Positions 1 to 64,000 of a stretch of 64,000 nucleotides of DNA are shown piece by piece. The position numbers and the translations under genes are program-made. Below the pieces are notes generated by a model. That model did no database searches and was not told where the DNA came from. It saw nothing but the letters and a program-made list of their open reading frames with translations. Positions within the stretch are counted from its first letter, which is position 1. Each line of letters opens with the position of its first letter. Source of the DNA: Chiridota heheva (taxonomy: Eukaryota > Echinodermata > Holothuroidea > Apodida > Chiridotidae); NCBI GenBank assembly GCA_020152595.1, contig JAIGNY010002242.1, positions 386,501 through 450,500 of the forward strand, given 5' to 3'.

Positions 1-2440
1 AAATTACATGTAAATGCAACTCATTCAGATGTATTTTGTACCTTAATTGTATTACTGAATAAATCAACCATGCAATTAAAGAAAGTTTCATGAACAACGA
101 ATTGTTTATATCAATTTATTTATGCAAAAGAACTTGAACAATGAAGTATACAAAATGTTGTTTTTCAGTATGTTCATTACGAGAAGCTTCCCCAAAATAG
201 GCCTATAAATACATGCTACCTAGTTTTCCTATTCTGAAAATCCAAGGGAAACATTCCACTTTCATGTTTTGATATTTACAATATAGTTTCAAAGTCGTCA
301 TTACTCTGTGGTTGTATAATTCATTTATAAAAGCATTGGGATATTTAGGTATACCTATAATATTACATGGACTTTTCACACAATGTTCGGCATTTTCGTT
401 AGTGTAATAATCAACGATAAGACCACATCATTTAAATATTTGTGTGCAGAGCTAGAGCTGAGCTTGGGCTCATTAACATAATCACGCCAAAGTTGATAAA
501 CTTGATTGGTTACAATATAACTGTCCATCTGTAGAGACCTGTTGTGTTCATGCCAAATAAGGAAGTTTCAGGGTGTTAACTTTAAGTCTGTGGAAGATTT
601 TAGAGGGAAAAACTTCTAATACATGTGGAAACTAACTCCATGATGATATTAGGCTTCAGCATCCGGGCCGGGCAGTCAGGCTTTGACTTTACTATGGTTA
701 ATTGTATACATAAAACATTGAGGACAAATTTCAAATGCCTGGTACGAAAAGCTGATGTTCGGGTCACGGCGACATGATTTTTTTAAACAACATCATCACA
801 CTTAATAACCATATGAAATAGCATTGTTCATGGCCATTCAAAAAACAAACAAAGAAATGTTGTAAAATAAAAATCCCCTGTAATATCATAATTATCAATA
901 ATATTTTGTATGAAAAAGAATTCAATTGCCAGCGCAATTGGGAAGAACACAATTAAAGGCCCTGTATCGAACATTTACTGTACATTAATAGTGCTATGCA
1001 AATTACCTACTCCCATCCCTGCAAATAAGTCGAGTATTAAAGCCCTCCATGTACGCGCAAAGAAGTTGCGCTATTTTATCTAGATCAGGGGAAATCCAGT
1101 GATAAATCACGTTCCAGAACACATAATCTATGAATGTGCATGCCCTGAGCCCTAGTCTCTGGATCTGGCAAACCTTCACAAACTTTTGCAAACTTTTTGT
1201 AAACCCCGTGAGTGTATACATTCTTGTTACATCTAACACTAACAGTGCATGAATATGTATACAGAAATGTGTACGTGTATGCTGGATCGGTAAACTTATG
1301 TAATGAAAACATGGTACACGGACCGAATAGGATTTAAATCGGAAATATTGCAAACATTATAGCGTAAATATCAACATGTAAAGTCAGCTAGAACTTGTAG
1401 GTATGCTGTCTTGTCTATTTCTGTCATAATTCTAGATCATTTTATCTGATTTTTGGACTAGCCCGGCGGGCATTCAGGACTGAAATTCCACTAGTCTGAC
1501 AGCCATTTTAGCTAGCCCCGGACTGTCGGACTTATGCTAATTTCGACACTGTCTAAATCAAAATCCCTGTTCACACACACACAGCAAGTCTGCAATACCT
1601 CGCGCTTGAGATATCCACGGGTGTCTAATACATGCGCAGTTCCGATTTAACGTGGGATTCCCCTCAAATATTGCATGACCCACTCAATGATTCTTAACCC
1701 TCCATTTGGAATGTAAAAAAAGTTAGTACGGTATCCCCATGACCTTATTAGGAGTAACAGCGTGGCTGTGATCGAAAAATTTGTATGTGGGCCGGTCAGT
1801 GGTTGGGAGATATGTACTGTGATTTGATAATGGATGATTATGGGCGGAAATTTCTTGTGTGTGTATTTGATGGCTTATGTTAATGAGCGCTAGCCTGGGC
1901 CTAGCGCCTTCATGAGCACAAGCTAGCTGCTTTCCATGCATCTGATCCCAGGTACCGTGAAAATGTTTAGTGTTATGAATATGGACCCCAGATCAAATGT
2001 GAAGGCAATAACTTTAGTAGGTAAAGATTGACACACGAAGAAGGTTGGGTAGATGGTTTTGTGAATTTATGCAAACTTTAAAAAACAAACATAAAAATTG
2101 AAATAACATTCGTTTACACGAAGCATTTCCTAAACGGATAATAGAACGAACAGTTGAACGGATAACCGTCACAACCTTACTAGCAGCCTTGGGATGCCCC
2201 ATTGAATACTCCAGGAGGTGGGAGGGAAGGGGGCACTTCCATATGTGAGGTATATGTGCCACCCGAGCAGGTGCCTTTTTGTACCATTTTCGTAGTTCAG
2301 GTGTCTTTTGTTACTAAAAAAAAAAACCTATAAAAACAATTGTTCTTTTTTTCCATCATTTTCGTAGTGCATATCCCAAAAAATAAGGTTTTACTGTGTT
2401 CATTTTGTACTGCTGATCCATTTTTACAATATATTCATTG
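1..2440. other. AT-rich stretch, no gene seen
   Basis: I read both strands and see no exon with splice signals, no transposon domain and no long array. The open frames here (up to 116 codons) have no protein-like periodicity and overlap one another in several frames, so I treat them as chance. Confidence 0.5.
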
Positions 2441-2444
2441 AATA

Positions 2445-2552
2445 CTCATACTGCAGGTATCAAAGTTGACTTCTTTCATACTGTGGGTATCAAAATTGTT
2501 AAAATTTCATAATGCAGTTGCCAAAACTTTTTTCATACTGTGGGTATGTTTT
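2445..2552. repeat. Short degenerate tandem repeat
   Basis: Three spaced copies of tcatactg(t/c)(g/a)ggtat, each followed by caaa- or t-rich spacers, recur at about 35-45 bp intervals. It is a small, decayed local tandem repeat. No function can be inferred. Confidence 0.5.
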
Positions 2553-2853
2553 TCGGTTGGTGGGCTGTACACCCCTACCAATTTTAGTATGAAGTGCCAC
2601 CCCCCCCCCTCCCTGGGTGATTACTACCCATAGATAATTCTTCCACATGTCCACAAACACTATAAAAAAGTTTGGAAACAAAACTTTTATTTCTGGCAAT
2701 CTGCTGCACATACTGCACATTAGTAACAACTCCAGCTTACGCAATGCAACGTGCATTCACCAACCCAACAATTTTTTTTCCTTGGATCCCAATTAGATAG
2801 TGCATTTAAGCTTAAAATTCTCACCCCCGTGATAGATAGTGCACCTAAGTATA

Positions 2854-2882
2854 ACCAAAGAGCTACCACACAGCTCTTTGGT
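2854..2882. other. Perfect 11-bp-arm hairpin
   Basis: The arms ACCAAAGAGCT and AGCTCTTTGGT are exact reverse complements separated by a 7-base loop (accacac). Flanking words 'acccccgtgat' and 'gcccccgtgat' occur on both sides of the hairpin. It may be the core of a small foldback element. No coding sequence is attached. Confidence 0.6.
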
Positions 2883-2889
2883 ATAACGT

Positions 2890-4600
2890 TCTAGCCCCCG
2901 TGATGCAATGTAGCATAATTAGACTAACTGACACTTGAGACTTATTGTACAAGCGAAAATGATCAAACAAATGATCACATGTTCTTCTAGGTTATGTCAT
3001 GACCTATTAAGAACTCATACTCCAATCCAATATGATACAGCATGGCCTGCATAAGATTCCGAGAATTTGTATATTCATAGAAGAATGTCCGAATTCTGAT
3101 TGGAAAATACTGCGATACGATTAACAACAAGACACATTTATTTCTATACATGTAACTAATAGACCTGCACGTGAATGGAGACCTTCATACCACAGCTAAA
3201 AGAGCTATTTTTAGCGCCATTACGTATTGAAATCTGACACTTTTGTAGACAAAAAGTTTACCTTTCCGGAGCTTTAATTCAAAAACAACTAGGAATATCT
3301 TGATTAAAATACAAGTTTTATAAAGCATACAAAAATTTCGCTTGAGCCAGAATTTCAAGAGCAAAACTGTTAAAACCTAGGAGATGCATTTTAACACAAA
3401 ACTTTGTACAGGCACATTTGGGAGCTCACATACAATTTGCTAAGCTCCACTCATTATACTCTGTGTAATGGGTGGAGCTAAAAATAAAAATGTATTACCT
3501 ACAATCTCTATAATACAAATAATACGATATGAATACATCATGATTGAAAATTAAACTGAATTACATTGTATTCCGTACTTAAACTGGGACTTGTTTCCGT
3601 AAGGAGCTATAAAAACATTTTATTTTTACAACGTAGGCCGCATACCCAAGTAAAATCAATTCTTCGGCACTCTGCAGATAAGATTTTTAGTTCTATTGAT
3701 TTGAAACATTTAACAATGATAAGCAAGATTTTTGGTCACTCATAATCGTATAAAACGGCAAAACACATCTGTATTTGAACATTGTTTGTACTTTCTATTT
3801 GCGAAACAATATGCAGAGTGGACGGAATGCAGAGATATTATTATCAATTTATGCATACCAACACGCTATCACTTAACGGGTCCGCAAAAAATATATATAA
3901 ACTCGCTCCACTTGAAACCAATGAAATCATTTGAGCTTGTACCCTTAATCCAATCACACGTGCCATGGGTCAATTACATGCTGTACACACGTGATTGGAA
4001 TGAAAGATTCCTTCGCTAGTGCTTTTATAAGTAAACATAGAGAATGAAAGAAATTTTCTAAAACAAAATGCATGCAGTCCTTCGTTCTTTTTAATTCTGA
4101 ACAAATTTGACCAGGACAGTTGTTCAAAAAGTATATTTTACACATGAAAATGAGATCGAAAAGGATTAAAAAAAATGTTGAGAGGATGAGTGGTCATTTT
4201 CTCTTGCGATCTAATTGTGAATCATATACCAGCTTCCTGGTGTGTGATACTAATAGCTCGGGGATAATTTATCTTCGGTTTGCATCATGATATTCCATAA
4301 CGATCACGCAATTTACCATGCTATTTGTAGCAAAAGTTTTTCCTAGATTCAAACTTTAAAAACTTTCGAAAATATGATACACAGCATCAAGGAACAAATT
4401 ATCAGCCGTTTTCGCTTATCGGTGAGTGTCCAAGGCGCGTGAAAACAAATTATCCCCTTGTGCTGATTTACATACAGTGGGAATAAAGTTAAACTTTTTT
4501 GACCAATTACGGCACTGAAGTCACGCTCATGAGTCATGATATTCATTCACAAGTTTCATATCCAGGGGCAGTCGCACCCATACACAATAATGTGTTGTAA
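2890..4600. other. AT-rich stretch, no supported gene
   Basis: The longest open frame is 95 codons on the plus strand (3732-4019). It has no recognisable domain and lacks convincing splice sites, so it is not called. No tandem array or inverted-repeat element was seen. Confidence 0.45.
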
Positions 4601-5249
4601 CTTATAGTTGATGTTTGTTTGTTTGTTTGATGAGGGCTTAACGCCACCACGAGAACGAGGGTCAAGATGTGTCTGAGAGGTTAGATCATTCTAGAGGTAG
4701 GAAGGAAAGAAAACGGGGCAATTGAGAGAAATACAAGAACAAAAAGTCCGAAAGCTGGGACCGAGAGAGGAGGTGCATGGGTGAAAGAAACAAAGTAAAG
4801 AGAGGGGATGGAAGAGGAGAACTAAATATGATTGTAGAGGGAAGCATGATGAAGGAAGGAGATAATTTTATCTGGAGGGTTTTTCTGGAAGAACTCAGCA
4901 ATTGAGTTGTGGGAGCAAAGGAAGCTCTGGGAAGGTTGTACAGGGGGCAAGCAAGGAGAACGTGATGGACTGTGAATGTGGAATGGCAATTATTGCAGAG
5001 GGGTTGGGGGAGCCAATAAGGAGGTGGGAGTGAGTGAGGTGGGTGTGACCAATTCTAAGACAGGTAATATGAACGTTGTCGACACGATAGAGGTTGTTGA
5101 TGGTGGGTTTGATCAAGATGGTGGGTTTGATCAAGATGGTGGGTTTGATCGGGATGGTAGCCTGGATGACGTGGAGTTTGTTATCAACTTAGGAGTCCCA
5201 TGAGGTTTGCCAGCGGTCACAAACAAGGGAAGCAACAAACGGTTTGATG

Positions 5250-5771
5250 TCAGAAAGGGTTTTGGGAAAAGGGATAGGGGTAAGTTAAGGGCAAACTTAG
5301 CGGCTGCATCAGCCCTGTCATTGCCAGGGATGCCAACATGGCTGGGTATCCAGAAGAAAAGAATACTTTTCTCGCAGAGTGTGGGCGAAAGGAGTTTTCT
5401 CCGGAGGAGGTGGGATGTGAAGTTATCCCATTTGAGATTGAGTAAAGAAGTAAGACAGCCTTGGAGTCGGAGAAGATGGCAAAGTGGCTGAGCGGAGAGT
5501 ACTCGATAAAGTTGAGGTAAAGAAGGATGGCTTTTTCCTCGGCTGAAAAGATGGACGAGTAGTCGGGAAGTCTGCTACTGAGGGTTATGTCTTGGATGAC
5601 AGCAGCAGCAGTGGTATTGTTGCCTTCCTTGGAGCCATCAGTATGGATGGAGGTGTAATTTGAGAGTTGGTCTTTGATTTGATTGTGGAGATTGATGAAG
5701 AGGTTAGGGTGGGGTTGGGTTTTGTGATGAGTGGGGAGGCCCAAGTGGATAGAAGGGAGGGGGTGGCCCAA
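5250..5771 (-). pseudogene. RNase H domain of the I-like LINE
   Basis: The minus-strand frame contains HTDGSKEG, SAEEKAIL and FSDSKAVL, which hold three of the four catalytic carboxylates of type I RNase H (D-E-D). The last motif, PGNDRADAA, is present at about 5300-5330 but lies in another frame, so there is a frameshift between them. RNase H follows RT, as in I-clade LINEs. Its role is to degrade the RNA strand of the RNA-DNA hybrid during insertion. It is non-functional here. Confidence 0.85.
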
Positions 5772-5899
5772 GGAGGAAAAGCGGGCCAGGAGAAGGTGCA
5801 GAGAGTGGCAGGGTTGATGCCGAGATGGAAGAGGTCTGATTTAATGCGTAAGCTAAAGGGAGGGATAGGGTTTTAGTCCTATCAAAGAGGGTGGAGAAA

Positions 5900-7433
5900 T
5901 TAGGGGAACCTAATAAGGTTGTAAACAGGGTTTTGGGTGTTGGTGGGGACTCTAAGTGCATAGGAGAGGCTAAGCTTTTTACATCTAAGTAGAAAGGGGG
6001 GTTCGTTGGCTTCAACATGAAAGTTGGTGATTGGGGAGGTCCCGTAGGCACCCAAGCAGAGCCCGAGGGCTTCATTTTGGATGGTATTGATGTGGTTGAG
6101 GTATGAGTTGTGAGCGACACAGTAGACAATATTGCCGTAGTTAAGCTTGGCATGAATGGTGAGCCTGAAGATTTTGAGAAGAGCATGGCGGTTCGCACCC
6201 CAAGTGGTGTTGGAGAGGAGGCGGAGATAGTTGAGGGAGCTGTTGCATTTCAGTTTCAGGTTGGTGATGTGCTGCTTGTAGGAGAGTTTGGGGTCTAGAG
6301 TTAAACCCAGGAACTTAGTGTGTTCAACTTTAGCGATGTGATTGCCATTGAGCACGAGGTTCGGGTTGGGGTGGAGGTTGTTGAAATGACAGAAGTGCAT
6401 GCAGACTGTCTTGTCTTTGGAGAATTTAAAACCGTTATTGTTGCACCAAACTTGCAGCTGGTTGAGACTGAATTGGAGTCTATTTTTGACAAGAGAAAAG
6501 CTAAGGGAGTAGTAGAACATGATGAAGTCGTCCACGTAGAAGGTACGCTTGATGTTGGGGCCAAGGTTGTCCACGATGTCATTAATGCTTAGGTTGAAAA
6601 GAGTGGGAGAGAGGATGCTGCCTTAGGGGACGCCCTCTTCTTGGGGGTAGGGGTTACAGAGGGTGTGGCCAATACGAACTTGAAACTGCCTGGGTGAGGC
6701 CAATGGTGTAAAGTTTGCGGATAATACCATATTTCCAAGTAGTGTCGAAAGCTTTCTCGAGGTTGAAAAAATGGCAATGAGGTGTTCCTTTTTTGCAAAG
6801 GATTCCTGGATAGCGGACTCGAGAGTAATTAAGTGGTCTAGGGTATTGCGACGTTCCTGGAAGCTCCTTTGGTGAGGGGAGAGGATTCTGTTGGTCTCAA
6901 GGAACCAGTTTAGTCTGGTTAATGATCCTTTCCATAATTTACAGAGACAGCAGGTGAGGGCGATGGGGCGGTAGCTGGAGGGGTCGGTACTGTCCTTCCC
7001 CGGTTTAGGGACGGGGGTGACAATGGCTGTCCTCCAGATAGAGGGAAGGAGTGTGAGGACCAAATGTGGTTGAAGATGAGATGGTGAGTAGGGTAGTGGT
7101 GGCCTTGTTGGGGAGGTGTTTCAGGAATTGGTAGGGGATGTTATCTGGGCCCTTGGAGGTGCAGCCATCGTTGTGCATGGCTTGGTTTAATTCAGGAAGA
7201 GTGAGAGGGGTGTTGTAATGCTTGGAGTTGTCAGAGGGAAAGGTGATACTCTGGGGATCATCGCGAGCATTTTTGGCTTTGAAAGCATTGGGGTAGTTGG
7301 CTGAGGACGAGATGTTGCTGAAAGAGGCGGCGAGGTGGTTAACGATGTCCTTTTTTGCGGTGAGAAGGTCACCAGCCCAGGAGAGATGGGAGATGGGAGA
7401 CTTACCCACCCTGCCGTGGACGCTGTTAATCAT
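5900..7433 (-). pseudogene. Reverse transcriptase domain of the I-like LINE
   Basis: Family motifs are readable across frames on the minus strand. IVTPVPKPGKDSTDPSSYRP is RT motif 1/2 (about 7.0 kb). GNMVLSANF is the out-of-frame shadow of the motif A region. GVP-stop-GSIL is motif B (about 6.62 kb), with TAA at 6623-6625 where the family has CAA (Gln). FYVDDF is motif C (Asp-Asp codons at 6527-6532). KFLGLTLDPKLSYKQHI is the thumb. Near 6762 a one-base deletion shifts the frame, and the restored frame reads FNLEKAFDT, so the first catalytic Asp is Asn. The enzyme would have copied the element RNA at a nicked chromosomal target. The nonsense codon and the ORF downstream of it are in the same frame, so that lesion is a single substitution. 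Confidence 0.85.
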
Positions 7434-7809
7434 TCTCCAAATCTTCTTAGTGGGGGTGTTCGTGGTAAGAGAAGAGATGAAGTAGTTCCAAGTGTTGGTT
7501 TTACTGTCCTTGATAGTGCGCCTGGCCTTGGCACGGCTGATGCAAAAGAGGTTGAGGTTGTGGGTGGCTGGGCTAGTTTTGAAGTTCCTAAGGGCCCTTT
7601 TCCTGTTCTTGATGGCAATTTTGCAGTATCACAGAGAACCAGGGGTTGGGTTGGTGATTAGGGGGTTTGGGAATTGAGCAGGTGGTGATGTTGATAAGGA
7701 TATTACTGAAGTTTGATATGGGATCCTCACCCTCGAGGAGATAATGTAGTCTTGCACAGTGCATGTAGGGCGGGGTTAGTTGTGAATTTTTGAGTGAATG
7801 GTCTTGTGA

Positions 7810-9740
7810 TTTGCAATATAATCACAGGGATTTATTAAAGGATTTACAAAGTATTTTACACGACAAAAGGACTTGGAAGAGAATGTTAAGAACTTAAAAT
7901 AAACAGGATTTAAAGAAATGAAGGTACAATTGTTGTGTTCAGGGAAATATTAGCCCATGAAGAAGAGACACTATCGAGCAGATACGAGCCTGTTATTACA
8001 GGTACATGTAATATTTATGACTATGCACTGCATTTCCAAACACTCTCATTTCTCAATCTTATTATTAATTTAATCTGCATAAATATCACATAGTTTCACA
8101 AATATATCCAAAGATACTTCAAACTACATTCTTACACAAAGCATAAACTTTCTTTTTATTAAAATAAAATGGGATTTTTACCATCTTTTTTTGTTTTGTT
8201 TTTACAGTGATTTGTTTTTTCCGGTACCTCCGGTTTTCGTTTTTTAAAATAAAACATGAATCAGACTGAAACCGTGGTTTTGCAAAACCAGTTTTAGTAA
8301 CAAAACCGGTAGACCGTGCAAGCTTACCCATGACCACTTGAAATTGAACTCTCTCTTGATAGTCTGCTTACTTTTTACTCCTGGAAATACCCCTGTATAA
8401 TACCAAGTAACCAATGTCCTGTTTTCTCTTTTAGGAGTTCTTCTTGTTATTCATTTGAGACTATTCCTGTACATACCAAGAAATCAATGGGTGTTATTTT
8501 CTCTTTTGACACTGAGCTCTATTTTCAATCCTTATCATTCATTCGGAAATACCCTTCTATTATACCAAGAAAGTTAAGTCTGTGTTTTTCCTTTTGTGTT
8601 TTGTATTTGAAAGCTGGTCCACTATAACTGTACACACCAGATGTAAGTGACACACATCTAAGGTCTTCAATCAAACGAAGAAAACAAATACAGTGAAATC
8701 CCAAATTTCTTAATCTAAAGAACTATCTTTATGCTTCCATATATGCAAACTCATAAACCAAGCCAAAAGTATACAAATGAAAGTAAAATATCTGCCAGAC
8801 CTTATTAGACAGACAGTCAGTTATAAACCAAGCCAAAAGCATACAAATAAAAGTGAGATATCTGCCAGACCTTATTAAACAGCCAGTCAGTTTATCCATA
8901 CAGGAATTGTGAAAATCAATGAGACTTAAAAATATGAAATAAGTGACAGAAATTGGGATGGTTGGCATAAAGCAAGTGATTACCAGAAACAGTTCAGCTG
9001 AGAATTAGAATTCACTCTTTTCATTTGTTTTTTTGCCAGAATGACTCCTACTTAGAATATAGTAAGGAAATTAATTGGAAGTACAGTACGCTCAAGTCAA
9101 CAGATTCATCTCTTCATCATTAACAGGTTTACAACTAAGATTATGGCAACGCTTTTTATCAAATTTATGGGAAAATATGAACAATTTTTGCACTGTCTTT
9201 TATTTTATTGATTTCTTGTTATTGATTTTATTGAAGATTTGTTCTCAACAAAACCAACAATCATAAACAAAGGCCCTTTGCAAAAGTAGTATTAAAGATA
9301 AGATAATTACTTAGAGAGAACCTTTATCCATACTTTTAGTACTAAAATAAATGGTTTGTCATTGTTGCCATGAATGATAAGCAACTTATTATTATTAAAA
9401 ATAAATACTTTGCTATGAATGATAAGCAATAAATCATTATTAAAAATGAATACAAATTTGGAAGGGTAAATAGAAAAAAGAATGCTGAAAATATAATAAT
9501 TGCTATTTTTGATTCACGGATGATGAAATCAGTACAAAGTGTTACCAATAGTATAAGGGTATGCAAACATTGGAGATGGCACATGTGCTACACTGTACGA
9601 CAAAGACATAAGGTGTGTGATAGACCACCCAGTATAGCCTAATTAGAAAAGCAATGGGGGAGGGGGTAAATAAAACATATTACTGAAAAGATAATTCACA
9701 AATTAAAATGAAATGTAATAAACAATATACTTTCCTGTTG
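7810..9740. other. AT-rich stretch with one local duplication
   Basis: No gene or transposon protein was seen. The only structure I find is the 70-bp direct duplication at 8753-8892. Open frames here are short and low in complexity. Confidence 0.45.
8753..8892. repeat. 70-bp tandem duplication
   Basis: The block beginning taaaccaagccaaaag and ending near cagtcagtt occurs twice head to tail, with a 70-bp offset and few mismatches. It is a recent local duplication and is not coding. Confidence 0.8.
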
Positions 9741-9744
9741 AAAA

Positions 9745-10672
9745 ATCCTAGTATACACAAAATACAGCAATGCCAAAAATCCTAGTATACACACAATACA
9801 GCATTGTCAAAAATCCTAGTATACACACAATACAGCATTGCCAAAAAACCTAGTATGCACACAATACAGCATTGCCAAAAAACCTAGTATACACACAATA
9901 CAGCATTGTCAAAAATCCTAGTATACACACAATACAGCATTGCCAAAAAACCTAGTATACACACAATACAGCATTGCCAAAAAACCTAGTATGCACACAA
10001 TACAGCATTGCCAAAAAACCTCGTATACACACAATACAGCATTGCCAAAAATCATAGTATACACACAATACAGCATTGCCAAAAATCATAGTATACACAC
10101 AATACAGCAATGCCAAAAAACCTAGTATATACACAATACAGCAATGCCAAAAATCCTAGTATACACACAATGCAGCATTGCCAAAAATCAGAGTATACAC
10201 ACAATACAGCATTGTCAAAATTCCTAGTATATACACAAAATACAGCATTGCCAAAAATCCTTGTATACACACAATACAGCATTGCCAAAAAACCTAGTAT
10301 ATACACAATACAGCAATGCCAAAAATCATAGCATACACACAATACAGCATTGCCAAAAATCCTAGTATACACAAAATACAGCATTGCCAAAAATCCTAGT
10401 ATACACACAATACAGCATTGTCAAAAATCCTAGTATATACACAATACAGCATTGCCAAAAATCATAGTATACACACAATATAGCATTGCCAAAAATCATA
10501 GTATACACACAACACAGCATTGCCAAAAATCCTAGTATACACACAATACAGTATTGCCAAAAATCCTAGTATACACACAATACAGCATTGTCAAAAATCA
10601 TAGTATACACACAATACAGCATTGCCAAAAACTATAGTATACACACAATACAGCATTGCCAAAAAAAAGCTA
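9745..10672. repeat. 34-bp minisatellite, about 27 copies
   Basis: The unit is tcctagtatacacacaatac followed by agcattgccaaaaa (34 bp). Copies differ by single substitutions or one base of A-run length. Because 34 is not a multiple of three and the unit has few stops, overlapping open frames appear on both strands (up to 118 codons). These are shadows of the array. The first units are more diverged (acacaaaatacagcaatg), suggesting growth from one side. Confidence 0.95.
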
Positions 10673-10678
10673 ATATTT

Positions 10679-11035
10679 ACCTCCGCCAATGAAGTTGGAT
10701 GGAGCTAAAATTTTCGCCTGTGTTTGTTTGTTCATCTCTCATCAAGTTATCTTAAGAACTGATGATTGGATTTGAATTAAATTTGAAGTGGTTTTTTTAC
10801 TGCTTGTGGAACAAGTGCCCTTCTCCTGTTCCAATCACTTCTTCCATTAGCAGTAAGGGTCTGTGTCATAAAGGCTTTATGCGACTATCACCTGACCAAC
10901 AGCGGGGGAGGGGGGAGGGGGTAACCTCTAATCGGACAAAATATGTCACTTCACACAATTTTCTGGTGGACAACTAGGGGGGGGGGGCAAAGCAATCTCA
11001 TGGGAGAATGCCACACCTCCTTCATAGCGCTGCCC
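10679..11035 (+). mobile_element. cctccgcc-type dispersed repeat, copy 1
   Basis: It starts with acctccgccaatgaagttgg, followed by a gtttgtttgttcatct segment and the words 'aactgatgattggatttg'. The complement of that start, with the same internal words, forms the end of the copies at 12.5-13.05 and 32.6-33.1 kb. It abuts the end of the 34-bp array. Similar ggcggagg-ended hairpin repeats are common in marine invertebrate genomes (general knowledge, family name not assigned). The right boundary is uncertain. Confidence 0.55.
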
Positions 11036-11633
11036 TTGTTAAAGTGATGACCATAGTAATCACAATCCCTACTAAATTATTTTGAAAAGGAATTAAAATT
11101 GAGTTGTTTTAAATAGTGAAAGTTAAGTAACATTGACTTAGATATGACTAACAAAAGAACAATCATTTTTTTTTATCACACCATTCTTAAGCAATACATT
11201 GCTTTAATGCAAAAGTTCACACTATGATTTATGAACCCTGGGAATAAATGTTTTCAGCACTACGGGTGGAACCGTGGGTATGAAAGGAACATCTATGTCC
11301 AAGAAGGGATTCTAGCTTCTTCTGTTCAGTTCAACATATCACGGACAAATATCAAGGGCATGGGTATACTGTAAGCTACATTTGAATTTAGGTAAAACTG
11401 TGAAAGATATAATTTCATGTAAAAGATATGATGCAAACTTGAATGAAAGTAAACACCACATCTGTTCCTAACTTCCTTGTCAATATGGGATGAAGTGATG
11501 AGTGAATATACAAAATGTAAATGCAAAGGATATTGGAGGTAAAATACGACAGAAAAACTTTTATTTTTATTTCAAACTCATATCAACACTTTTGAACTTC
11601 GAAAGCATGTGTGTTTTTTTCTTCAAAGATACG

Positions 11634-12134
11634 CTACATTATTTTTCCTGAAATATTTATTTCTCCCGCAATAAACGTACTCCAACAACGATTTAAGCAT
11701 AACATGCACACTATATTATAGTACAAAAGACGCATTGTTGGCATAGAGTCACAAATGAATCCAACAGCCTTGCTGCCCTTAGTTGAAAAGGCAAACATTG
11801 AATGTATTTGCTTCTTTGAAAACAAAAATCTAAAAATTCCGCCTTGGCTGAACTTGTTTTCAAAGTCTTTGTTATATGATGAAAAGTTATTGGCACGTCT
11901 AATCACTAAAGCATACCGCACGTGTACAATACATGTGTACAGTAAGTGTGAGTGAAGTGTGGCATTTGAACTTGTCTGTGGTGTGTTGGTACAGTACAGT
12001 ACAGTTGAGAATGACACTGGGTTGAAATATTTTTTTGTACAGTACACTAGCTGCAAGCTAGTGGCGCACTTTCGAATCTTGTACAGCACGGCGATATGTC
12101 TTGAAAATATCAAAATGCTTGCAGGACACGGCAA
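11634..12134 (-). other. Unassigned 166-codon open frame
   Basis: This is the longest non-repetitive open frame outside arrays. The predicted peptide is rich in Cys, Tyr and Phe. It contains no domain I recognise, and shorter open frames overlap it on both strands. The surrounding DNA has cacgtgtac / catgtgtac palindromic words and a run of tacagtacagtacag on the plus strand, which resembles promoter-proximal or repeat sequence more than coding DNA. I do not call it a gene. An unspliced 5' exon is the only coding alternative I would consider. Confidence 0.15.
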
Positions 12135-12479
12135 TTCATTTGCTAATATTTCATTTATGCAACATTTTAAAGTGCGTTAAAACTATGGATCATTATTTTT
12201 GACAATTTTCTATCAGTCTTACTGGTAATTTGAAGACTTAATATATAGCTCCCTACTTAAGTTTCGTGACATTCCTTACTTATTTTTAAGGTTGGAAATC
12301 GCAATGGTTACGTTTTGTTTATTGTAGGGATAGAACTAGTGCCGCAAAAATTTACTGGAATTTTCGGCGTGTGATCATATTTTCGGCAATCGTGTACACG
12401 ATAAACCAAAAAAAAAAGGAACATTTATCGTTTACTGAATTAAATGAAAATTCACATCCCATCATTGTTGGAGCTTTAT

Positions 12480-13050
12480 TTAGCCAGGATATACATTCCA
12501 TCATTTTCCATTCATGGCAGAAACCAATTGTTTCATTTTCTCTGATTCCAGAGAACACTTGATGTAAGTCTTTTTGAGTCAAGAGAATTGATTGTTTTGA
12601 TCTTCATTCAAAGTGCAAAGATCATTGTTCAGCACATTCCATTGAAAAGTTTTAACTTGAGTCTTGACAACTTAGTCTTGACAGATCTCATCCTAAAACA
12701 TCCTGACCCCTCAATTTGTGCCCTTCCCCTATTCCAATTAGTTCCAAATTTTGATCATTTCATTCTGAAACAGTAATAATATGACACACCAAATTCAATC
12801 AAAATCCAGTCATCAGTTCTTGTGTTGATATATCTTGATGACAGACAAACTCACCTTCTCATATTTTAATCATGTCTTCCGTAAGCAGTAACAAAACCAC
12901 ACACCAAATGTAACCAAAACCCAATCATCAGTTCTTGAGATATGTTGATGACAAACAAACACACAGACAAAATCATGAAAAAACATTACCTCGGCCAATA
13001 AAACAAATGTAGGTGAAAACAAAACCTCCGTCCAATTCGTTGGCGGAGGT
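12480..13050 (-). mobile_element. cctccgcc-type dispersed repeat, copy 2
   Basis: The right end is a hairpin, acctccgtccaattcg then ttggcggaggt (13024-13050). Inside are 'catggcagaaaccaattgtt', shared with the copy at 32.6-33.1 kb, and 'cccaatcatcagttcttgag', shared in reverse with the 10.7 kb copy. An internal ~120-bp motif (accaaa-t-aa-caaaa-ccagtcatcagttctt) occurs twice, at about 12787 and 12901. No transposase is encoded, so the element is non-autonomous. The left boundary is approximate. Confidence 0.55.
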
Positions 13051-13675
13051 AACAACTTTAGTTGCCAGAGGTAATAAGACTATATTGTGGTTTAGATGAA
13101 ACCCCCATAAGCTTGTCTACAACTGTATTCACAAACACTAGCTCTCATAGATACTAAATGCACACAATGATAATAAAGTTAGAAGTACCAATTCATCCAT
13201 ACTGATATCAATTGCAGGCTTTCTTTTAAATTAAATTTTTTTTATGTTGACATGTGTGTTCATTAATTAAATGTGATATTTAAAAATTTATGTTTTATGA
13301 GGACCAGCATGTGTTGATAATGAAATAAAAACTTTCCAATAAATCAATCATTGTGAAACCTTAATAATGATTGAAATAATGAGAAATTGTTATCATTAAA
13401 TTATATAAAAGCATATTTTTTCAAAATCAAATTAAAACTTTGATGATTATGGACCCTAGGAGCCATAGTTTATTTTTTAATGCCATAGTTTAATTTTTTT
13501 TCAAACAATCTACGAAGAGAAAGAGGACAAAGTAAAATAAGTTGAAAGTGGCTACTTGATATATATTCTTTTGAATCTCATCACACTCTGCAAATATTTG
13601 TACAGATTTCTGAGGGAAGAATGATCTTAGTTTGAGCCATCGTCCTTTAAAACACAATCGCACAAAAGTGAAGTA

Positions 13676-14125
13676 CAGTAGCTCAGTGGTAAAGAATAAA
13701 ACTTGTATTCAAAAGGACCTGGGTGGTATCAGGGAGTCTGAATGGCAGCTCCCTGGTTGTGTTTCCTGCACAAGTCCTGGTATGCATTCTTGAGAAAATT
13801 GATTAAATCCACTTGCTTCTGCATAATCAGCTGTAAATGAGTACCAGCATTGCTGGGGAGTTAACCTGTGATGGACTGGTGTCCCTCCTAGGAAGGGTCA
13901 TTGACTCCCCACAGCTTGTACCATGGAAGCTGGAAATAAGCACCAAGCTTTATGGGTCATCATGGCTTAAGCTTGGCTTAGGTAGGCAGGTAGTTTGGGT
14001 CCACCGCCATTTGATAAATCAGTTGTGAAGCAATAGTGAATGATTAAGACAAAGGAGCGTAAATGCACAAACGAACACTCTGCACCTAATGCTTCAAGAG
14101 AGTCAGCTCGAGGACTTTGCAGGAT
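13676..14125 (+). mobile_element. tRNA-derived SINE, plus orientation
   Basis: The head reads gtagctcagtggtaaag, a good pol III A box, with a decayed B box near cctgggtggtatcagg. The body has gagtaccagcattgctgggg and gatggactggtgtccctcc, a segment common in invertebrate SINEs. The distal part has gtaaatgcacaaa then cctaatgcttcaag, which also occurs in inverted orientation in the neighbouring SINE at 14.29-14.43 kb. It would have been copied by a LINE in trans. Confidence 0.6.
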
Positions 14126-14284
14126 GGGGCATGTGTACTGTACACATACCTTCTGTACCTAGTTAGAGGCCTGACATCATGTACACACTTATCGCTCTTA
14201 TTTTGTGACGTCAACTTAGCAGCATGTGACCAGTGTCCTACAACAATGAAGATGCCATCGTCTACCGTCCTGCAAGTTTTCTAT

Positions 14285-14432
14285 AAAAAAGGATCACAGT
14301 CAACTCACTTGAAGCATTAGGCTCAGTGTCCTTTTGTGCATTTACTTTCCTTGTAAAGACCCAAGTGCTGGGAATTGAACCCGGACTTCTAGCATGCCAA
14401 GCTGATGCTATGACCACTAGACCACAGAGGTC
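14285..14432 (-). mobile_element. tRNA-derived SINE with intact A and B boxes
   Basis: On the minus strand, TGGTCTAGTGGTCA (14411-14424) matches the A box and GGTTCAATTCC (14371-14381) the B box, spaced as in a tRNA. The ends GACC and GGTC can pair as an acceptor stem, and the anticodon-loop position reads TTGGCAT, compatible with an Ala(GGC)-like progenitor. It continues into gtaaatgcacaaaaggacact and cctaatgcttcaag, the tail shared with the plus-strand copy. The stems are imperfect and the tail is SINE-like, so I read it as a SINE head and not a functional tRNA gene. Confidence 0.7.
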
Positions 14433-14516
14433 TTTTAAAAAAGGTGTCACTGAACTTTAAAACTGTATGAGTTTCAATGTTTTTCAGTAATCAAAGTTAT
14501 TATATTCACACCATAC

Positions 14517-14644
14517 CTATTTGTAAACTGTTGTATACACTCAAAGCTGCTATTGTCCGGAGCTACAATGGGCTGCACAACAAATTTAAATTCATGTCTT
14601 TGGCCTGCTTTTCCATTTTCGTCTGCCTTTGGGAATGTGATAAT
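14517..14644 (-). CDS. Candidate internal coding exon (unknown gene)
   Basis: On the minus strand a 128-nt segment lies between a good acceptor (ttttgcccacttcttgcag) and a donor (AATAG|GTATGG). The frame starting at the first base is open throughout. It encodes about 42 residues with protein-like composition, beginning IITFPKADENG, with RHEFKFVVQP in the middle and FECIQQF near the end. Its composition differs from the low-complexity open frames around it. Length (128 nt, phase 0 to phase 2) and splice sites fit an internal exon. I do not recognise the protein. SINEs and AT-rich DNA on both sides would be intron. Confidence 0.55.
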
Positions 14645-14699
14645 CTGCAAGAAGTGGGCAAAATAGGAAAAATAGATAGAAATGAATAGCATACACGAA

Positions 14700-16960
14700 T
14701 GAAAAAAAGTAGTTAAATCCTCAGAAGGACCATTTGATTTAATGGTAGCCTCATCGCAATCATTTTCTTGTCAAGAATTCTTAAAAGTTGATAAAACACA
14801 TCATTAGTAAAGTATGTAACTATCAACAATGAGATCAATATTAGTATAGTACACCCACTCATGACCAATCATCATGACAATAAATAATCTAGCTTCAAGT
14901 TTGCTTTGGCGCTGTTCTGTTCACAGTTACATTTGCTGTGTAGACCTTTTCAAACTAATTTTAGTCCAACGTGATTTCTTTAGTACTTCAACCAATATAA
15001 TGCTGGGGGTATTTTTCCTTTTGTTTCCTAACCATGATTGGTGCAGTTTTGAGAAAAAAATTGAAGCAGCAATACACACACGTATTACCTTCATGTATAA
15101 CGCACGTACAGTATTAATACGTGCGCTTGAAAACATTTGTTTTCATACGCTTGGTCTTACTGTGTGTGAATGTGCAGATGGCCAAGAATCCCCCAGTATT
15201 TGATTGGACGATAAAATTCCCTAAGTAATCCATTGAACCATAAGGGACACGTGAATTTCGGTCATGTAATAAACTAAATTAGTTTTGCAAGAAATTGCAG
15301 ATTCAAATTTGAAAAGGTCTATACTATGTACAATAAGTTTGAAATAATCATATTAGAATAAGTTTGATTTCATATTTTACCACAACTTTCTCACTATTGA
15401 AAAGGATTTGCTACAAAATGCTAAACACTTTTTTATGTATCAGTAAAGTGTATGATGTATACAGTAGATGGGAAAAGCTACTATGATTTGTATTACAGTA
15501 AAACTCTATGACAAAACCATGGGAAAAATATATCATCACAATTAAATAGCAGGCTTCGCATTAACTACAAATTTATCGTATATTACGCTATGGCTAAAAT
15601 TTCTAACAACACATGTTGTACCTGCGTCGTGAAATTTTACGTCAGAGTTTTTCATTAACTTAAATGAAAATCTCACCTCTCTGATATGCGAATGAAAGTT
15701 TTATTTTACAAAATGATTTTGAATTACTCAGAAATAAATTAATGATGACACAACTACGAGACTAGTGGCCAAATGATTCAACATGTGTCCGTACAAGTAC
15801 TGTACATAAACACATATAGGCTAGTATTATAGTCAGTATATACATGTACACTGTACATAAAAGTTTTGATGTTGTTTTGAATGCAGGCTGTCAATTGTCA
15901 ACGATATCATTAGCTAGAATTCTAGTTTTCTACTTTTATTCACTAAAGCGAGGCAGGCCTACACAAGTTTGTGTGTATGTTAACTTAACAATACTTACAA
16001 GCTTCGCTAGCACGCAGTGAGCTGTACATTACGCAGTGCCTGTACATACAACAGCAAATTTACAAAATACGCCGAAAATCAAAAGCTTGTCGTAACCAAG
16101 TATGCCAGACAAAGAATTCTAATGCAACCTCTGTTGGTTAGTACTGTAGTGTAAATGTTGACTGTTTTGCAGTTTTCAAAAACAAATTTTAAACTCTTGA
16201 ATTGCATATTATACAACTATGTATGAATGGGCATAGCTATTCATTTTTATTTTTACCTAGTGTACCCCAATTAAGAAGTACCAAATATTCTACACAATCA
16301 TTAACAAAAAAACAGGTATTGAGTTCTTTCTACCTATTCCAAACATAAGAATGTCTGCATTTTCTATCAAAAATAATACATAATAATAATATTATTCTAA
16401 TAGGCAGGTTCCAATAAACAGGAAATTCTACCAGTCCAATTATAAACAGTATTTTCCACACAATGGTCCAATAAATGGGAATTTCTACATAACGGTCACA
16501 TTAAATGAAAATGCAATCATTCGGCCACACAGGTAATTGAGCAACTCAGAAGAAAATGCTGTAATTTTTCATAAAACCTTAGTATTTGAACATAATAGAG
16601 TTCTTACTTAGATCAATTGTACCCTGAAAACTAGTTTATTTATTTCATTTGGTGCAGAAATCGTAAACATGGCACCAATTTCAGCAGCGTAATTTTAGGT
16701 GACTTTAAAAAAAAAAATCTTAAAATAAAATCTTTACTCAGCCTTAATAGCAGCTTCATCTTTTATTAAACATGTAATTTAGACATTACAATTTGGATAC
16801 ATTTGTTACATACATGAGTAAATGTCATATCACGAACTGACTGAAAACTCAACATCAATACTGTAGTACCCACATATTACTTTAAATCAGACAAAAAATA
16901 TTAGCAACAGATGTTATAAGTATTATGCAATACAATTTCTTTAAATTCACACAATACCTA
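14700..16960. other. AT-rich stretch, no gene seen
   Basis: The stretch contains scattered tacatgtac and gtactgtac words and one 109-codon plus-strand frame (14874-15203) with no domain and no splice evidence. No array or inverted-repeat element was found before E1 begins at about 16.96 kb. Confidence 0.45.
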
Positions 16961-17380
16961 TATTTACCCCGCTAAGTGTAGCGGGAATATTTACGAGAGT
17001 TATACTGACCTTCCATGCTATAAATATGCAATTTGGTCACCTGACCTGATTTTAACGCACTTCTAACCAACCTCAAAAGCATAGTTACCAGCCCAGCCCT
17101 GACCTCCATATAACCTCTACTAACCCTCACTTAACATTTCACCGAGGCCTGAACGAGAGGGGAGGCGGGCGGGATGACTGTAGCAGTTGCGGAACCGTGT
17201 AGCTCTAGGCTACTCCTATCAACAGCGAAACTTGTATGAAGTTGATTGGAAAAGGTGTTAACGTACCGGTATGATGTATAGTTACAACCTTGGAAGTGCA
17301 GAGCCTATGGCTACGGATGTGGAGAAAACTAATACCGTATGTCTGTACGGGTAATTAACTAACAGGCCGTGATACCGTTA

Positions 17381-18424
17381 GAGCTGTGAACGTTTAGGGA
17401 TTTTAGTAAATGTGTACACGCCCAAAAAGCGAGCGTGTATCGTGTACACGCGTTTAGTACCGTAATTTTCGGAGTAAACCAAAATTGCTCCAAAACTACG
17501 AGGCGAAGTAAAAAAAATCGCATAACCAGTATGGCAAAAGTACTGACTCCATGGCCCAAATAGACGATGAGTTTTGCTTTCCAAATCGTAAAATGTTTAC
17601 CTCTACAGTATAAATCATCATTTTTATGGAAAATATGCATGGAAATTTAGTTTAGAAAGAACAGATAACTTCTTTTCAATGTCATTTAAACTCAGCATCG
17701 CGTAACTTTTTTTGTCCTATTCGCTACGGCTTTCAAAGTTCTTCTGTGAAAATCTTGCATAGGCCTATAATATACCTCGCCGTAAATTATTTCAAAACCA
17801 CGCCACAACCACCAGGAAGTTCTGAAATATCAGTCCTCTCGAAAAAATGGCGCCATCTTTGCGACGCATGCAGAATTTCAGCTCTTTAAAACTTTTTGTT
17901 TGTTTGTTTATTATGCAATATTTTTTCTTTCTTGCAAAATTTATTTGACTCATCAGGTAATATTTACATGTAAATGTACAGATTGTCATGATTAAAGTAT
18001 TTTTCACGTGTTTTTTGGACGATTTGACAGCTTGTAAAAGGGGCCTTGATTGCGTAGGATTTAAAGCCCTATGGCCTAACTTTAGGCCTATTGTTAGTTT
18101 CACTGTTTACTGCAGCACATTCGCGATGCATTTTACAAGTTAGATTACTCAGATTTCGGCGAATAAAGTACATAATATCCCCATTCATTAATGATTACTG
18201 CGCATTTGTAATTCGCACATTTAAAAAGGGTTATGCTAATCGGGTTTACAGTTTGTAAGGAGTCATTGACTGGAAATTTGTCAGCTGATTGTGTGTGATC
18301 ATAAATGATCATATTGATTTTCAATGGCAACACTATGAAAAACGATTACTCGCAATGAAGTATTTAGTAAACGTTTACAAGATTTGCGAGCGTGTAGCGT
18401 GTACACGCTAAACTGTCACAGCTC
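17381..18424 (-). mobile_element. TA-flanked non-autonomous transposon T1, copy 1
   Basis: The termini are inverted (GAGCTGTGAACG... and ...GTCACAGCTC), and each end is flanked by TA (17379-17380 and 18425-18426), as for Tc1/mariner-type insertion. Subterminal regions hold palindromic cgtgtacacg words at both ends. It splits E1: the E1 text resumes after it (aagccgcgttgaactgcc), matching E2 at about 40.26 kb. The copy at 57505-58678 lies in the opposite orientation. No transposase is present. An aaagatggcgcc start region at about 17851-17860 matches the small ORF region of copy 2, but with a frameshift. Confidence 0.85.
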
Positions 18425-18689
18425 TAAAAGCTGCAAGCCGCGTTGAACTGCCTTAAGAAAGTGTTAAAGTATAGTATGAACTATACGTGCCGTTGATTTT
18501 AGTAGCTACCCCGATTGTGAGATTGTCTATCAAAAGGCATCCTATTTCAAGAAAAGCATCCTTCATGGAGTTAATTTCGACAGGGGGTTTAACGTACTAC
18601 GTCAACTGTATGAGTCGTTAACCCAAGCACTGGGGTAAAAATCACGAAAGAATTGACGTCCTGTGTATACTACACGGGCGGTTAATTCC

Positions 18690-19080
18690 ATTAAACACCC
18701 TTCACCACGTAGCTGAGAAGTTTGTTGCAACGTGGGGGGGACTAACGCCGTACTCAGTACGCGTTCCTGTTAAGTAGTATAGAGCCGATATGGATCTACA
18801 AAGGCGTCAATGTGACAAGTAAGTTCTACTAGCCGTCCGCTCAGTTTGCCTCTGTTCACCACGGAGCAACAAAGCTAGTGGCTACGCGAGAAGGGAGGGG
18901 GACTACCGACGTGCTGCTACGTGTCCGTACTCAATACGCATTCCTGTTAGAATAGCTAAAAATATACAGGAGTCGTATGGGATATGGAGGAGTTCACATG
19001 CTATGCAAGCTATACGAGCCGTTAACTCTGTTTGTTTCACTACGGAGCTATAAAGCTGGTAGCTGCGTGGGGAAGATTAT
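18690..19080. repeat. E1 internal repeat: cacggagc...agctggtggctacg modules
   Basis: Variants of 'ttcacyacggagc-a-aaagctrgtrgctrcg' followed by g-rich gaaggggggacta recur about every 110-180 bp here and at 40.53-41.2 kb in E2. Each ends with gtactcagtacgcgttcctgttaag or a variant. Within each module the agctnnnagct and gtagct/gctacg words can pair. Coding potential is absent. Confidence 0.65.
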
Positions 19081-19202
19081 ATTCAGTGTAGTTTGGACGG
19101 TCGTGGAACTACATAACACGAAGAAAATAGCTTTGTGATGCTATGCCTCTCATGGAGATGGTTTTTTTTATCACCCGACTACCAAGCTTCGTAATCCAAG
19201 GA

Positions 19203-20560
19203 AGCGCTTACACGCAACGCATTGTGGGTCATCCTGGGTGTGTAACACACCGACATTCGAGGACCTATCCTCCGTGTCCATGATGCTGGTGAAATTTTTA
19301 CCGTGACGTTTAATGGGGAAATCTTACTAAGGAAGCTTATATGGACGTGGAACTGCGTAGCTGATGGCTACGATAACAAGAAGAAAAGAGCTCTCATAAT
19401 GCTATACTCCTTGTGAAGATTGTTACTTATCACCTGAACATGTAGCTTCATAGCTAAAGGGTCTATTTTCGGGTTTGTTGTACGTTACGTTATCCCACTA
19501 AAGAACTATGGAGCCGTACAGACCCATTCGCCGGAGCCGTATGGAACCAAAAACCGTTGGTTACGAAACTGTACGGACCTATACGAAGCCGTTCCATGAC
19601 CCATACGGAGCCGTAGGGCTGTGCCACGGACCCTTATAGGGCCGTGAAAACAAGCCACTGGGCTGTACGGAACCGATCACCGAAGCCGTATCGGACCCAT
19701 ATGGATCCGTGAAAGTAATCCAATGGCTCTACAACGAGCCGTAAAAAAATTTGTAACTTACATATAACCTCTTAGGGCGCCACCTCTTGTGGGCCTACTG
19801 GTCCCTTCACGGAACCGTGATCCACAGCGGTGTACACGGTTTTTTCTTTTGAATATCACCGGAGCTTAACTAAAAGAAGCATTTACAGGCGACACATCAC
19901 GGGACGTCTTGGGCGCATAGCACACTGACACTCAGGGACCTGTCCTCCGTGTCCATGATATTGATGAAAAATATTGAGGAACTGTAACGTTCAACGCGAA
20001 AATCTTACTGAGGCAGTTTACACGGCCGTGGAACTGCGTAGCTAATGGCTACAGAAACAAGAAGAAAATAGCTTACATGATGCTATACTTCTTGCGAAGA
20101 TTGTCACTTATCACCTGACCAAGTAGCTACGTAGTTAGCGGGTCTATTTCCAAGTTTATTGTACGGTGTACATTATCCCGTTACAAAACTCTGGAGCCGT
20201 ACAGACCCGATCACCCGAGCAGTACGGTTTAAAGAAGCGTTTACACACGACACATCGCGGGACACCTTGGAAGCGTGATGCACCGATACTTGGGGACCTG
20301 TCGTCCGTGTCCATGATTCTGGTGAAAAATATTGCGGAACTGTAACTTTCAACGCGGACAATTTTATTAATGCTGTTCACAGGGATGTGGAACTGCGTAG
20401 CTAATGGCTGCAGGACCAAGAAGAAAATAGCTCACATGATGCTATACTTCTTGCGAAGATTGTCACTTATCACCTAAACACGTAGCATCGTAGCTACCGG
20501 GTCTATTTCCAGGTTTATCGTACGGTGTACGTTATCCCTTTACAAAACTCTAGAGGCCAT
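19203..20560. repeat. E1 internal ~345-bp tandem units (three)
   Basis: Units at about 19203-19530, 19878-20212 and 20233-20560 share the same order of words: gcg(c/t)ttacacgc-acgcat, cctgtcctccgtgtccatgat, ggtgaaaaatattgcggaac, gtggaactgcgtagctaatg, aagaagaaaatagct, gaagattgtcacttatcacc, and tctatttccaggtttatcgtac. Homologous units occur in E2 at about 41.48, 42.07, 42.42 and 42.93 kb. Each unit holds the hairpin GTAGCTAATGGCTAC. Units b and c are more alike than either is to a, so expansion occurred after the element was assembled. Confidence 0.8.
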
Positions 20561-20960
20561 ATGGACCCATTCACAATGGACCCGTAAACACGGGCCGTGG
20601 AGCCGTATGGAGCCGTCTAATGGACCCGTAAACACGGGCCGTGGAGCCATTCAATGAACCCGTAGGAAACCATAAACACAGGCCGTATGGAGCCGTCCAA
20701 TGGACCTGTAAACACAGGCAGTGGAGCCGTCAAATGGATCCATACGGATCTGTAAACACGGGCAGTGAAGCCGTCCAATGGATCCATATGGATCCGTAAA
20801 CACGGGCCGTGGAACCATATAGAGCCGTTCAATGGACCCGTACGAAATCGTAAAGACAAACCGTGGAGCCGTATGGAGCTGTCCAATGGACCCGTACAGA
20901 GCCGTTAACACGGACCCATATGGAGTCGTGAATACGGGCCATGGAATCGTATGGATTCGA
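20560..20960. repeat. E1 hairpin array, CCCGTAAACACGGG class
   Basis: The region is built from alternating words 'ggagccgtatggagccgtcc', 'aatggacccgtaaacacggg' and close variants, at intervals of about 45 bp. CCCGT-aaac-ACGGG forms a 5-bp stem with a 4-base loop, and CCGTAYGG words are themselves palindromic. The same array is in E2 at 43240-43510. Open frames on the minus strand (up to 122 codons) only reflect the repeat. Confidence 0.8.
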
Positions 20961-22814
20961 TCCCTGGTGCCGTACGGACCAGAAAGGACTTGTGACTCAC
21001 GTATAACCTCTTTGGGCACCGCCTTTACGTAGCCCTACAGGTCCCTATCGCGAAACCGTGGACCACAGTGGTGTACAATGGGTTTACCCACTAAAAATAT
21101 GCGCCTCTCACAACTAGTAATCTTATCGAGAAGGGGGCGCTTCTTTATAGTGATTTATTCTGAGTGATATCTAGGACGTCACTTAGTTTATCAATATAGA
21201 CTCAGGAAACTTGCGTCTGATAGAATGCACCCGTAGCCCTGCCAACTCAGTAATCTATCGAGTCAGGGGCCTTCAGGGGGTGAATCAGGAAAAAGTTAAG
21301 AAAGTAAACTATAAACACAGGCCTCTTCGACTCAGTAATTTATTGAGATGGTGGCCATGGCGTAAGTAGAAACTCTGAGACTAATTGATTTATGTCGCCT
21401 CTTGGCGTTTTTCTGAGAAGTAAAAAAATATATATAAATATATACATATACACTGACACCAAGACTACCCTACGGGGGATGTACTTATGACCCTTACGCG
21501 GGTGAGAGGGGTCTGCAGGAGACGTCAAACAGAGAGGCAAGCCACAATTATTTAGTACATAAAACAAATTATCAGAAAAATTACTATCTGAAAAGAAAAT
21601 GCACCTAACTTGTAAATTCCTAAAAAGCGTAGGGGTAGCGTGGAAAACATGAACCACTGAGTAGCTTGAGGTCTGTGGAGATAAAAAGAAAAGATTAGAT
21701 CTTCTGTAAAGAGGACGTCAGAGAAACCCCCTCAAGGTCTCTCCAACGCCCCAAAATTCAAGCTTGAAAATTTAAAACAAATACATGATATGCACTGGTA
21801 ATGTTAAATAAAATATAGGCTCTCTTATAACAACTGTAGCTCCTTGGAGTGGTAAAAAGCAGACTCCTTGAACACCCTGTGGTGACATCGACCCAATACG
21901 CATGTGCCACCATCGATTGAAGGAACTGGCCTAATGTGTACGAGAACCTGTACTGAAGATATCCTAATATGTTAATACAATGCATAGCATAACGCTAGGT
22001 TCTCCTCATAAAAGGGCGGGGCCGAGGGTGAAAAAGACTTAAACCCAGGGGCAAGAGGTCCACTAGACAGGCACACTTGGTGCTCTAGGGCCTAAAAACA
22101 CCCGCCGCGAGAGTGGGACTCTCTCGAACTAGCCACCCGCTTTGTACAGATGGAGACAAAAACACTCTATCCTAAGTGTAGGCTAAATGGGAAAGTCCCG
22201 TGAGACGGACCAAAGAAATCCAGGACCCATGGCTACCTTGTCTTACCTCTGAAGACTTAAAAAGGCGAACCGAATAAGGCTGAACAACGTAAAAAGCTGC
22301 CTGGTAGAAGCTGCAAGAGAGAAAATTGTTAGAAAAAGGTTCAATTTATAAAAGAAAATTTGACCAGTTCTAGCGATGTTGAGATAACAACGCGCTGAAA
22401 AGAAGTGAGAGTTAGTAGAGGTTACATTGAGGTCATGGTTGGGCTGGTAACTACGTTTTGAAGGTCGTTTAGATGTGACTTAGAATAAGGTCATGTGACC
22501 AGGTTGCATATTTATAGCATGGAAGGTAAGGTATAAGTTGAAGTAAATTCTCATAGTATTATGTCAATTATTCATATTTCAATATCTTAACATATGTCAC
22601 AAAAGCTCTCACTAAAAAAAGGGTTTACATACATTACATGTAATATAAGGAAAGAGAAATACAATTACCAGATGGCTTTAGCCGAAGCAATTTTCAATAT
22701 GTTTAATTGCTGTAAGAAGTGACATATTGACTGTTTATTTTCAGCCTCAGTAAGCTAATAAACTATTCTTGGATGAAATGGTAAATTGTAGATTCTCGCT
22801 AGAATGGTAAATAC

Positions 22815-23830
22815 CGCCATAGTTCTCATGCCCATACAAATTGACACCCATATCATAAGGCCTGGCCAATTATAAAAATGGCACCTCACACTAAGTCCCA
22901 CATGGCATCCCATGTTCCACATGGCATACAACCCCATGTCCCACATGACATCCCATCCTGCCCTTGTCCCACATGGCATTCCACCATCTCTCGTACAGTG
23001 CATTCCACCATATGTCCCACAACGCACTCCACCATATGTCCCACATTGCATCCTATCCAATGACCCACATGGCATCCGTATGTCCCACATGGCACACCAT
23101 GTCCCACATGGCATCCCACTCTATGTCCCACATGGCATAACATGTCCCACATGGCATACCATGTCCCACATGGCATACCATGTCCCACATGGCATCCCAC
23201 TCTATGTCCCACATGGCATCCCACCTATGTCCCACATGACATCCCCTCCCGTGTCCAACATGGCATTCCACCATATCTCCCACATGGCATTCTACCATAC
23301 AGTATGTCCCACATGGATCCCATCCTATGTCCCACATTAATCTAACTATATGTCCCACATGGTATCCCTCCCTATGTCCCACATGGTATCCCTCCCTATG
23401 TCCCACATGACATCCCTCCTTAAGTCACACATGGCATTCCTTCCTATGTCCCCCACATCATCCCACTTTATATTCCTGCATCAGTGGCTTCCCACCTGAT
23501 ATTCCACATGGCATCCCAACTTATGTCTCAAATTTGATTCCACCATATGTTCCCATCCTACTTTATATGTCTCACATGGCATCACATCTCACATCCCTGT
23601 GGCCTCGTACCCTATGTCCCACATATCCTCCTACTCTATGTCCCAAATTCTCCTACCCTATGTCACACCTGTTGAGTCAAATAATTAATGCCTTGGTTTC
23701 ATACCACAAGGTATATATTCTATCCTATGTCCCGCATGACCCCCATCCATGTCCCATATGACATCCCTCCTTATGTCCATATGCAGTCACATCCTGTCAC
23801 ACTCCCCGACAAAACATACTAAGTAAACTA
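22815..23830. repeat. Composite 19-bp satellite, unit 1
   Basis: It begins with a conserved flank, tgcccatacaaattgacacc then ccaattataaaaatggcacc. A degenerate 19-bp array of atgtcccacatggcatacc follows. It ends with a conserved tail, gtatatattctatcctatgtcc ... tgtccatatgcagtcacatc ... catactaagtaaa. The 19-bp period gives a 19-residue repeat in all frames on both strands, which explains the many overlapping open frames. Units 2 and 3 share the same flank, so the array travels or duplicates as a block. Confidence 0.85.
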
Positions 23831-23835
23831 GAACA

Positions 23836-26145
23836 GTAAACACCATCATGGTTCGCATGCACATGCAAATTGACACCCATATCATATGACCTAGCCAATT
23901 ATAAAAATGGCATCTCACACTAAGCCCAACATGGCATACCATGTCCCATATGGCATACCATTACCACATGGCATAACATGTCCCAACATGGCATACCATG
24001 TTCCATATGGCATACCATTACCACATGGCATAACATGTCCCACATGGCATACCATGTCCCACATGGCATACCATGTCCCACATGGCATACCATGTCCCAC
24101 ATGGCATACCATGTCCCACATGGCATACCATGTCCCACATGGCATACCATGTCCCACATGGCATACCATGTCCCACATGGCATACCATGTCCCACATGGC
24201 ATATCATGTCCCACATGGCATACCATGTCCCACATGGCATACCATGTCCCACATGGCATACCATGTCCCACATGGCATACAATTTCCCACATGGCATACC
24301 ATGTAGCACATGGCATCCCACCCCATGACCCCCACATGACATCCCTTTCCATCCCTTATCCCTGCATGGCATTCCACCATATCTCCCACATCGCATCCCA
24401 CCCCATGAGTCACATGACATCCCATCCCATCCCTTGTCCCATGTGGCATTCCACCATATGTCCCACATGGCATCCCATTGTATGACCCACATTGCATCCC
24501 ATCCTATGTCCCACATGGATCCCATCCCATGTCCCATATGACATCCCACCCCATGTCCCACATGATATCCCATCCCATGCCTTGTCCCACATGGCATTCC
24601 ACCATATCTCCCATATGGCATTCCACCATATGTCCCACATGGCATCCCACACTATGACCCACATGGATCCCATCCTATATGTATGTGACACATTAATCCA
24701 ACCATATGTACCACATGACATCCTCCCTATGTCACACATGGCATCGCACTCTGTGTCCCACATGGCTTCCCTCCCTGTGTCCCACATGGCATCTCTCTTT
24801 GTGTCCCCCATGGCATCCACCTCATCAGTGGCTTCCCATCTGTTGTCTCACGTGGCATCCCACCTTATTTCTCACATTGAATCCCACCATATGTTTCCCA
24901 TGGTATACCTCCTAATGTCCCAATGACATCCTACTTTATGTCCCACATGGCATCACAGTCTTATGTCCCCATGGCCTCCCAACCTATGTCACATTGTGTT
25001 ACTCGTGGCATCCAAACCATGTCCCACATGGCATCCCACCCTGTTCCATATGGCATCCCAACCCATGTCCCACATGGCATCCCACCCATGTCCCACTTGG
25101 CATTCCACCCCGTGCCCCACATGGCATCCCACTCCATGCCCCACATGGCATCCCACCCCATGTCCCACATGGCATCCCACCCCATGTCCCACATGGCATC
25201 CCACCCCACATCACACATGGCATCCCACCCCATGTCCCACATGGCATCCTACCATATGTTACACAAGGTATCCCTCCCAATGTCATCCTATTTTATGTGA
25301 CCACATCATATCCCATGTCCCCATGGCCTCCTACCCTATGTCCCACATAGCCTCCTACTCTATGTCACACATTGCATCCTACCTTATGTCACACATGGCA
25401 TCCAAACCTATGTTACACTCTGTGTTACTCATGGCATCCCACCATGTCCCACATGGCATTCTACCCTGTTCAACATGGCATCCCACCCCATGTCCCACAT
25501 GGCATCCCACCCCATGTCCCACATGACATCCAATAAGCTCCATAAGAAGTCTCATCCTAGAAATCAGTCCCTGATTGAGCATACTATGTATGAAAGTGTC
25601 AGTTCATATAATAACTTATATGCAAATGACTTGTTGAAATGGGGTGGGACCCCATGTGCCACATGACATCCCATATTCCCATGTCCCATATGACATTCCA
25701 TCCCATGGCATTCCACCCTATGTCCTGCATGGCATTTCACCATATATCCTATATGGCATTCCACCCTGTTCCACATGGCATCCCACCCCATGTTCCACAT
25801 GGCATCCCACCCCATGTCCCACACGGCATCCCGCATGGCATCCCCGCCCCATAGGCTTCATAAAAGTCTCATTCTAGCTATCACAGTCCCTGATTGAACA
25901 TACTATGTATGAAAGTGTTAGTTCATATAATATACAAATAATATGCAAATGAATTGTTGAATAAGAAAAAAAGGTAAAGTCAAATAATCATGCCTGATAT
26001 AGCCCTTGGTGTATACCACATGGTATATATTATATCATATGTCCCTCGTGGCCCCCATCCATGTTCCACATGGCATCACTCCTTATGTCCATATGCAATC
26101 ACATCTTGTCACACTCCCTGACTAAGCATACTAAGTAAAACAGTC
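23836..26145. repeat. Composite 19-bp satellite, unit 2 (with homogeneous core)
   Basis: The same left flank (gttcgcatgcacatgcaaat ... ccaattataaaaatggcatc) is followed by the array. Between about 24020 and 24300 some 15 units are almost identical (atgtcccacatggcatacc), then the array degenerates. Two internal segments of non-satellite sequence, 'catactatgtatgaaagtgt' and 'agttcatataat', appear at about 25580 and 25900, and a tail matching unit 1 at 26010-26140. The homogeneous core suggests recent slippage or gene-conversion growth. The 192-codon frame at 23907-24485 is a by-product of the array. Confidence 0.85.
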
Positions 26146-26147
26146 TG

Positions 26148-27065
26148 GTCAGTTCATATACTGTAGCAACTTTATGCAAATGTGCACAATAATAAAGGCG
26201 GAGTTTAATAATCATGCCTGATACAACCGTTGGTGGCCAAATATTTTGAAGAATTTGAAAGATTTTAAATCTCCAGTGTTACGAGAGAAACGCTCGAGGA
26301 TCTCTAAAGAATATTGGAAAATTATATCATTTTACAGTTATCTTCTGAGGAAATTTAAAATGTTTTGTAGACTTTTTAAGGAAACTAGTCTTCAATCTGT
26401 CTTAAGTGTCTCTGAAAAACTAACATTTTGTAAGGAAATTCTAACCTTCCATAAGGATATCTGAAGAAACTTAAATTTTAACATTTTAAGAGGAATTCTC
26501 AAAAAACTAACATTTCTGAGGAAATCTCAGGAAAAACTGTGGATGGCTGGATGGAAGAAATCACCATTCCATAGAATCACATTATGCTTCGCATGCTCAC
26601 CAAAAAGTCTTGTCAGTTCATATACTGTAGCAACTTTATGCAAATGAACACAATAATAAAGGCAGAGTTTAATAATTATTCCTGATACAGCCATTGATGC
26701 ACAAATATTTTGAAGAAGTTGAAGGGTTTTAGAGCTCCAGTATAATGAGACACTCTTAAGGATTTTTGAAGAATTTTGGGAAATTATATTATCTTACAGT
26801 TGTCTTCGAAGGAAATATAAAATGTTTTGAAGACTTTTTAAGGAAACTATTCTTCGGCCGTCTTAAGAGTCTCTGAAGAAACGTTAACTTTTTCCGGAAA
26901 ACTCAGAAATCTGAAGAAACTTTAACATTTTCTGAGGAATTTTCAAAAAATTTAACATTTCGGAGGAAATCTCAGAAGGAAATCTCAGACAAAACTGTGG
27001 ATGGCCGGATGGAAGATATCACCACTACATAGGTTTGCATTATGCTCTGCATGCTCACCAAAAAA
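26148..27065. repeat. 464-bp tandem duplication
   Basis: The block 'gtcagttcatatactgtagc' (26148) to 'gcatgctcaccaaaaa' recurs starting at 26612, an offset of 464 bp. Inside are decayed subrepeats of 'ctgaagaaacttaaatttta' type and a shared end 'aaactgtggatgg-yggatgg'. Its start also matches the non-satellite spacers in the preceding 19-bp satellite unit, so it belongs to the same composite repeat. Confidence 0.8.
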
Positions 27066-27989
27066 CACAAAGTGAGGGAATATGTGCAGTCATGCATTGA
27101 AAGATACTCATACAGTTTGGCTATGTTAACAGTACCACTGTTATTCATAAAGAGAATAATAGACTGACTAATTAATGAAGCTGTCTAGTCTGCACATTTT
27201 TTGGAACTATGCAGTGTGATTCAAAAAGACAATATTAATGATGATTTATGATTTGCTTCTTATTAGTGATTAATGATTTGCTTCTTAGTGTGTGAGTTTG
27301 AAGAAGGAACAAGCACAATTTTTCATATACACTTTGGCTGTGTCAATAGCAGTGTTCAGAATAGAGAGGGGATAGAGAGATTCTCCTTCTTTTATTGGAA
27401 CTAACCCTCAAATAAATTACAATGACATGTAAACCTGAGCATAGATTAGTTAATTAAACATATTCCCCCTGATATTTCAATTCCTAGCGGTTAACAGTAT
27501 TTTCTATCATTCATAAAGTTATAAGTACCTCAACTAATTAAGCTGTCCAGATAATGTGCATTTCCTGGAACATTCTTATTTTATCAAATAAAAAATATAA
27601 AAAAAACTTAAATCGCAATTCTATGGTGATTAAATGTGGTGCTATAGTGCATACAAATCAATTGAGCAAATGTTTGTGTAAAGTTTGAAGAAAAAACAAT
27701 TACATAAAATAATAGTTTTTTCTGTGAAATCACAAATAATGAAACACTTGACTCCTCTTTCCATACAGGCTGTGGTTTGTAATCATTAAAATATATTTAA
27801 TCATTTGAAAATGAAAGAGAAAAGACTCACATTTAAGAATAGTGTAGTTCTAATTTAAGGGATACATACAGTAGTTTGTAGGACCATTCTAGATACACCT
27901 TCCTTTACACAAAACTGAAAAGATGAAATGACTGGACATTTGAAAATCTGAACAAGGAAAATGAGAACAGGACATGTAGAGGTACTTAC
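27066..27989. other. AT-rich stretch, no gene seen
   Basis: There are local direct repeats of 'atgatttgcttctta' near 27.25 kb. No domain or array is present. It may be intron downstream of the candidate exon at 27990-28037 (minus strand). Confidence 0.4.
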
Positions 27990-28037
27990 GCCCATATTGC
28001 CCTTGAATTGGATAGTTGGTTTCCTGCTGCATAGTGA
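27990..28037 (-). CDS. Candidate 48-nt internal exon (unknown gene)
   Basis: On the minus strand, ttgtcttttgcag precedes the segment and GTAAGTACC follows it: a strong acceptor and a near-consensus donor. In the frame that splits codons at both ends, it reads TMQQETNYPIQGQYG, a composition typical of real protein and unlike its AT-rich surroundings. The segment is an exact multiple of three, so skipping it would keep frame. I do not recognise the gene. It could belong to the same minus-strand gene as the exon at 14.5 kb, with a 13 kb intron full of repeats. Confidence 0.5.
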
Positions 28038-28039
28038 CT

Positions 28040-29270
28040 GCAAAAGACAAACATATACATCAGTGTTAATCGGGCAATAACAAACGAGATGCGGAAGTTG
28101 ATGAATTTGTAGTCATTCAAAATATAAAGGACATGGAGAAAGGGAAATGATAGGGTAGAAATAGCTTAAGAGATGAGGGCCAAAAGTAGGTGGATATTGG
28201 AGGATAGCTTATGGGTTTAAAGGGGCTCTCGATCCAAAAGTGATAGCGTCTTTTTTTTTGTGAATTTATGGGAATTTTGAAATAGCATTGGTCTTATTTT
28301 TAAAGGTACATAGGCAAGTAACAACAACATGAGCTTAAACAATTTACAATGTACGGATACCATACTAACAGTACCATCAACATATGTTAAAAATTGACCA
28401 TTTTACAGCATTTTACAACTTAGATACCTTCAGTAATTAGCATAAATTGTGCAATATTTTGTGACCTCAGAATGGGAGAACTAGAAAACTGCTTATGTTA
28501 ACTTATTGTTTTTTGGTCCTCCCAAATTTTTAAATGGGAGTAGTTGGCTACAGTGAACAGAAAATTGTATATTATCATAACCTTGACCCAGATTTAGCAG
28601 TAGAATGCAATGTGAGAACCTTTGAAACTTGAATATTTGATACTTGAAATTAGGGAAAGAACAAAATATTAAGAATTAAAATAAAGAATTTTAGCTGTAT
28701 TTATGTTCATACTTAATCACTTTTATGTATACTTAAATTGTTTTTACAAACCATTTTAACTTAAAAAACTATGAACTATTGTACATTGAACTATTCTGCT
28801 CATATTGTAATGTTCTTTCATCTGAGAGACAAATCTCTACCTGTTTATAAACCTTAAATATTTGTACAAAATCAAGAAACATTATAATAGGACATGGTCA
28901 ATTCCACAAAAATAGGGACATAAAGCATGAAAATTGAAAATAATTTGATGGAGCAGATTAGTTGCTTTTAATATCTGCTAATATGTTAATTTTCATGATC
29001 AAAGTAAATTTTCAAAATATTTCAAGTATCTATGCAAATTAAAAGCTGCCGTCTATAGGGTACCATGCAATACTAATAGTAATTTTTTGAGGTAATTTTT
29101 TACCAAAGTTTCACCAATATATTTTTCATGGTGTACTAACTCTTTAGATTTTATGTGTTTTAGTAGTTAAGATATGTACTTGCTTTTCCTGGTGCATGCA
29201 TATAATATACATATTTATGCAGTACCAGACTTAATGACTGGAATTTTTTAAGCAATATTTGAAAATTGAC
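28040..29270. other. AT-rich stretch, no gene seen
   Basis: No open frame of note, no array, no inverted-repeat element. A polypyrimidine-rich stretch lies upstream (minus strand) of the 28.0 kb exon, as expected for intron. Confidence 0.4.
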
Positions 29271-29272
29271 AA

Positions 29273-30447
29273 TGTTACACCCGTCCCACTTTTTCAGAAA
29301 AGTTTCTATAATTGTTAATGTATACAGAGATGAAGTATAAAAGATATTTTTCAAATCCTCTTTATTCAGACTGATATCTACATGTATATATCAGTGGTGA
29401 CCAATAAAATCTATTTAATTTGATTTCAAACATATGGGAAAAATAAACATGTAACACCTGTCACAAATTGTGTGACGGGTATTACATACATTGTACAAAA
29501 TGCAATATGTAATACATGGAAAGTGAAGGAGATTGACAAAGTTCAGTACATTCATTTATATTCCTAGCCTTTAAAACCTTATGTTTAGTATTTAAAATGT
29601 TCCTAGATGTGCCAATTATATGGTTTGGGGAACTGCCACTGTAATACCCGTGACATGGTCAAAGAAAAATTGGTATAACTCTCAACATGGATGGTGTATA
29701 CAAAGTATACTTCAAATGCACCGTGTCCATATTAATATATCTATATCAATTTTATTCTGTCAATGAAATTACCAACATTTACAAACCTCTGGTACTAAAC
29801 AAAATGTGTAACATTATGTGACGGGTGTTACGTACTAAGTACAGTGTTAAAGATGTATTGTGCAATACAAAAGAGGTCAATGACATCCTTAATTTTAGGA
29901 ATAATATAAATTTAAAAAACATTATTTATTACAATAGGCATTTATGGCATTTAAAGCCTTTAGGTTTTAGGTACTAAAATCATTGCAAGTGCAGTACAGT
30001 GTAGTATGTTAACATCATAGTATGGTGTGACAACATCTTCCAGAATATGGGGTTCGTTACCATCAGTGATATCATTCCCCCAAAAAAAATATACAAAGTG
30101 ATTCTTTGCATTTTCATACTGTTTTACTTGTATTAAATGCTTACATGTATTTTGTGCAATAGAGATACAAAAAAATCCATCCAAAATAGATTCTGACCGT
30201 TTGAAGGGCAAAAATTAAAACTAAGCAATAGAAATTTCAGACACTGTAACACCCGTCACATATAATGTAACACCCGTCACAACATTTAAGTGCCAAAACT
30301 CTTTAAGATTGTTGAATTCCTTAGCTTTTATAATGTTTTATTAGAATGAAGTTCTATCTTGATGATCAAAAGTTGCTAATTCAGTTTTACATGTATTCAT
30401 CAAATAAGAAAAACCTATGTCTGTTTTCATGTAGCACCCGTCACACA
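29273..30447. repeat. Cluster of gtaacacccgtcaca motifs in both orientations
   Basis: The motif GTAACACCCGTCACA or its complement, allowing one or two changes, is at 29273-29289, 29451-29465, 29473-29487 (reverse), 29641-29656, 29819-29832 (reverse), 30246-30260, 30266-30280 and 30431-30445. The DNA between the motifs is AT-rich and not obviously repetitive, so the GC-rich word stands out. There is no coding sequence in the interval except an 83-codon frame of no distinction. The motif could be a binding site cluster or the remains of a repeat. Confidence 0.7.
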
Positions 30448-30449
30448 TG

Positions 30450-31175
30450 TTTACTCGCCTCAGTCTCATTTGTTGTAAGCATTTGTCTGAATTCTTTCTT
30501 CGGAGTCGAGTAGAAGCTTATTTAGTATAACAAGGGGTGGTACTGCATTAGGATAATAACAGTAACTATTTGAGAGAAGCTAATTCTGAAGTTCAGAAAT
30601 TGTCTCTGAATCATAACGCTCGCCTCACGGAATTGACCATATGAGGAAAGGGGGAGAGATAGAGTGGAAATATGTTAAGAGAGGAGAGAGATCTGGGATG
30701 GAAATCAAAGCAGAGAGTTGAAGTTAATTGACATGTTAATGAAGCAGGTCAATAGTATCATAAAGGTTTTAACAAAACTAACTTAACACATTATCAAACA
30801 AAAAATAGTCCCTTTTTTAATTGAAATGCAAAATCACAAACTAATTTTCTCTAATAAACGCCCCGGGCGTTGCATTTGGAAAACACATTATCAAACAAAA
30901 AGTTTCTTTATTTTTGTCCATTTTTTATTATTAATGGAATAACTCTTTGCAAAATCAGCCTTTTCAAGTCACAAAGTTTGACGTTGTTACATCCTGAAAG
31001 TATGAAAAAACTTTAAACGTTTATTTAATGGATATCTCCTTAACAGAATAAGATTTTTGAATGCTTTCTTCACTATTTTGTTTCTTTTAAAGTCCTTTTT
31101 CATCTAAAATGACATGCTTGACCCCTGAACAAATCCTTTAAACCCAACCACACTGCCAAATATCATGTTGCAATG
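30450..31175. other. AT-rich stretch with short direct repeats
   Basis: The 'cacattatcaaacaaaaa' word occurs near 30.79 and 30.89 kb. A segment at about 31040-31145 (ttttgaatgctttcttcact, tttgtttcttttaaagtcct) recurs at about 61565-61670, so it is part of a dispersed repeat. No gene was seen. Confidence 0.45.
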
Positions 31176-31177
31176 TA

Positions 31178-31902
31178 GTGCTGTTGATATGCGATTAATT
31201 TACTAAATATTTAATCCCCAAAATTTGCGAGCGTTTATTGAATAATCGCAACCAAGCTTCACCCAAAAATCGGTAAAAAAGAATTTTTCATGGAACTGAT
31301 CCACTTCCTACACAAACATTTCCACATGCATTTTCAAACCACAAATAGGCCAAAGATCTTACTAAATCCAAATATCATGTCTTAAAATCACCCGTTAGGC
31401 TGATAAAACTACCTGAAAATAAAGATCCTTGGTTTAGTTGACATTCAAAAAGGTGTAGAAAATAAGATATCCACAAGAAATGTTGAAAATATCTGGCAGT
31501 CTGAACTTCCCCCTGGTTTTTTACAAAAGGATTTATGTACAGACCGTACCCCAGTTCAGCATTCGTTAAGGCCTGTAAAATTTAGTTTTTAGTTCTTAAA
31601 TTTACAGTGCACCAACAATTTTAGTTGAAATTTAGATATAAATGATGGATAATAAAGGAAAAGAAGGAATTTTCCCCCTTGATTTTTAATGCTGTTTTCA
31701 TGCATTTTAAACATAGATAGGTTTGTTTTCAGTATATAGCTCAAACCTTTTAGGTGATTGTATGAATATTTTACGATGTTTTTTAATTGTCACTGTACAC
31801 AAGGACACCCATATAGTATTTTCGTGATTAATCGCTTCAAAGTTTTACTACAAGTTTTTGTAGAGTTGCGAGCGATTGAAAATCGCTTATCATCAACAGC
31901 AC
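31178..31902. mobile_element. TA-flanked non-autonomous transposon T2
   Basis: Left end GTGCTGTTGATATGCGATTAAT and right end (reverse) GTGCTGTTGATGATAAGCGATT are inverted repeats, each bordered by TA (31176-31177 and 31903-31904). Subterminal gcgagcg words occur at both ends. At 725 bp with no protein, it is a MITE-like passenger of a Tc1/mariner-type transposase. Its left flank is the dispersed repeat also found at 61.57 kb. Confidence 0.75.
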
Positions 31903-32583
31903 TATTGCTAGGGTAATTAACCTTCTGTATATTTTGTTTCTTTGAACTGATTCTGCCTCGCGTGTTTTGGTCACATTGATGGAAACTTCAGGGTCATCAC
32001 CCCAGACACACACAGACATAGGTGCTGGTCAGATGAACATTTTCCAAAAAACTGGCGCTTTGTAAAAACCACATTTCTTTTTGCACATGTACAGTATTAC
32101 AGTATGTGGTTCTTGCAATAATGTTCATTCTATCAACTGTTATTATAAAATAATGATAAATCACTAACGATGTTTGCATGGATTTTATAAGTTGGTCATG
32201 GAACTAAAATGTTAATAGATCTACTAAGGTATAATCTTAGAAGCTTATTAAAAAAGCACTTGGCAGCAAAGTGCAGGCATATTATTCTTGAATCTCTATG
32301 ATATTTTAATACACTTTCTTGTACTTGATGGTACTGTTAATCCTTTGTACAAATGCTCAAATCAAGTGTGATTATTGTTTAATGAACATTTAATCAATTT
32401 TTAATCAATATCAAATGAGACAACTTATTTTGAAATTCCCATTAATTAGCAAAAAGACACCCTAAAGTTTTATACCTAGAACTCCTATACAGTAAAACAT
32501 AGTAAAGTATATATACTAACTTATTCATTATTAAAGCATTACAATTTTAGGACAAACTAGAATATCACCACTCTGTAGAACGC

Positions 32584-33113
32584 ATACCTCCGCCCTCATT
32601 GCAATTCCAACATGCCTAGAATAATTGTAGAGTTCATTCGATCCCCATACCCACTATAATCTACCTCATAAATCCTAGGCCCACCAAGATTCATCTCCAA
32701 GTTTTGATCAATAAGGATCATTTGCATTCTGAACACTTCAAGATTATCTTTTGACTGATCTCTTTTAAGGCCATATCATTGTTTTCAGTTTCATTCAAGC
32801 TAAGCATCCATTGTTTGAGTTTCATTCAGTTAGGATTCTCATTACATCATTTTCTATTTATGGCAGAAACCAATTGTTCTTATTACATTTATAGTAGAAG
32901 CCACTTGATTTAATTTTCAATGAGTCCAGAAAATTGATTGTTGGATTCTTTTCATGGCGTGACTTCATTGTTTATCACATTTTGATCGCTTCTTCCTCAA
33001 GCAGTAACAAAACCCCCCACCAAAATTAATCCAAATCCAGTCAAAATGAAAAACAAACAAACAAACACACGGAGGCAAAAACATAACCTCTGTCCAACAT
33101 CGTTGGCGGAGGT
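32584..33113 (-). mobile_element. cctccgcc-type dispersed repeat, copy 3
   Basis: The right end is the hairpin acctctgtccaacatcg then ttggcggaggt (33086-33113) and the left is atacctccgcc (about 32584). The interior shares 'atggcagaaaccaattgtt' and 'agcagtaacaaaac' with the 12.5 kb copy. It encodes no protein. Confidence 0.6.
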
Positions 33114-33757
33114 AATAAATCCAAGAACCGTAGTTAAATAAACCCAAGTAAAACAAAATGGTTTGACCTGTTTTACTCTATCCTCATCCAAAATCAAAAT
33201 TTGTGAAATTTGATTTAAAAAAATCTGGAAGTTAAACTACTTTACATACAATAAGAATAAAATCAATGTGTTTTAAGAGGAAGCCATTGACAGTATGAAT
33301 TCAATTTCAAATTACAAATAATCATTACATGATTCAACCAACTCTTTTCTGGGGGAAATCCCTTTGAGTGTAATCACATACCTATATCGCCACTGATGAA
33401 GCACATTTTTTGCACAGAGGATTGAAATCCATATTTGGGATTGCATATTAGAGAACAAAACGTTCTGCTAATTCAGTCTTCATTTCGTAAATGACGGGCG
33501 AGGTGTGTGAAATATCTAAAAGTAATTTCTGTTTATTTGCCTTACTAGTTGGCCTTGAATACATTAAGAATAATGTTCAAATTTTATGTCTCTATACAAA
33601 ATATATAAATACAAATTTGTATTTCTATTTGTTTTATTGTCTTTTTAACTAGTTTGCATTTTACCAATTTCATCTAGTTTTTGTTTTGCTATTAACCATT
33701 TTACACAAATTGGCATGCAAGTGTTTTTAGTCTGAAAGGTGACTTTAAAGGAGACAA

Positions 33758-34190
33758 AGTCTGATACAATCCTATGATAGAAGATTAAAAAACTTAACCA
33801 ACTACCAAAATCAACAAGTCAAAATATTATTCCTATCTCAAGTTATTTAACCCATGGAGGCTGCTATATGGTGAATTCTGTATTGATATCTTGTACATGA
33901 TGACAATTTCCCCAACAGGGATATAAGGATTATAATGTATTTATTTGTAAATTTTATTCCTTCATTTTTCATATTTTCTTTTATCTTACTCTTTTAATGT
34001 TTTAATTTCTTTTTGTTTCTTTTACCATTCATCATTTAATTTACTTCATCCTCTCTTTTAATTGCATCTACATCATTATCTTTCACTCTACCTATTTACT
34101 GTAAGTACTGTTGTACAGGGCCTCATGTAAGCTTAGCAAAGTGCTAAACTAAGTCATCCCATATAAATGTTGAAATAAATAAATACATTT
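33758..34190 (+). mobile_element. Dispersed repeat and LINE 3' end fragment
   Basis: 33758-33945 (gtctgatacaatcc ... caacagggatataaggatta) recurs inverted at about 35690-35870 and partly at 54935-55010. It is followed by a T-rich segment and gtacagggcctcatgtaagc, then gttgaaataaataaataca. This is the form of CR1/L2-type LINE 3' ends, which finish in short AAAT-like repeats. No RT is attached. The LINE attribution of the tail is an inference from its form. Confidence 0.4.
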
Positions 34191-34199
34191 AATGATATA

Positions 34200-35400
34200 T
34201 TTCCAGCTAAAACCAACTTAAAATTTTATTATTACACCAAATATTAATTCATTTTTTTACAATATATACAGCATGCTCAACTAAAATCAAATGTGGAGTT
34301 TCCATTTACAGACAAGCATGTATATTTTCCTCAATAGAACGGCTTTCCAAAGTGATAATTCTTAGTTCTACTGCAGAAGGTTAATTGAAATAGAAAGTAA
34401 TTAGTTTTTAATGATACTCACTTATACAATAAAAATATCAATTATGTTCATGTACAATGTGCTGAAACTAAAACTGAATTTTGTAATAAAAACACATCAA
34501 CCTTTCAAATTGAGAAAAAAAGATCTTTGTTTTATAAACAAATCATCAAATGATGCAAGTATGAAATGAACAGCGAAATATTGCTGAAATATGGACACAG
34601 GGCTTGTACTGTAGATTCAAAATTTAGTTTAAAATGATTTACAACATAAGACAAATCATATACATAGCATGCAAATTCCCACCAATTTGTTTCTTTTTCT
34701 TTTCTGATCTTTATGTACAAACTTTGTGATTTATGAATGTGTAGATCTCTGTTTTTCTAATTTAATCCTACTATATTTTAATGCTCTAATACAATTTTAA
34801 GACGGGAAGTAGCTTTTTCTGGCATGTACAGTTTTGAGGTATCACCCACATTCAACACATCTGACATTTTCATAATTTATATTCTATAAAGATTTTTGAT
34901 TTGCTTCTTGTTTGCAGTGAAAAGCAGCAACATTAATGCTTTGATTTCAAATACAGCTTAAAGGCCAGACATCATTTTAAGCATGGAGAAGAAAAATAAA
35001 ATATAATTAATGTTTTTTATTGATCAAAAAGCCTACAATCACCAAGAAGTCCACGAATTACTGTCGTGGAAGTGGCATCACTAGTATAATTTGTATCGGA
35101 TTATTTGGTGACAGGTGAAGCAATTTTCTTGAGACAAGATTCCCAATTTAACATACATGTACTGTACATGTACAGTGGGCAATAAGATCAAGTTATAACC
35201 TTGGGAGTGAAGTCTTCTGTACTTATTTCTTTTGATACCCTGACGCTTTTATCCATTTCTCCCTCCCCTTTACTGTATATACATCAAATTTCTTATGTGA
35301 CAGTGCAGTGTACTACCTGTATGCCCCATTGCCATTGAATATCGATATCACCTTGTATTAGCAAAAGTCTGATATAATCCTTATTTTGTATGATAGAAAT
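34200..35400. other. AT-rich stretch, no gene seen
   Basis: Only short open frames. A tacatgtactgtacatgtacag palindromic run lies near 35155-35176. No domain or long repeat was seen. Confidence 0.4.
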
Positions 35401-35404
35401 ACAA

Positions 35405-35870
35405 AATAAAACTTTTCTGACCAAGTCTCATACTGTACCTCCCAAAGCAATCTAACATATTATTTTCTTTATCATTAAAAACCTTAATGCTATATTATGC
35501 TACTTCTATGGGAACTGCCATTTTGATTTTAAAACATACAGGAAATGATGTCTTCGGCCTAATTAATCTTAAGTTTTAAAAGAAAAATTGTTTTTTTATT
35601 GTAAGGGTGAAGGACATTTTTGTGTACACATGAAATTATCAAAACATGCTGTTAAAACTTTGTGCCACATCATTTTGCAACAAAGAAATAACATTATAAT
35701 CCTTGTCCTTGTTGGGGAAATTATGTCACCATGCCCAATATTTTAATACAGAATTGAACAAAATGGCAGCCTCCATGTGTCAACTTCAAATATGAATAAC
35801 TTAAGATAGGAATAAGATTTTGACTTGCTGATTTTAATAGTTGGTCTAGATTGTTATCCTTTGTCATACG
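35405..35870 (-). repeat. Dispersed repeat, inverted relative to 33.8 and 60.5 kb copies
   Basis: Minus-strand sequence here matches the plus strand at about 60.48-60.80 kb (ttttgaccaagtctcata, gccacatcattttgcaa, and the T-rich centre) and the 33.76-33.94 kb block. The segment at 35413-35465 is a single copy of the 60-bp unit that is tandemly amplified at 60.76-61.22 kb. Confidence 0.6.
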
Positions 35871-36124
35871 AAATAATGATTGAATTGTATAAGACTTCAT
35901 GTCCCCTTTAACTTGCAACGATTCTAATAAAATGTAACAAGACAAATAACAGGAAGCTCCCACTTCAAACCAAAAGGTGGCTGTAAAGTTGATCGCTGAC
36001 CAGCAATTGTTGATTGATAAAAGGAAAGTGTTTAATTACAATGCACATTAGCAGCCAAAGTACACATCTGTGCAAAAACAACACGTTGAGCACTGAGCTG
36101 GATCTTATGAATACTCTATTCTCT

Positions 36125-36302
36125 TTAGATCTGTGGATCATAATATGATGACCTTGCTTTGGCAATATAAGAGGGATCATTATGTATAACTGTGACTGGG
36201 ACCTTGTGATAGTCCGACCTCGTGAAAGTGAAACCAGACCATTGGCGTGCAATTTGATTATAAGGAATGAGCAAGCCATAACTCATGTGCTGGAACACTG
36301 CA
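36125..36302 (-). CDS. Possible terminal coding exon (unknown gene)
   Basis: On the minus strand, after an AG (gtaaacag) at 36303-36304, an open segment reads VFQHMSYGLLIPYNQ, then RQWSGFTFTRSDYHK, then DPSYIAKARSSYYDP and a TAA at 36125-36127. The peptide is rich in Tyr, Pro and Trp and is more protein-like than neighbouring frames. The frame stays open some 15 codons upstream of the AG, so the true exon start may be elsewhere. ATTAAA lies about 90 nt after the stop. I do not recognise the family. If real, it would end a gene lying to the right. Confidence 0.35.
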
Positions 36303-36409
36303 CTGTTTACAAATTTGTACTCAGGCACATTTTTATTTAGAATTTCACCAGTTATGTAAAATATTGTGTAACATATACAATTTTCTTAATGTGATTTGCA
36401 AATGTGATG

Positions 36410-37780
36410 TCAGCTGACAACTTTGAACACCAAGTAAAATGGATAAATTATAAATAACATCTTTTCAGGTGTATTGATCAGCACTATTTTTTGTTGTTGT
36501 TGTTGTAAATATTTGTATGCTTATTGTATTTTTCCTAAGATTTTGTGGCTAACTGCACCTCCAAACACAATGTAGTGCTGTATATACTTTTAATTCATCA
36601 GGTCTACAACCCATTTCCTATCACCTGGGATACTGTATGTTTATTGATAAGGGATCGTTTTAATCTTGGTTTGATTAAACTTGTTTTATAATTTAAAATC
36701 ATAATCAGTTATGACTTGACGTTATTAAATTCATGAATGAATTTAAATATTTTGATGTGATGTACTAATAATATTCTGATGTGAATTTTCCGATGTGATG
36801 TTCACATACTATTGATAGGCCCTAATAATACTTCGATATGATGTTTGAAACTCCCATTGCGTTTCAATATTGTCGAACGTTTTTACTCAATTCAGATCTT
36901 TCCTTCATTACTTAACTGAAAGGGCATGGCAATATTGTTATGTTATAACAACACTATGGCTACTCGTCGTTTAATATCAATTGTTTCGCAGTGGCGATGG
37001 CTTGTGAAACTAAACAAAATATCTCCCGATTTTGTCATTTTCAAACTTGCCTGTAAAGCGGTGGTAAAGCCGCCGGTAAAAGGCCAAAAAAACTCGCCAG
37101 TGTCAAACTGCTCGCATTGGTACTGTAATGGAAAAACCAGTTGTCAGCTGTAGATAATGTTATAGATGCTTTAGAGAGATTTCTCGTATTTCTTTATGAT
37201 CAAACAAGTTCTCAATAGACACCATACGGATGAGTTTAGGGTCAACCTGTTTCGATTTTGGCTTATTTAACTGCTTAAGTTTGTAATCAGTGCTTGGATT
37301 ATATCGGGATTATTGAAAATAAAGTTTTGTTTTAAATTATTTTGCAGGATTGCTTACCTACGGTATGTTTGTTACATAATTTCTTCAATGAAAAACTAGA
37401 TTTGTTAGTGAGTAGTATTGTGATTTTTGTGGTTGTTTTCATTCTCTTGAAGACATTCCATCATTTGTAATTAAAATGACTGAGCCCCATTTACCATTTA
37501 TTTTCCATGAACTTTCAGCTTCCATTTACTGTATCAGTTAGGATATAAAATTACCACTCTCATTTCCACTCATTTATAGTATCTACCCCAACATGGAAAT
37601 GCAATCCATTCCCAAAATGGCAGTAGGCTTTGCAAGTTTGCATGAGAGGATAAGTGATTATGCACATAAACAGTATAGAATAATGTCACTGGATAATTAC
37701 GTCCTCACTTACGGTTAAACCGACCGTAATGGTGACAACTGTACGTTTATGAAAAAAATGCTAACCGTCACATATACATG
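36410..37780. other. AT-rich stretch, no gene seen
   Basis: Contains a degenerate 'attttgatgtgatgt' run near 36.75-36.84 kb. It ends in a tatatatata tract that borders E2. No coding or transposon feature is supported. Confidence 0.45.
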
Positions 37781-37804
37781 TATATATATAAATATATATA
37801 TATT

Positions 37805-38073
37805 AACCCCGCTAAGAGTAGCAGGGATATTTACGAGAGTTATACTTACCTTCCATGCTATTAATATATGCAATCTGGTCACATGACCCGATTCTAACGC
37901 ACTTCTAACCGACTCTAAAAAACGCAGTAACCAGCCAAGCCCTGACCTCCATAATACCTCTGTACTACCACCTCACTCAACATTCCACCGAGGCCTGAAC
38001 GAGAGGGGAGGCAGGCGGAATGCATGGAAGGTAAGTATAAGTCTCTTAAATATCCCCGCTACACTTAGCGGGG
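37805..38073. mobile_element. 269-bp palindromic module at the E2 left end
   Basis: Both ends of this module are the E-type terminus in inverted orientation: accccgctaagagtagcagg ... and ... cctgctacacttagcggggt-like, extending through gttatacttaccttccatgc / gcatggaaggtaagtataag. The right edge is the perfect hairpin CCCCGCTACACTTAGCGGGG (38054-38073). Its interior matches the terminal ~180 bp of E1 and E2. It looks like a minimal deletion derivative joined to, or inserted beside, the full E2 terminus. Confidence 0.7.
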
Positions 38074-40060
38074 TAAATTTACTTCAAGTTATACCTTACC
38101 TTCCATGCTATTAATATATGCAATCAGATTGCAACCGAGGATAGAAAGGAAGGGAGTTCAGGTCGCAGCACATTTTTTGTTCTTCTTAAAATGGCTGGTA
38201 CGAAAACTCACACTAATCGAATCCCGTTTAAAGGACGAAATTCCTTCTCCTCTTAAGGATGAAAGACCTCAGAGTGGGAAGAACTAAAACATAGTAAACC
38301 ACGTCTAGTCACAGTCAAACCGAACAAGGCACCATTTGTTGACAGTAATGGAGACAAATATCGAATGACCCTGAGCCAAAAACTCAGAAGAACAAGCCAA
38401 TCGGAAGAGCGTTTGGACACAATATGAATATCAGCAAAGTGTCTACAAAAAACGCCACAAACCACACCGGATTCGTCCACGAGACGGAACCGGCTAGTAA
38501 ACTACCATTGGGAACGAAGCGTGTACTAACTAAAACGACTTGAAGAAATCCCGGACAAGGAAAAAATTTGTTAACGCGTAACCCGCGTAAGAGCAAAAGT
38601 TAGCGGGGTAACACAAACGTCGAAAAGTGAGTCAGACCAAAAACAAGAGAAAAACCGCGAAAAGCGGTTTCCCGAACGGCGGCACGAGAGATCCCGTGAA
38701 AAGAGGCTATGCCCCGAACTCGAGTGCATACCGCGGCCGTTTTATAAACAGATCAGACTACTTGGAAAGAAAGTTACTGGACGATCTAACGGAGGAATAT
38801 GACACATGATACACTACAAAGAGATCTCCGTGTAACTTCCTAGTGGTCGCGAGTCAAAGACCGTAGACCCAACTGGAAAACCTTGGTGGATAGCTGCAAG
38901 TTATCCCAGAGCTCATGACTGAAGCAAGTTTGAGAAAGGGCCGACCTCCACAACGGGGAGGGGGGTGAACAACCTCTCAGAAAAACCATGCTACGTCGAG
39001 GAAAGGCGCACTAAGGCCACACCATCAAACAAAGCGCTCCGGGACTGAGATGCAGTCTGCCAGAGCCCGGGAAAGAGACAAAAATCGTACCCTGACCCGA
39101 GGCCGAACGTGAAGCCTGCAAGGTCTTAAGCAGCCGCAGTGAGCCGGGAAAAGTGGGCGCTATCGGCCGTACGTCGCCTAGCGTAGCATACTTGGTACTA
39201 GCATGAAAGGTGGAAAACGTAACCCACATACTTGAGTTCTGAAGAAAACAAATGCGTCGACCCTGAAACCCGCGGGTCAGGAGAAAGGACGCAAAGAAAA
39301 GATAGCTTGCGATCATCCACAGATGCGGACAGACCTACGTCCGAGGGACTGATAAAGGTCCTGATCGCTCTGGTCACCTACGGGAAGAACGCCCATCAAG
39401 TGGGGGTTCCGCTGAAACGGGACTATAGTGATAGTGTACTCGTAGTCCGAGGTGAGCGGCCGTAAGGCTGGCTTAGTTCGTCCTGTGCTGAGACGAGAGG
39501 AACGATTCCAGAAAACTCTTGGAGGCCGTTCCTATCTGTCTGAAAAGGAGACTACAACAGTGGTGCAAAAACGGCGCGACACTGAAAAAGCCTCGCTCAG
39601 CACTAGCGGTAAAAGGTGAACAGAAAAACCCAGGCATTTCGCCCGTTAAAAAAGGCCAAGTACCCGTCCAAGTTTCCGTCATAAGGGGTCACAAGAAAAG
39701 CGCCCCTACCTCGATCAAGACGCATCCGTCGGCACTGACGGTGAAATAAGATGGGTGAAAACTTTGTTCCTCACACCAGGTGGGAGCATCCGCACCACCA
39801 CCAAAGGGGGTGGCCACCGACTAATCGTGTAAAGCGGAGATACTGAATGACACCATCTTCAGTCCAGAAAAGACTACTGACCCTGAGCAAAGTTTGTTTA
39901 AACTTTACTGAACTAGACCAAAGGCTAGCGAATTTAAAAGGCAGGCCGTTAATATAAAACGTATACAAAAAGGGCTGCAAACCGTGTAAGGCTGTGAGAC
40001 GGTTTTGGGTCATAAGACCGCGGAGCCGTACAACATAGTCGACGGCACCGAAGCGGTGTC
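38074..40060 (+). other. E2-specific interior, no recognisable product
   Basis: GC-richer than the flanks. Open frames such as 38627-38809 (60 codons, rich in Arg/Lys) and 39519-39749 (76 codons, Lys-rich) have basic composition but no motif I recognise. The frame beginning at the ATG at 38191 is broken by many stops, at about the density expected by chance. It may be the remains of an internal gene or simply non-coding. Confidence 0.3.
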
Positions 40061-41479
40061 TGAAAACTGTAGCAGTTGCAGAACAGCATAGCTTCAGGCC
40101 ACTCCTATCAACAGCGAAACCTATCTATGAAGTTGACTGGAAAAAGGTGTTAACGTACTACGTATAGCAACAACCTTGGAACTGCGGAGCCTACGGCTAC
40201 GAGTGTGGAGAAAACTAATACCATATGTCTGTACGGGTAGTTAAGTAACAGGCCATAAAGCCGCATTGAACTGCTTTAAGGTGTTAAAGTATAGAATGAA
40301 CTATACTTGCCGTTGTTTTTAATAGCTACCCCGATCGTGAGGTTGTCTATCAAAAAGCCACCTATGTCAAGAAAAGTATCCGTCATGGAGTTAATTTTGA
40401 CAGGGGGGGTGTAACGTACAACGTCAACCGTACGAGTCGTAAACCCCAGCACTGGGGTAGAAATCACGAAAGAGTTGACATCCTGTATATACTACATGGA
40501 CCGTTAATTCCGTTAAACACCCTTCACCACTGAGCTGAGAAGCGCGTGGCTACTGGGGGGACTTACGCCGTACAAAGTATGCATCCCCATTAAGTATTAT
40601 AGAGCCGTTATGGGTCTACAAAGGCGTCAGCATGACAAGTAAAAACCACTAGTCATCCGCCAAGTTTGTCTCTGTTCACCACAGAGCAATAAGCTAGTGG
40701 CAACGCGAGGGGGACAACTGGTACTGGTACGTGTCCCTAACGTAATAGCTATCAGTACAAAAGAAACGTCTAGGTCTACGATAGCGTTAATGTACTACAT
40801 CCGTAACGTGAGTCGTTACCTCAGTATACTTCTATTCACTACGAGGCCACCGAGTAAGTGGCGACGCGTAGGGAAGTTGTACTCCGTATGAGTTCCTGGA
40901 GAGAATAGCTAAAAATATACTGGAGCTGTATGGAATACGGAGGAGTTCACGTGATACGCAAGCTATACGAGTCGTAAACTTAATTTGTTTTATCACGGAG
41001 CTACGAAACTGGTAGCTGCATGGGGAAGAGGGGACTACCGTCGTACTCAGTATGTGTCCCAGTAAGAAAAACGGTCGCGGAACTCTGTAGCTCATGGCTA
41101 CTGGTCCTCTACCATACAGCTGTGCTGCAGGTGTAGGCCGTTAACTCCGTTTGTATATATTCACTACGGAGCAGCGTAGCTGGTGGCTATGCGTGGGGAA
41201 CTGCCGATGAACGCTAAAAGCGTCCCGGTAAGAAAAATGACCGCGGAACACTGCAACACGCGGCTAACGGTCGCAATATCCCAAAGTTCCGTTACCCAGG
41301 TTTATCGTACATAGTACGTAAAACCACGTCAATATCTGTATAATTCGAGCGGAACGTCTCGTTTGACGCAAAAATCATATTCAGAGTAGTTTGAACGGTC
41401 GTGGAACTAAGTAACACGGAGAAAATGGCTCTCGTGAAGGTATGCCTCCCGTAAAGATGGCTTTCTTATCACCCGAGCG

Positions 41480-43240
41480 CTGGGCCTCGAAACCTGAGCA
41501 AGCGCTTACCCGCGACACATCCTGGGAGCGTAACGTACCAACAAACAAAGACTCGTCCTCGTGGCCATGATACTGGTCAAAACTATGCGGAACTGTGACG
41601 CTCAACGTGGAAATCTCACCAAGTCAGCTCAAACGGACGTGGAGAAGAAAAAGCTCTCCTAAGATTGTTACTATCACCAGACCATGTAGCTAAAAAGCTA
41701 AAGGGTAAACAATCGGGTGTGACGTACGTTGTGACGTACGTTGTACCTTACCTTGCTGCAGAACTATGCAGCCCTAACGGACCCAAACGTCATCCCATGA
41801 CCCGTACGGAGCCACCAAACTGTTTTACGGACCCTTACAGGGCCGTAAAAACAAGCCGTGGGGCCGTAAGGAACCGATCACCGGAGCCGTACGGACGCTG
41901 AGGGACCTGTGCAAGTAATCCAATGGCTCTACAACTAGCCATAAAAAGGTTACTAACTCACATATAACCCCGTAGGGCGCCGCCTCTAGTGGGCCTTCTC
42001 ATCACGGAACCGAGGACCACAGCGGTGTACACGGGTTTGATCATGTCGGTAACCCCGGAGCGCAACGTAAGAAGCGGTTACATGCGACGCATCGCAGGAC
42101 ATCTAAGGCGCTTAACACACCGACACTAAGGACCTGCCCTCCGTGTCGATGATAGAGGTGAAAACCATCGCGGAACTGTAACGTTAAACGCGGAAAATCT
42201 TACTGAGGCAGTCCACACGGCCGTGGAACAGCGTAGCTGATGGCTACAGAGACAAGAAGAAAATAGCTCTCATGATGCTATACTTCTCGTGAAGATTGTC
42301 ACCTATCACCTGTACCAAGTAGCTTCCTAGCTAGCGGGCTCAATTTCCGGGTTCATCGTACAGTGTACGTTATCCCGTTGCAAAAACTCTGAAGTAAATG
42401 CGGGCCCGCACGGTCAGAGAAGCGTTTGCACGCTATGTATCGCGGGACCTCTTAGGTGCGTAACGTACCGACACTCGGAGGTCTGCACGGCCTCTGTGCC
42501 TATGATACTAGTGAAAATAATTGCGGAACTGTAACGTTCAACGCGGATAATCGTATTAATGGTGTTCACATGATCGTGGAACTGCGTAGCTAATGGCCAC
42601 GGAACCAAGAAGAGAAAAGCTCTCACGGCGCTATACTTCTTGTGAAGATTATCACTTGTCACCTGGCCACATAGCTTCATAGCTAGTGGGTGTATATCCG
42701 AGTAAATCGTACGGTGTACAATATCCCGTTACAAAACTACGGAGCCGTACGCATCCGATCACCGGAGCCTCACTCTCTCAGACGCACCTTGAAAACATCT
42801 GTCGCAGTGGAGTCTGTGCTCCGACCACGCCACTTGAACCCAATCGCTGCAAAGAGTACAAAGAATAAACTAGCAGCATAATCTGCACGCGTAACGCGTG
42901 AGATGGATGTCACCGAGCGTAAATCAACGACATGTTAGCACGCTACGCCGGGACATTATGGGTGTGTAAAGCATCGACACTCTGTGACCTGCCCTCCATG
43001 TCCATGATACTGGTGAAAATAATTACGGAACTGTAACGTTCAACGCAGACAACCAAAATTGCGTTCACACGAGCCGTAGAACTGCGTAGCTAATGGCTAC
43101 GGGACCAAGAAGAAAATAGCTGTTGTGATGCTATACGTCTTGTAAAGAATGTCATCTGTCATCTGACCACGTAGCTTAGTAGCTAGTGGGCGTATAACCG
43201 GGTTAACCTTACAGTGTACGTTATCCCGTTAAAAATACGT
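41480..43240. repeat. E2 internal ~345-bp tandem units (four)
   Basis: Units near 41480-41760 (shortened), 42070-42410, 42420-42770 and 42930-43240 repeat the E1 word order, including cctccgtgtccatgat, actgtaacgttcaacgcgga, ggaactgcgtagctaatggc and agaagaaaatagct. E2 has one more unit than E1. The third unit is followed by a 150-bp insertion-like segment (about 42780-42930) with no E1 match that I can see. Confidence 0.75.
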
Positions 43241-43515
43241 TCCGCTCACTGGAGCCGTCCAATAGAAATAAAAGGAGGCCCGTAAACACGGACCATAGGA
43301 TCGTATAGAACCGTACGGACCCGTGAACATTGGCCGTGGAACCGTAGGGTACCATCCAATGGAGCCGTAAACACGGGCCACAAAACCGTATGGAACCGTC
43401 CAAGCCCGTAAACACAGGCCACGGAACCGTCCAATGGAACCGTACGGACCCGTAAACACGGGCCGCAAAACCGTATGTAACCGTCCAAGCCCGTAAACAC
43501 GGGCTTGGACGATGA
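43240..43515. repeat. E2 hairpin array, CCCGTAAACACGGG class
   Basis: At least five copies of '(c/g)ccgtaaacac(g/a)gg' alternate with 'aaccgtatggaaccgtcc'. The last, cccgtaaacacgggc at about 43490, is a perfect 5-bp stem. The array is homologous to E1 20560-20960. Confidence 0.8.
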
Positions 43516-43965
43516 TTCTACGATCACGCTAAAAGAGAGACGAGGCATAGCAGATAAGTACAGCAAAAGAAAATTTTTGAACAGAAAAATCTCTATCTGA
43601 AAAACTTTTAAAAACCCAAGAAAACCATCCAACGTAAAAACTTTACAAGCGCTGGGGTAACGTGGAAAACACAAACCACTGAGTACTTGATGTCTGTAAG
43701 ATGAAAAGAAGAGATTAGTTTCCTTTAGTAGAACGTCGGAGAGACCCCCTCCTGGTCTCTCCAACGCCCCAAAAATCAAGCTTGAAAATTAAAAACTTTG
43801 TCTCTAATTTATGTAAGAAAAACAAAAATATTTATACGCTGGTAACGTTAAAACAAAATTAAGCTCTCTTGTAACAACTGTAGCTCCTTGGAGTTGTTAG
43901 GAGCCGACTCCTCGAACACCCAACGGTGGCGTCGACCCAATGCCCATGCGCCAAAATTGGAAAAA

Positions 43966-44145
43966 GAAATTGGCCTAATGCATACGAGAACCTGTACTGA
44001 GATATCCTAACGTGCTAATACAATACATAGTATAACGCTAGGCTCTCCTCGTGGAGAAATTGGCCTAATGCATATGAGAACCTGTACTGAGATATCCTAA
44101 CGTGCTAATACAATACATAGTGTAACACTAGGCTCTCCTCGTGGA
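43966..44145. repeat. 90-bp tandem duplication inside E2
   Basis: gaaattggcctaatgcata begins at 43966 and again at 44056. The two copies differ at about four positions. E1 has a single copy at the matching place (about 21.93-22.02 kb), so the duplication is specific to E2. Confidence 0.85.
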
Positions 44146-44684
44146 GGGGCGGGGCCGAGGGTGAAAAACACTTAAACCCCGGGGCAAGAGTTCCCCTAGA
44201 CAGGCACACCTGGTGCTCTAGGACCTAAAACACCCGCCACGAGAGTAGGACGCTCTCGAACTAGCCACTCGCTTTGTACAAATGGAGACAAAAACCTGCT
44301 ATCCTAAGTGTAGGCTACATGGGTAAAGTCGTGTAGATCGGCCGAAGAAATCTCGGACCCATGGCTACCTTGTCTTACCTCGAAAGACTTGAAAAGGTGA
44401 GCCGGATGAGAAAGGGCAGCGTAAAAACCCTCCAGGTAGAAGCTGCAAAGGAGAAAAGAGTTAGAAACGGTTAAATTAATTAAAATAAAAATGACGGTTT
44501 CAATTAATGTATAAAAAAACAACGCAGCTGCAAAAAAGAGTGAGGTGGTAGTACAGAGGTATTATGGAGGTCAGGGCTTGGGTGGTTACTGCGTTTTTTA
44601 GGGTCGGTTAGAAGTGCGTTAGAATCAGGTCATGTGACCAGATTGCATATATTAATAGCATGGAAGGTAAGGTATAACTTGAAG

Positions 44685-44689
<5 letters not shown>

Positions 44690-44736
<47 letters not shown>

Positions 44737-44780
44737 TATATAAATATATATAAATATATATAAATATATAAATATATAAT
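44690..44780. repeat. TA microsatellite
   Basis: A pure (TA)n run followed by taaatatata units. Together with the tract at about 37775-37804 it brackets E2, consistent with insertion into a TA-rich target. Confidence 0.9.
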
Positions 44781-44817
44781 ATGTGTGTGTGAGTTATTTT
44801 CCATTTCAATATTAGAC

Positions 44818-44996
44818 GGTGGCCATTTGAAAATGGCTGCCATTTTTACAATATACATGTACTGTAGGATAATACATACTTGACATTACCTTCTTTTAAT
44901 TCTATGACCACAAAAACATATATGTAGACATCAGAATGAAGATCCTAGGATATGCTATTGTAGTGTTAGATGCCAGCCATTTTAATAATGGCCACC
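44818..44996. repeat. Pair of ggccatttt palindromes
   Basis: gtggccatttgaaaatggct at about 44818 and gccattttaataatggccac at about 44976 are each near-palindromes and are inverted relative to one another. They may be the termini of a small ~180-bp element. The segment just beyond (gtgtaccaaatttggtgca at about 45069) is like a dispersed repeat at 60.2 kb. Confidence 0.5.
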
Positions 44997-44999
44997 AAA

Positions 45000-45480
45000 G
45001 CTGTCATAGGGAAAAACTGGGATGGCACTATATCCAATTTTGCTTGTGATGGGCAACTTCCAGATCATGTGTACCAAATTTGGTGCATTTATCAAAAAGT
45101 GCATGATTCTTGTTCTTATCTGCAACCTGTTATATTTCAAGTGGCATTTAACACTGCCACTTCACACCTGGAAAGGACATTATGTAAACAAAAATACTTT
45201 TATCAGTTTACCAATCCCTTTTAATGCTCAAATTTTGTGAAAATTTTCTTGAAGGTACATGTAACTGACCTACTGTACTGTAATTTACCTGAATATCAAA
45301 ACCGTTAAGCTGGTACAAATGCAAATTGAAAAGGTCTGATAAGTCATAAAAGCTAAAATTATCTACCTACAGCGAACTGCCTTAAAATAAACTTCAAGAA
45401 TATGTCATAGAAATATGGTTTATTCTGCTTTTATAATCTATTTTTGTAAGACAATACCCAGCTCAACCTGACTAATTCCA
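45000..45480. other. Dispersed-repeat-like stretch, no gene
   Basis: The two overlapping plus-strand frames (45022-45240, 44970-45224) have no domain. The text around 45.06-45.12 kb resembles the 60.2 kb repeat (accaaatttggtgc-tttatcaaaaa). Nothing else was seen. Confidence 0.4.
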
Positions 45481-45481
45481 T

Positions 45482-46525
45482 AAGTTCAGTGGCAATGTTG
45501 TTGCTGTTATTGCTTGAGTTCATAAGTTTAGTGGCAATGTTGTTGCTGTCATTGCTTGAGTTCATAAGCGCAGTGGCAACGATGTTGCTGTTATTGCTTG
45601 AGTTCATAAGTTCAGTGGCATTGTTATTGCTTGATTTCATAAGTTTAGTAGTAATGTTGTTGCTGTTATTGCTTGAGTTCATAAGTTCAGTGGCAATGTT
45701 GTTCTGTTATTGCTTGAGTTCATAAGTTCAGTGGCAATGTTGTTCTGTTATTGCTTGAGTTCATAAGTTCAGTGGCAACGCTGTTGCTGTTATTGCTTGA
45801 GTTCATAAGTTTAGTAGCAATGTTGTTCTGTTATTGCTTGAGTTCATAAGTTCAGTGGCAATGTTGTTGCTGTTATTGCTTGAGTTCCTAAGTTCAGTGG
45901 CAATGTTGTTACTGTTATTGCTTGAGTTCATAAGTTCAGTGGCAACGCTGTTGCTGTTATTGCTTGAGTTCATAAGTTCAGTGGCAATGTTGTTACTCTT
46001 ATTGCTTGAGTTCATAAGTTCAGTGGCAACGCTGTTGCTGTTATTGCTTGAGTTCATAAGTTCAGTGGCAACGTTGTTACTGTTATTGCTTGAGTTCATA
46101 AGTTTAGTGGCAATGTTGTTGCTGTTATTGCTTGAGTTCATAAGTTTAGTGGCAATGGTGTTGCTGTTAATTGCTTGAGTTCATAAGTTCAGTGGCAATG
46201 TTGTTGCTGTTATTGCTTGAGTTCATAAGTTCAGTGGCAACGCTGTTGCTGTTATTGTTTGAGTTCATTAGTTCAGTGGCAACGATGTTGCTGTTATTGC
46301 TTAAGTTCATAAGTTCAGTGGTAATGTTGTTGCTGTCATTGCTTGAGTTTATATAGTAAGTGCAGCGGCAATGTTGTTGCTGTTATTGCTTGAGTTCATA
46401 GGTTCAGTGGCAATGTTGTTGCTGTTATTGCTTGAGTTCATAAGATCAGTGTTAATGTTGTTGCTGTTATTGCTTGAGTTCACAGGTTCAGTGGCAATGT
46501 TGTTGCTGTTATTGCTTGAGTTCTG
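45482..46525. repeat. 42-bp minisatellite, about 25 copies
   Basis: The unit is ttgagttcataagttcagtg followed by gcaatgttgttgctgttattgc (42 bp = 14 codons). Read on the minus strand it gives NSSNNSNNIATELM, on the plus strand LLLLLEFISSVAML. Because the period is a multiple of three, long frames stay open on both strands. Units near 45.70, 45.74 and 45.83 kb lack one base, and others differ in length, so the frame is not maintained across the array. That argues against coding. Confidence 0.95.
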
Positions 46526-46842
46526 AACAGATCTCATTGCTCTGATGCTCGTATTCACTTTCCAAATGACAAATTTTATTTCAGATAGTTCATTATTTTA
46601 TTTTTCTGAAGTCAAACAGTTTCTAGCCCGAATACTCATAATGATTTAAAATCAATATTTCCCATTAGTACCAAGAAATAATTACCTTAACAAAGTTTCA
46701 CTAAATTGAGTCAGAAATTTAAATTCTTTTACCTGTTTCCTTTGAAAACTTCACTTTCAAGATGTATCAAGTTAAAAGCCTAAATCACATCACTAATTTT
46801 TCTTTGGATCATTACGGATTAAACTCTCAAGTTTGGGTTTGG

Positions 46843-47250
46843 TTTGTTGATGTTTAACGGCACCGTGACAGTTATGAGTGAAATGTGCCAAGAAAGTGTT
46901 AATAAATTATGGTGTAAGAGTTGGGATAGTGAGGAGATGAAAGATTTGTAAGGGAGATAAGGGTAAAAAGCAGAAAGAAAAACAAATGGTGAAAAGAAAG
47001 GGGTATGTAAGGTTAGGTGTAGGCAGGGAGGGAAGGGGAGTTAAATGTGGTGAAAGAGGTTGTTGCTGCGGAGGAAGTTGATGATGTTTGAAGAAGAATT
47101 GCTTTTGTAAAGGTCCAAGATAGAGAATAGTGAGGAGAGAAGAGATCTGGAGTTCTGGTAAAGGGGACAGGCTACGAAGATATGCTTGATGGAGAGATCG
47201 GTATTACAAGTGGGCAGAGAGGTGTAGGGGAGCCGCACAAGAGATGGAAT
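46843..47250 (-). pseudogene. I-like LINE, short 3' fragment
   Basis: On the minus strand a frame gives IKHIFVACPLYQNSRSLLSS, which aligns with the C-terminal Cys/His region of the 4.6-7.8 kb element (VHHVLLACP...). The 3' end GGTGCCGTTAAACATCAAC then AAACC matches that element's GGTGGCGTTAA...CAAAC tail. It is a severely 5'-truncated copy of the same or a sister family. Confidence 0.75.
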
Positions 47251-47965
47251 CTGTTAATGATACAATACAATACCACAAGAAGAAACTGAAAGAAAAAAAT
47301 TGCATGTACTGTACAGAAACTTCAATTCTTCATTAATTTTAAAGTTAAAAAAAGCAAGAAGTACTGTGTACGGTTGCCACGGTAATTGTGATGTTGATTT
47401 GATGATATAAGCTTCATTATAAGATGTACACCATTGATATCATCTAATGAACATTTTCTCAAGATTTGTTACATATTTTTTTCAAATTCTGTATATCAAT
47501 TCATTTCTTTCTTAAATGCAAAGATATTTAAGATATATAAAATATTTATTGTTATTTGCAAATCAAAACCTAAATTAAAGAATAAAGCATTACAAAACTG
47601 AGAAATTTAATTCAGCAATCATAAAGATACTGTTTCACATGACAATATTTACTATAAGAAATTGCTCATATCACACATACAGGAACTGTGGTGATGCACG
47701 CTATGGTGGCAGTCCTAGACTGTGACACTATTTCCAAAACAATACTGAAATGGAATATTACAATCATGGCCAATATTCTGTAACGTCACCTGCTCAGATT
47801 TCAGGTACAAACTCCATGTTGCAATCAAATAACTTCTAGTTGCAATACAGTGCATGGAATCTTCTTATCTCCTGGATTAAACAGGGTTTGCTTTTCCAAA
47901 GAATGAGGTTGTTACTTAACATGAGTAAGGAGATCAATCATGCTGACAAACAAACAAACAATGAG
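47250..47965. other. AT-rich stretch, no gene seen
   Basis: No repeat of note. One 62-codon plus-strand frame (47840-48028) has no domain. Confidence 0.4.
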
Positions 47966-47968
47966 GCT

Positions 47969-48445
47969 GTGTTCTCACTTACACGTACACATGTGATAAT
48001 GAGCCCCGACAATAATCTTGCTCCATGATTGTAGAAAACAACAATGTCATACTGTATGCCCTTACTTGAAAGCGAATTCGTGATCAGACCCATTGCAGGA
48101 GAACTGATCGTGGGGCATGTGTAAGCCGCAAGTCGAAGGGTGAATCATTGAAAAACCCTTGAAAAGTAACGAGCTACTTAATTGTTCTGTGTTACAAAAC
48201 ACTTATAACAGGATGTTGCGTACAGTAAGTATTACTTGATCACAGATCACTCATCTGTGTTCAAACAGGTGTATAGAAAATCTCATCGGTGGATCTGATC
48301 GCATGCTCCGGATCATAAATTCACTCACAACTAAGATCATGATCAAGTGACTGCAATCAGACCTGGTGAGCGTTCTCACAGTAAATATAAAAATGTTGAT
48401 CTGAAAGCCTGCAGTGGGTCTGATTGCGAGTTCAAGTGAGAACAC
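47969..48445. mobile_element. Small inverted-repeat element (GTGTTCTCACTT ends)
   Basis: Perfect 12-bp termini GTGTTCTCACTT (47969-47980) and AAGTGAGAACAC (48434-48445) enclose 477 bp. Internal words gatcagaccc and gggtctgatt are also inverted. It encodes no protein and looks like a MITE. Target duplication is not clear. Confidence 0.65.
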
Positions 48446-48546
48446 GATCTTATTTCAATATGTAATTACAGCATGACCTCTGTAAGGAAAGACTCCTGGT
48501 ACAACATCTCCTGGGATATGGTATAGGATGTAGTATATTGGATAAC

Positions 48547-48655
48547 ATAGATGTTACTCATTTGCAATCACAGTATCAAATCAGGGATACTGTTCTATAA
48601 CAGTATCCCTGATCAAATATACTGTGCAATTAGTAATGACATCCATGTAAGAATT
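48547..48655. mobile_element. Foldback element with 15-bp perfect core
   Basis: The core ATCAGGGATACTGTT-ctat-AACAGTATCCCTGAT is perfect, with a 4-base loop. Homology continues outward for about 35 more bases on each side (acatagatgttact / agtaatgacatccatg) with mismatches. It would fold into a long hairpin as RNA or single-stranded DNA. Confidence 0.75.
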
Positions 48656-49414
48656 AGTACCTAGTCTTGTGGGTATAAAAAAACCTCCAAAATCGAGCAG
48701 AAACCTGTACTAGAACATGAGTGTAGTCAGTGTGTTTAAAGGTCCAACAAACACACTCCTCCAAAAATTATAATTTCAAACTCAAATTAAATTTGTATTA
48801 CTGTTATTTCATCAAATGAGCACTGGGCTATAGAAAATCACAATATTACCATTTAACCCAAAATTCAGTTTTATTACATACCACTCAAATGCTACAGGGG
48901 CTGTTAATATGACTGGTGAACCCTTACAAGAACTGTAAATATGACCTGTAAACTGTACATCAACAGTCAAGTCATGGCAAGCTCCCAATGAGCTACCAGT
49001 TGAAGCTTTATTGAGCTTGTGATTTTGAAAGAAGATCACACTTGATTTGAAACATTGCAGAACGTACAAAGAGCTCATAAGAGTTTGCTACAAACAGGTA
49101 TAAGAGCTCACCACAAGCCATAGGTGTGCCTCCCACTTTTCCCCTTTTGAAAATGAATTGCCCCACTAATTATATCTACAGATTGGTGGGACGTAAGTAT
49201 AGGACTTAGGATGTACCCCTAAGAAGTCGTGCCCCCTAAGAGCTCATGCCCCCCACTTTTCATAAGCTTCATACAACCCTGCCCCAAGCACATCTGAGCT
49301 AACAGTAATCTTGACAAGCTAATAGCAAGCTTGAATCACTCTCAAATTTCTATAAGGGAAGAACCTCTCTAGGGAAAGTATTCCCTTCAGTAAATTTATT
49401 ATTAAACCAGAATC

Positions 49415-50544
49415 AAAAGGTTTTGTGGTTCGGATGCCTTCTTTTTTTTTCATAAACTGATTGATTTGAAAAATTTGTTTAACTGTCATGTTGTTGCATA
49501 TCCTGAAACATTTGTACCATGATATTTATTCATAAGCCACACCCACCATACAGATCATACAACTTCTATTTTCAAAATGGATTTCTATTGTCAAAATGGA
49601 CTGAAATAAAGCCTTCACATTACCATAATACTCCTTTTTTGGCACTTTATAACCTACAGTATGTACCAGAATAGCAAACAATTTTTAAGTACCAAAAAAG
49701 GAGTATAATGGTAATGTGAAGGGTTTATTCCAGTCCATTATGACAATAGAAATCCACTTTGAAAATAGAAGCTGTTATCAATAAAAATGCTGACAACATT
49801 AGCATTTGCACAATGATTTAACAACATTAGCACTGCAAGTATGATGCAAAAACGGTTGCTCATTTATTCTATTCAAGAGTCAGTAAGCCCCGCCTACTCA
49901 TTAAAATTCATGACATCACTACCACAACATTAGAACATATATGTACAGACCATGATCCATCTGTGTACCTGATATAGCATAAATCTGATATATTGTTCAT
50001 GAAATACAGTACAGTGTTTACATCATTTAACACTTTTACATAAAGTCACGCCCACCATGCATACTAATGATATCTGTTGATAACATAATAAGCATGTACA
50101 CAATAACTAAAAAAATTATCATGCCATATATGATGCAAAACGGATATACACTTGCTTATTTATCATGCACTTTTTCAAAGTTTTCACTTTAAGCCCTGCC
50201 CACTTATTAATATGCATAACATCACCACCAAAAATACAATAGGGTACATATACAGACCACGGGCTATCTGTGTACCAAATATGACATGATTCCAGTCAAC
50301 CGTTCATGAGATACTGTTTTTTCAAGCACTTTTAAGCAAAATAATATTAAGCCCCGCCCACTACGCATATTAATGAAATTCAACGTTTTTACATCATAAA
50401 CATGTACACACCAGCTAACATCATAATCATCCCAAATATAAAACGAAACAATTTGTTAAAATATAAACATTTCAAGATTTGTACATTAAGCCCCGCCTAC
50501 TCATTAATATGCATATCATCATCACAAACAATAGGGCACATCTC
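49415..50544. mobile_element. Modular repeat, copy A (left part)
   Basis: It starts with aaaaggttttgtggttcggatg (49418), as does copy B at about 63300. Words 'taagccccgcccact', 'attaatatgcat' and 'gacatcac' recur at about 49.54, 49.89, 50.04, 50.19, 50.35 and 50.49 kb, giving modules of about 150 and 300 bp. Each module also has 'catatgatgcaaaacgg'-like and 'gctatctgtgtaccaaatatgac' words. It is non-coding. It is interrupted by a foldback at 49563-49771 and at 50545 by a larger insertion, resuming at 52335. Confidence 0.75.
49563..49771. mobile_element. 209-bp foldback, ~84-bp arms
   Basis: The left arm starts cttctattttcaaaatggat and the right arm, read in reverse, starts cttctattttcaaagtggat. 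The arms match through 'ccttcacattaccataatac' and 'tccttttttggcact' with about six differences, around a ~40-base loop. It is inserted in the modular repeat. As RNA it would give a nearly perfect long double strand. Confidence 0.9.
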
Positions 50545-52332
50545 AGAGGTTGAAATTCCTCTGTTCCAAAAACAATGCTTTTTAAGCAGAAACAGTGCTA
50601 TTTAGGCAGAAACAGTGAATTTTCAAATATCATTGTTCTGCGGAACAGTTTTTTTTCTCAATTATATAGCACCAACATTTTGAAATATATTGTTTTCTGC
50701 TCACCCTTTATTGTGCAATCCTGACAACATAAGGATTCGTAACTAAAACCAGGAATCCAGGAGTAATACAAATTGTTGAGAGAACTTAACTTACCCGGTT
50801 TAAAAAAACTTAAAAAATTAAAAAATTTATGAGATTAAATGTCAAAAAAACAGGTTTTTTGTCTTCTTTTCTTAATATTTCATACTAACAAAATTTAAGT
50901 ACATTTCAGTATTTGGCAAGCACACAAGTTAGTTATCACGTGGTCATTCATGAACTAACTTTGAACTCACGATGTATACACTAATTCTAACTTTAGGTCC
51001 TAGGCCCACATTCAAGGATTCACACAGCATGAAATACCTTTCACAATGTTTTAAAATACCTCCAGCCAATAATAAGTGGTCACAATGGAGTTCCACTTCC
51101 ATTTTCATTTTGTTACAGCAAAATTGCCTAAAAAATGGCTGTGTAGAACCGCAAAATCAAGGTTTAAAATTTTGTAATCGATTAAACATGGCAAATTTTT
51201 CAAGCTCTGAACATGTGCACATAAATGGTGAAGGCCTTAATAATACAATGTACAACACAATGTTATGTGATGTACATTGTATGTTTAGTACACTGTGCAG
51301 TGGAACCAGGCATTAGGGTAGGAGCAGTGAGTAAGTCTTGTACGGTCAAAAATGGGCGTGACTGAAATAAGTTTTATTGAGAAAAACTTATTTTGTGACT
51401 GGTTGCCAGATTGCAAAATAATGGACTGACTTGTTCAGAACATAATTTGCGTAGTCTCAGGTCTGCAGTGCTAGCACAGGTGGGAAATCCCAATTTCTTC
51501 AAAGTATATGGATCACTGATTTTGATCCTTGTACAACAGTAAATACAGATTTGTTGAGTATGAGTGAGATACGTGCAAGATGGGATTTTCAAGGGGGTTG
51601 GTTATTCTTTTAACTTAGTGCGTGAATCCATTTTTTGTGTTTTTTGACAAAATATGACTTCCCACTCTGTGGTCTGGTCAAATTGACCGTGTCACTCGTA
51701 TAACTTCCATAATCGGCCGGAATAGGTTAGAATTTTCCATAGACCCACAAATTATAATTTATACAAAACAGCTCATAACTTTCGTTGGAAGCATAATTTT
51801 TTGTTCAAACATCCCCATGAATTCATTTTTCTCTCTACTACTGTACCTTTAAGTTTTTGTTTGTAGGAATATATATTTTCCAGCACGTGGTATGGTCAAA
51901 TTGACCTCATCCCCCATCCCTCCCCCACGCCATTTGCCAAAAACGTAATAATTTGTGCTACATATTAATAATCTTCAAATTATTTTTTGTATCTCACTCA
52001 CATCCCCGATACTATATTTGTGTGTGAATGCAACTATCATGGGTTCTGTTATGTATTTACCGCGTATACGATCGGTGTTACAGCCTTACTTGGTTTAGAC
52101 TTTTGACACATGCCCAGCAGCCTTTCTGACTATTACACTGTATTTATTTGTTTCTCTTTATACAAGTATATTTTATGACAAAAATGGTGTATATTTTGGA
52201 ACACGGAATTTGCTTTTTTATTGATGAAAATGTTGGAACAGTGAAATTTGATCCGGAACAGTGTTTTTTTTTAAAGAAAACACTGTTCCGTGGAACTGTG
52301 GTGAAAAATTTAAAATTTGACCCATGCATCTG
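50545..52332. mobile_element. hAT-like insertion splitting copy A
   Basis: Copy A stops at gggcacatct and resumes at tagcatgggctatctgtg. In copy B (about 63.65 kb) those parts are contiguous. The inserted DNA starts CAGAGGTTGAAATT and ends, in reverse, CATGGGTCAAATT, short imperfect inverted termini with the CA-GRG look of hAT ends. CACTGTTCC words lie near both ends. 'catct' is on both sides, but a clean 8-bp target duplication is not seen. No transposase is readable. A 114-codon frame (50972-51316) has no domain. Confidence 0.6.
51676..51906. promoter_or_regulatory. Two identical GGTCAAATTGACC palindromes
   Basis: The 13-bp palindrome at 51676-51688 recurs exactly at 51894-51906, both preceded by gtggt-tg/at. 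It fits GGTCAnnnTGACC, the inverted-repeat-3 core bound by estrogen-receptor-type nuclear receptors. Both sites lie inside the hAT-like insertion. Whether they bind anything is unknown, and they may simply be an internal repeat of the element. Confidence 0.45.
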
Positions 52333-52334
52333 CA

Positions 52335-52460
52335 TAGCATGGGCTATCTGTGTACCACATATGACATGAATCCAGTGTGCCATTCTTGAAATAAAGCATT
52401 TACAAGCTGGCCATCACACACACATACATACACCCCACACACACCCAAGCATACACACAC
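52335..52460. repeat. Modular repeat copy A resumed, then CA-rich tract
   Basis: gggctatctgtgtaccacatatgacatgaatccagt matches copy B near 63.66 kb and modules near 50.25 kb. It runs into a cacacacacatacatacacccc tract (about 52408-52460). Confidence 0.7.
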
Positions 52461-52469
52461 ACCATCATG

Positions 52470-53585
52470 ACCGCATAGGTTCCTGATGCTATCGCATCGA
52501 AACCAAAAATGGTGAATAAGCCTAATATATTTTGCAAAAAGGACCACATTTTGAGGCAATGACCTTTACATTTACTCTTCAGTAAAATATAGGCTCCAAA
52601 CAGTTTAAAAAGCTTTAAGCCTTGTCACAAAGACTTTTGAATGGAAATAAAATACCTTTTATTTTACAAGCATTAAAACAATTACCTTCAATGGGCCTAT
52701 CATATTTTCTTTTTTATCTCATCACCCACATACACATATATGTAGGGGATGAGATATTGTAGTTACTTTGCTGTATAGGCAAAAAACTGCATACCTCCTA
52801 CGCTACATGGCCACCTCCCTTGATATTAGGGGCATAGGTTGCTTTTGACGCCGAAATGGCCATTTTTTTTACCATTACTGGTACATATCTACTTCCAAAC
52901 AATTGCTTCCGACATACGAAATAAATATCAGTTACATGAACTTACGTCCAAAAAATCTGTATAAAATTTACCAAAATACTAAATATACAGTAATTGGTTA
53001 ACCAAATCATAAAAGAGTTTTATATTACAATTATAAGCAATATATGATCAAATATCTAAATGTTTTACCATTTATTTCATTTTGTTGTTGTTGTTCCCTA
53101 CGTGCTGTATGTATCACGTTTATAGCGACTGTAGCTGCTAGTATACAGTCCGGCCCTGTACTGAGGCACAACGTTGTTATGCAATGCTTGTTGTTTATAC
53201 TGTACATGCACTGCACGTACTGTTATGTCATGTGTGTATGGTGTATTAGCGGCGGACATGACAGTTGTTGATTACAAAATGGAATAATGTTAATATTATT
53301 TTTAATTTACTTAATTATCTTGACTGACATTGATATTCTTAAAATATGGTACGTGATAAGGATCATTTTCTGGGACATTTTAACGCTACAAGAGGGTAAG
53401 CAAACTTTGATTCTGCTAGGCCAAGAGTACTGTTCCTCGTTTAATTCCTGCAATCGTTGGTCAGCAGGATTACATGTGCTAACGTAAGGCCTAGTACAGT
53501 AATACTAGAGCTTTATTTATTATAAAAATTAAAGTCTGACATATTTTGAAACAACCAAAAATTGAAGTCTGGCATAAAAAACTAA
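52470..53585. other. AT-rich stretch, no supported gene
   Basis: A hairpin cccacatacacatatatgtag lies near 52727. The 53.09-53.27 kb segment is richer in CpG (gcggcggacatgac) and could be a promoter or first exon, but no frame or splice site supports that. Confidence 0.35.
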
Positions 53586-53589
53586 AACA

Positions 53590-54058
53590 ATAAATACCGT
53601 CATGGTTCGCATGCCCATGCAAATTGACACCCATATCATATGACCTGGCCAATTACAAAAATGGCATCTCACACTAAGTCCCACATGGCATTCCATGTCC
53701 CACATGGCATCCTACGCCATATCCCAAATGACATCCCATCCCTTGTCCCACATGGCATTCCACCATATCGCCCACATGGTATCCCACCCCAAGTCTCACA
53801 TGACATCCCATCCCATCCCACATGGATCCCATCCCATGTCCCAAATGACATCCCACCCCATGTCCCACATTACATCCCATTCCATGCCTTGTCTCACATG
53901 GCATTCCACCATCTCCCACATGGCATTCCATCATTCAGTATGTCCCACATGGCATCCCACCCTATGTCCCCCATGCATCCCATACTACATGTATGTCCTA
54001 CATTAATCCAACCATATGTACCACATGACATCCCTCCTGATGTTTGCATCATGATACC
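53590..54058. repeat. Composite 19-bp satellite, unit 3
   Basis: The same left flank as the 22.8 and 23.8 kb units (gttcgcatgcccatgcaaat, ccaattacaaaaatggcatc) is followed by a degenerate atgtcccacatggcat array and the word cattaatccaaccatatgta, also at 24690. The tail is truncated and replaced by a SINE at about 54.06 kb. It lies 28 kb from the other units, so the flank-plus-array block is dispersed as a unit. Confidence 0.85.
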
Positions 54059-54061
54059 CCC

Positions 54062-54230
54062 ATCGTGTACTGGTTAGTGCTTTGTGCTCTTAACCACACG
54101 TACCGGGTACGTATCCGGTGGGTCTGCAACAAGTGAGTTCACAACTGGTTATTAAAGGCCGTCTTGATATAATGTCCAGCACCAGATGCTTGCAGGACGT
54201 TAAACCTTGCTATGCTATGCTGTGGTACAT
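54062..54230 (+). mobile_element. tRNA-derived SINE
   Basis: tactggttagtgctttgtg resembles an A box and ccgggtacgtatccggtggg a B box region. The end, gcaggacgttaaacc then ttgctatgctatgct, is a simple-repeat tail. The stems are imperfect. Confidence 0.5.
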
Positions 54231-54234
54231 AAAC

Positions 54235-56940
54235 TTGTAATTAGGCCAAAGGTTACAGAGCTAGTTCCCCTTTTAATCATTTCCCCCATAGTTCTGCAAT
54301 GGTCAGAGTGATCCGAGCATGGGTGGTGTCATATAGTAAGGTAAGATAAATGCCAAATTTCAGATGTTGTTTTGGTAGTTAGGGTCCAAGGTCAAATATG
54401 GGATTTTAGGGGGCAATTATGTGCTAATTTGTACAATTTAGTAGCACTTTTAAAGTCCAAGAGGGCAAGATCTGTGCCAACCCTATGTTGTATGCTTAAG
54501 GTGATGAGATCAGCAACTCCATGGATTGCTTTCTCGTTGGTACCTTTAATTATCTTCAGAGAAAAAGCTGGCTGATGTACTGTACTGTACTGTACTATTT
54601 CTACTTCATAATTGTTTTATTATATAGTATTTTGATAACAGAAAAGTAAACACAACTTAGGTACTAATGATCAATAAAGAATAAGGAAACAAAAAACAAA
54701 CAAACGAGAGATGAATATTTTATCTGGCAACATCAGTGACACTCATAAATCAAGCAATAAGAATATATACTGCAATACACAGTTGTACAATACTGCACTG
54801 AGAGTATGCATGTTTCAATTATCAATTACAGGATTAGTTCAGTGGTCAAAAGAGGACTTTCATAAATACAGAATGGTGAAAAAACTACTTCATATCTCAT
54901 TATGTTTAAAGGAAATATTCAAGCTTGAAATAAAGTCTGATATAATCATTATGCATGATAACATATTTTCCCTAACAAGGACATACTGTAAGGATTATAA
55001 TGTATTTCTCTATAAATTTGGTTTACAAAATTTAGAAGAGTGAAACCTCATGTACATTGATTGATAACATACTCACTAATGTGTCCCAGTGTGATGCTTT
55101 CTTATTAATGTTGCACAGTATACCGGTACTAAAAAAAGTACCGGTACTTCTTCATGGTGCAGTATGGTAGGATACCACCAAATGAAAAATACCGAAGTAC
55201 CGCTGAGTACCGTCATTATCGGTACTTGCAAGAATAATTTATGAAAGATACCTATAAATCACTTAAAAATCAGCAAAAATTTAATTTTTTAGAAATATGT
55301 ATTTGAACATGGTACATCACCTAAAAATTTCATAAGAACCTAATATTTATGGGAAGACATGGTTGCAAAACTTGTAAAGTTCGTAAATATTCCCACTATT
55401 TCTCGAACTTTCAGTAACAGCTGGTCTAGTTATGGTGCACTACTAGTTTAGGGAATATGCAATATAAATGTAGTACAGTAACATTAGTACAGAGTGGGAA
55501 GGTACTGATTATAACTTTTGTGCAAACTTTCTTGGCCCAATTGTCATGAAATATGCCTGTATTTTTAGTACTATCATAACAAGAAAATTTCATAAGAACA
55601 TATATATATATATTCTTTTGAAAAGACATGTATGCATTCACTTTCGTCTGGGAATCACTTCAGTCAACAAATAAATGTTGCAATTTCACAAGTGTTGAAC
55701 ATTTTAGTGTAAAATTTTCCTTTCAACGAGAAAGGGCAGGTTAAAAGAACAAAAATAATCCCATTCCTCCATCACATTTACATGTACCTTTAAAATAATA
55801 ATCTGCAAGTCACATAATGAAATTTCTCCTCACAATCAGCAACTATTTTTTAAATAAGCTACAGTATCAAAGCCAAACTATAATCAACTTAAATTCCAAT
55901 GCATCAGATATACCAACCCTGGCCCATAGACCAGTATTGCACAACGTTACAGCAAAAAAAAATTTTCAAGCTCTTTTAAACTTTCATTTCTGCCTTTTTG
56001 ATGGCTTAGAATTTCAAATCTGGGAGTTACTTTGCCATTTGGATGTGGAATTTTAGTAATCCATTCAAATTGTTTATGGTTTTAACCTCATTTAGATGAG
56101 TTTTCAAAAGTTTCAAAGTTTCATGGACTTCGCCGTAACTCACTGCTTCAAGTACAAGCTGCAATGTGTACAGTACACTTAGTGTTGATTTGTGTACAAA
56201 ACAGTCCCAAGTCACTTGTAAACAGAATCACTGAGGTTTTGGGCCCATTGGGGATTTCAATATTGATGATTATTGTACTTAATATTAAAAGCCCTTAAAG
56301 GCATGAACAGACTAAAAATTTGGAAAATAATGTTGAAAAATCAATCACAATTTTTGATTTTCATTTTGCCCCGTAACTTTTCTAAATGTTTTGCAAGAGT
56401 ATGCCTACACTGTGTTGTTCTTGCTCGTTTGAAAAATACTGACGGTTAAAAATAGAAAACTTTTGGTCAATTACGAACAAGCGCAAATCACTGCAAGACT
56501 TGCATATTATCATAATGGGGTAAGTTCTGTTAATATACTGCCGTGATTAATGTAGTGTTAAAAAATATATCTACCCCCTGTAACAAATGGATGTGTCTGA
56601 ATTGAAAAAAAGTGTGTAGATTTAGAGTTTAATAAACTTTCAACGCAAGTTGCAAACTTGTGTAAACAAAATGTCAGAGATTCTGGAGGTGCAATCGAGC
56701 GATTAGTTTTATCTTATTAACTTAGAGATCAGGTGCATATTTATGTTTTAATGTTTAAAATATAAGCTCTTCGTAATGTGGGAATTTCTTTTTGTGTACT
56801 ATGCCATGGTACTGTACGTTATATTACACTTTTGCCACTTATGAGTAGTCACCTTTTAAAATACTGGTACTTGGTTATTACCGGTACCATTTTTGTCAGT
56901 AGTAACAGTGTTTATTATCACCAGTACCGTACAGCGTTAT
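54235..56940. other. AT-rich stretch with repeat fragments, no gene
   Basis: 54935-55010 (agtctgatataatcatta ... aaggattataatgta) is another fragment of the 33.8/35.7 kb repeat. At about 55115-55215, gtaccggtac palindromes recur and look like a decayed transposon end. Open frames have no recognisable domain. Confidence 0.45.
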
Positions 56941-57937
56941 TTCACATCAGGTGTAATAATCGCAGACTTAACTGATCATTTGCCGATTTTCTGCAAGAGT
57001 TTAATACATCACACATGTGGTATTACAGGTCACAAATCTAGAAATTATTCTCAGATTAATATTAATAATTTTACTTGTAAAGTTGGTAGCGTTTACTGGA
57101 GTTTTGTTTATGATGAATATGATGTAAATAATGCTTAATATGCGTTTTGTGATAAATTGTCAGTACTATATGATGAATGTCTTCCCTATATTCAAATAAA
57201 AAAACAATAAACGTAAAGACATAAATGGATTACAAGTGGCATTCTTACATCTATCAAAACCAAAAATAAGCTTTTAAAAAATCCATTAAAGCATCCTTTG
57301 GATTCTAACAAATCAAATTATCCTTTGTATCATAACAAATTAATTCATGTTACTTGTCATAACTAAGAAAAACCACTTCTCGTGGAAATTCAAAGAGTTG
57401 CACCATGACCCTAAAGGTACATGGTCAGTCATAAGTAATTTATTGAATAGAGGAAAAACAATTCAAGTTTGCCTGACTCTTTCATTAATAGTGACGATAC
57501 TGTAGAGCTATGACCGTTTAACTTGTACACGCTACATGCTCGCAAATCCTTGTAATCGTTTATTAAATACTTCATTGCGAGTAATCGTTTTTTCATAGTC
57601 AGTCTTGCCGTTGAAAATCAATATGATCATTCATGATTCAAATCACACACACACACAGTCGGCTGACAAAATTCCAATCAATGACTTTTTACAAACTGTA
57701 AACCCAATTAGCATAATCCTTTTTAAATGTAATAATCACAATTGCGCAGTAATCACCTATGAATATGGATATTATGCACTTTGATTTCGCCAAAATCTGA
57801 ATAGGCTAACTTGTAAAATGCAACGCAAATGTGCAGCAGTAAACAGTAAAACTAATAGGCATAGGCCATAATTGATCAGGCTTTGAATCCCACTCAACAA
57901 GGCCTATTTTACAAGCTGTTAAATCGATCAACAAACA

Positions 57938-58169
57938 CAGTCAAAATACTTCAATTGTGACAATCAGTACATTTACATGTAAGTATTACCTGATGAGTCA
58001 AATAAATTTTGCAAGAAAGAAAAAATATTGCAAAATAAAAAAACATAAAAAAACAGTCAAAATACTTCAATCGTGACAATCAGTGCATTTACATGTGAAT
58101 ATTACCTGATGAGTCAAATCAATTTTGCAAGAAAGAAAAAATATTGCAAAATAAACAAACATAAAAAGG
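57938..58169. repeat. 116-bp tandem duplication inside T1 copy 2
   Basis: cagtcaaaatacttcaattg starts at 57938 and again (one change) at 58054. The copies differ at only a few sites. T1 copy 1 has one such segment, so the duplication happened in this copy's lineage. Confidence 0.9.
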
Positions 58170-58205
58170 TTTTGGCAGAACTGAAATTCTAGGAGCTTCG
58201 CAAAG

Positions 58206-58379
58206 ATGGCGGCTATTGTTTCGAGAGGACAGATATTTCAGAACTTCCAGGGTGGTGGCGTAGTTTTGAAATGTTTTACAGCGATGTATCATACGCCTAG
58301 TATGCAAGATTTTCACAATGGAACATTGAAAGTCATAGCGAGTACGGCAAAAAAGTTATGCAATGTTGAGTTTAAATGA
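58206..58379 (+). CDS. 57-codon small ORF carried by T1 copy 2
   Basis: It starts at an ATG in the context caaagATGGCGGC and reads MAAIVSRGQIFQNF..., later FTAMYHTPSMQDF, ending NVEFK and TGA. The N-terminus is basic and lacks acidic residues, like a mitochondrial targeting sequence. In T1 copy 1 the start region is conserved (aaagATGGCGCC) but a one-base difference produces a stop after about eight codons. It may be a captured host first exon or promoter fragment, or chance. No family is recognised. Confidence 0.3.
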   Translation: MAAIVSRGQIFQNFQGGGVVLKCFTAMYHTPSMQDFHNGTLKVIASTAKKLCNVEFK

Positions 58380-58682
58380 CATTAAAAGGAAGTTATCTGT
58401 TCTTTCTAAATTGAATTTCCATGCATATTTCTATAAAAATGATGATTTAAACTGTAGAAGTAAACTTTCTACGATTTGAAAAGCAAAACTCGAGCATCTA
58501 TTTGGGCAATGGAGTCAATACTTTTGTCATACTGGTTGCACGATTTTTTTACTTTGCATCGTAAATTTGGAGCATTTTTAGTGCATTTCCAAAAATTACA
58601 GTACTAAACGCGTGTAAACGTTACACGCTCCATTTATTGGTGTACACGTTTACTAAAATCCCTAAACGTTTACAGCTCTACA

Positions 58683-59960
58683 ATACTGGACATGATCTTG
58701 TAATTATAGCTAATGACTTTAAAGATTACTTTGTAAATAAATATTGGTCCATAGCTTGCAAAGATTATCTTCGTACTGCTAACAAGTTTTCTATGTTTTT
58801 CTTCGCAATTCAGAAGATGTAATAGTCAAAGTTGCTTCCCATTGCCTCAAATCTAATAAAGGTGCTGGCTTTGACAATTTCAAACCGTCTATCATCAAAA
58901 ACATAATCAATTTAATTGCACCTCCCCTAATACATATTTTCAATTTTCTTTATCTAATGGTGCTTCCAAACAACATGAAACCTAAAAAATACTAGAATGT
59001 CTTGTTTACTACAGAATGTTATGACTTCCAAAATAAGCATAAGATTTTATTTGATGTTCAGTATGGTTTTCGTGCAGGTACAGTATATCCACAGAAATGG
59101 CCCTAGTTGATGCGATTGATCAAATATATGATGCTTTAGATATAAAGCTTACTACAGCTGGTATTTTCTTAGACCTTTTAAGGACATTTGACACTATTGA
59201 TTATGACATCCTTAAATCCAAGTGGTCTCTTTATGGAATACAGGGTATAAGTCTGTCGTGGTGCTATAGCCATATACACAATAGGAAACAATTTAGTCTT
59301 TTCATTGCTGCATGCTCAAAACTTTTAGATATCAAGTGCGAGTCCCACAAGGCTCAATCCTTGGCCCATTGTTGATCATATTGTATACAAATGATATAAG
59401 TAAAGTATCTACTACTTCATCCTTGTGTTATTTGCTGATGACACAAATATATTCTTCTCAGATGAAAATCCCAAAAGGTTAGAAGAAAACATATGTAATG
59501 AACTTGATAAATTTCATGACTGGTTCAATGCAAATAATTCATCTTTAAATATTACTAAGACAAATTACATAGTGTTTGGTAATTGCCATCATGATTTTAA
59601 TTTTAATATTTGTCTCAATGGTAAACCTTTTATTCATACTGATAAAATATGATTCCTTGGTGTTCTATTAAGACTTCAAACTATCATGAAGTGATCATAT
59701 GCCATTTCTGTATCTCTAGCAAAAAGTGTGGGAATCCTATTTAAGCTTAAACATTTCTTGCCTACAAATATTTTGTGCTGTATTTACTAAAGTTTGATGT
59801 TACCCCATTTATCATATTGTTTGGGTGTTTGGTCAGAACAAAACAATTCTAACCTAAACAAATTGATGTTGATGTTGTTGCAAAATTCCATGACATAGCT
59901 AGCAGTGATTCTAGGATCACACTAGTCCCTTATTTCTTCTCTCAATTCAAGTTACCAGGT
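58683..59960 (+). pseudogene. Reverse transcriptase of the CR1/jockey-like LINE
   Basis: The frames 59097-59375 and 59425-59652 carry most of the fingers/palm (QYGFRAG, FDTIDYDILK, FADD) and the start of the thumb (KTNYIVFG). A TAG follows the first motif block (at about 58.99 kb), a frameshift lies between motif B and the FADD box, and TGA occurs at 59649-59651 just before FLGVLL. Unlike the I-like copy, the motif A Asp and the FADD Asp pair are both still encoded. Confidence 0.8.
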
Positions 59961-60054
59961 CTTATTAACTTAAGTATTGCTTCATTTGTGTTTAGATTCA
60001 TTAAAATAGTATACCCCACAAATGAATGCAGAACCATTGGTCAAGTGTAAGAGG

Positions 60055-60750
60055 TCAAATAGTTTTTCCCCTGTGAAAACTCTTGGATCCACCACTGGTT
60101 ATATGAGAAAATTGACCAAAATGATGAAAAATAGTTGCCATGGCAACCAGAAGATGAATTCTCAGTGGTTCCACAAATTTATTCTTAGGGTATGACCAAC
60201 AACTTGTGCCAAATTTCATGCTTTTATTAAAAAGTAAACAATTTTCCACCAAATCCACTGGACTATTACTAGATTCTGTTTTACTACTCTCCTGACATAT
60301 ACAATAGTTGGTAAGCCACAAAATCACATGACAAAATAAAATAAAATACATAAAGACTGAGGAATCTGAGACTTTGACATCACAACTCATCTGATTTTAG
60401 TCATTTCTACACAAATGATACCAAACTTTAAAATTGAATATCTCCTTAGCAAATAAGATTGCCAGAAACTTTAACTACTGTAATCCTTTAAAGTTTTTAT
60501 TGCAAAATAATGTGACACAAAGCTTTAACAGTATGTTTTCTTAATTCTATGTGTATTTTAATGTCCTTGACCCTTACAAAAGGAAAACAATTTTTTATAA
60601 GATTGAAAACTTGAGATAAATCATAAAGAAAAACAAAGCATTACAACTTTGGACTGATGCCATCATTTCTTGCATGTTTTTAAATCAAAATGGTGGCTCC
60701 CATATATGGGGCTGCCATAGTACTTGCATCAAAGTTCTTATTAATTACAA
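60055..60750. repeat. Dispersed repeat upstream of the 60-bp array
   Basis: Contains 'tggttatatgagaaaattgacc', 'ccaaatttcatgcttttatta' and 'tgacatatacaatagttggtaagccacaaaatc'. The last recurs at about 61470-61510 on the other side of the array. The reverse complement of 60.48-60.80 kb is found at 35.4-35.7 kb. A minus-strand 111-codon frame here has no domain. Confidence 0.5.
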
Positions 60751-60756
60751 AAAATG

Positions 60757-61222
60757 TGTAAGATTGCTGCAGGGGGTATGAGACTTGGTCAGAAGATTTG
60801 TAAATTGTTATAAATGTGTTAGATTGCTGCAGGGGGTATGAGACTTGGTCAGAAGATTTGTAAATTGTATCAAATGTGTTAGATTGCTGCAGGGGGTATG
60901 AGACTTGGTCAGAAGATTTGTAAATTGTTACAAATGTGTTAGATTGCTTCAGGGGGTATGAGACTTGGGCAGAAGATTTGTAAATTGTATCAAATGTGTT
61001 AGATTGCTTCAGGGGGTATGAAACTTGGTCAGAAGATTTGTAAATTGTATCAAATGTGTTAGATTGCTGCAAGGGGTATGAGACTTGGTCAGAAGATTTG
61101 TAAATTGTATCAAATGTGTTAGATTGCTGCAGGGGGTATGAGACTTGGTCAGAAGATTTGTAAATTGTTACAAATGTGTTAGATTGCTTCAGGGGGTATG
61201 AGACTTGGTCAGAAGACTTGTT
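60757..61222. repeat. 60-bp minisatellite, eight copies
   Basis: The unit reads ttagattgctgcagggggta then tgagacttggtcagaagatt then tgtaaattgtatcaaatgtg (60 bp = 20 codons), with changes such as gctgc/gcttc and gttac/gtatc shared by alternate units. On the minus strand a 186-codon frame gives a 20-residue repeat containing SSDQVSYPLQQSNTF. The unit exists singly, and inverted, at 35413-35465. The frame probably results from the array period. Confidence 0.9.
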
Positions 61223-61224
61223 AT

Positions 61225-63295
61225 CTTTTATTTCTATCATATAAAATTATGATTATGTCACACAAATGCCTCATTTTAAGTTCTAAAAAAAGTATTATTT
61301 GTGTAGCAATGACTGCTGTAGAAAGTCTACCTTGGAAGGTTGGCGCCCTCATATTCAACATTTACTGTAGTAATGCATTTTAAAGGAAATTGAATTAACT
61401 TTTTTACAATTTGAATGATTTTTCCTTTAACTCTCTTCAGATTGGAATGTATAATTAAGTTTACTATTTTCCTGACATACAGTATCCAATGATATTAAGC
61501 CACAAAATTGCAAGAAACAATATGATAGAATACATAAAGAAATTGAGGAATCTAGGAATGTGACCTAGATTTTTGAATACTTTCTTCACTGTTTCGTTTC
61601 TTTTGAAGTCCTCTTTCATACAAGATAGACTCGCTGAACCACTGTACTAATCCTTTAAAACAATAATTTAGTATTATGGTACACAGTAGGTCAATGTGAA
61701 ACCCAAATTCCTTTCACACCCAGGGGAAGATAACCATATAGGCTGTATAGCCTTAAAGCCAAATTTAGGTGTAAAAACAAAGTTCATGCTCTAAAAAATC
61801 GGCTTTAAAAAAGAGCTCTTAGTAAAAATATTCATGAGAGAAATTAAATTCAAAATAACAATTTGCAACTTTTTTTGCCTGCAAAGTGACAAGTCATAAA
61901 AGCTTAATAAGCAGTCGTAATTAATGATTTTTTGAATAGTATATTGGCCCGCTCACACAAACTTTGCTTAAGCCTTTTATTATAAAGCTTAATCTGCCCC
62001 TGTTTACACCTAATGCTGTGGTACAACAGTGTGGTACCTATTGCTGTTCATCTCTCTAGTGCAGAAGTGGTCATCTGCAAGAACAGGGGCAATTTTTCCC
62101 ACAAATATTATAAAGCAAATTAACAAAGTAGCTTGCAATATTTTAGTTTGTTTTAATTATTTTTTTGAGGGGATCCGGACTTGAGCGTAATCAAAACCTT
62201 CATTAAACCTGGAATACTGTCTAATATGTTCAGTATCCCTGGGCAAACCATAAGCACCTACTGTATTTCAATATTGTAAATCTGTAATTCTCTGCCAAAC
62301 ATACAATAAAATTAGGGATTATATAGACCTATGTGATGAAGATTAATATACTTGGACTACTGCAGTAATTATTTTACATGATGAATGTAAAGTAGGTTTA
62401 CTAGTGATTACAAAATTCTTCCTGAATTCTTTCGCACTGATATTTGTCAAGATACTTGTCAGAAGTGAATGCATATAAATTGCAAAATTACAACATTCAT
62501 GTCAAGTTTTAGCAACAAATGTACAAACAGGATACACCTTATGAAGTGAAGTGGCTGTTATTACCGATCAACATAGCTTCTACTATCTTTTTGTGTACAT
62601 ACTGTATGTACTGTGCCAGTGAGGGGAATGTAAAATAGCATTTTTACAATAAGGTTACAATCATAGCCAAAAGTGTTGCAACAAAATCAGCCACAAAATT
62701 TATGCGGCATCTTTTCCCCTACCCAAATTTTATTATATAGGGTGACTCAAATGTGGTAAATATTAACTAAAATCAACACAATTCAACAAAATGTGATACA
62801 CTGACACTGTTTACACAGCTTGCAAATTTGAAGAGAAGATAAACAAAAAAATGGCTAACATGTTAAGCATCTACTGTAAATCTTCACAAACGCTTCAATT
62901 CTTGAGTTTTTAAAAGATTCAAGTAAGATACTGCAGGTTAAATGTTGGGCAATCAATAGCAATACTTTTGCTAATTGTAAAATCTAAATGATCTTTATTT
63001 TATTAATCATTCCTTCTGCAATCTGCAAATATTTGCCAACCAGTTTTTAAAAATAGAAATGCTCTCTGTCATGTTAATGAGAAAATATTCACTTTGTGTC
63101 TGCATGCTCTGCAAGGACTATGTACAGAGTTCAGATATTTAACCCCTTTTGATTCAAAACAATGGCAAATGTGTTGTGCAAATTTATAGTGTTACTTTAC
63201 AACTAACAAAGGATATACCTGTACTGCACAACTTAACCAATATGCTGCTTGTATCACATTGGACACATAATGGGGAGGAGAGGGAAAAAAGATAA
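61225..63295. other. AT-rich stretch, no gene seen
   Basis: 61470-61670 is made of dispersed repeat text shared with 60.29 kb and 31.05 kb. From 61.7 to 63.3 kb I see only AT-rich unique sequence and short frames. Confidence 0.4.
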
Positions 63296-63299
63296 ACCA

Positions 63300-64000
63300 A
63301 AACAAAAAGGTTTTGAAGTTCCGATGCTTTTTTTCATGTTGATTGATTTTGTATTAACTGTTGATGTCATTGCATATCATGAAATATTTGACATGAATTC
63401 TTAAGGTATCATGTTCACAAACTCTTTTCAGCAAATTCATATTAAGCCCCACCCACTAGGCATATTAATGATATTCAATGCCTTTATAAAATGGGACATA
63501 TACAAATTAGCTAATATCATAATTCTAGTACATACTGTATGAAACAAAACAGACATGCGGTTGTTAAAATATGAGCAGTTCAAGATTTTTACATTAAACT
63601 CTGTCTACTAATTAATATGCATGACATTACCACAAAAACCAATAGGGCACATCTGCAGACCATGGGCTATCTGTGTACCACACACGACATAAATCCAGTT
63701 TATTGTTCTTGAATTATTGTGTTCACATGCTCTTTTCAGGAAAATCATATTAAGCCCTGCATACTACCCATATTAATAAATTCAACGTTAATAAATTCAA
63801 CGTTTTTATACAATGATCACATACGTATACACTACCTAACAACATAATCATACAGAATATGAAAAAACAGCCACGTTTGTTAAAATATGAGCATTTCAAG
63901 ATATACTGTCCCACATACATGTATGACATGAATCAGTTTACCATTCTTGAGATACCGTGCTTACAAGCTCTTTTCAACAAATTCATGTTAAGCTAATCAA
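63300..64000. mobile_element. Modular repeat, copy B (runs off window)
   Basis: The left end aaaaaggttttgaagttccgatg matches copy A at 49418. It contains taagccccacccact, attaatatgcatgacatta, caatagggcacatctgcaga and gggctatctgtgtaccac in the same order as copy A, but without the hAT-like insertion, which defines that insertion's borders. The right end is beyond the window. Confidence 0.75.

Follow-up and report, generated by a model that had tools for sequence, protein, structure and literature searches.

Two collinear copies in the window

The window (the whole 64,000-nucleotide stretch of Chiridota heheva DNA that was analysed) holds two large elements, E1 and E2, identified as collinear copies of one family by BLAST comparison within the window. 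An initial annotation had placed them at 16962-22548 and 37805-44689; both are confirmed, with limits now set at 16962-22549 and 37802-44690. The features of E1 are:

16962..22549, + strand: E1, internally deleted copy, left part of head fused to body interior
16962..17176, + strand: left part of the ~275-bp head; terminal hairpin 16968-16985, DNA fold z -2.94
17000..17132, + strand: left inverted terminus, 85% over 135 bp vs. right terminus
17369..18430, no strand: unrelated nested insert, absent from E2
19198..19541, + strand: ~345-bp unit 1
19873..20224, + strand: ~345-bp unit 2
20231..20572, + strand: ~345-bp unit 3
20554..20937, + strand: degenerate minisatellite, CCCGTAAACACGGG-type motifs
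22403..22536, - strand: right inverted terminus, pairs with 17000-17132

The features of E2 are:

37802..44690, + strand: E2, almost full-length copy; insertion site is an (AT)n tract
37802..38078, + strand: head unit with inverted ends; terminal hairpin 37808-37826, imperfect, DNA fold z -1.22
37838..37978, + strand: outer left inverted terminus, 97% to 44538-44679
38070..38085, + strand: head-body junction GGGGTAA-AT-TTACTTC
38077..38125, + strand: inverted left end of the body (inner), identical with the right end over 49 bp
42069..42395, + strand: ~345-bp unit
42418..42769, + strand: ~345-bp unit
42949..43239, + strand: ~345-bp unit
43278..43504, + strand: minisatellite of hairpin motifs
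44538..44690, - strand: right inverted terminus, plain end ...GGTATAACTTGAAGTAAAT

The collinearity holds overall but is interrupted in both copies. E1 is a deletion derivative without the counterpart of E2 38022-40066; it also has an unrelated insert, at the edges of which E1 17368 / 18435 match E2 40254 / 40258. E2 in turn lacks 0.8-1.3 kb found at 43504/43509, the right edge of the minisatellite, in 6 of 7 other copies. The inverted termini were likewise described correctly apart from their length, which had been given as more than 150 bp: BLAST returns 135-142 bp (in E2, 142 bp at 97%, 37838-37978 vs. 44538-44679), while one gapped alignment extends over ~154 columns. A perfect 49-bp inverted pair is also present in E2 (38077-38125 vs. 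44641-44689). The reported GC-richer interior is borne out: GC per kb is 0.39-0.49 in E1 and, over most of E2, 0.45-0.51, compared with 0.28-0.34 between 26 and 37 kb of the window and 0.32-0.40 between 47 and 64 kb. The reported ~345-bp tandem units number three in each copy.

We also agree that no transposase can be recognised. The longest stop-to-stop frame of E2 is 180 aa, and no Pfam family scores above cut-off in any of the six frames translated from E2 38126-44643 or in two of the six frames of E1. Other copies contain longer frames, the longest of 322 aa in L049 when frames of L051 that run through N runs are left out; these fall in the minisatellite. No tRNA was found. A derivation of the interior from viruses or phages was considered and set aside: viral_contigs has no exact match to two motifs, and the phage collection has no match to a 702-bp stretch.

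Copy number, target site and fused head

The initial annotation had suggested collecting further copies from the host genome, and motif searches were productive: body-end motifs occur 4,366 times in the 1.1-Gb genome at up to 1 mismatch, against 1 for the control. This implies ~2,180 bodies, and the family copy number is perhaps 2,000. Since a right-internal site gives 710 matches at up to 2 mismatches, well under the number of implied bodies, many end pairs may be diverged or right-deleted copies. Among the 26 facing end pairs measured, 15 lie 7.0-7.9 kb apart, so that near-full length is the commonest size among them, and 25 exceed 4 kb. MITEs are under about 0.6 kb long, and the earlier statement that E1 and E2 are unlike ordinary MITEs stands: the family shares with MITEs its lack of coding sequence, inverted ends, AT-rich targets and high copy number, but differs in being mostly 7-8 kb among the measured pairs, in its composite head and body, and in its tandem GC-rich interior.

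Divergence from the column majority is 0.6-3.4% over the first ~5.5 kb of E2 and seven E2-type copies, the latter picked among the best matches to one E2 stretch, which marks the family as young. Conservation among E2-type copies is even along their length up to the minisatellite. Deletion derivatives of the family retain both body ends, as in the short copies L055, L054 and L056 (1.6, 4.8, and 4.9 kb). These three were also considered as autonomous partners and rejected: aligned with E1/E2, they prove to be internal deletions, and no stop-to-stop frame in them exceeds 171 aa. Shrinkage is the expected fate of non-autonomous DNA transposons, and against that expectation the family is of interest as a ~7.5-kb element without recognisable genes, at perhaps two thousand copies, most often near full length in the 26 pairs, that spreads with head and body fused and a hairpin at just one end. 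This makes it testable what a non-coding interior contributes to mobility.

The target site can be read from L038, a copy inserted in another repeat of which three uninterrupted relatives (L005, L009, and L020) serve as empty sites. The filled site reads TATGTAT, then the element TTACC...GTAA, then ATTCTATC, and the empty sites read TATGTATTCTATC in L005 and L009 and TATGTATTCTATT in L020. The comparison of this filled site with its uninterrupted relatives shows an AT target: there is an AT at both sides of the filled element and one AT in the relatives, which fits a 2-bp duplication or, equally, insertion between A and T without duplication. Of 34 right ends, 28 have AT where it is expected and 6 lack a clear AT; on this right side the base after AT is T in 11, A in 15 and C in 2 of the 28. 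E1 and E2 are copies of a high-copy dispersed family with no recognisable coding capacity, defined inverted ends and an AT target.

E2-type copies start with a ~275-bp head that has its own inverted ends and a CCCCGCTAAGCGTAGCGGGG hairpin, and a single AT joins this head to the body. The junction pattern has 1,329 genome matches (control 0) and the head-end motif 2,386 (control 0), and the resulting 1.8 head ends per junction give no sign of heads spreading alone. The head as an independent MITE is therefore not favoured, although solo heads may exist. The outer ends are unlike, with a hairpin at one and plain sequence at the other. The terminal CCCCGCTAAGCGTAGCGGGG hairpin, which the initial annotation did not name, is the only hairpin with a clear position; at the plain end none was found (DNA fold z of 0.08 in E2 and -0.19 in E1). 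The hairpin-on-plain-end pattern, which is longer than the head-end pattern and misses degraded cases such as L033, occurs at 6 places with up to 1 mismatch, vs. 2,386 head ends, and at 3 further clear places with two mismatches among the 100 matches listed. In L033, a degenerate hairpin unit (22/27 bases, judged by eye) lies between two successive long elements and links the right portion of the first to the left end of the second.

This polarity brings in a serious rival that we nevertheless consider unlikely, namely a Helitron2/Helentron-like rolling-circle element for which, on the minus strand, the plain end would be the 5' end, the hairpin head end the 3' terminator, and the head-body fusion a rolling-circle tandem product. 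On that strand the 5' inverted repeat begins at the terminus, and ~27 nt separate the 3' repeat from the other end, with the 20-nt hairpin directly following that repeat. This layout agrees with PMC3627910, where Helitron2 inverted repeats lie at 0-2 bp and ~20-30 bp from the ends, and is similar to that of HINEs (PMC4067079). Asymmetric inverted repeats with a 3' hairpin of Helitron2 type occur in both E1 (z -2.94) and E2 (z -1.22). The family further resembles Helitron2, Helentrons and HINEs in its central tandem repeats, lack of coding sequence and head-to-tail fusion (the 1,329 head-body junctions and L033), and insertion between A and T is compatible with the site data. However, the E2 inverted repeat is 142 bp at 97%, not the 8-15 bp that PMC3627910 gives for Helitron2/Helentron, there is no hairpin at the 5' (plain) end, and the ends are not TC...CTRR. 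Host matches to Helitron_like_N, all partial, contain stop codons in 10 of 11 cases, though the family is young.

Hairpins of the interior

The "dozens of short hairpins" of the initial annotation are an overstatement. Counting perfect stems of at least 6 bp (at least 3 GC, loop 0-12) against 20 shuffles, we find 20 in E2 (8.5 ± 3.3 in shuffles) and 10 in E1 (7.3 ± 2.6), with flanks at 9 vs. 5.7, 10 vs. 4.0 and 7 vs. 2.5; exact hairpin motifs are few (GTAGCTAATGGCTAC 1+1, CCCGTAAACACGGG 2+2, and CCGTACGG 1+4). Stems of at least 7 bp number 9 in E2 (3.4 ± 1.7) and 6 in E1 (2.2 ± 1.7), and the nested insert of E1 has 3 when counted by itself. Hairpins are about twice the shuffled number in E2, and the excess is weak in E1. 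The mean fold z per 120-nt window (+/- strand) is -0.77/-0.61 in E1 and -1.23/-1.03 in E2, compared with +0.07 to -0.24 in flanks, a fold excess that is real but modest and alike on both strands.

Compensatory change, the check proposed earlier for the hairpins, yielded little. Across 29 units, double-sided changes in five named helices affect 8 of 869 cells and 4 of 31 pairs; the 8 cells were reached in 0 of 500 shuffles, but the 4 pairs were reached in 93 of 500, and slid controls gave 0-7 cells and 0-6 pairs. Covariation in the hairpins is weak, and with these counts we do not uphold the proposal that they act as recognition sites, structured RNA or replication signals. RNAalifold returns -6.36 kcal/mol over 392 columns. 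Non-standard cells on the + strand include A.C 49 and G.T 25, so a + strand RNA is not favoured.

We consider it very improbable that the interior owes its retention to a selected structured RNA, or to small RNAs produced from its hairpins. A mean fold z of ~-1.1 in E2 vs. ~0 in flanks would fit such a role, as would the double-changed cells that no shuffle reached and the predominance of near-full length, but these are set against the almost equal folding of both strands, the slid controls, the A.C excess, the weak hairpin excess in E1, the even conservation of E2-type copies, and Rfam, which has no match at E ≤ 1 in 16900-22600 and 37750-44800. The internal hairpins look mostly like repeated DNA.

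Candidate means of mobilisation

We tentatively favor, with a probability of roughly 0.4, a large non-autonomous DNA transposon that relies on a trans-acting transposase, the likeliest candidate being one of the ISL2EU-like (PHIS) cut-and-paste kind. This transposase would read the ~150-bp subterminal inverted repeat and cut beside the AT dinucleotide, and its likeliest source would be an ISL2EU-type (PHIS) transposon, whose ends read TTAC...GTAA and which duplicates an AT at its target site. The head may be the internally deleted remnant of the first element in a tandem dimer that then spread as one unit, a step supported by the L033 joint, and the GC-rich interior may have been enlarged by tandem duplication and carried along passively.

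ISL2EU has AT duplications and DDE/THAP and YqaJ proteins (PMC4482050). The AT target and inverted ends of the E family are like those of ISL2EU non-autonomous derivatives, and the AT target and pairing of DDE and YqaJ genes in the host count for such a mover: DDE_Tnp_4 has 90 matches and YqaJ 10, paired 1.4-2.7 kb apart at C1435, C2218, C58, and C3263. In all four pairs one of the matches contains one or more in-frame stops (in a search that ignores introns), which weakens the ISL2EU-like reading and strengthens the Helitron2-like one. Also counting against an ISL2EU-like mover, E ends were not found at two DDE+YqaJ loci, L057 and L058, within the 5.2 and 5.7 kb examined, in which the loci's own ends were not located. 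The right ends with no clear AT count against it as well, and AT also fits insertion without duplication. The E family differs further from ISL2EU in its ~7.5 kb of non-coding sequence and in its unequal outer ends, which count against any symmetric TIR transposon since such an element does not predict them.

In ISL2EU the AT is reported to be preceded by a conserved A and followed by a conserved T (PMC4482050), and the lack of a conserved T here counts against an ISL2EU-like mover. This would suit a cut-and-paste element of another or undescribed AT-targeting DDE superfamily, which we regard as possible but somewhat unlikely; long inverted ends, the AT target and DDE genes in the host fit it, but at the two DDE-bearing loci examined no such transposase was linked to E ends. 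The family bears on telling AT-targeting cut-and-paste from rolling-circle elements.

Quite improbable in our judgment is a polar, dimer-derived non-coding transposon in which head and body spread as a unit, only one end bears a terminator-like hairpin, and the long GC-rich interior is retained for an action in cis, its internal palindromes being needed for replication or for attracting a borrowed Rep or transposase. If true, large non-autonomous elements would gain a new type, intermediate between the TIR and rolling-circle kinds.

Among the literature titles and abstract openings covered, none describes this architecture, and the part seen of PMC10294476 does not mention ISL2EU. Foldback or inverted-repeat elements such as Tetris and Galileo have a link to tandem repeats or to long arms (abstract openings of PMC4079207 and PMC4168063); in the E family, by contrast, the tandem units are internal and do not form the inverted arms.

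Architecture of the E1 and E2 family

E1 and E2 are members of a DNA transposon family that is large, young and non-coding, an unusual composite of a head (a left unit of ~275 bp with a terminal hairpin) and a body (the remainder of the element), with a hairpin at a single end. In the host assembly searched (1,100,099,931 bases in 3,744 contigs), where the window corresponds to C2223:386501-450500, the two copies and their main differences are as follows.

16962-22549, + strand: E1
17369-18430: insert within E1, unrelated to E2
37802-44690, + strand: E2
38022-40066: stretch of E2 with no counterpart in E1

Alignment bears out the initial annotation of E1 and E2 as collinear copies with inverted termini (135 bp, 85% in E1; 142 bp, 97% in E2), and its coordinates are correct to within a few bases at most. 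Both copies are indeed higher in GC than most of the window, and each holds three of the reported ~345-bp units together with a minisatellite of CCCGTAAACACGGG-type motifs. By eye, the nested insert in E1 has ACACGC-type inverted ends, and the 116-bp tandem at 57933-58167 apparently shares sequence with it.

In E2 the body carries a separate, perfect inverted repeat of 49 bp, and the 142-bp match lies between the outer head region and the right end. Seven E2-type copies (L047-L053) match E2 at 88.5-94% across the first ~5.7 kb, with internal gaps in L050 and L051, and carry the head at their left. The head has inverted ends independent of those of the body (in L048, 58 nt at 95%), the hairpin CCCCGCTAAGCGTAGCGGGG and the join GGGGTAA-AT-TTACTTC to the body. 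The fetched stretches of these copies stop short of the right termini; six of the seven have a matching right part after the first ~5.7 kb, and these same six hold an extra 0.8-1.3 kb, made up of GGAACCGT-type minisatellite and the sequence next to it, at E2 43504/43509, between which E2 itself has nothing (read letter by letter in three of the six).

Abundance, age and interior

Genome pattern searches allowing at most one mismatch, run with control patterns, returned 2,188 + 2,178 body-end motifs (control 1 + 0), 1,197 + 1,189 head-end motifs (control 0) and 670 + 659 head-body junctions (control 0). Taking two body ends per copy, these counts suggest an estimated ~2,180 bodies, against which a right-internal 24-mer, allowed two mismatches, gave only 710 matches. 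There are 1.8 head ends for each junction, and heads therefore do not appear to spread alone. Element lengths were taken from the first 100 body-end places listed (exact matches, C1-C103), with facing neighbours at most 11 kb away; the 26 facing pairs among these listed matches have a median length of 7.5 kb (range 1.6-10.9 kb), with 15 at 7.0-7.9 kb and six below 5.1 kb. The shorter copies that were read (L054, L055, L056) are internal deletions.

Divergence from the column majority over the first ~5.5 kb, for E2 and the seven E2-type copies, runs from 0.6% (L047) to 3.4% (E2) and represents the family's young end, since these copies were picked among the best matches to one stretch of E2. 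The best 39 right ends besides E1's own are 89-91% identical to it. The CpG observed/expected ratio is 1.04-1.16 in E2 38130-43510 vs. 0.38-0.41 in three flanking stretches, and CpG transitions between copies amount to 3.7% vs. 2.0% at other C/G; from these figures, the copies may be lightly methylated.

That the interior lacks a recognisable transposase agrees with the Pfam scans, which gave no domain above cut-off in six frames of E2 38126-44643, where stops are plentiful (two frames were counted, with 126 and 98), or in the two of six E1 frames scanned. Rfam gave no match at E ≤ 1 for the E1 and E2 regions. Hairpins are in excess over shuffles in E2, with 20 stems of at least 6 (8.5 ± 3.3 in shuffles) and nine of at least 7 (3.4 ± 1.7), but at the shorter threshold the excess in E1 is small (10 vs. 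7.3 ± 2.6; at least 7: six vs. 2.2 ± 1.7). Fold z lies below the flanks on both strands, slightly more so on the + strand.

Under the proposed test for compensatory change the signal is weak. In an alignment of 29 of the 44 units found, five named helices are paired in 89.4% of cells vs. 88.7% in shuffles, and changes on both sides occur in 8 of 869 cells, which exceeds each of 500 shuffles but is near the slid controls (0-7). Among the non-standard cells, read on the + strand, are 49 of A.C and 25 of G.T; two column pairs contribute 23 of the A.C cells. These results favour palindromic repeat DNA, copied through tandem duplication, over an RNA of the + strand. An RNA of the minus strand is a possible reading of the interior, and a selected function for the interior hairpins is possible but weakly supported.

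Target site and candidate mobilising enzymes

We read 34 right ends (L001-L030, of which L001 is E1; L054, L055 and L056; and E2); the first right end of L033 continues into a hairpin unit and is not among them. In 28 of the 34 an AT occupies the expected position, including L014 and L054, in which the preceding four bases are altered; it is not clear in L008, L013, L015, L017, L026 and L028. The flanks of L005 and L016 are 99% identical across 300 bp, and judging by this sequence the two may be a single insertion. One repeat follows L005, L016 and L020 alike, and L038 is inserted in it at a different place. At the point where L038 has TATGTAT|TTACC...GTAA|ATTCTATC, uninterrupted relatives have TATGTATTCTATC (L005, L009) or TATGTATTCTATT (L020). 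Either AT was duplicated around TTAC...GTAA ends or insertion occurred at A|T without duplication. Stretches similar to the repeat at these four insertions (TTAAAGGATTAGTTCAGTGG...) lie at 31043-31140, 61511-61657 and 60269-60440. Four left ends (E2, L047, L050, L051) lie in AT-rich tandem tracts.

Movement in trans, as a DNA transposon, is well supported for the family; for the enzyme responsible there are candidates only. Because the targets are AT, they point to ISL2EU of the PHIS superfamily, as characterised in PMC4482050 and PMC9179366, and ISL2EU-like cut-and-paste ranks first, tentatively, at a probability of roughly 0.4. The host has 90 DDE_Tnp_4 and 10 YqaJ matches (eight of the latter stop-free); the two kinds pair up 1.4-2.7 kb apart on C1435, C2218, C58 and C3263, and each of these four pairs has a stop in one partner. 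Two loci, L057 (C1435:198700-203900) and L058 (C2218:1441800-1447500), are ISL2EU-like with DDE_Tnp_4 and YqaJ facing; no E ends were seen in their fetched stretches, where the termini of both loci were not located. A different DDE enzyme that also targets AT is a less likely mover.

Rolling-circle movement of a Helitron2-like kind, which we consider somewhat less likely still, would suit the polar outer ends and the placement of the inverted repeats, which on a minus-strand reading lie at the 5' terminus itself and, on the 3' side, ~27 nt from the terminus and immediately upstream of the hairpin (compared with Helitron2 as presented in PMC3627910 and PMC4067079). However, the repeats here are 142 bp long, the plain (right outer) end has no hairpin, and 10 of the 11 host Helitron_like_N matches contain stops. 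A hairpin-on-plain-end pattern matched 345 times at up to three mismatches and six times at up to one, and nearly all two-mismatch matches listed are the ordinary inner junction. We leave the elements outside all known families, since each of these has at least one defining feature that was tested here and did not hold.

One degraded hairpin-on-plain-end junction occurs in L033:3040-9401, between two long elements in direct tandem that are linked by the terminal hairpin unit in degenerate form; this arrangement is possibly an ancestor state of the head-body composite.

Other repeats in the window

A strongly C-skewed minisatellite of CATGTCCCACATGGCATCCCACC units occupies 22878-25832 and 53693-54034, and further tandem arrays lie at 9741-10665 (34-bp units), 45479-46523 (42-bp) and 60752-61221 (60-bp). 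On the minus strand at 4686-7628, frames as read resemble pieces of a LINE-type reverse transcriptase.
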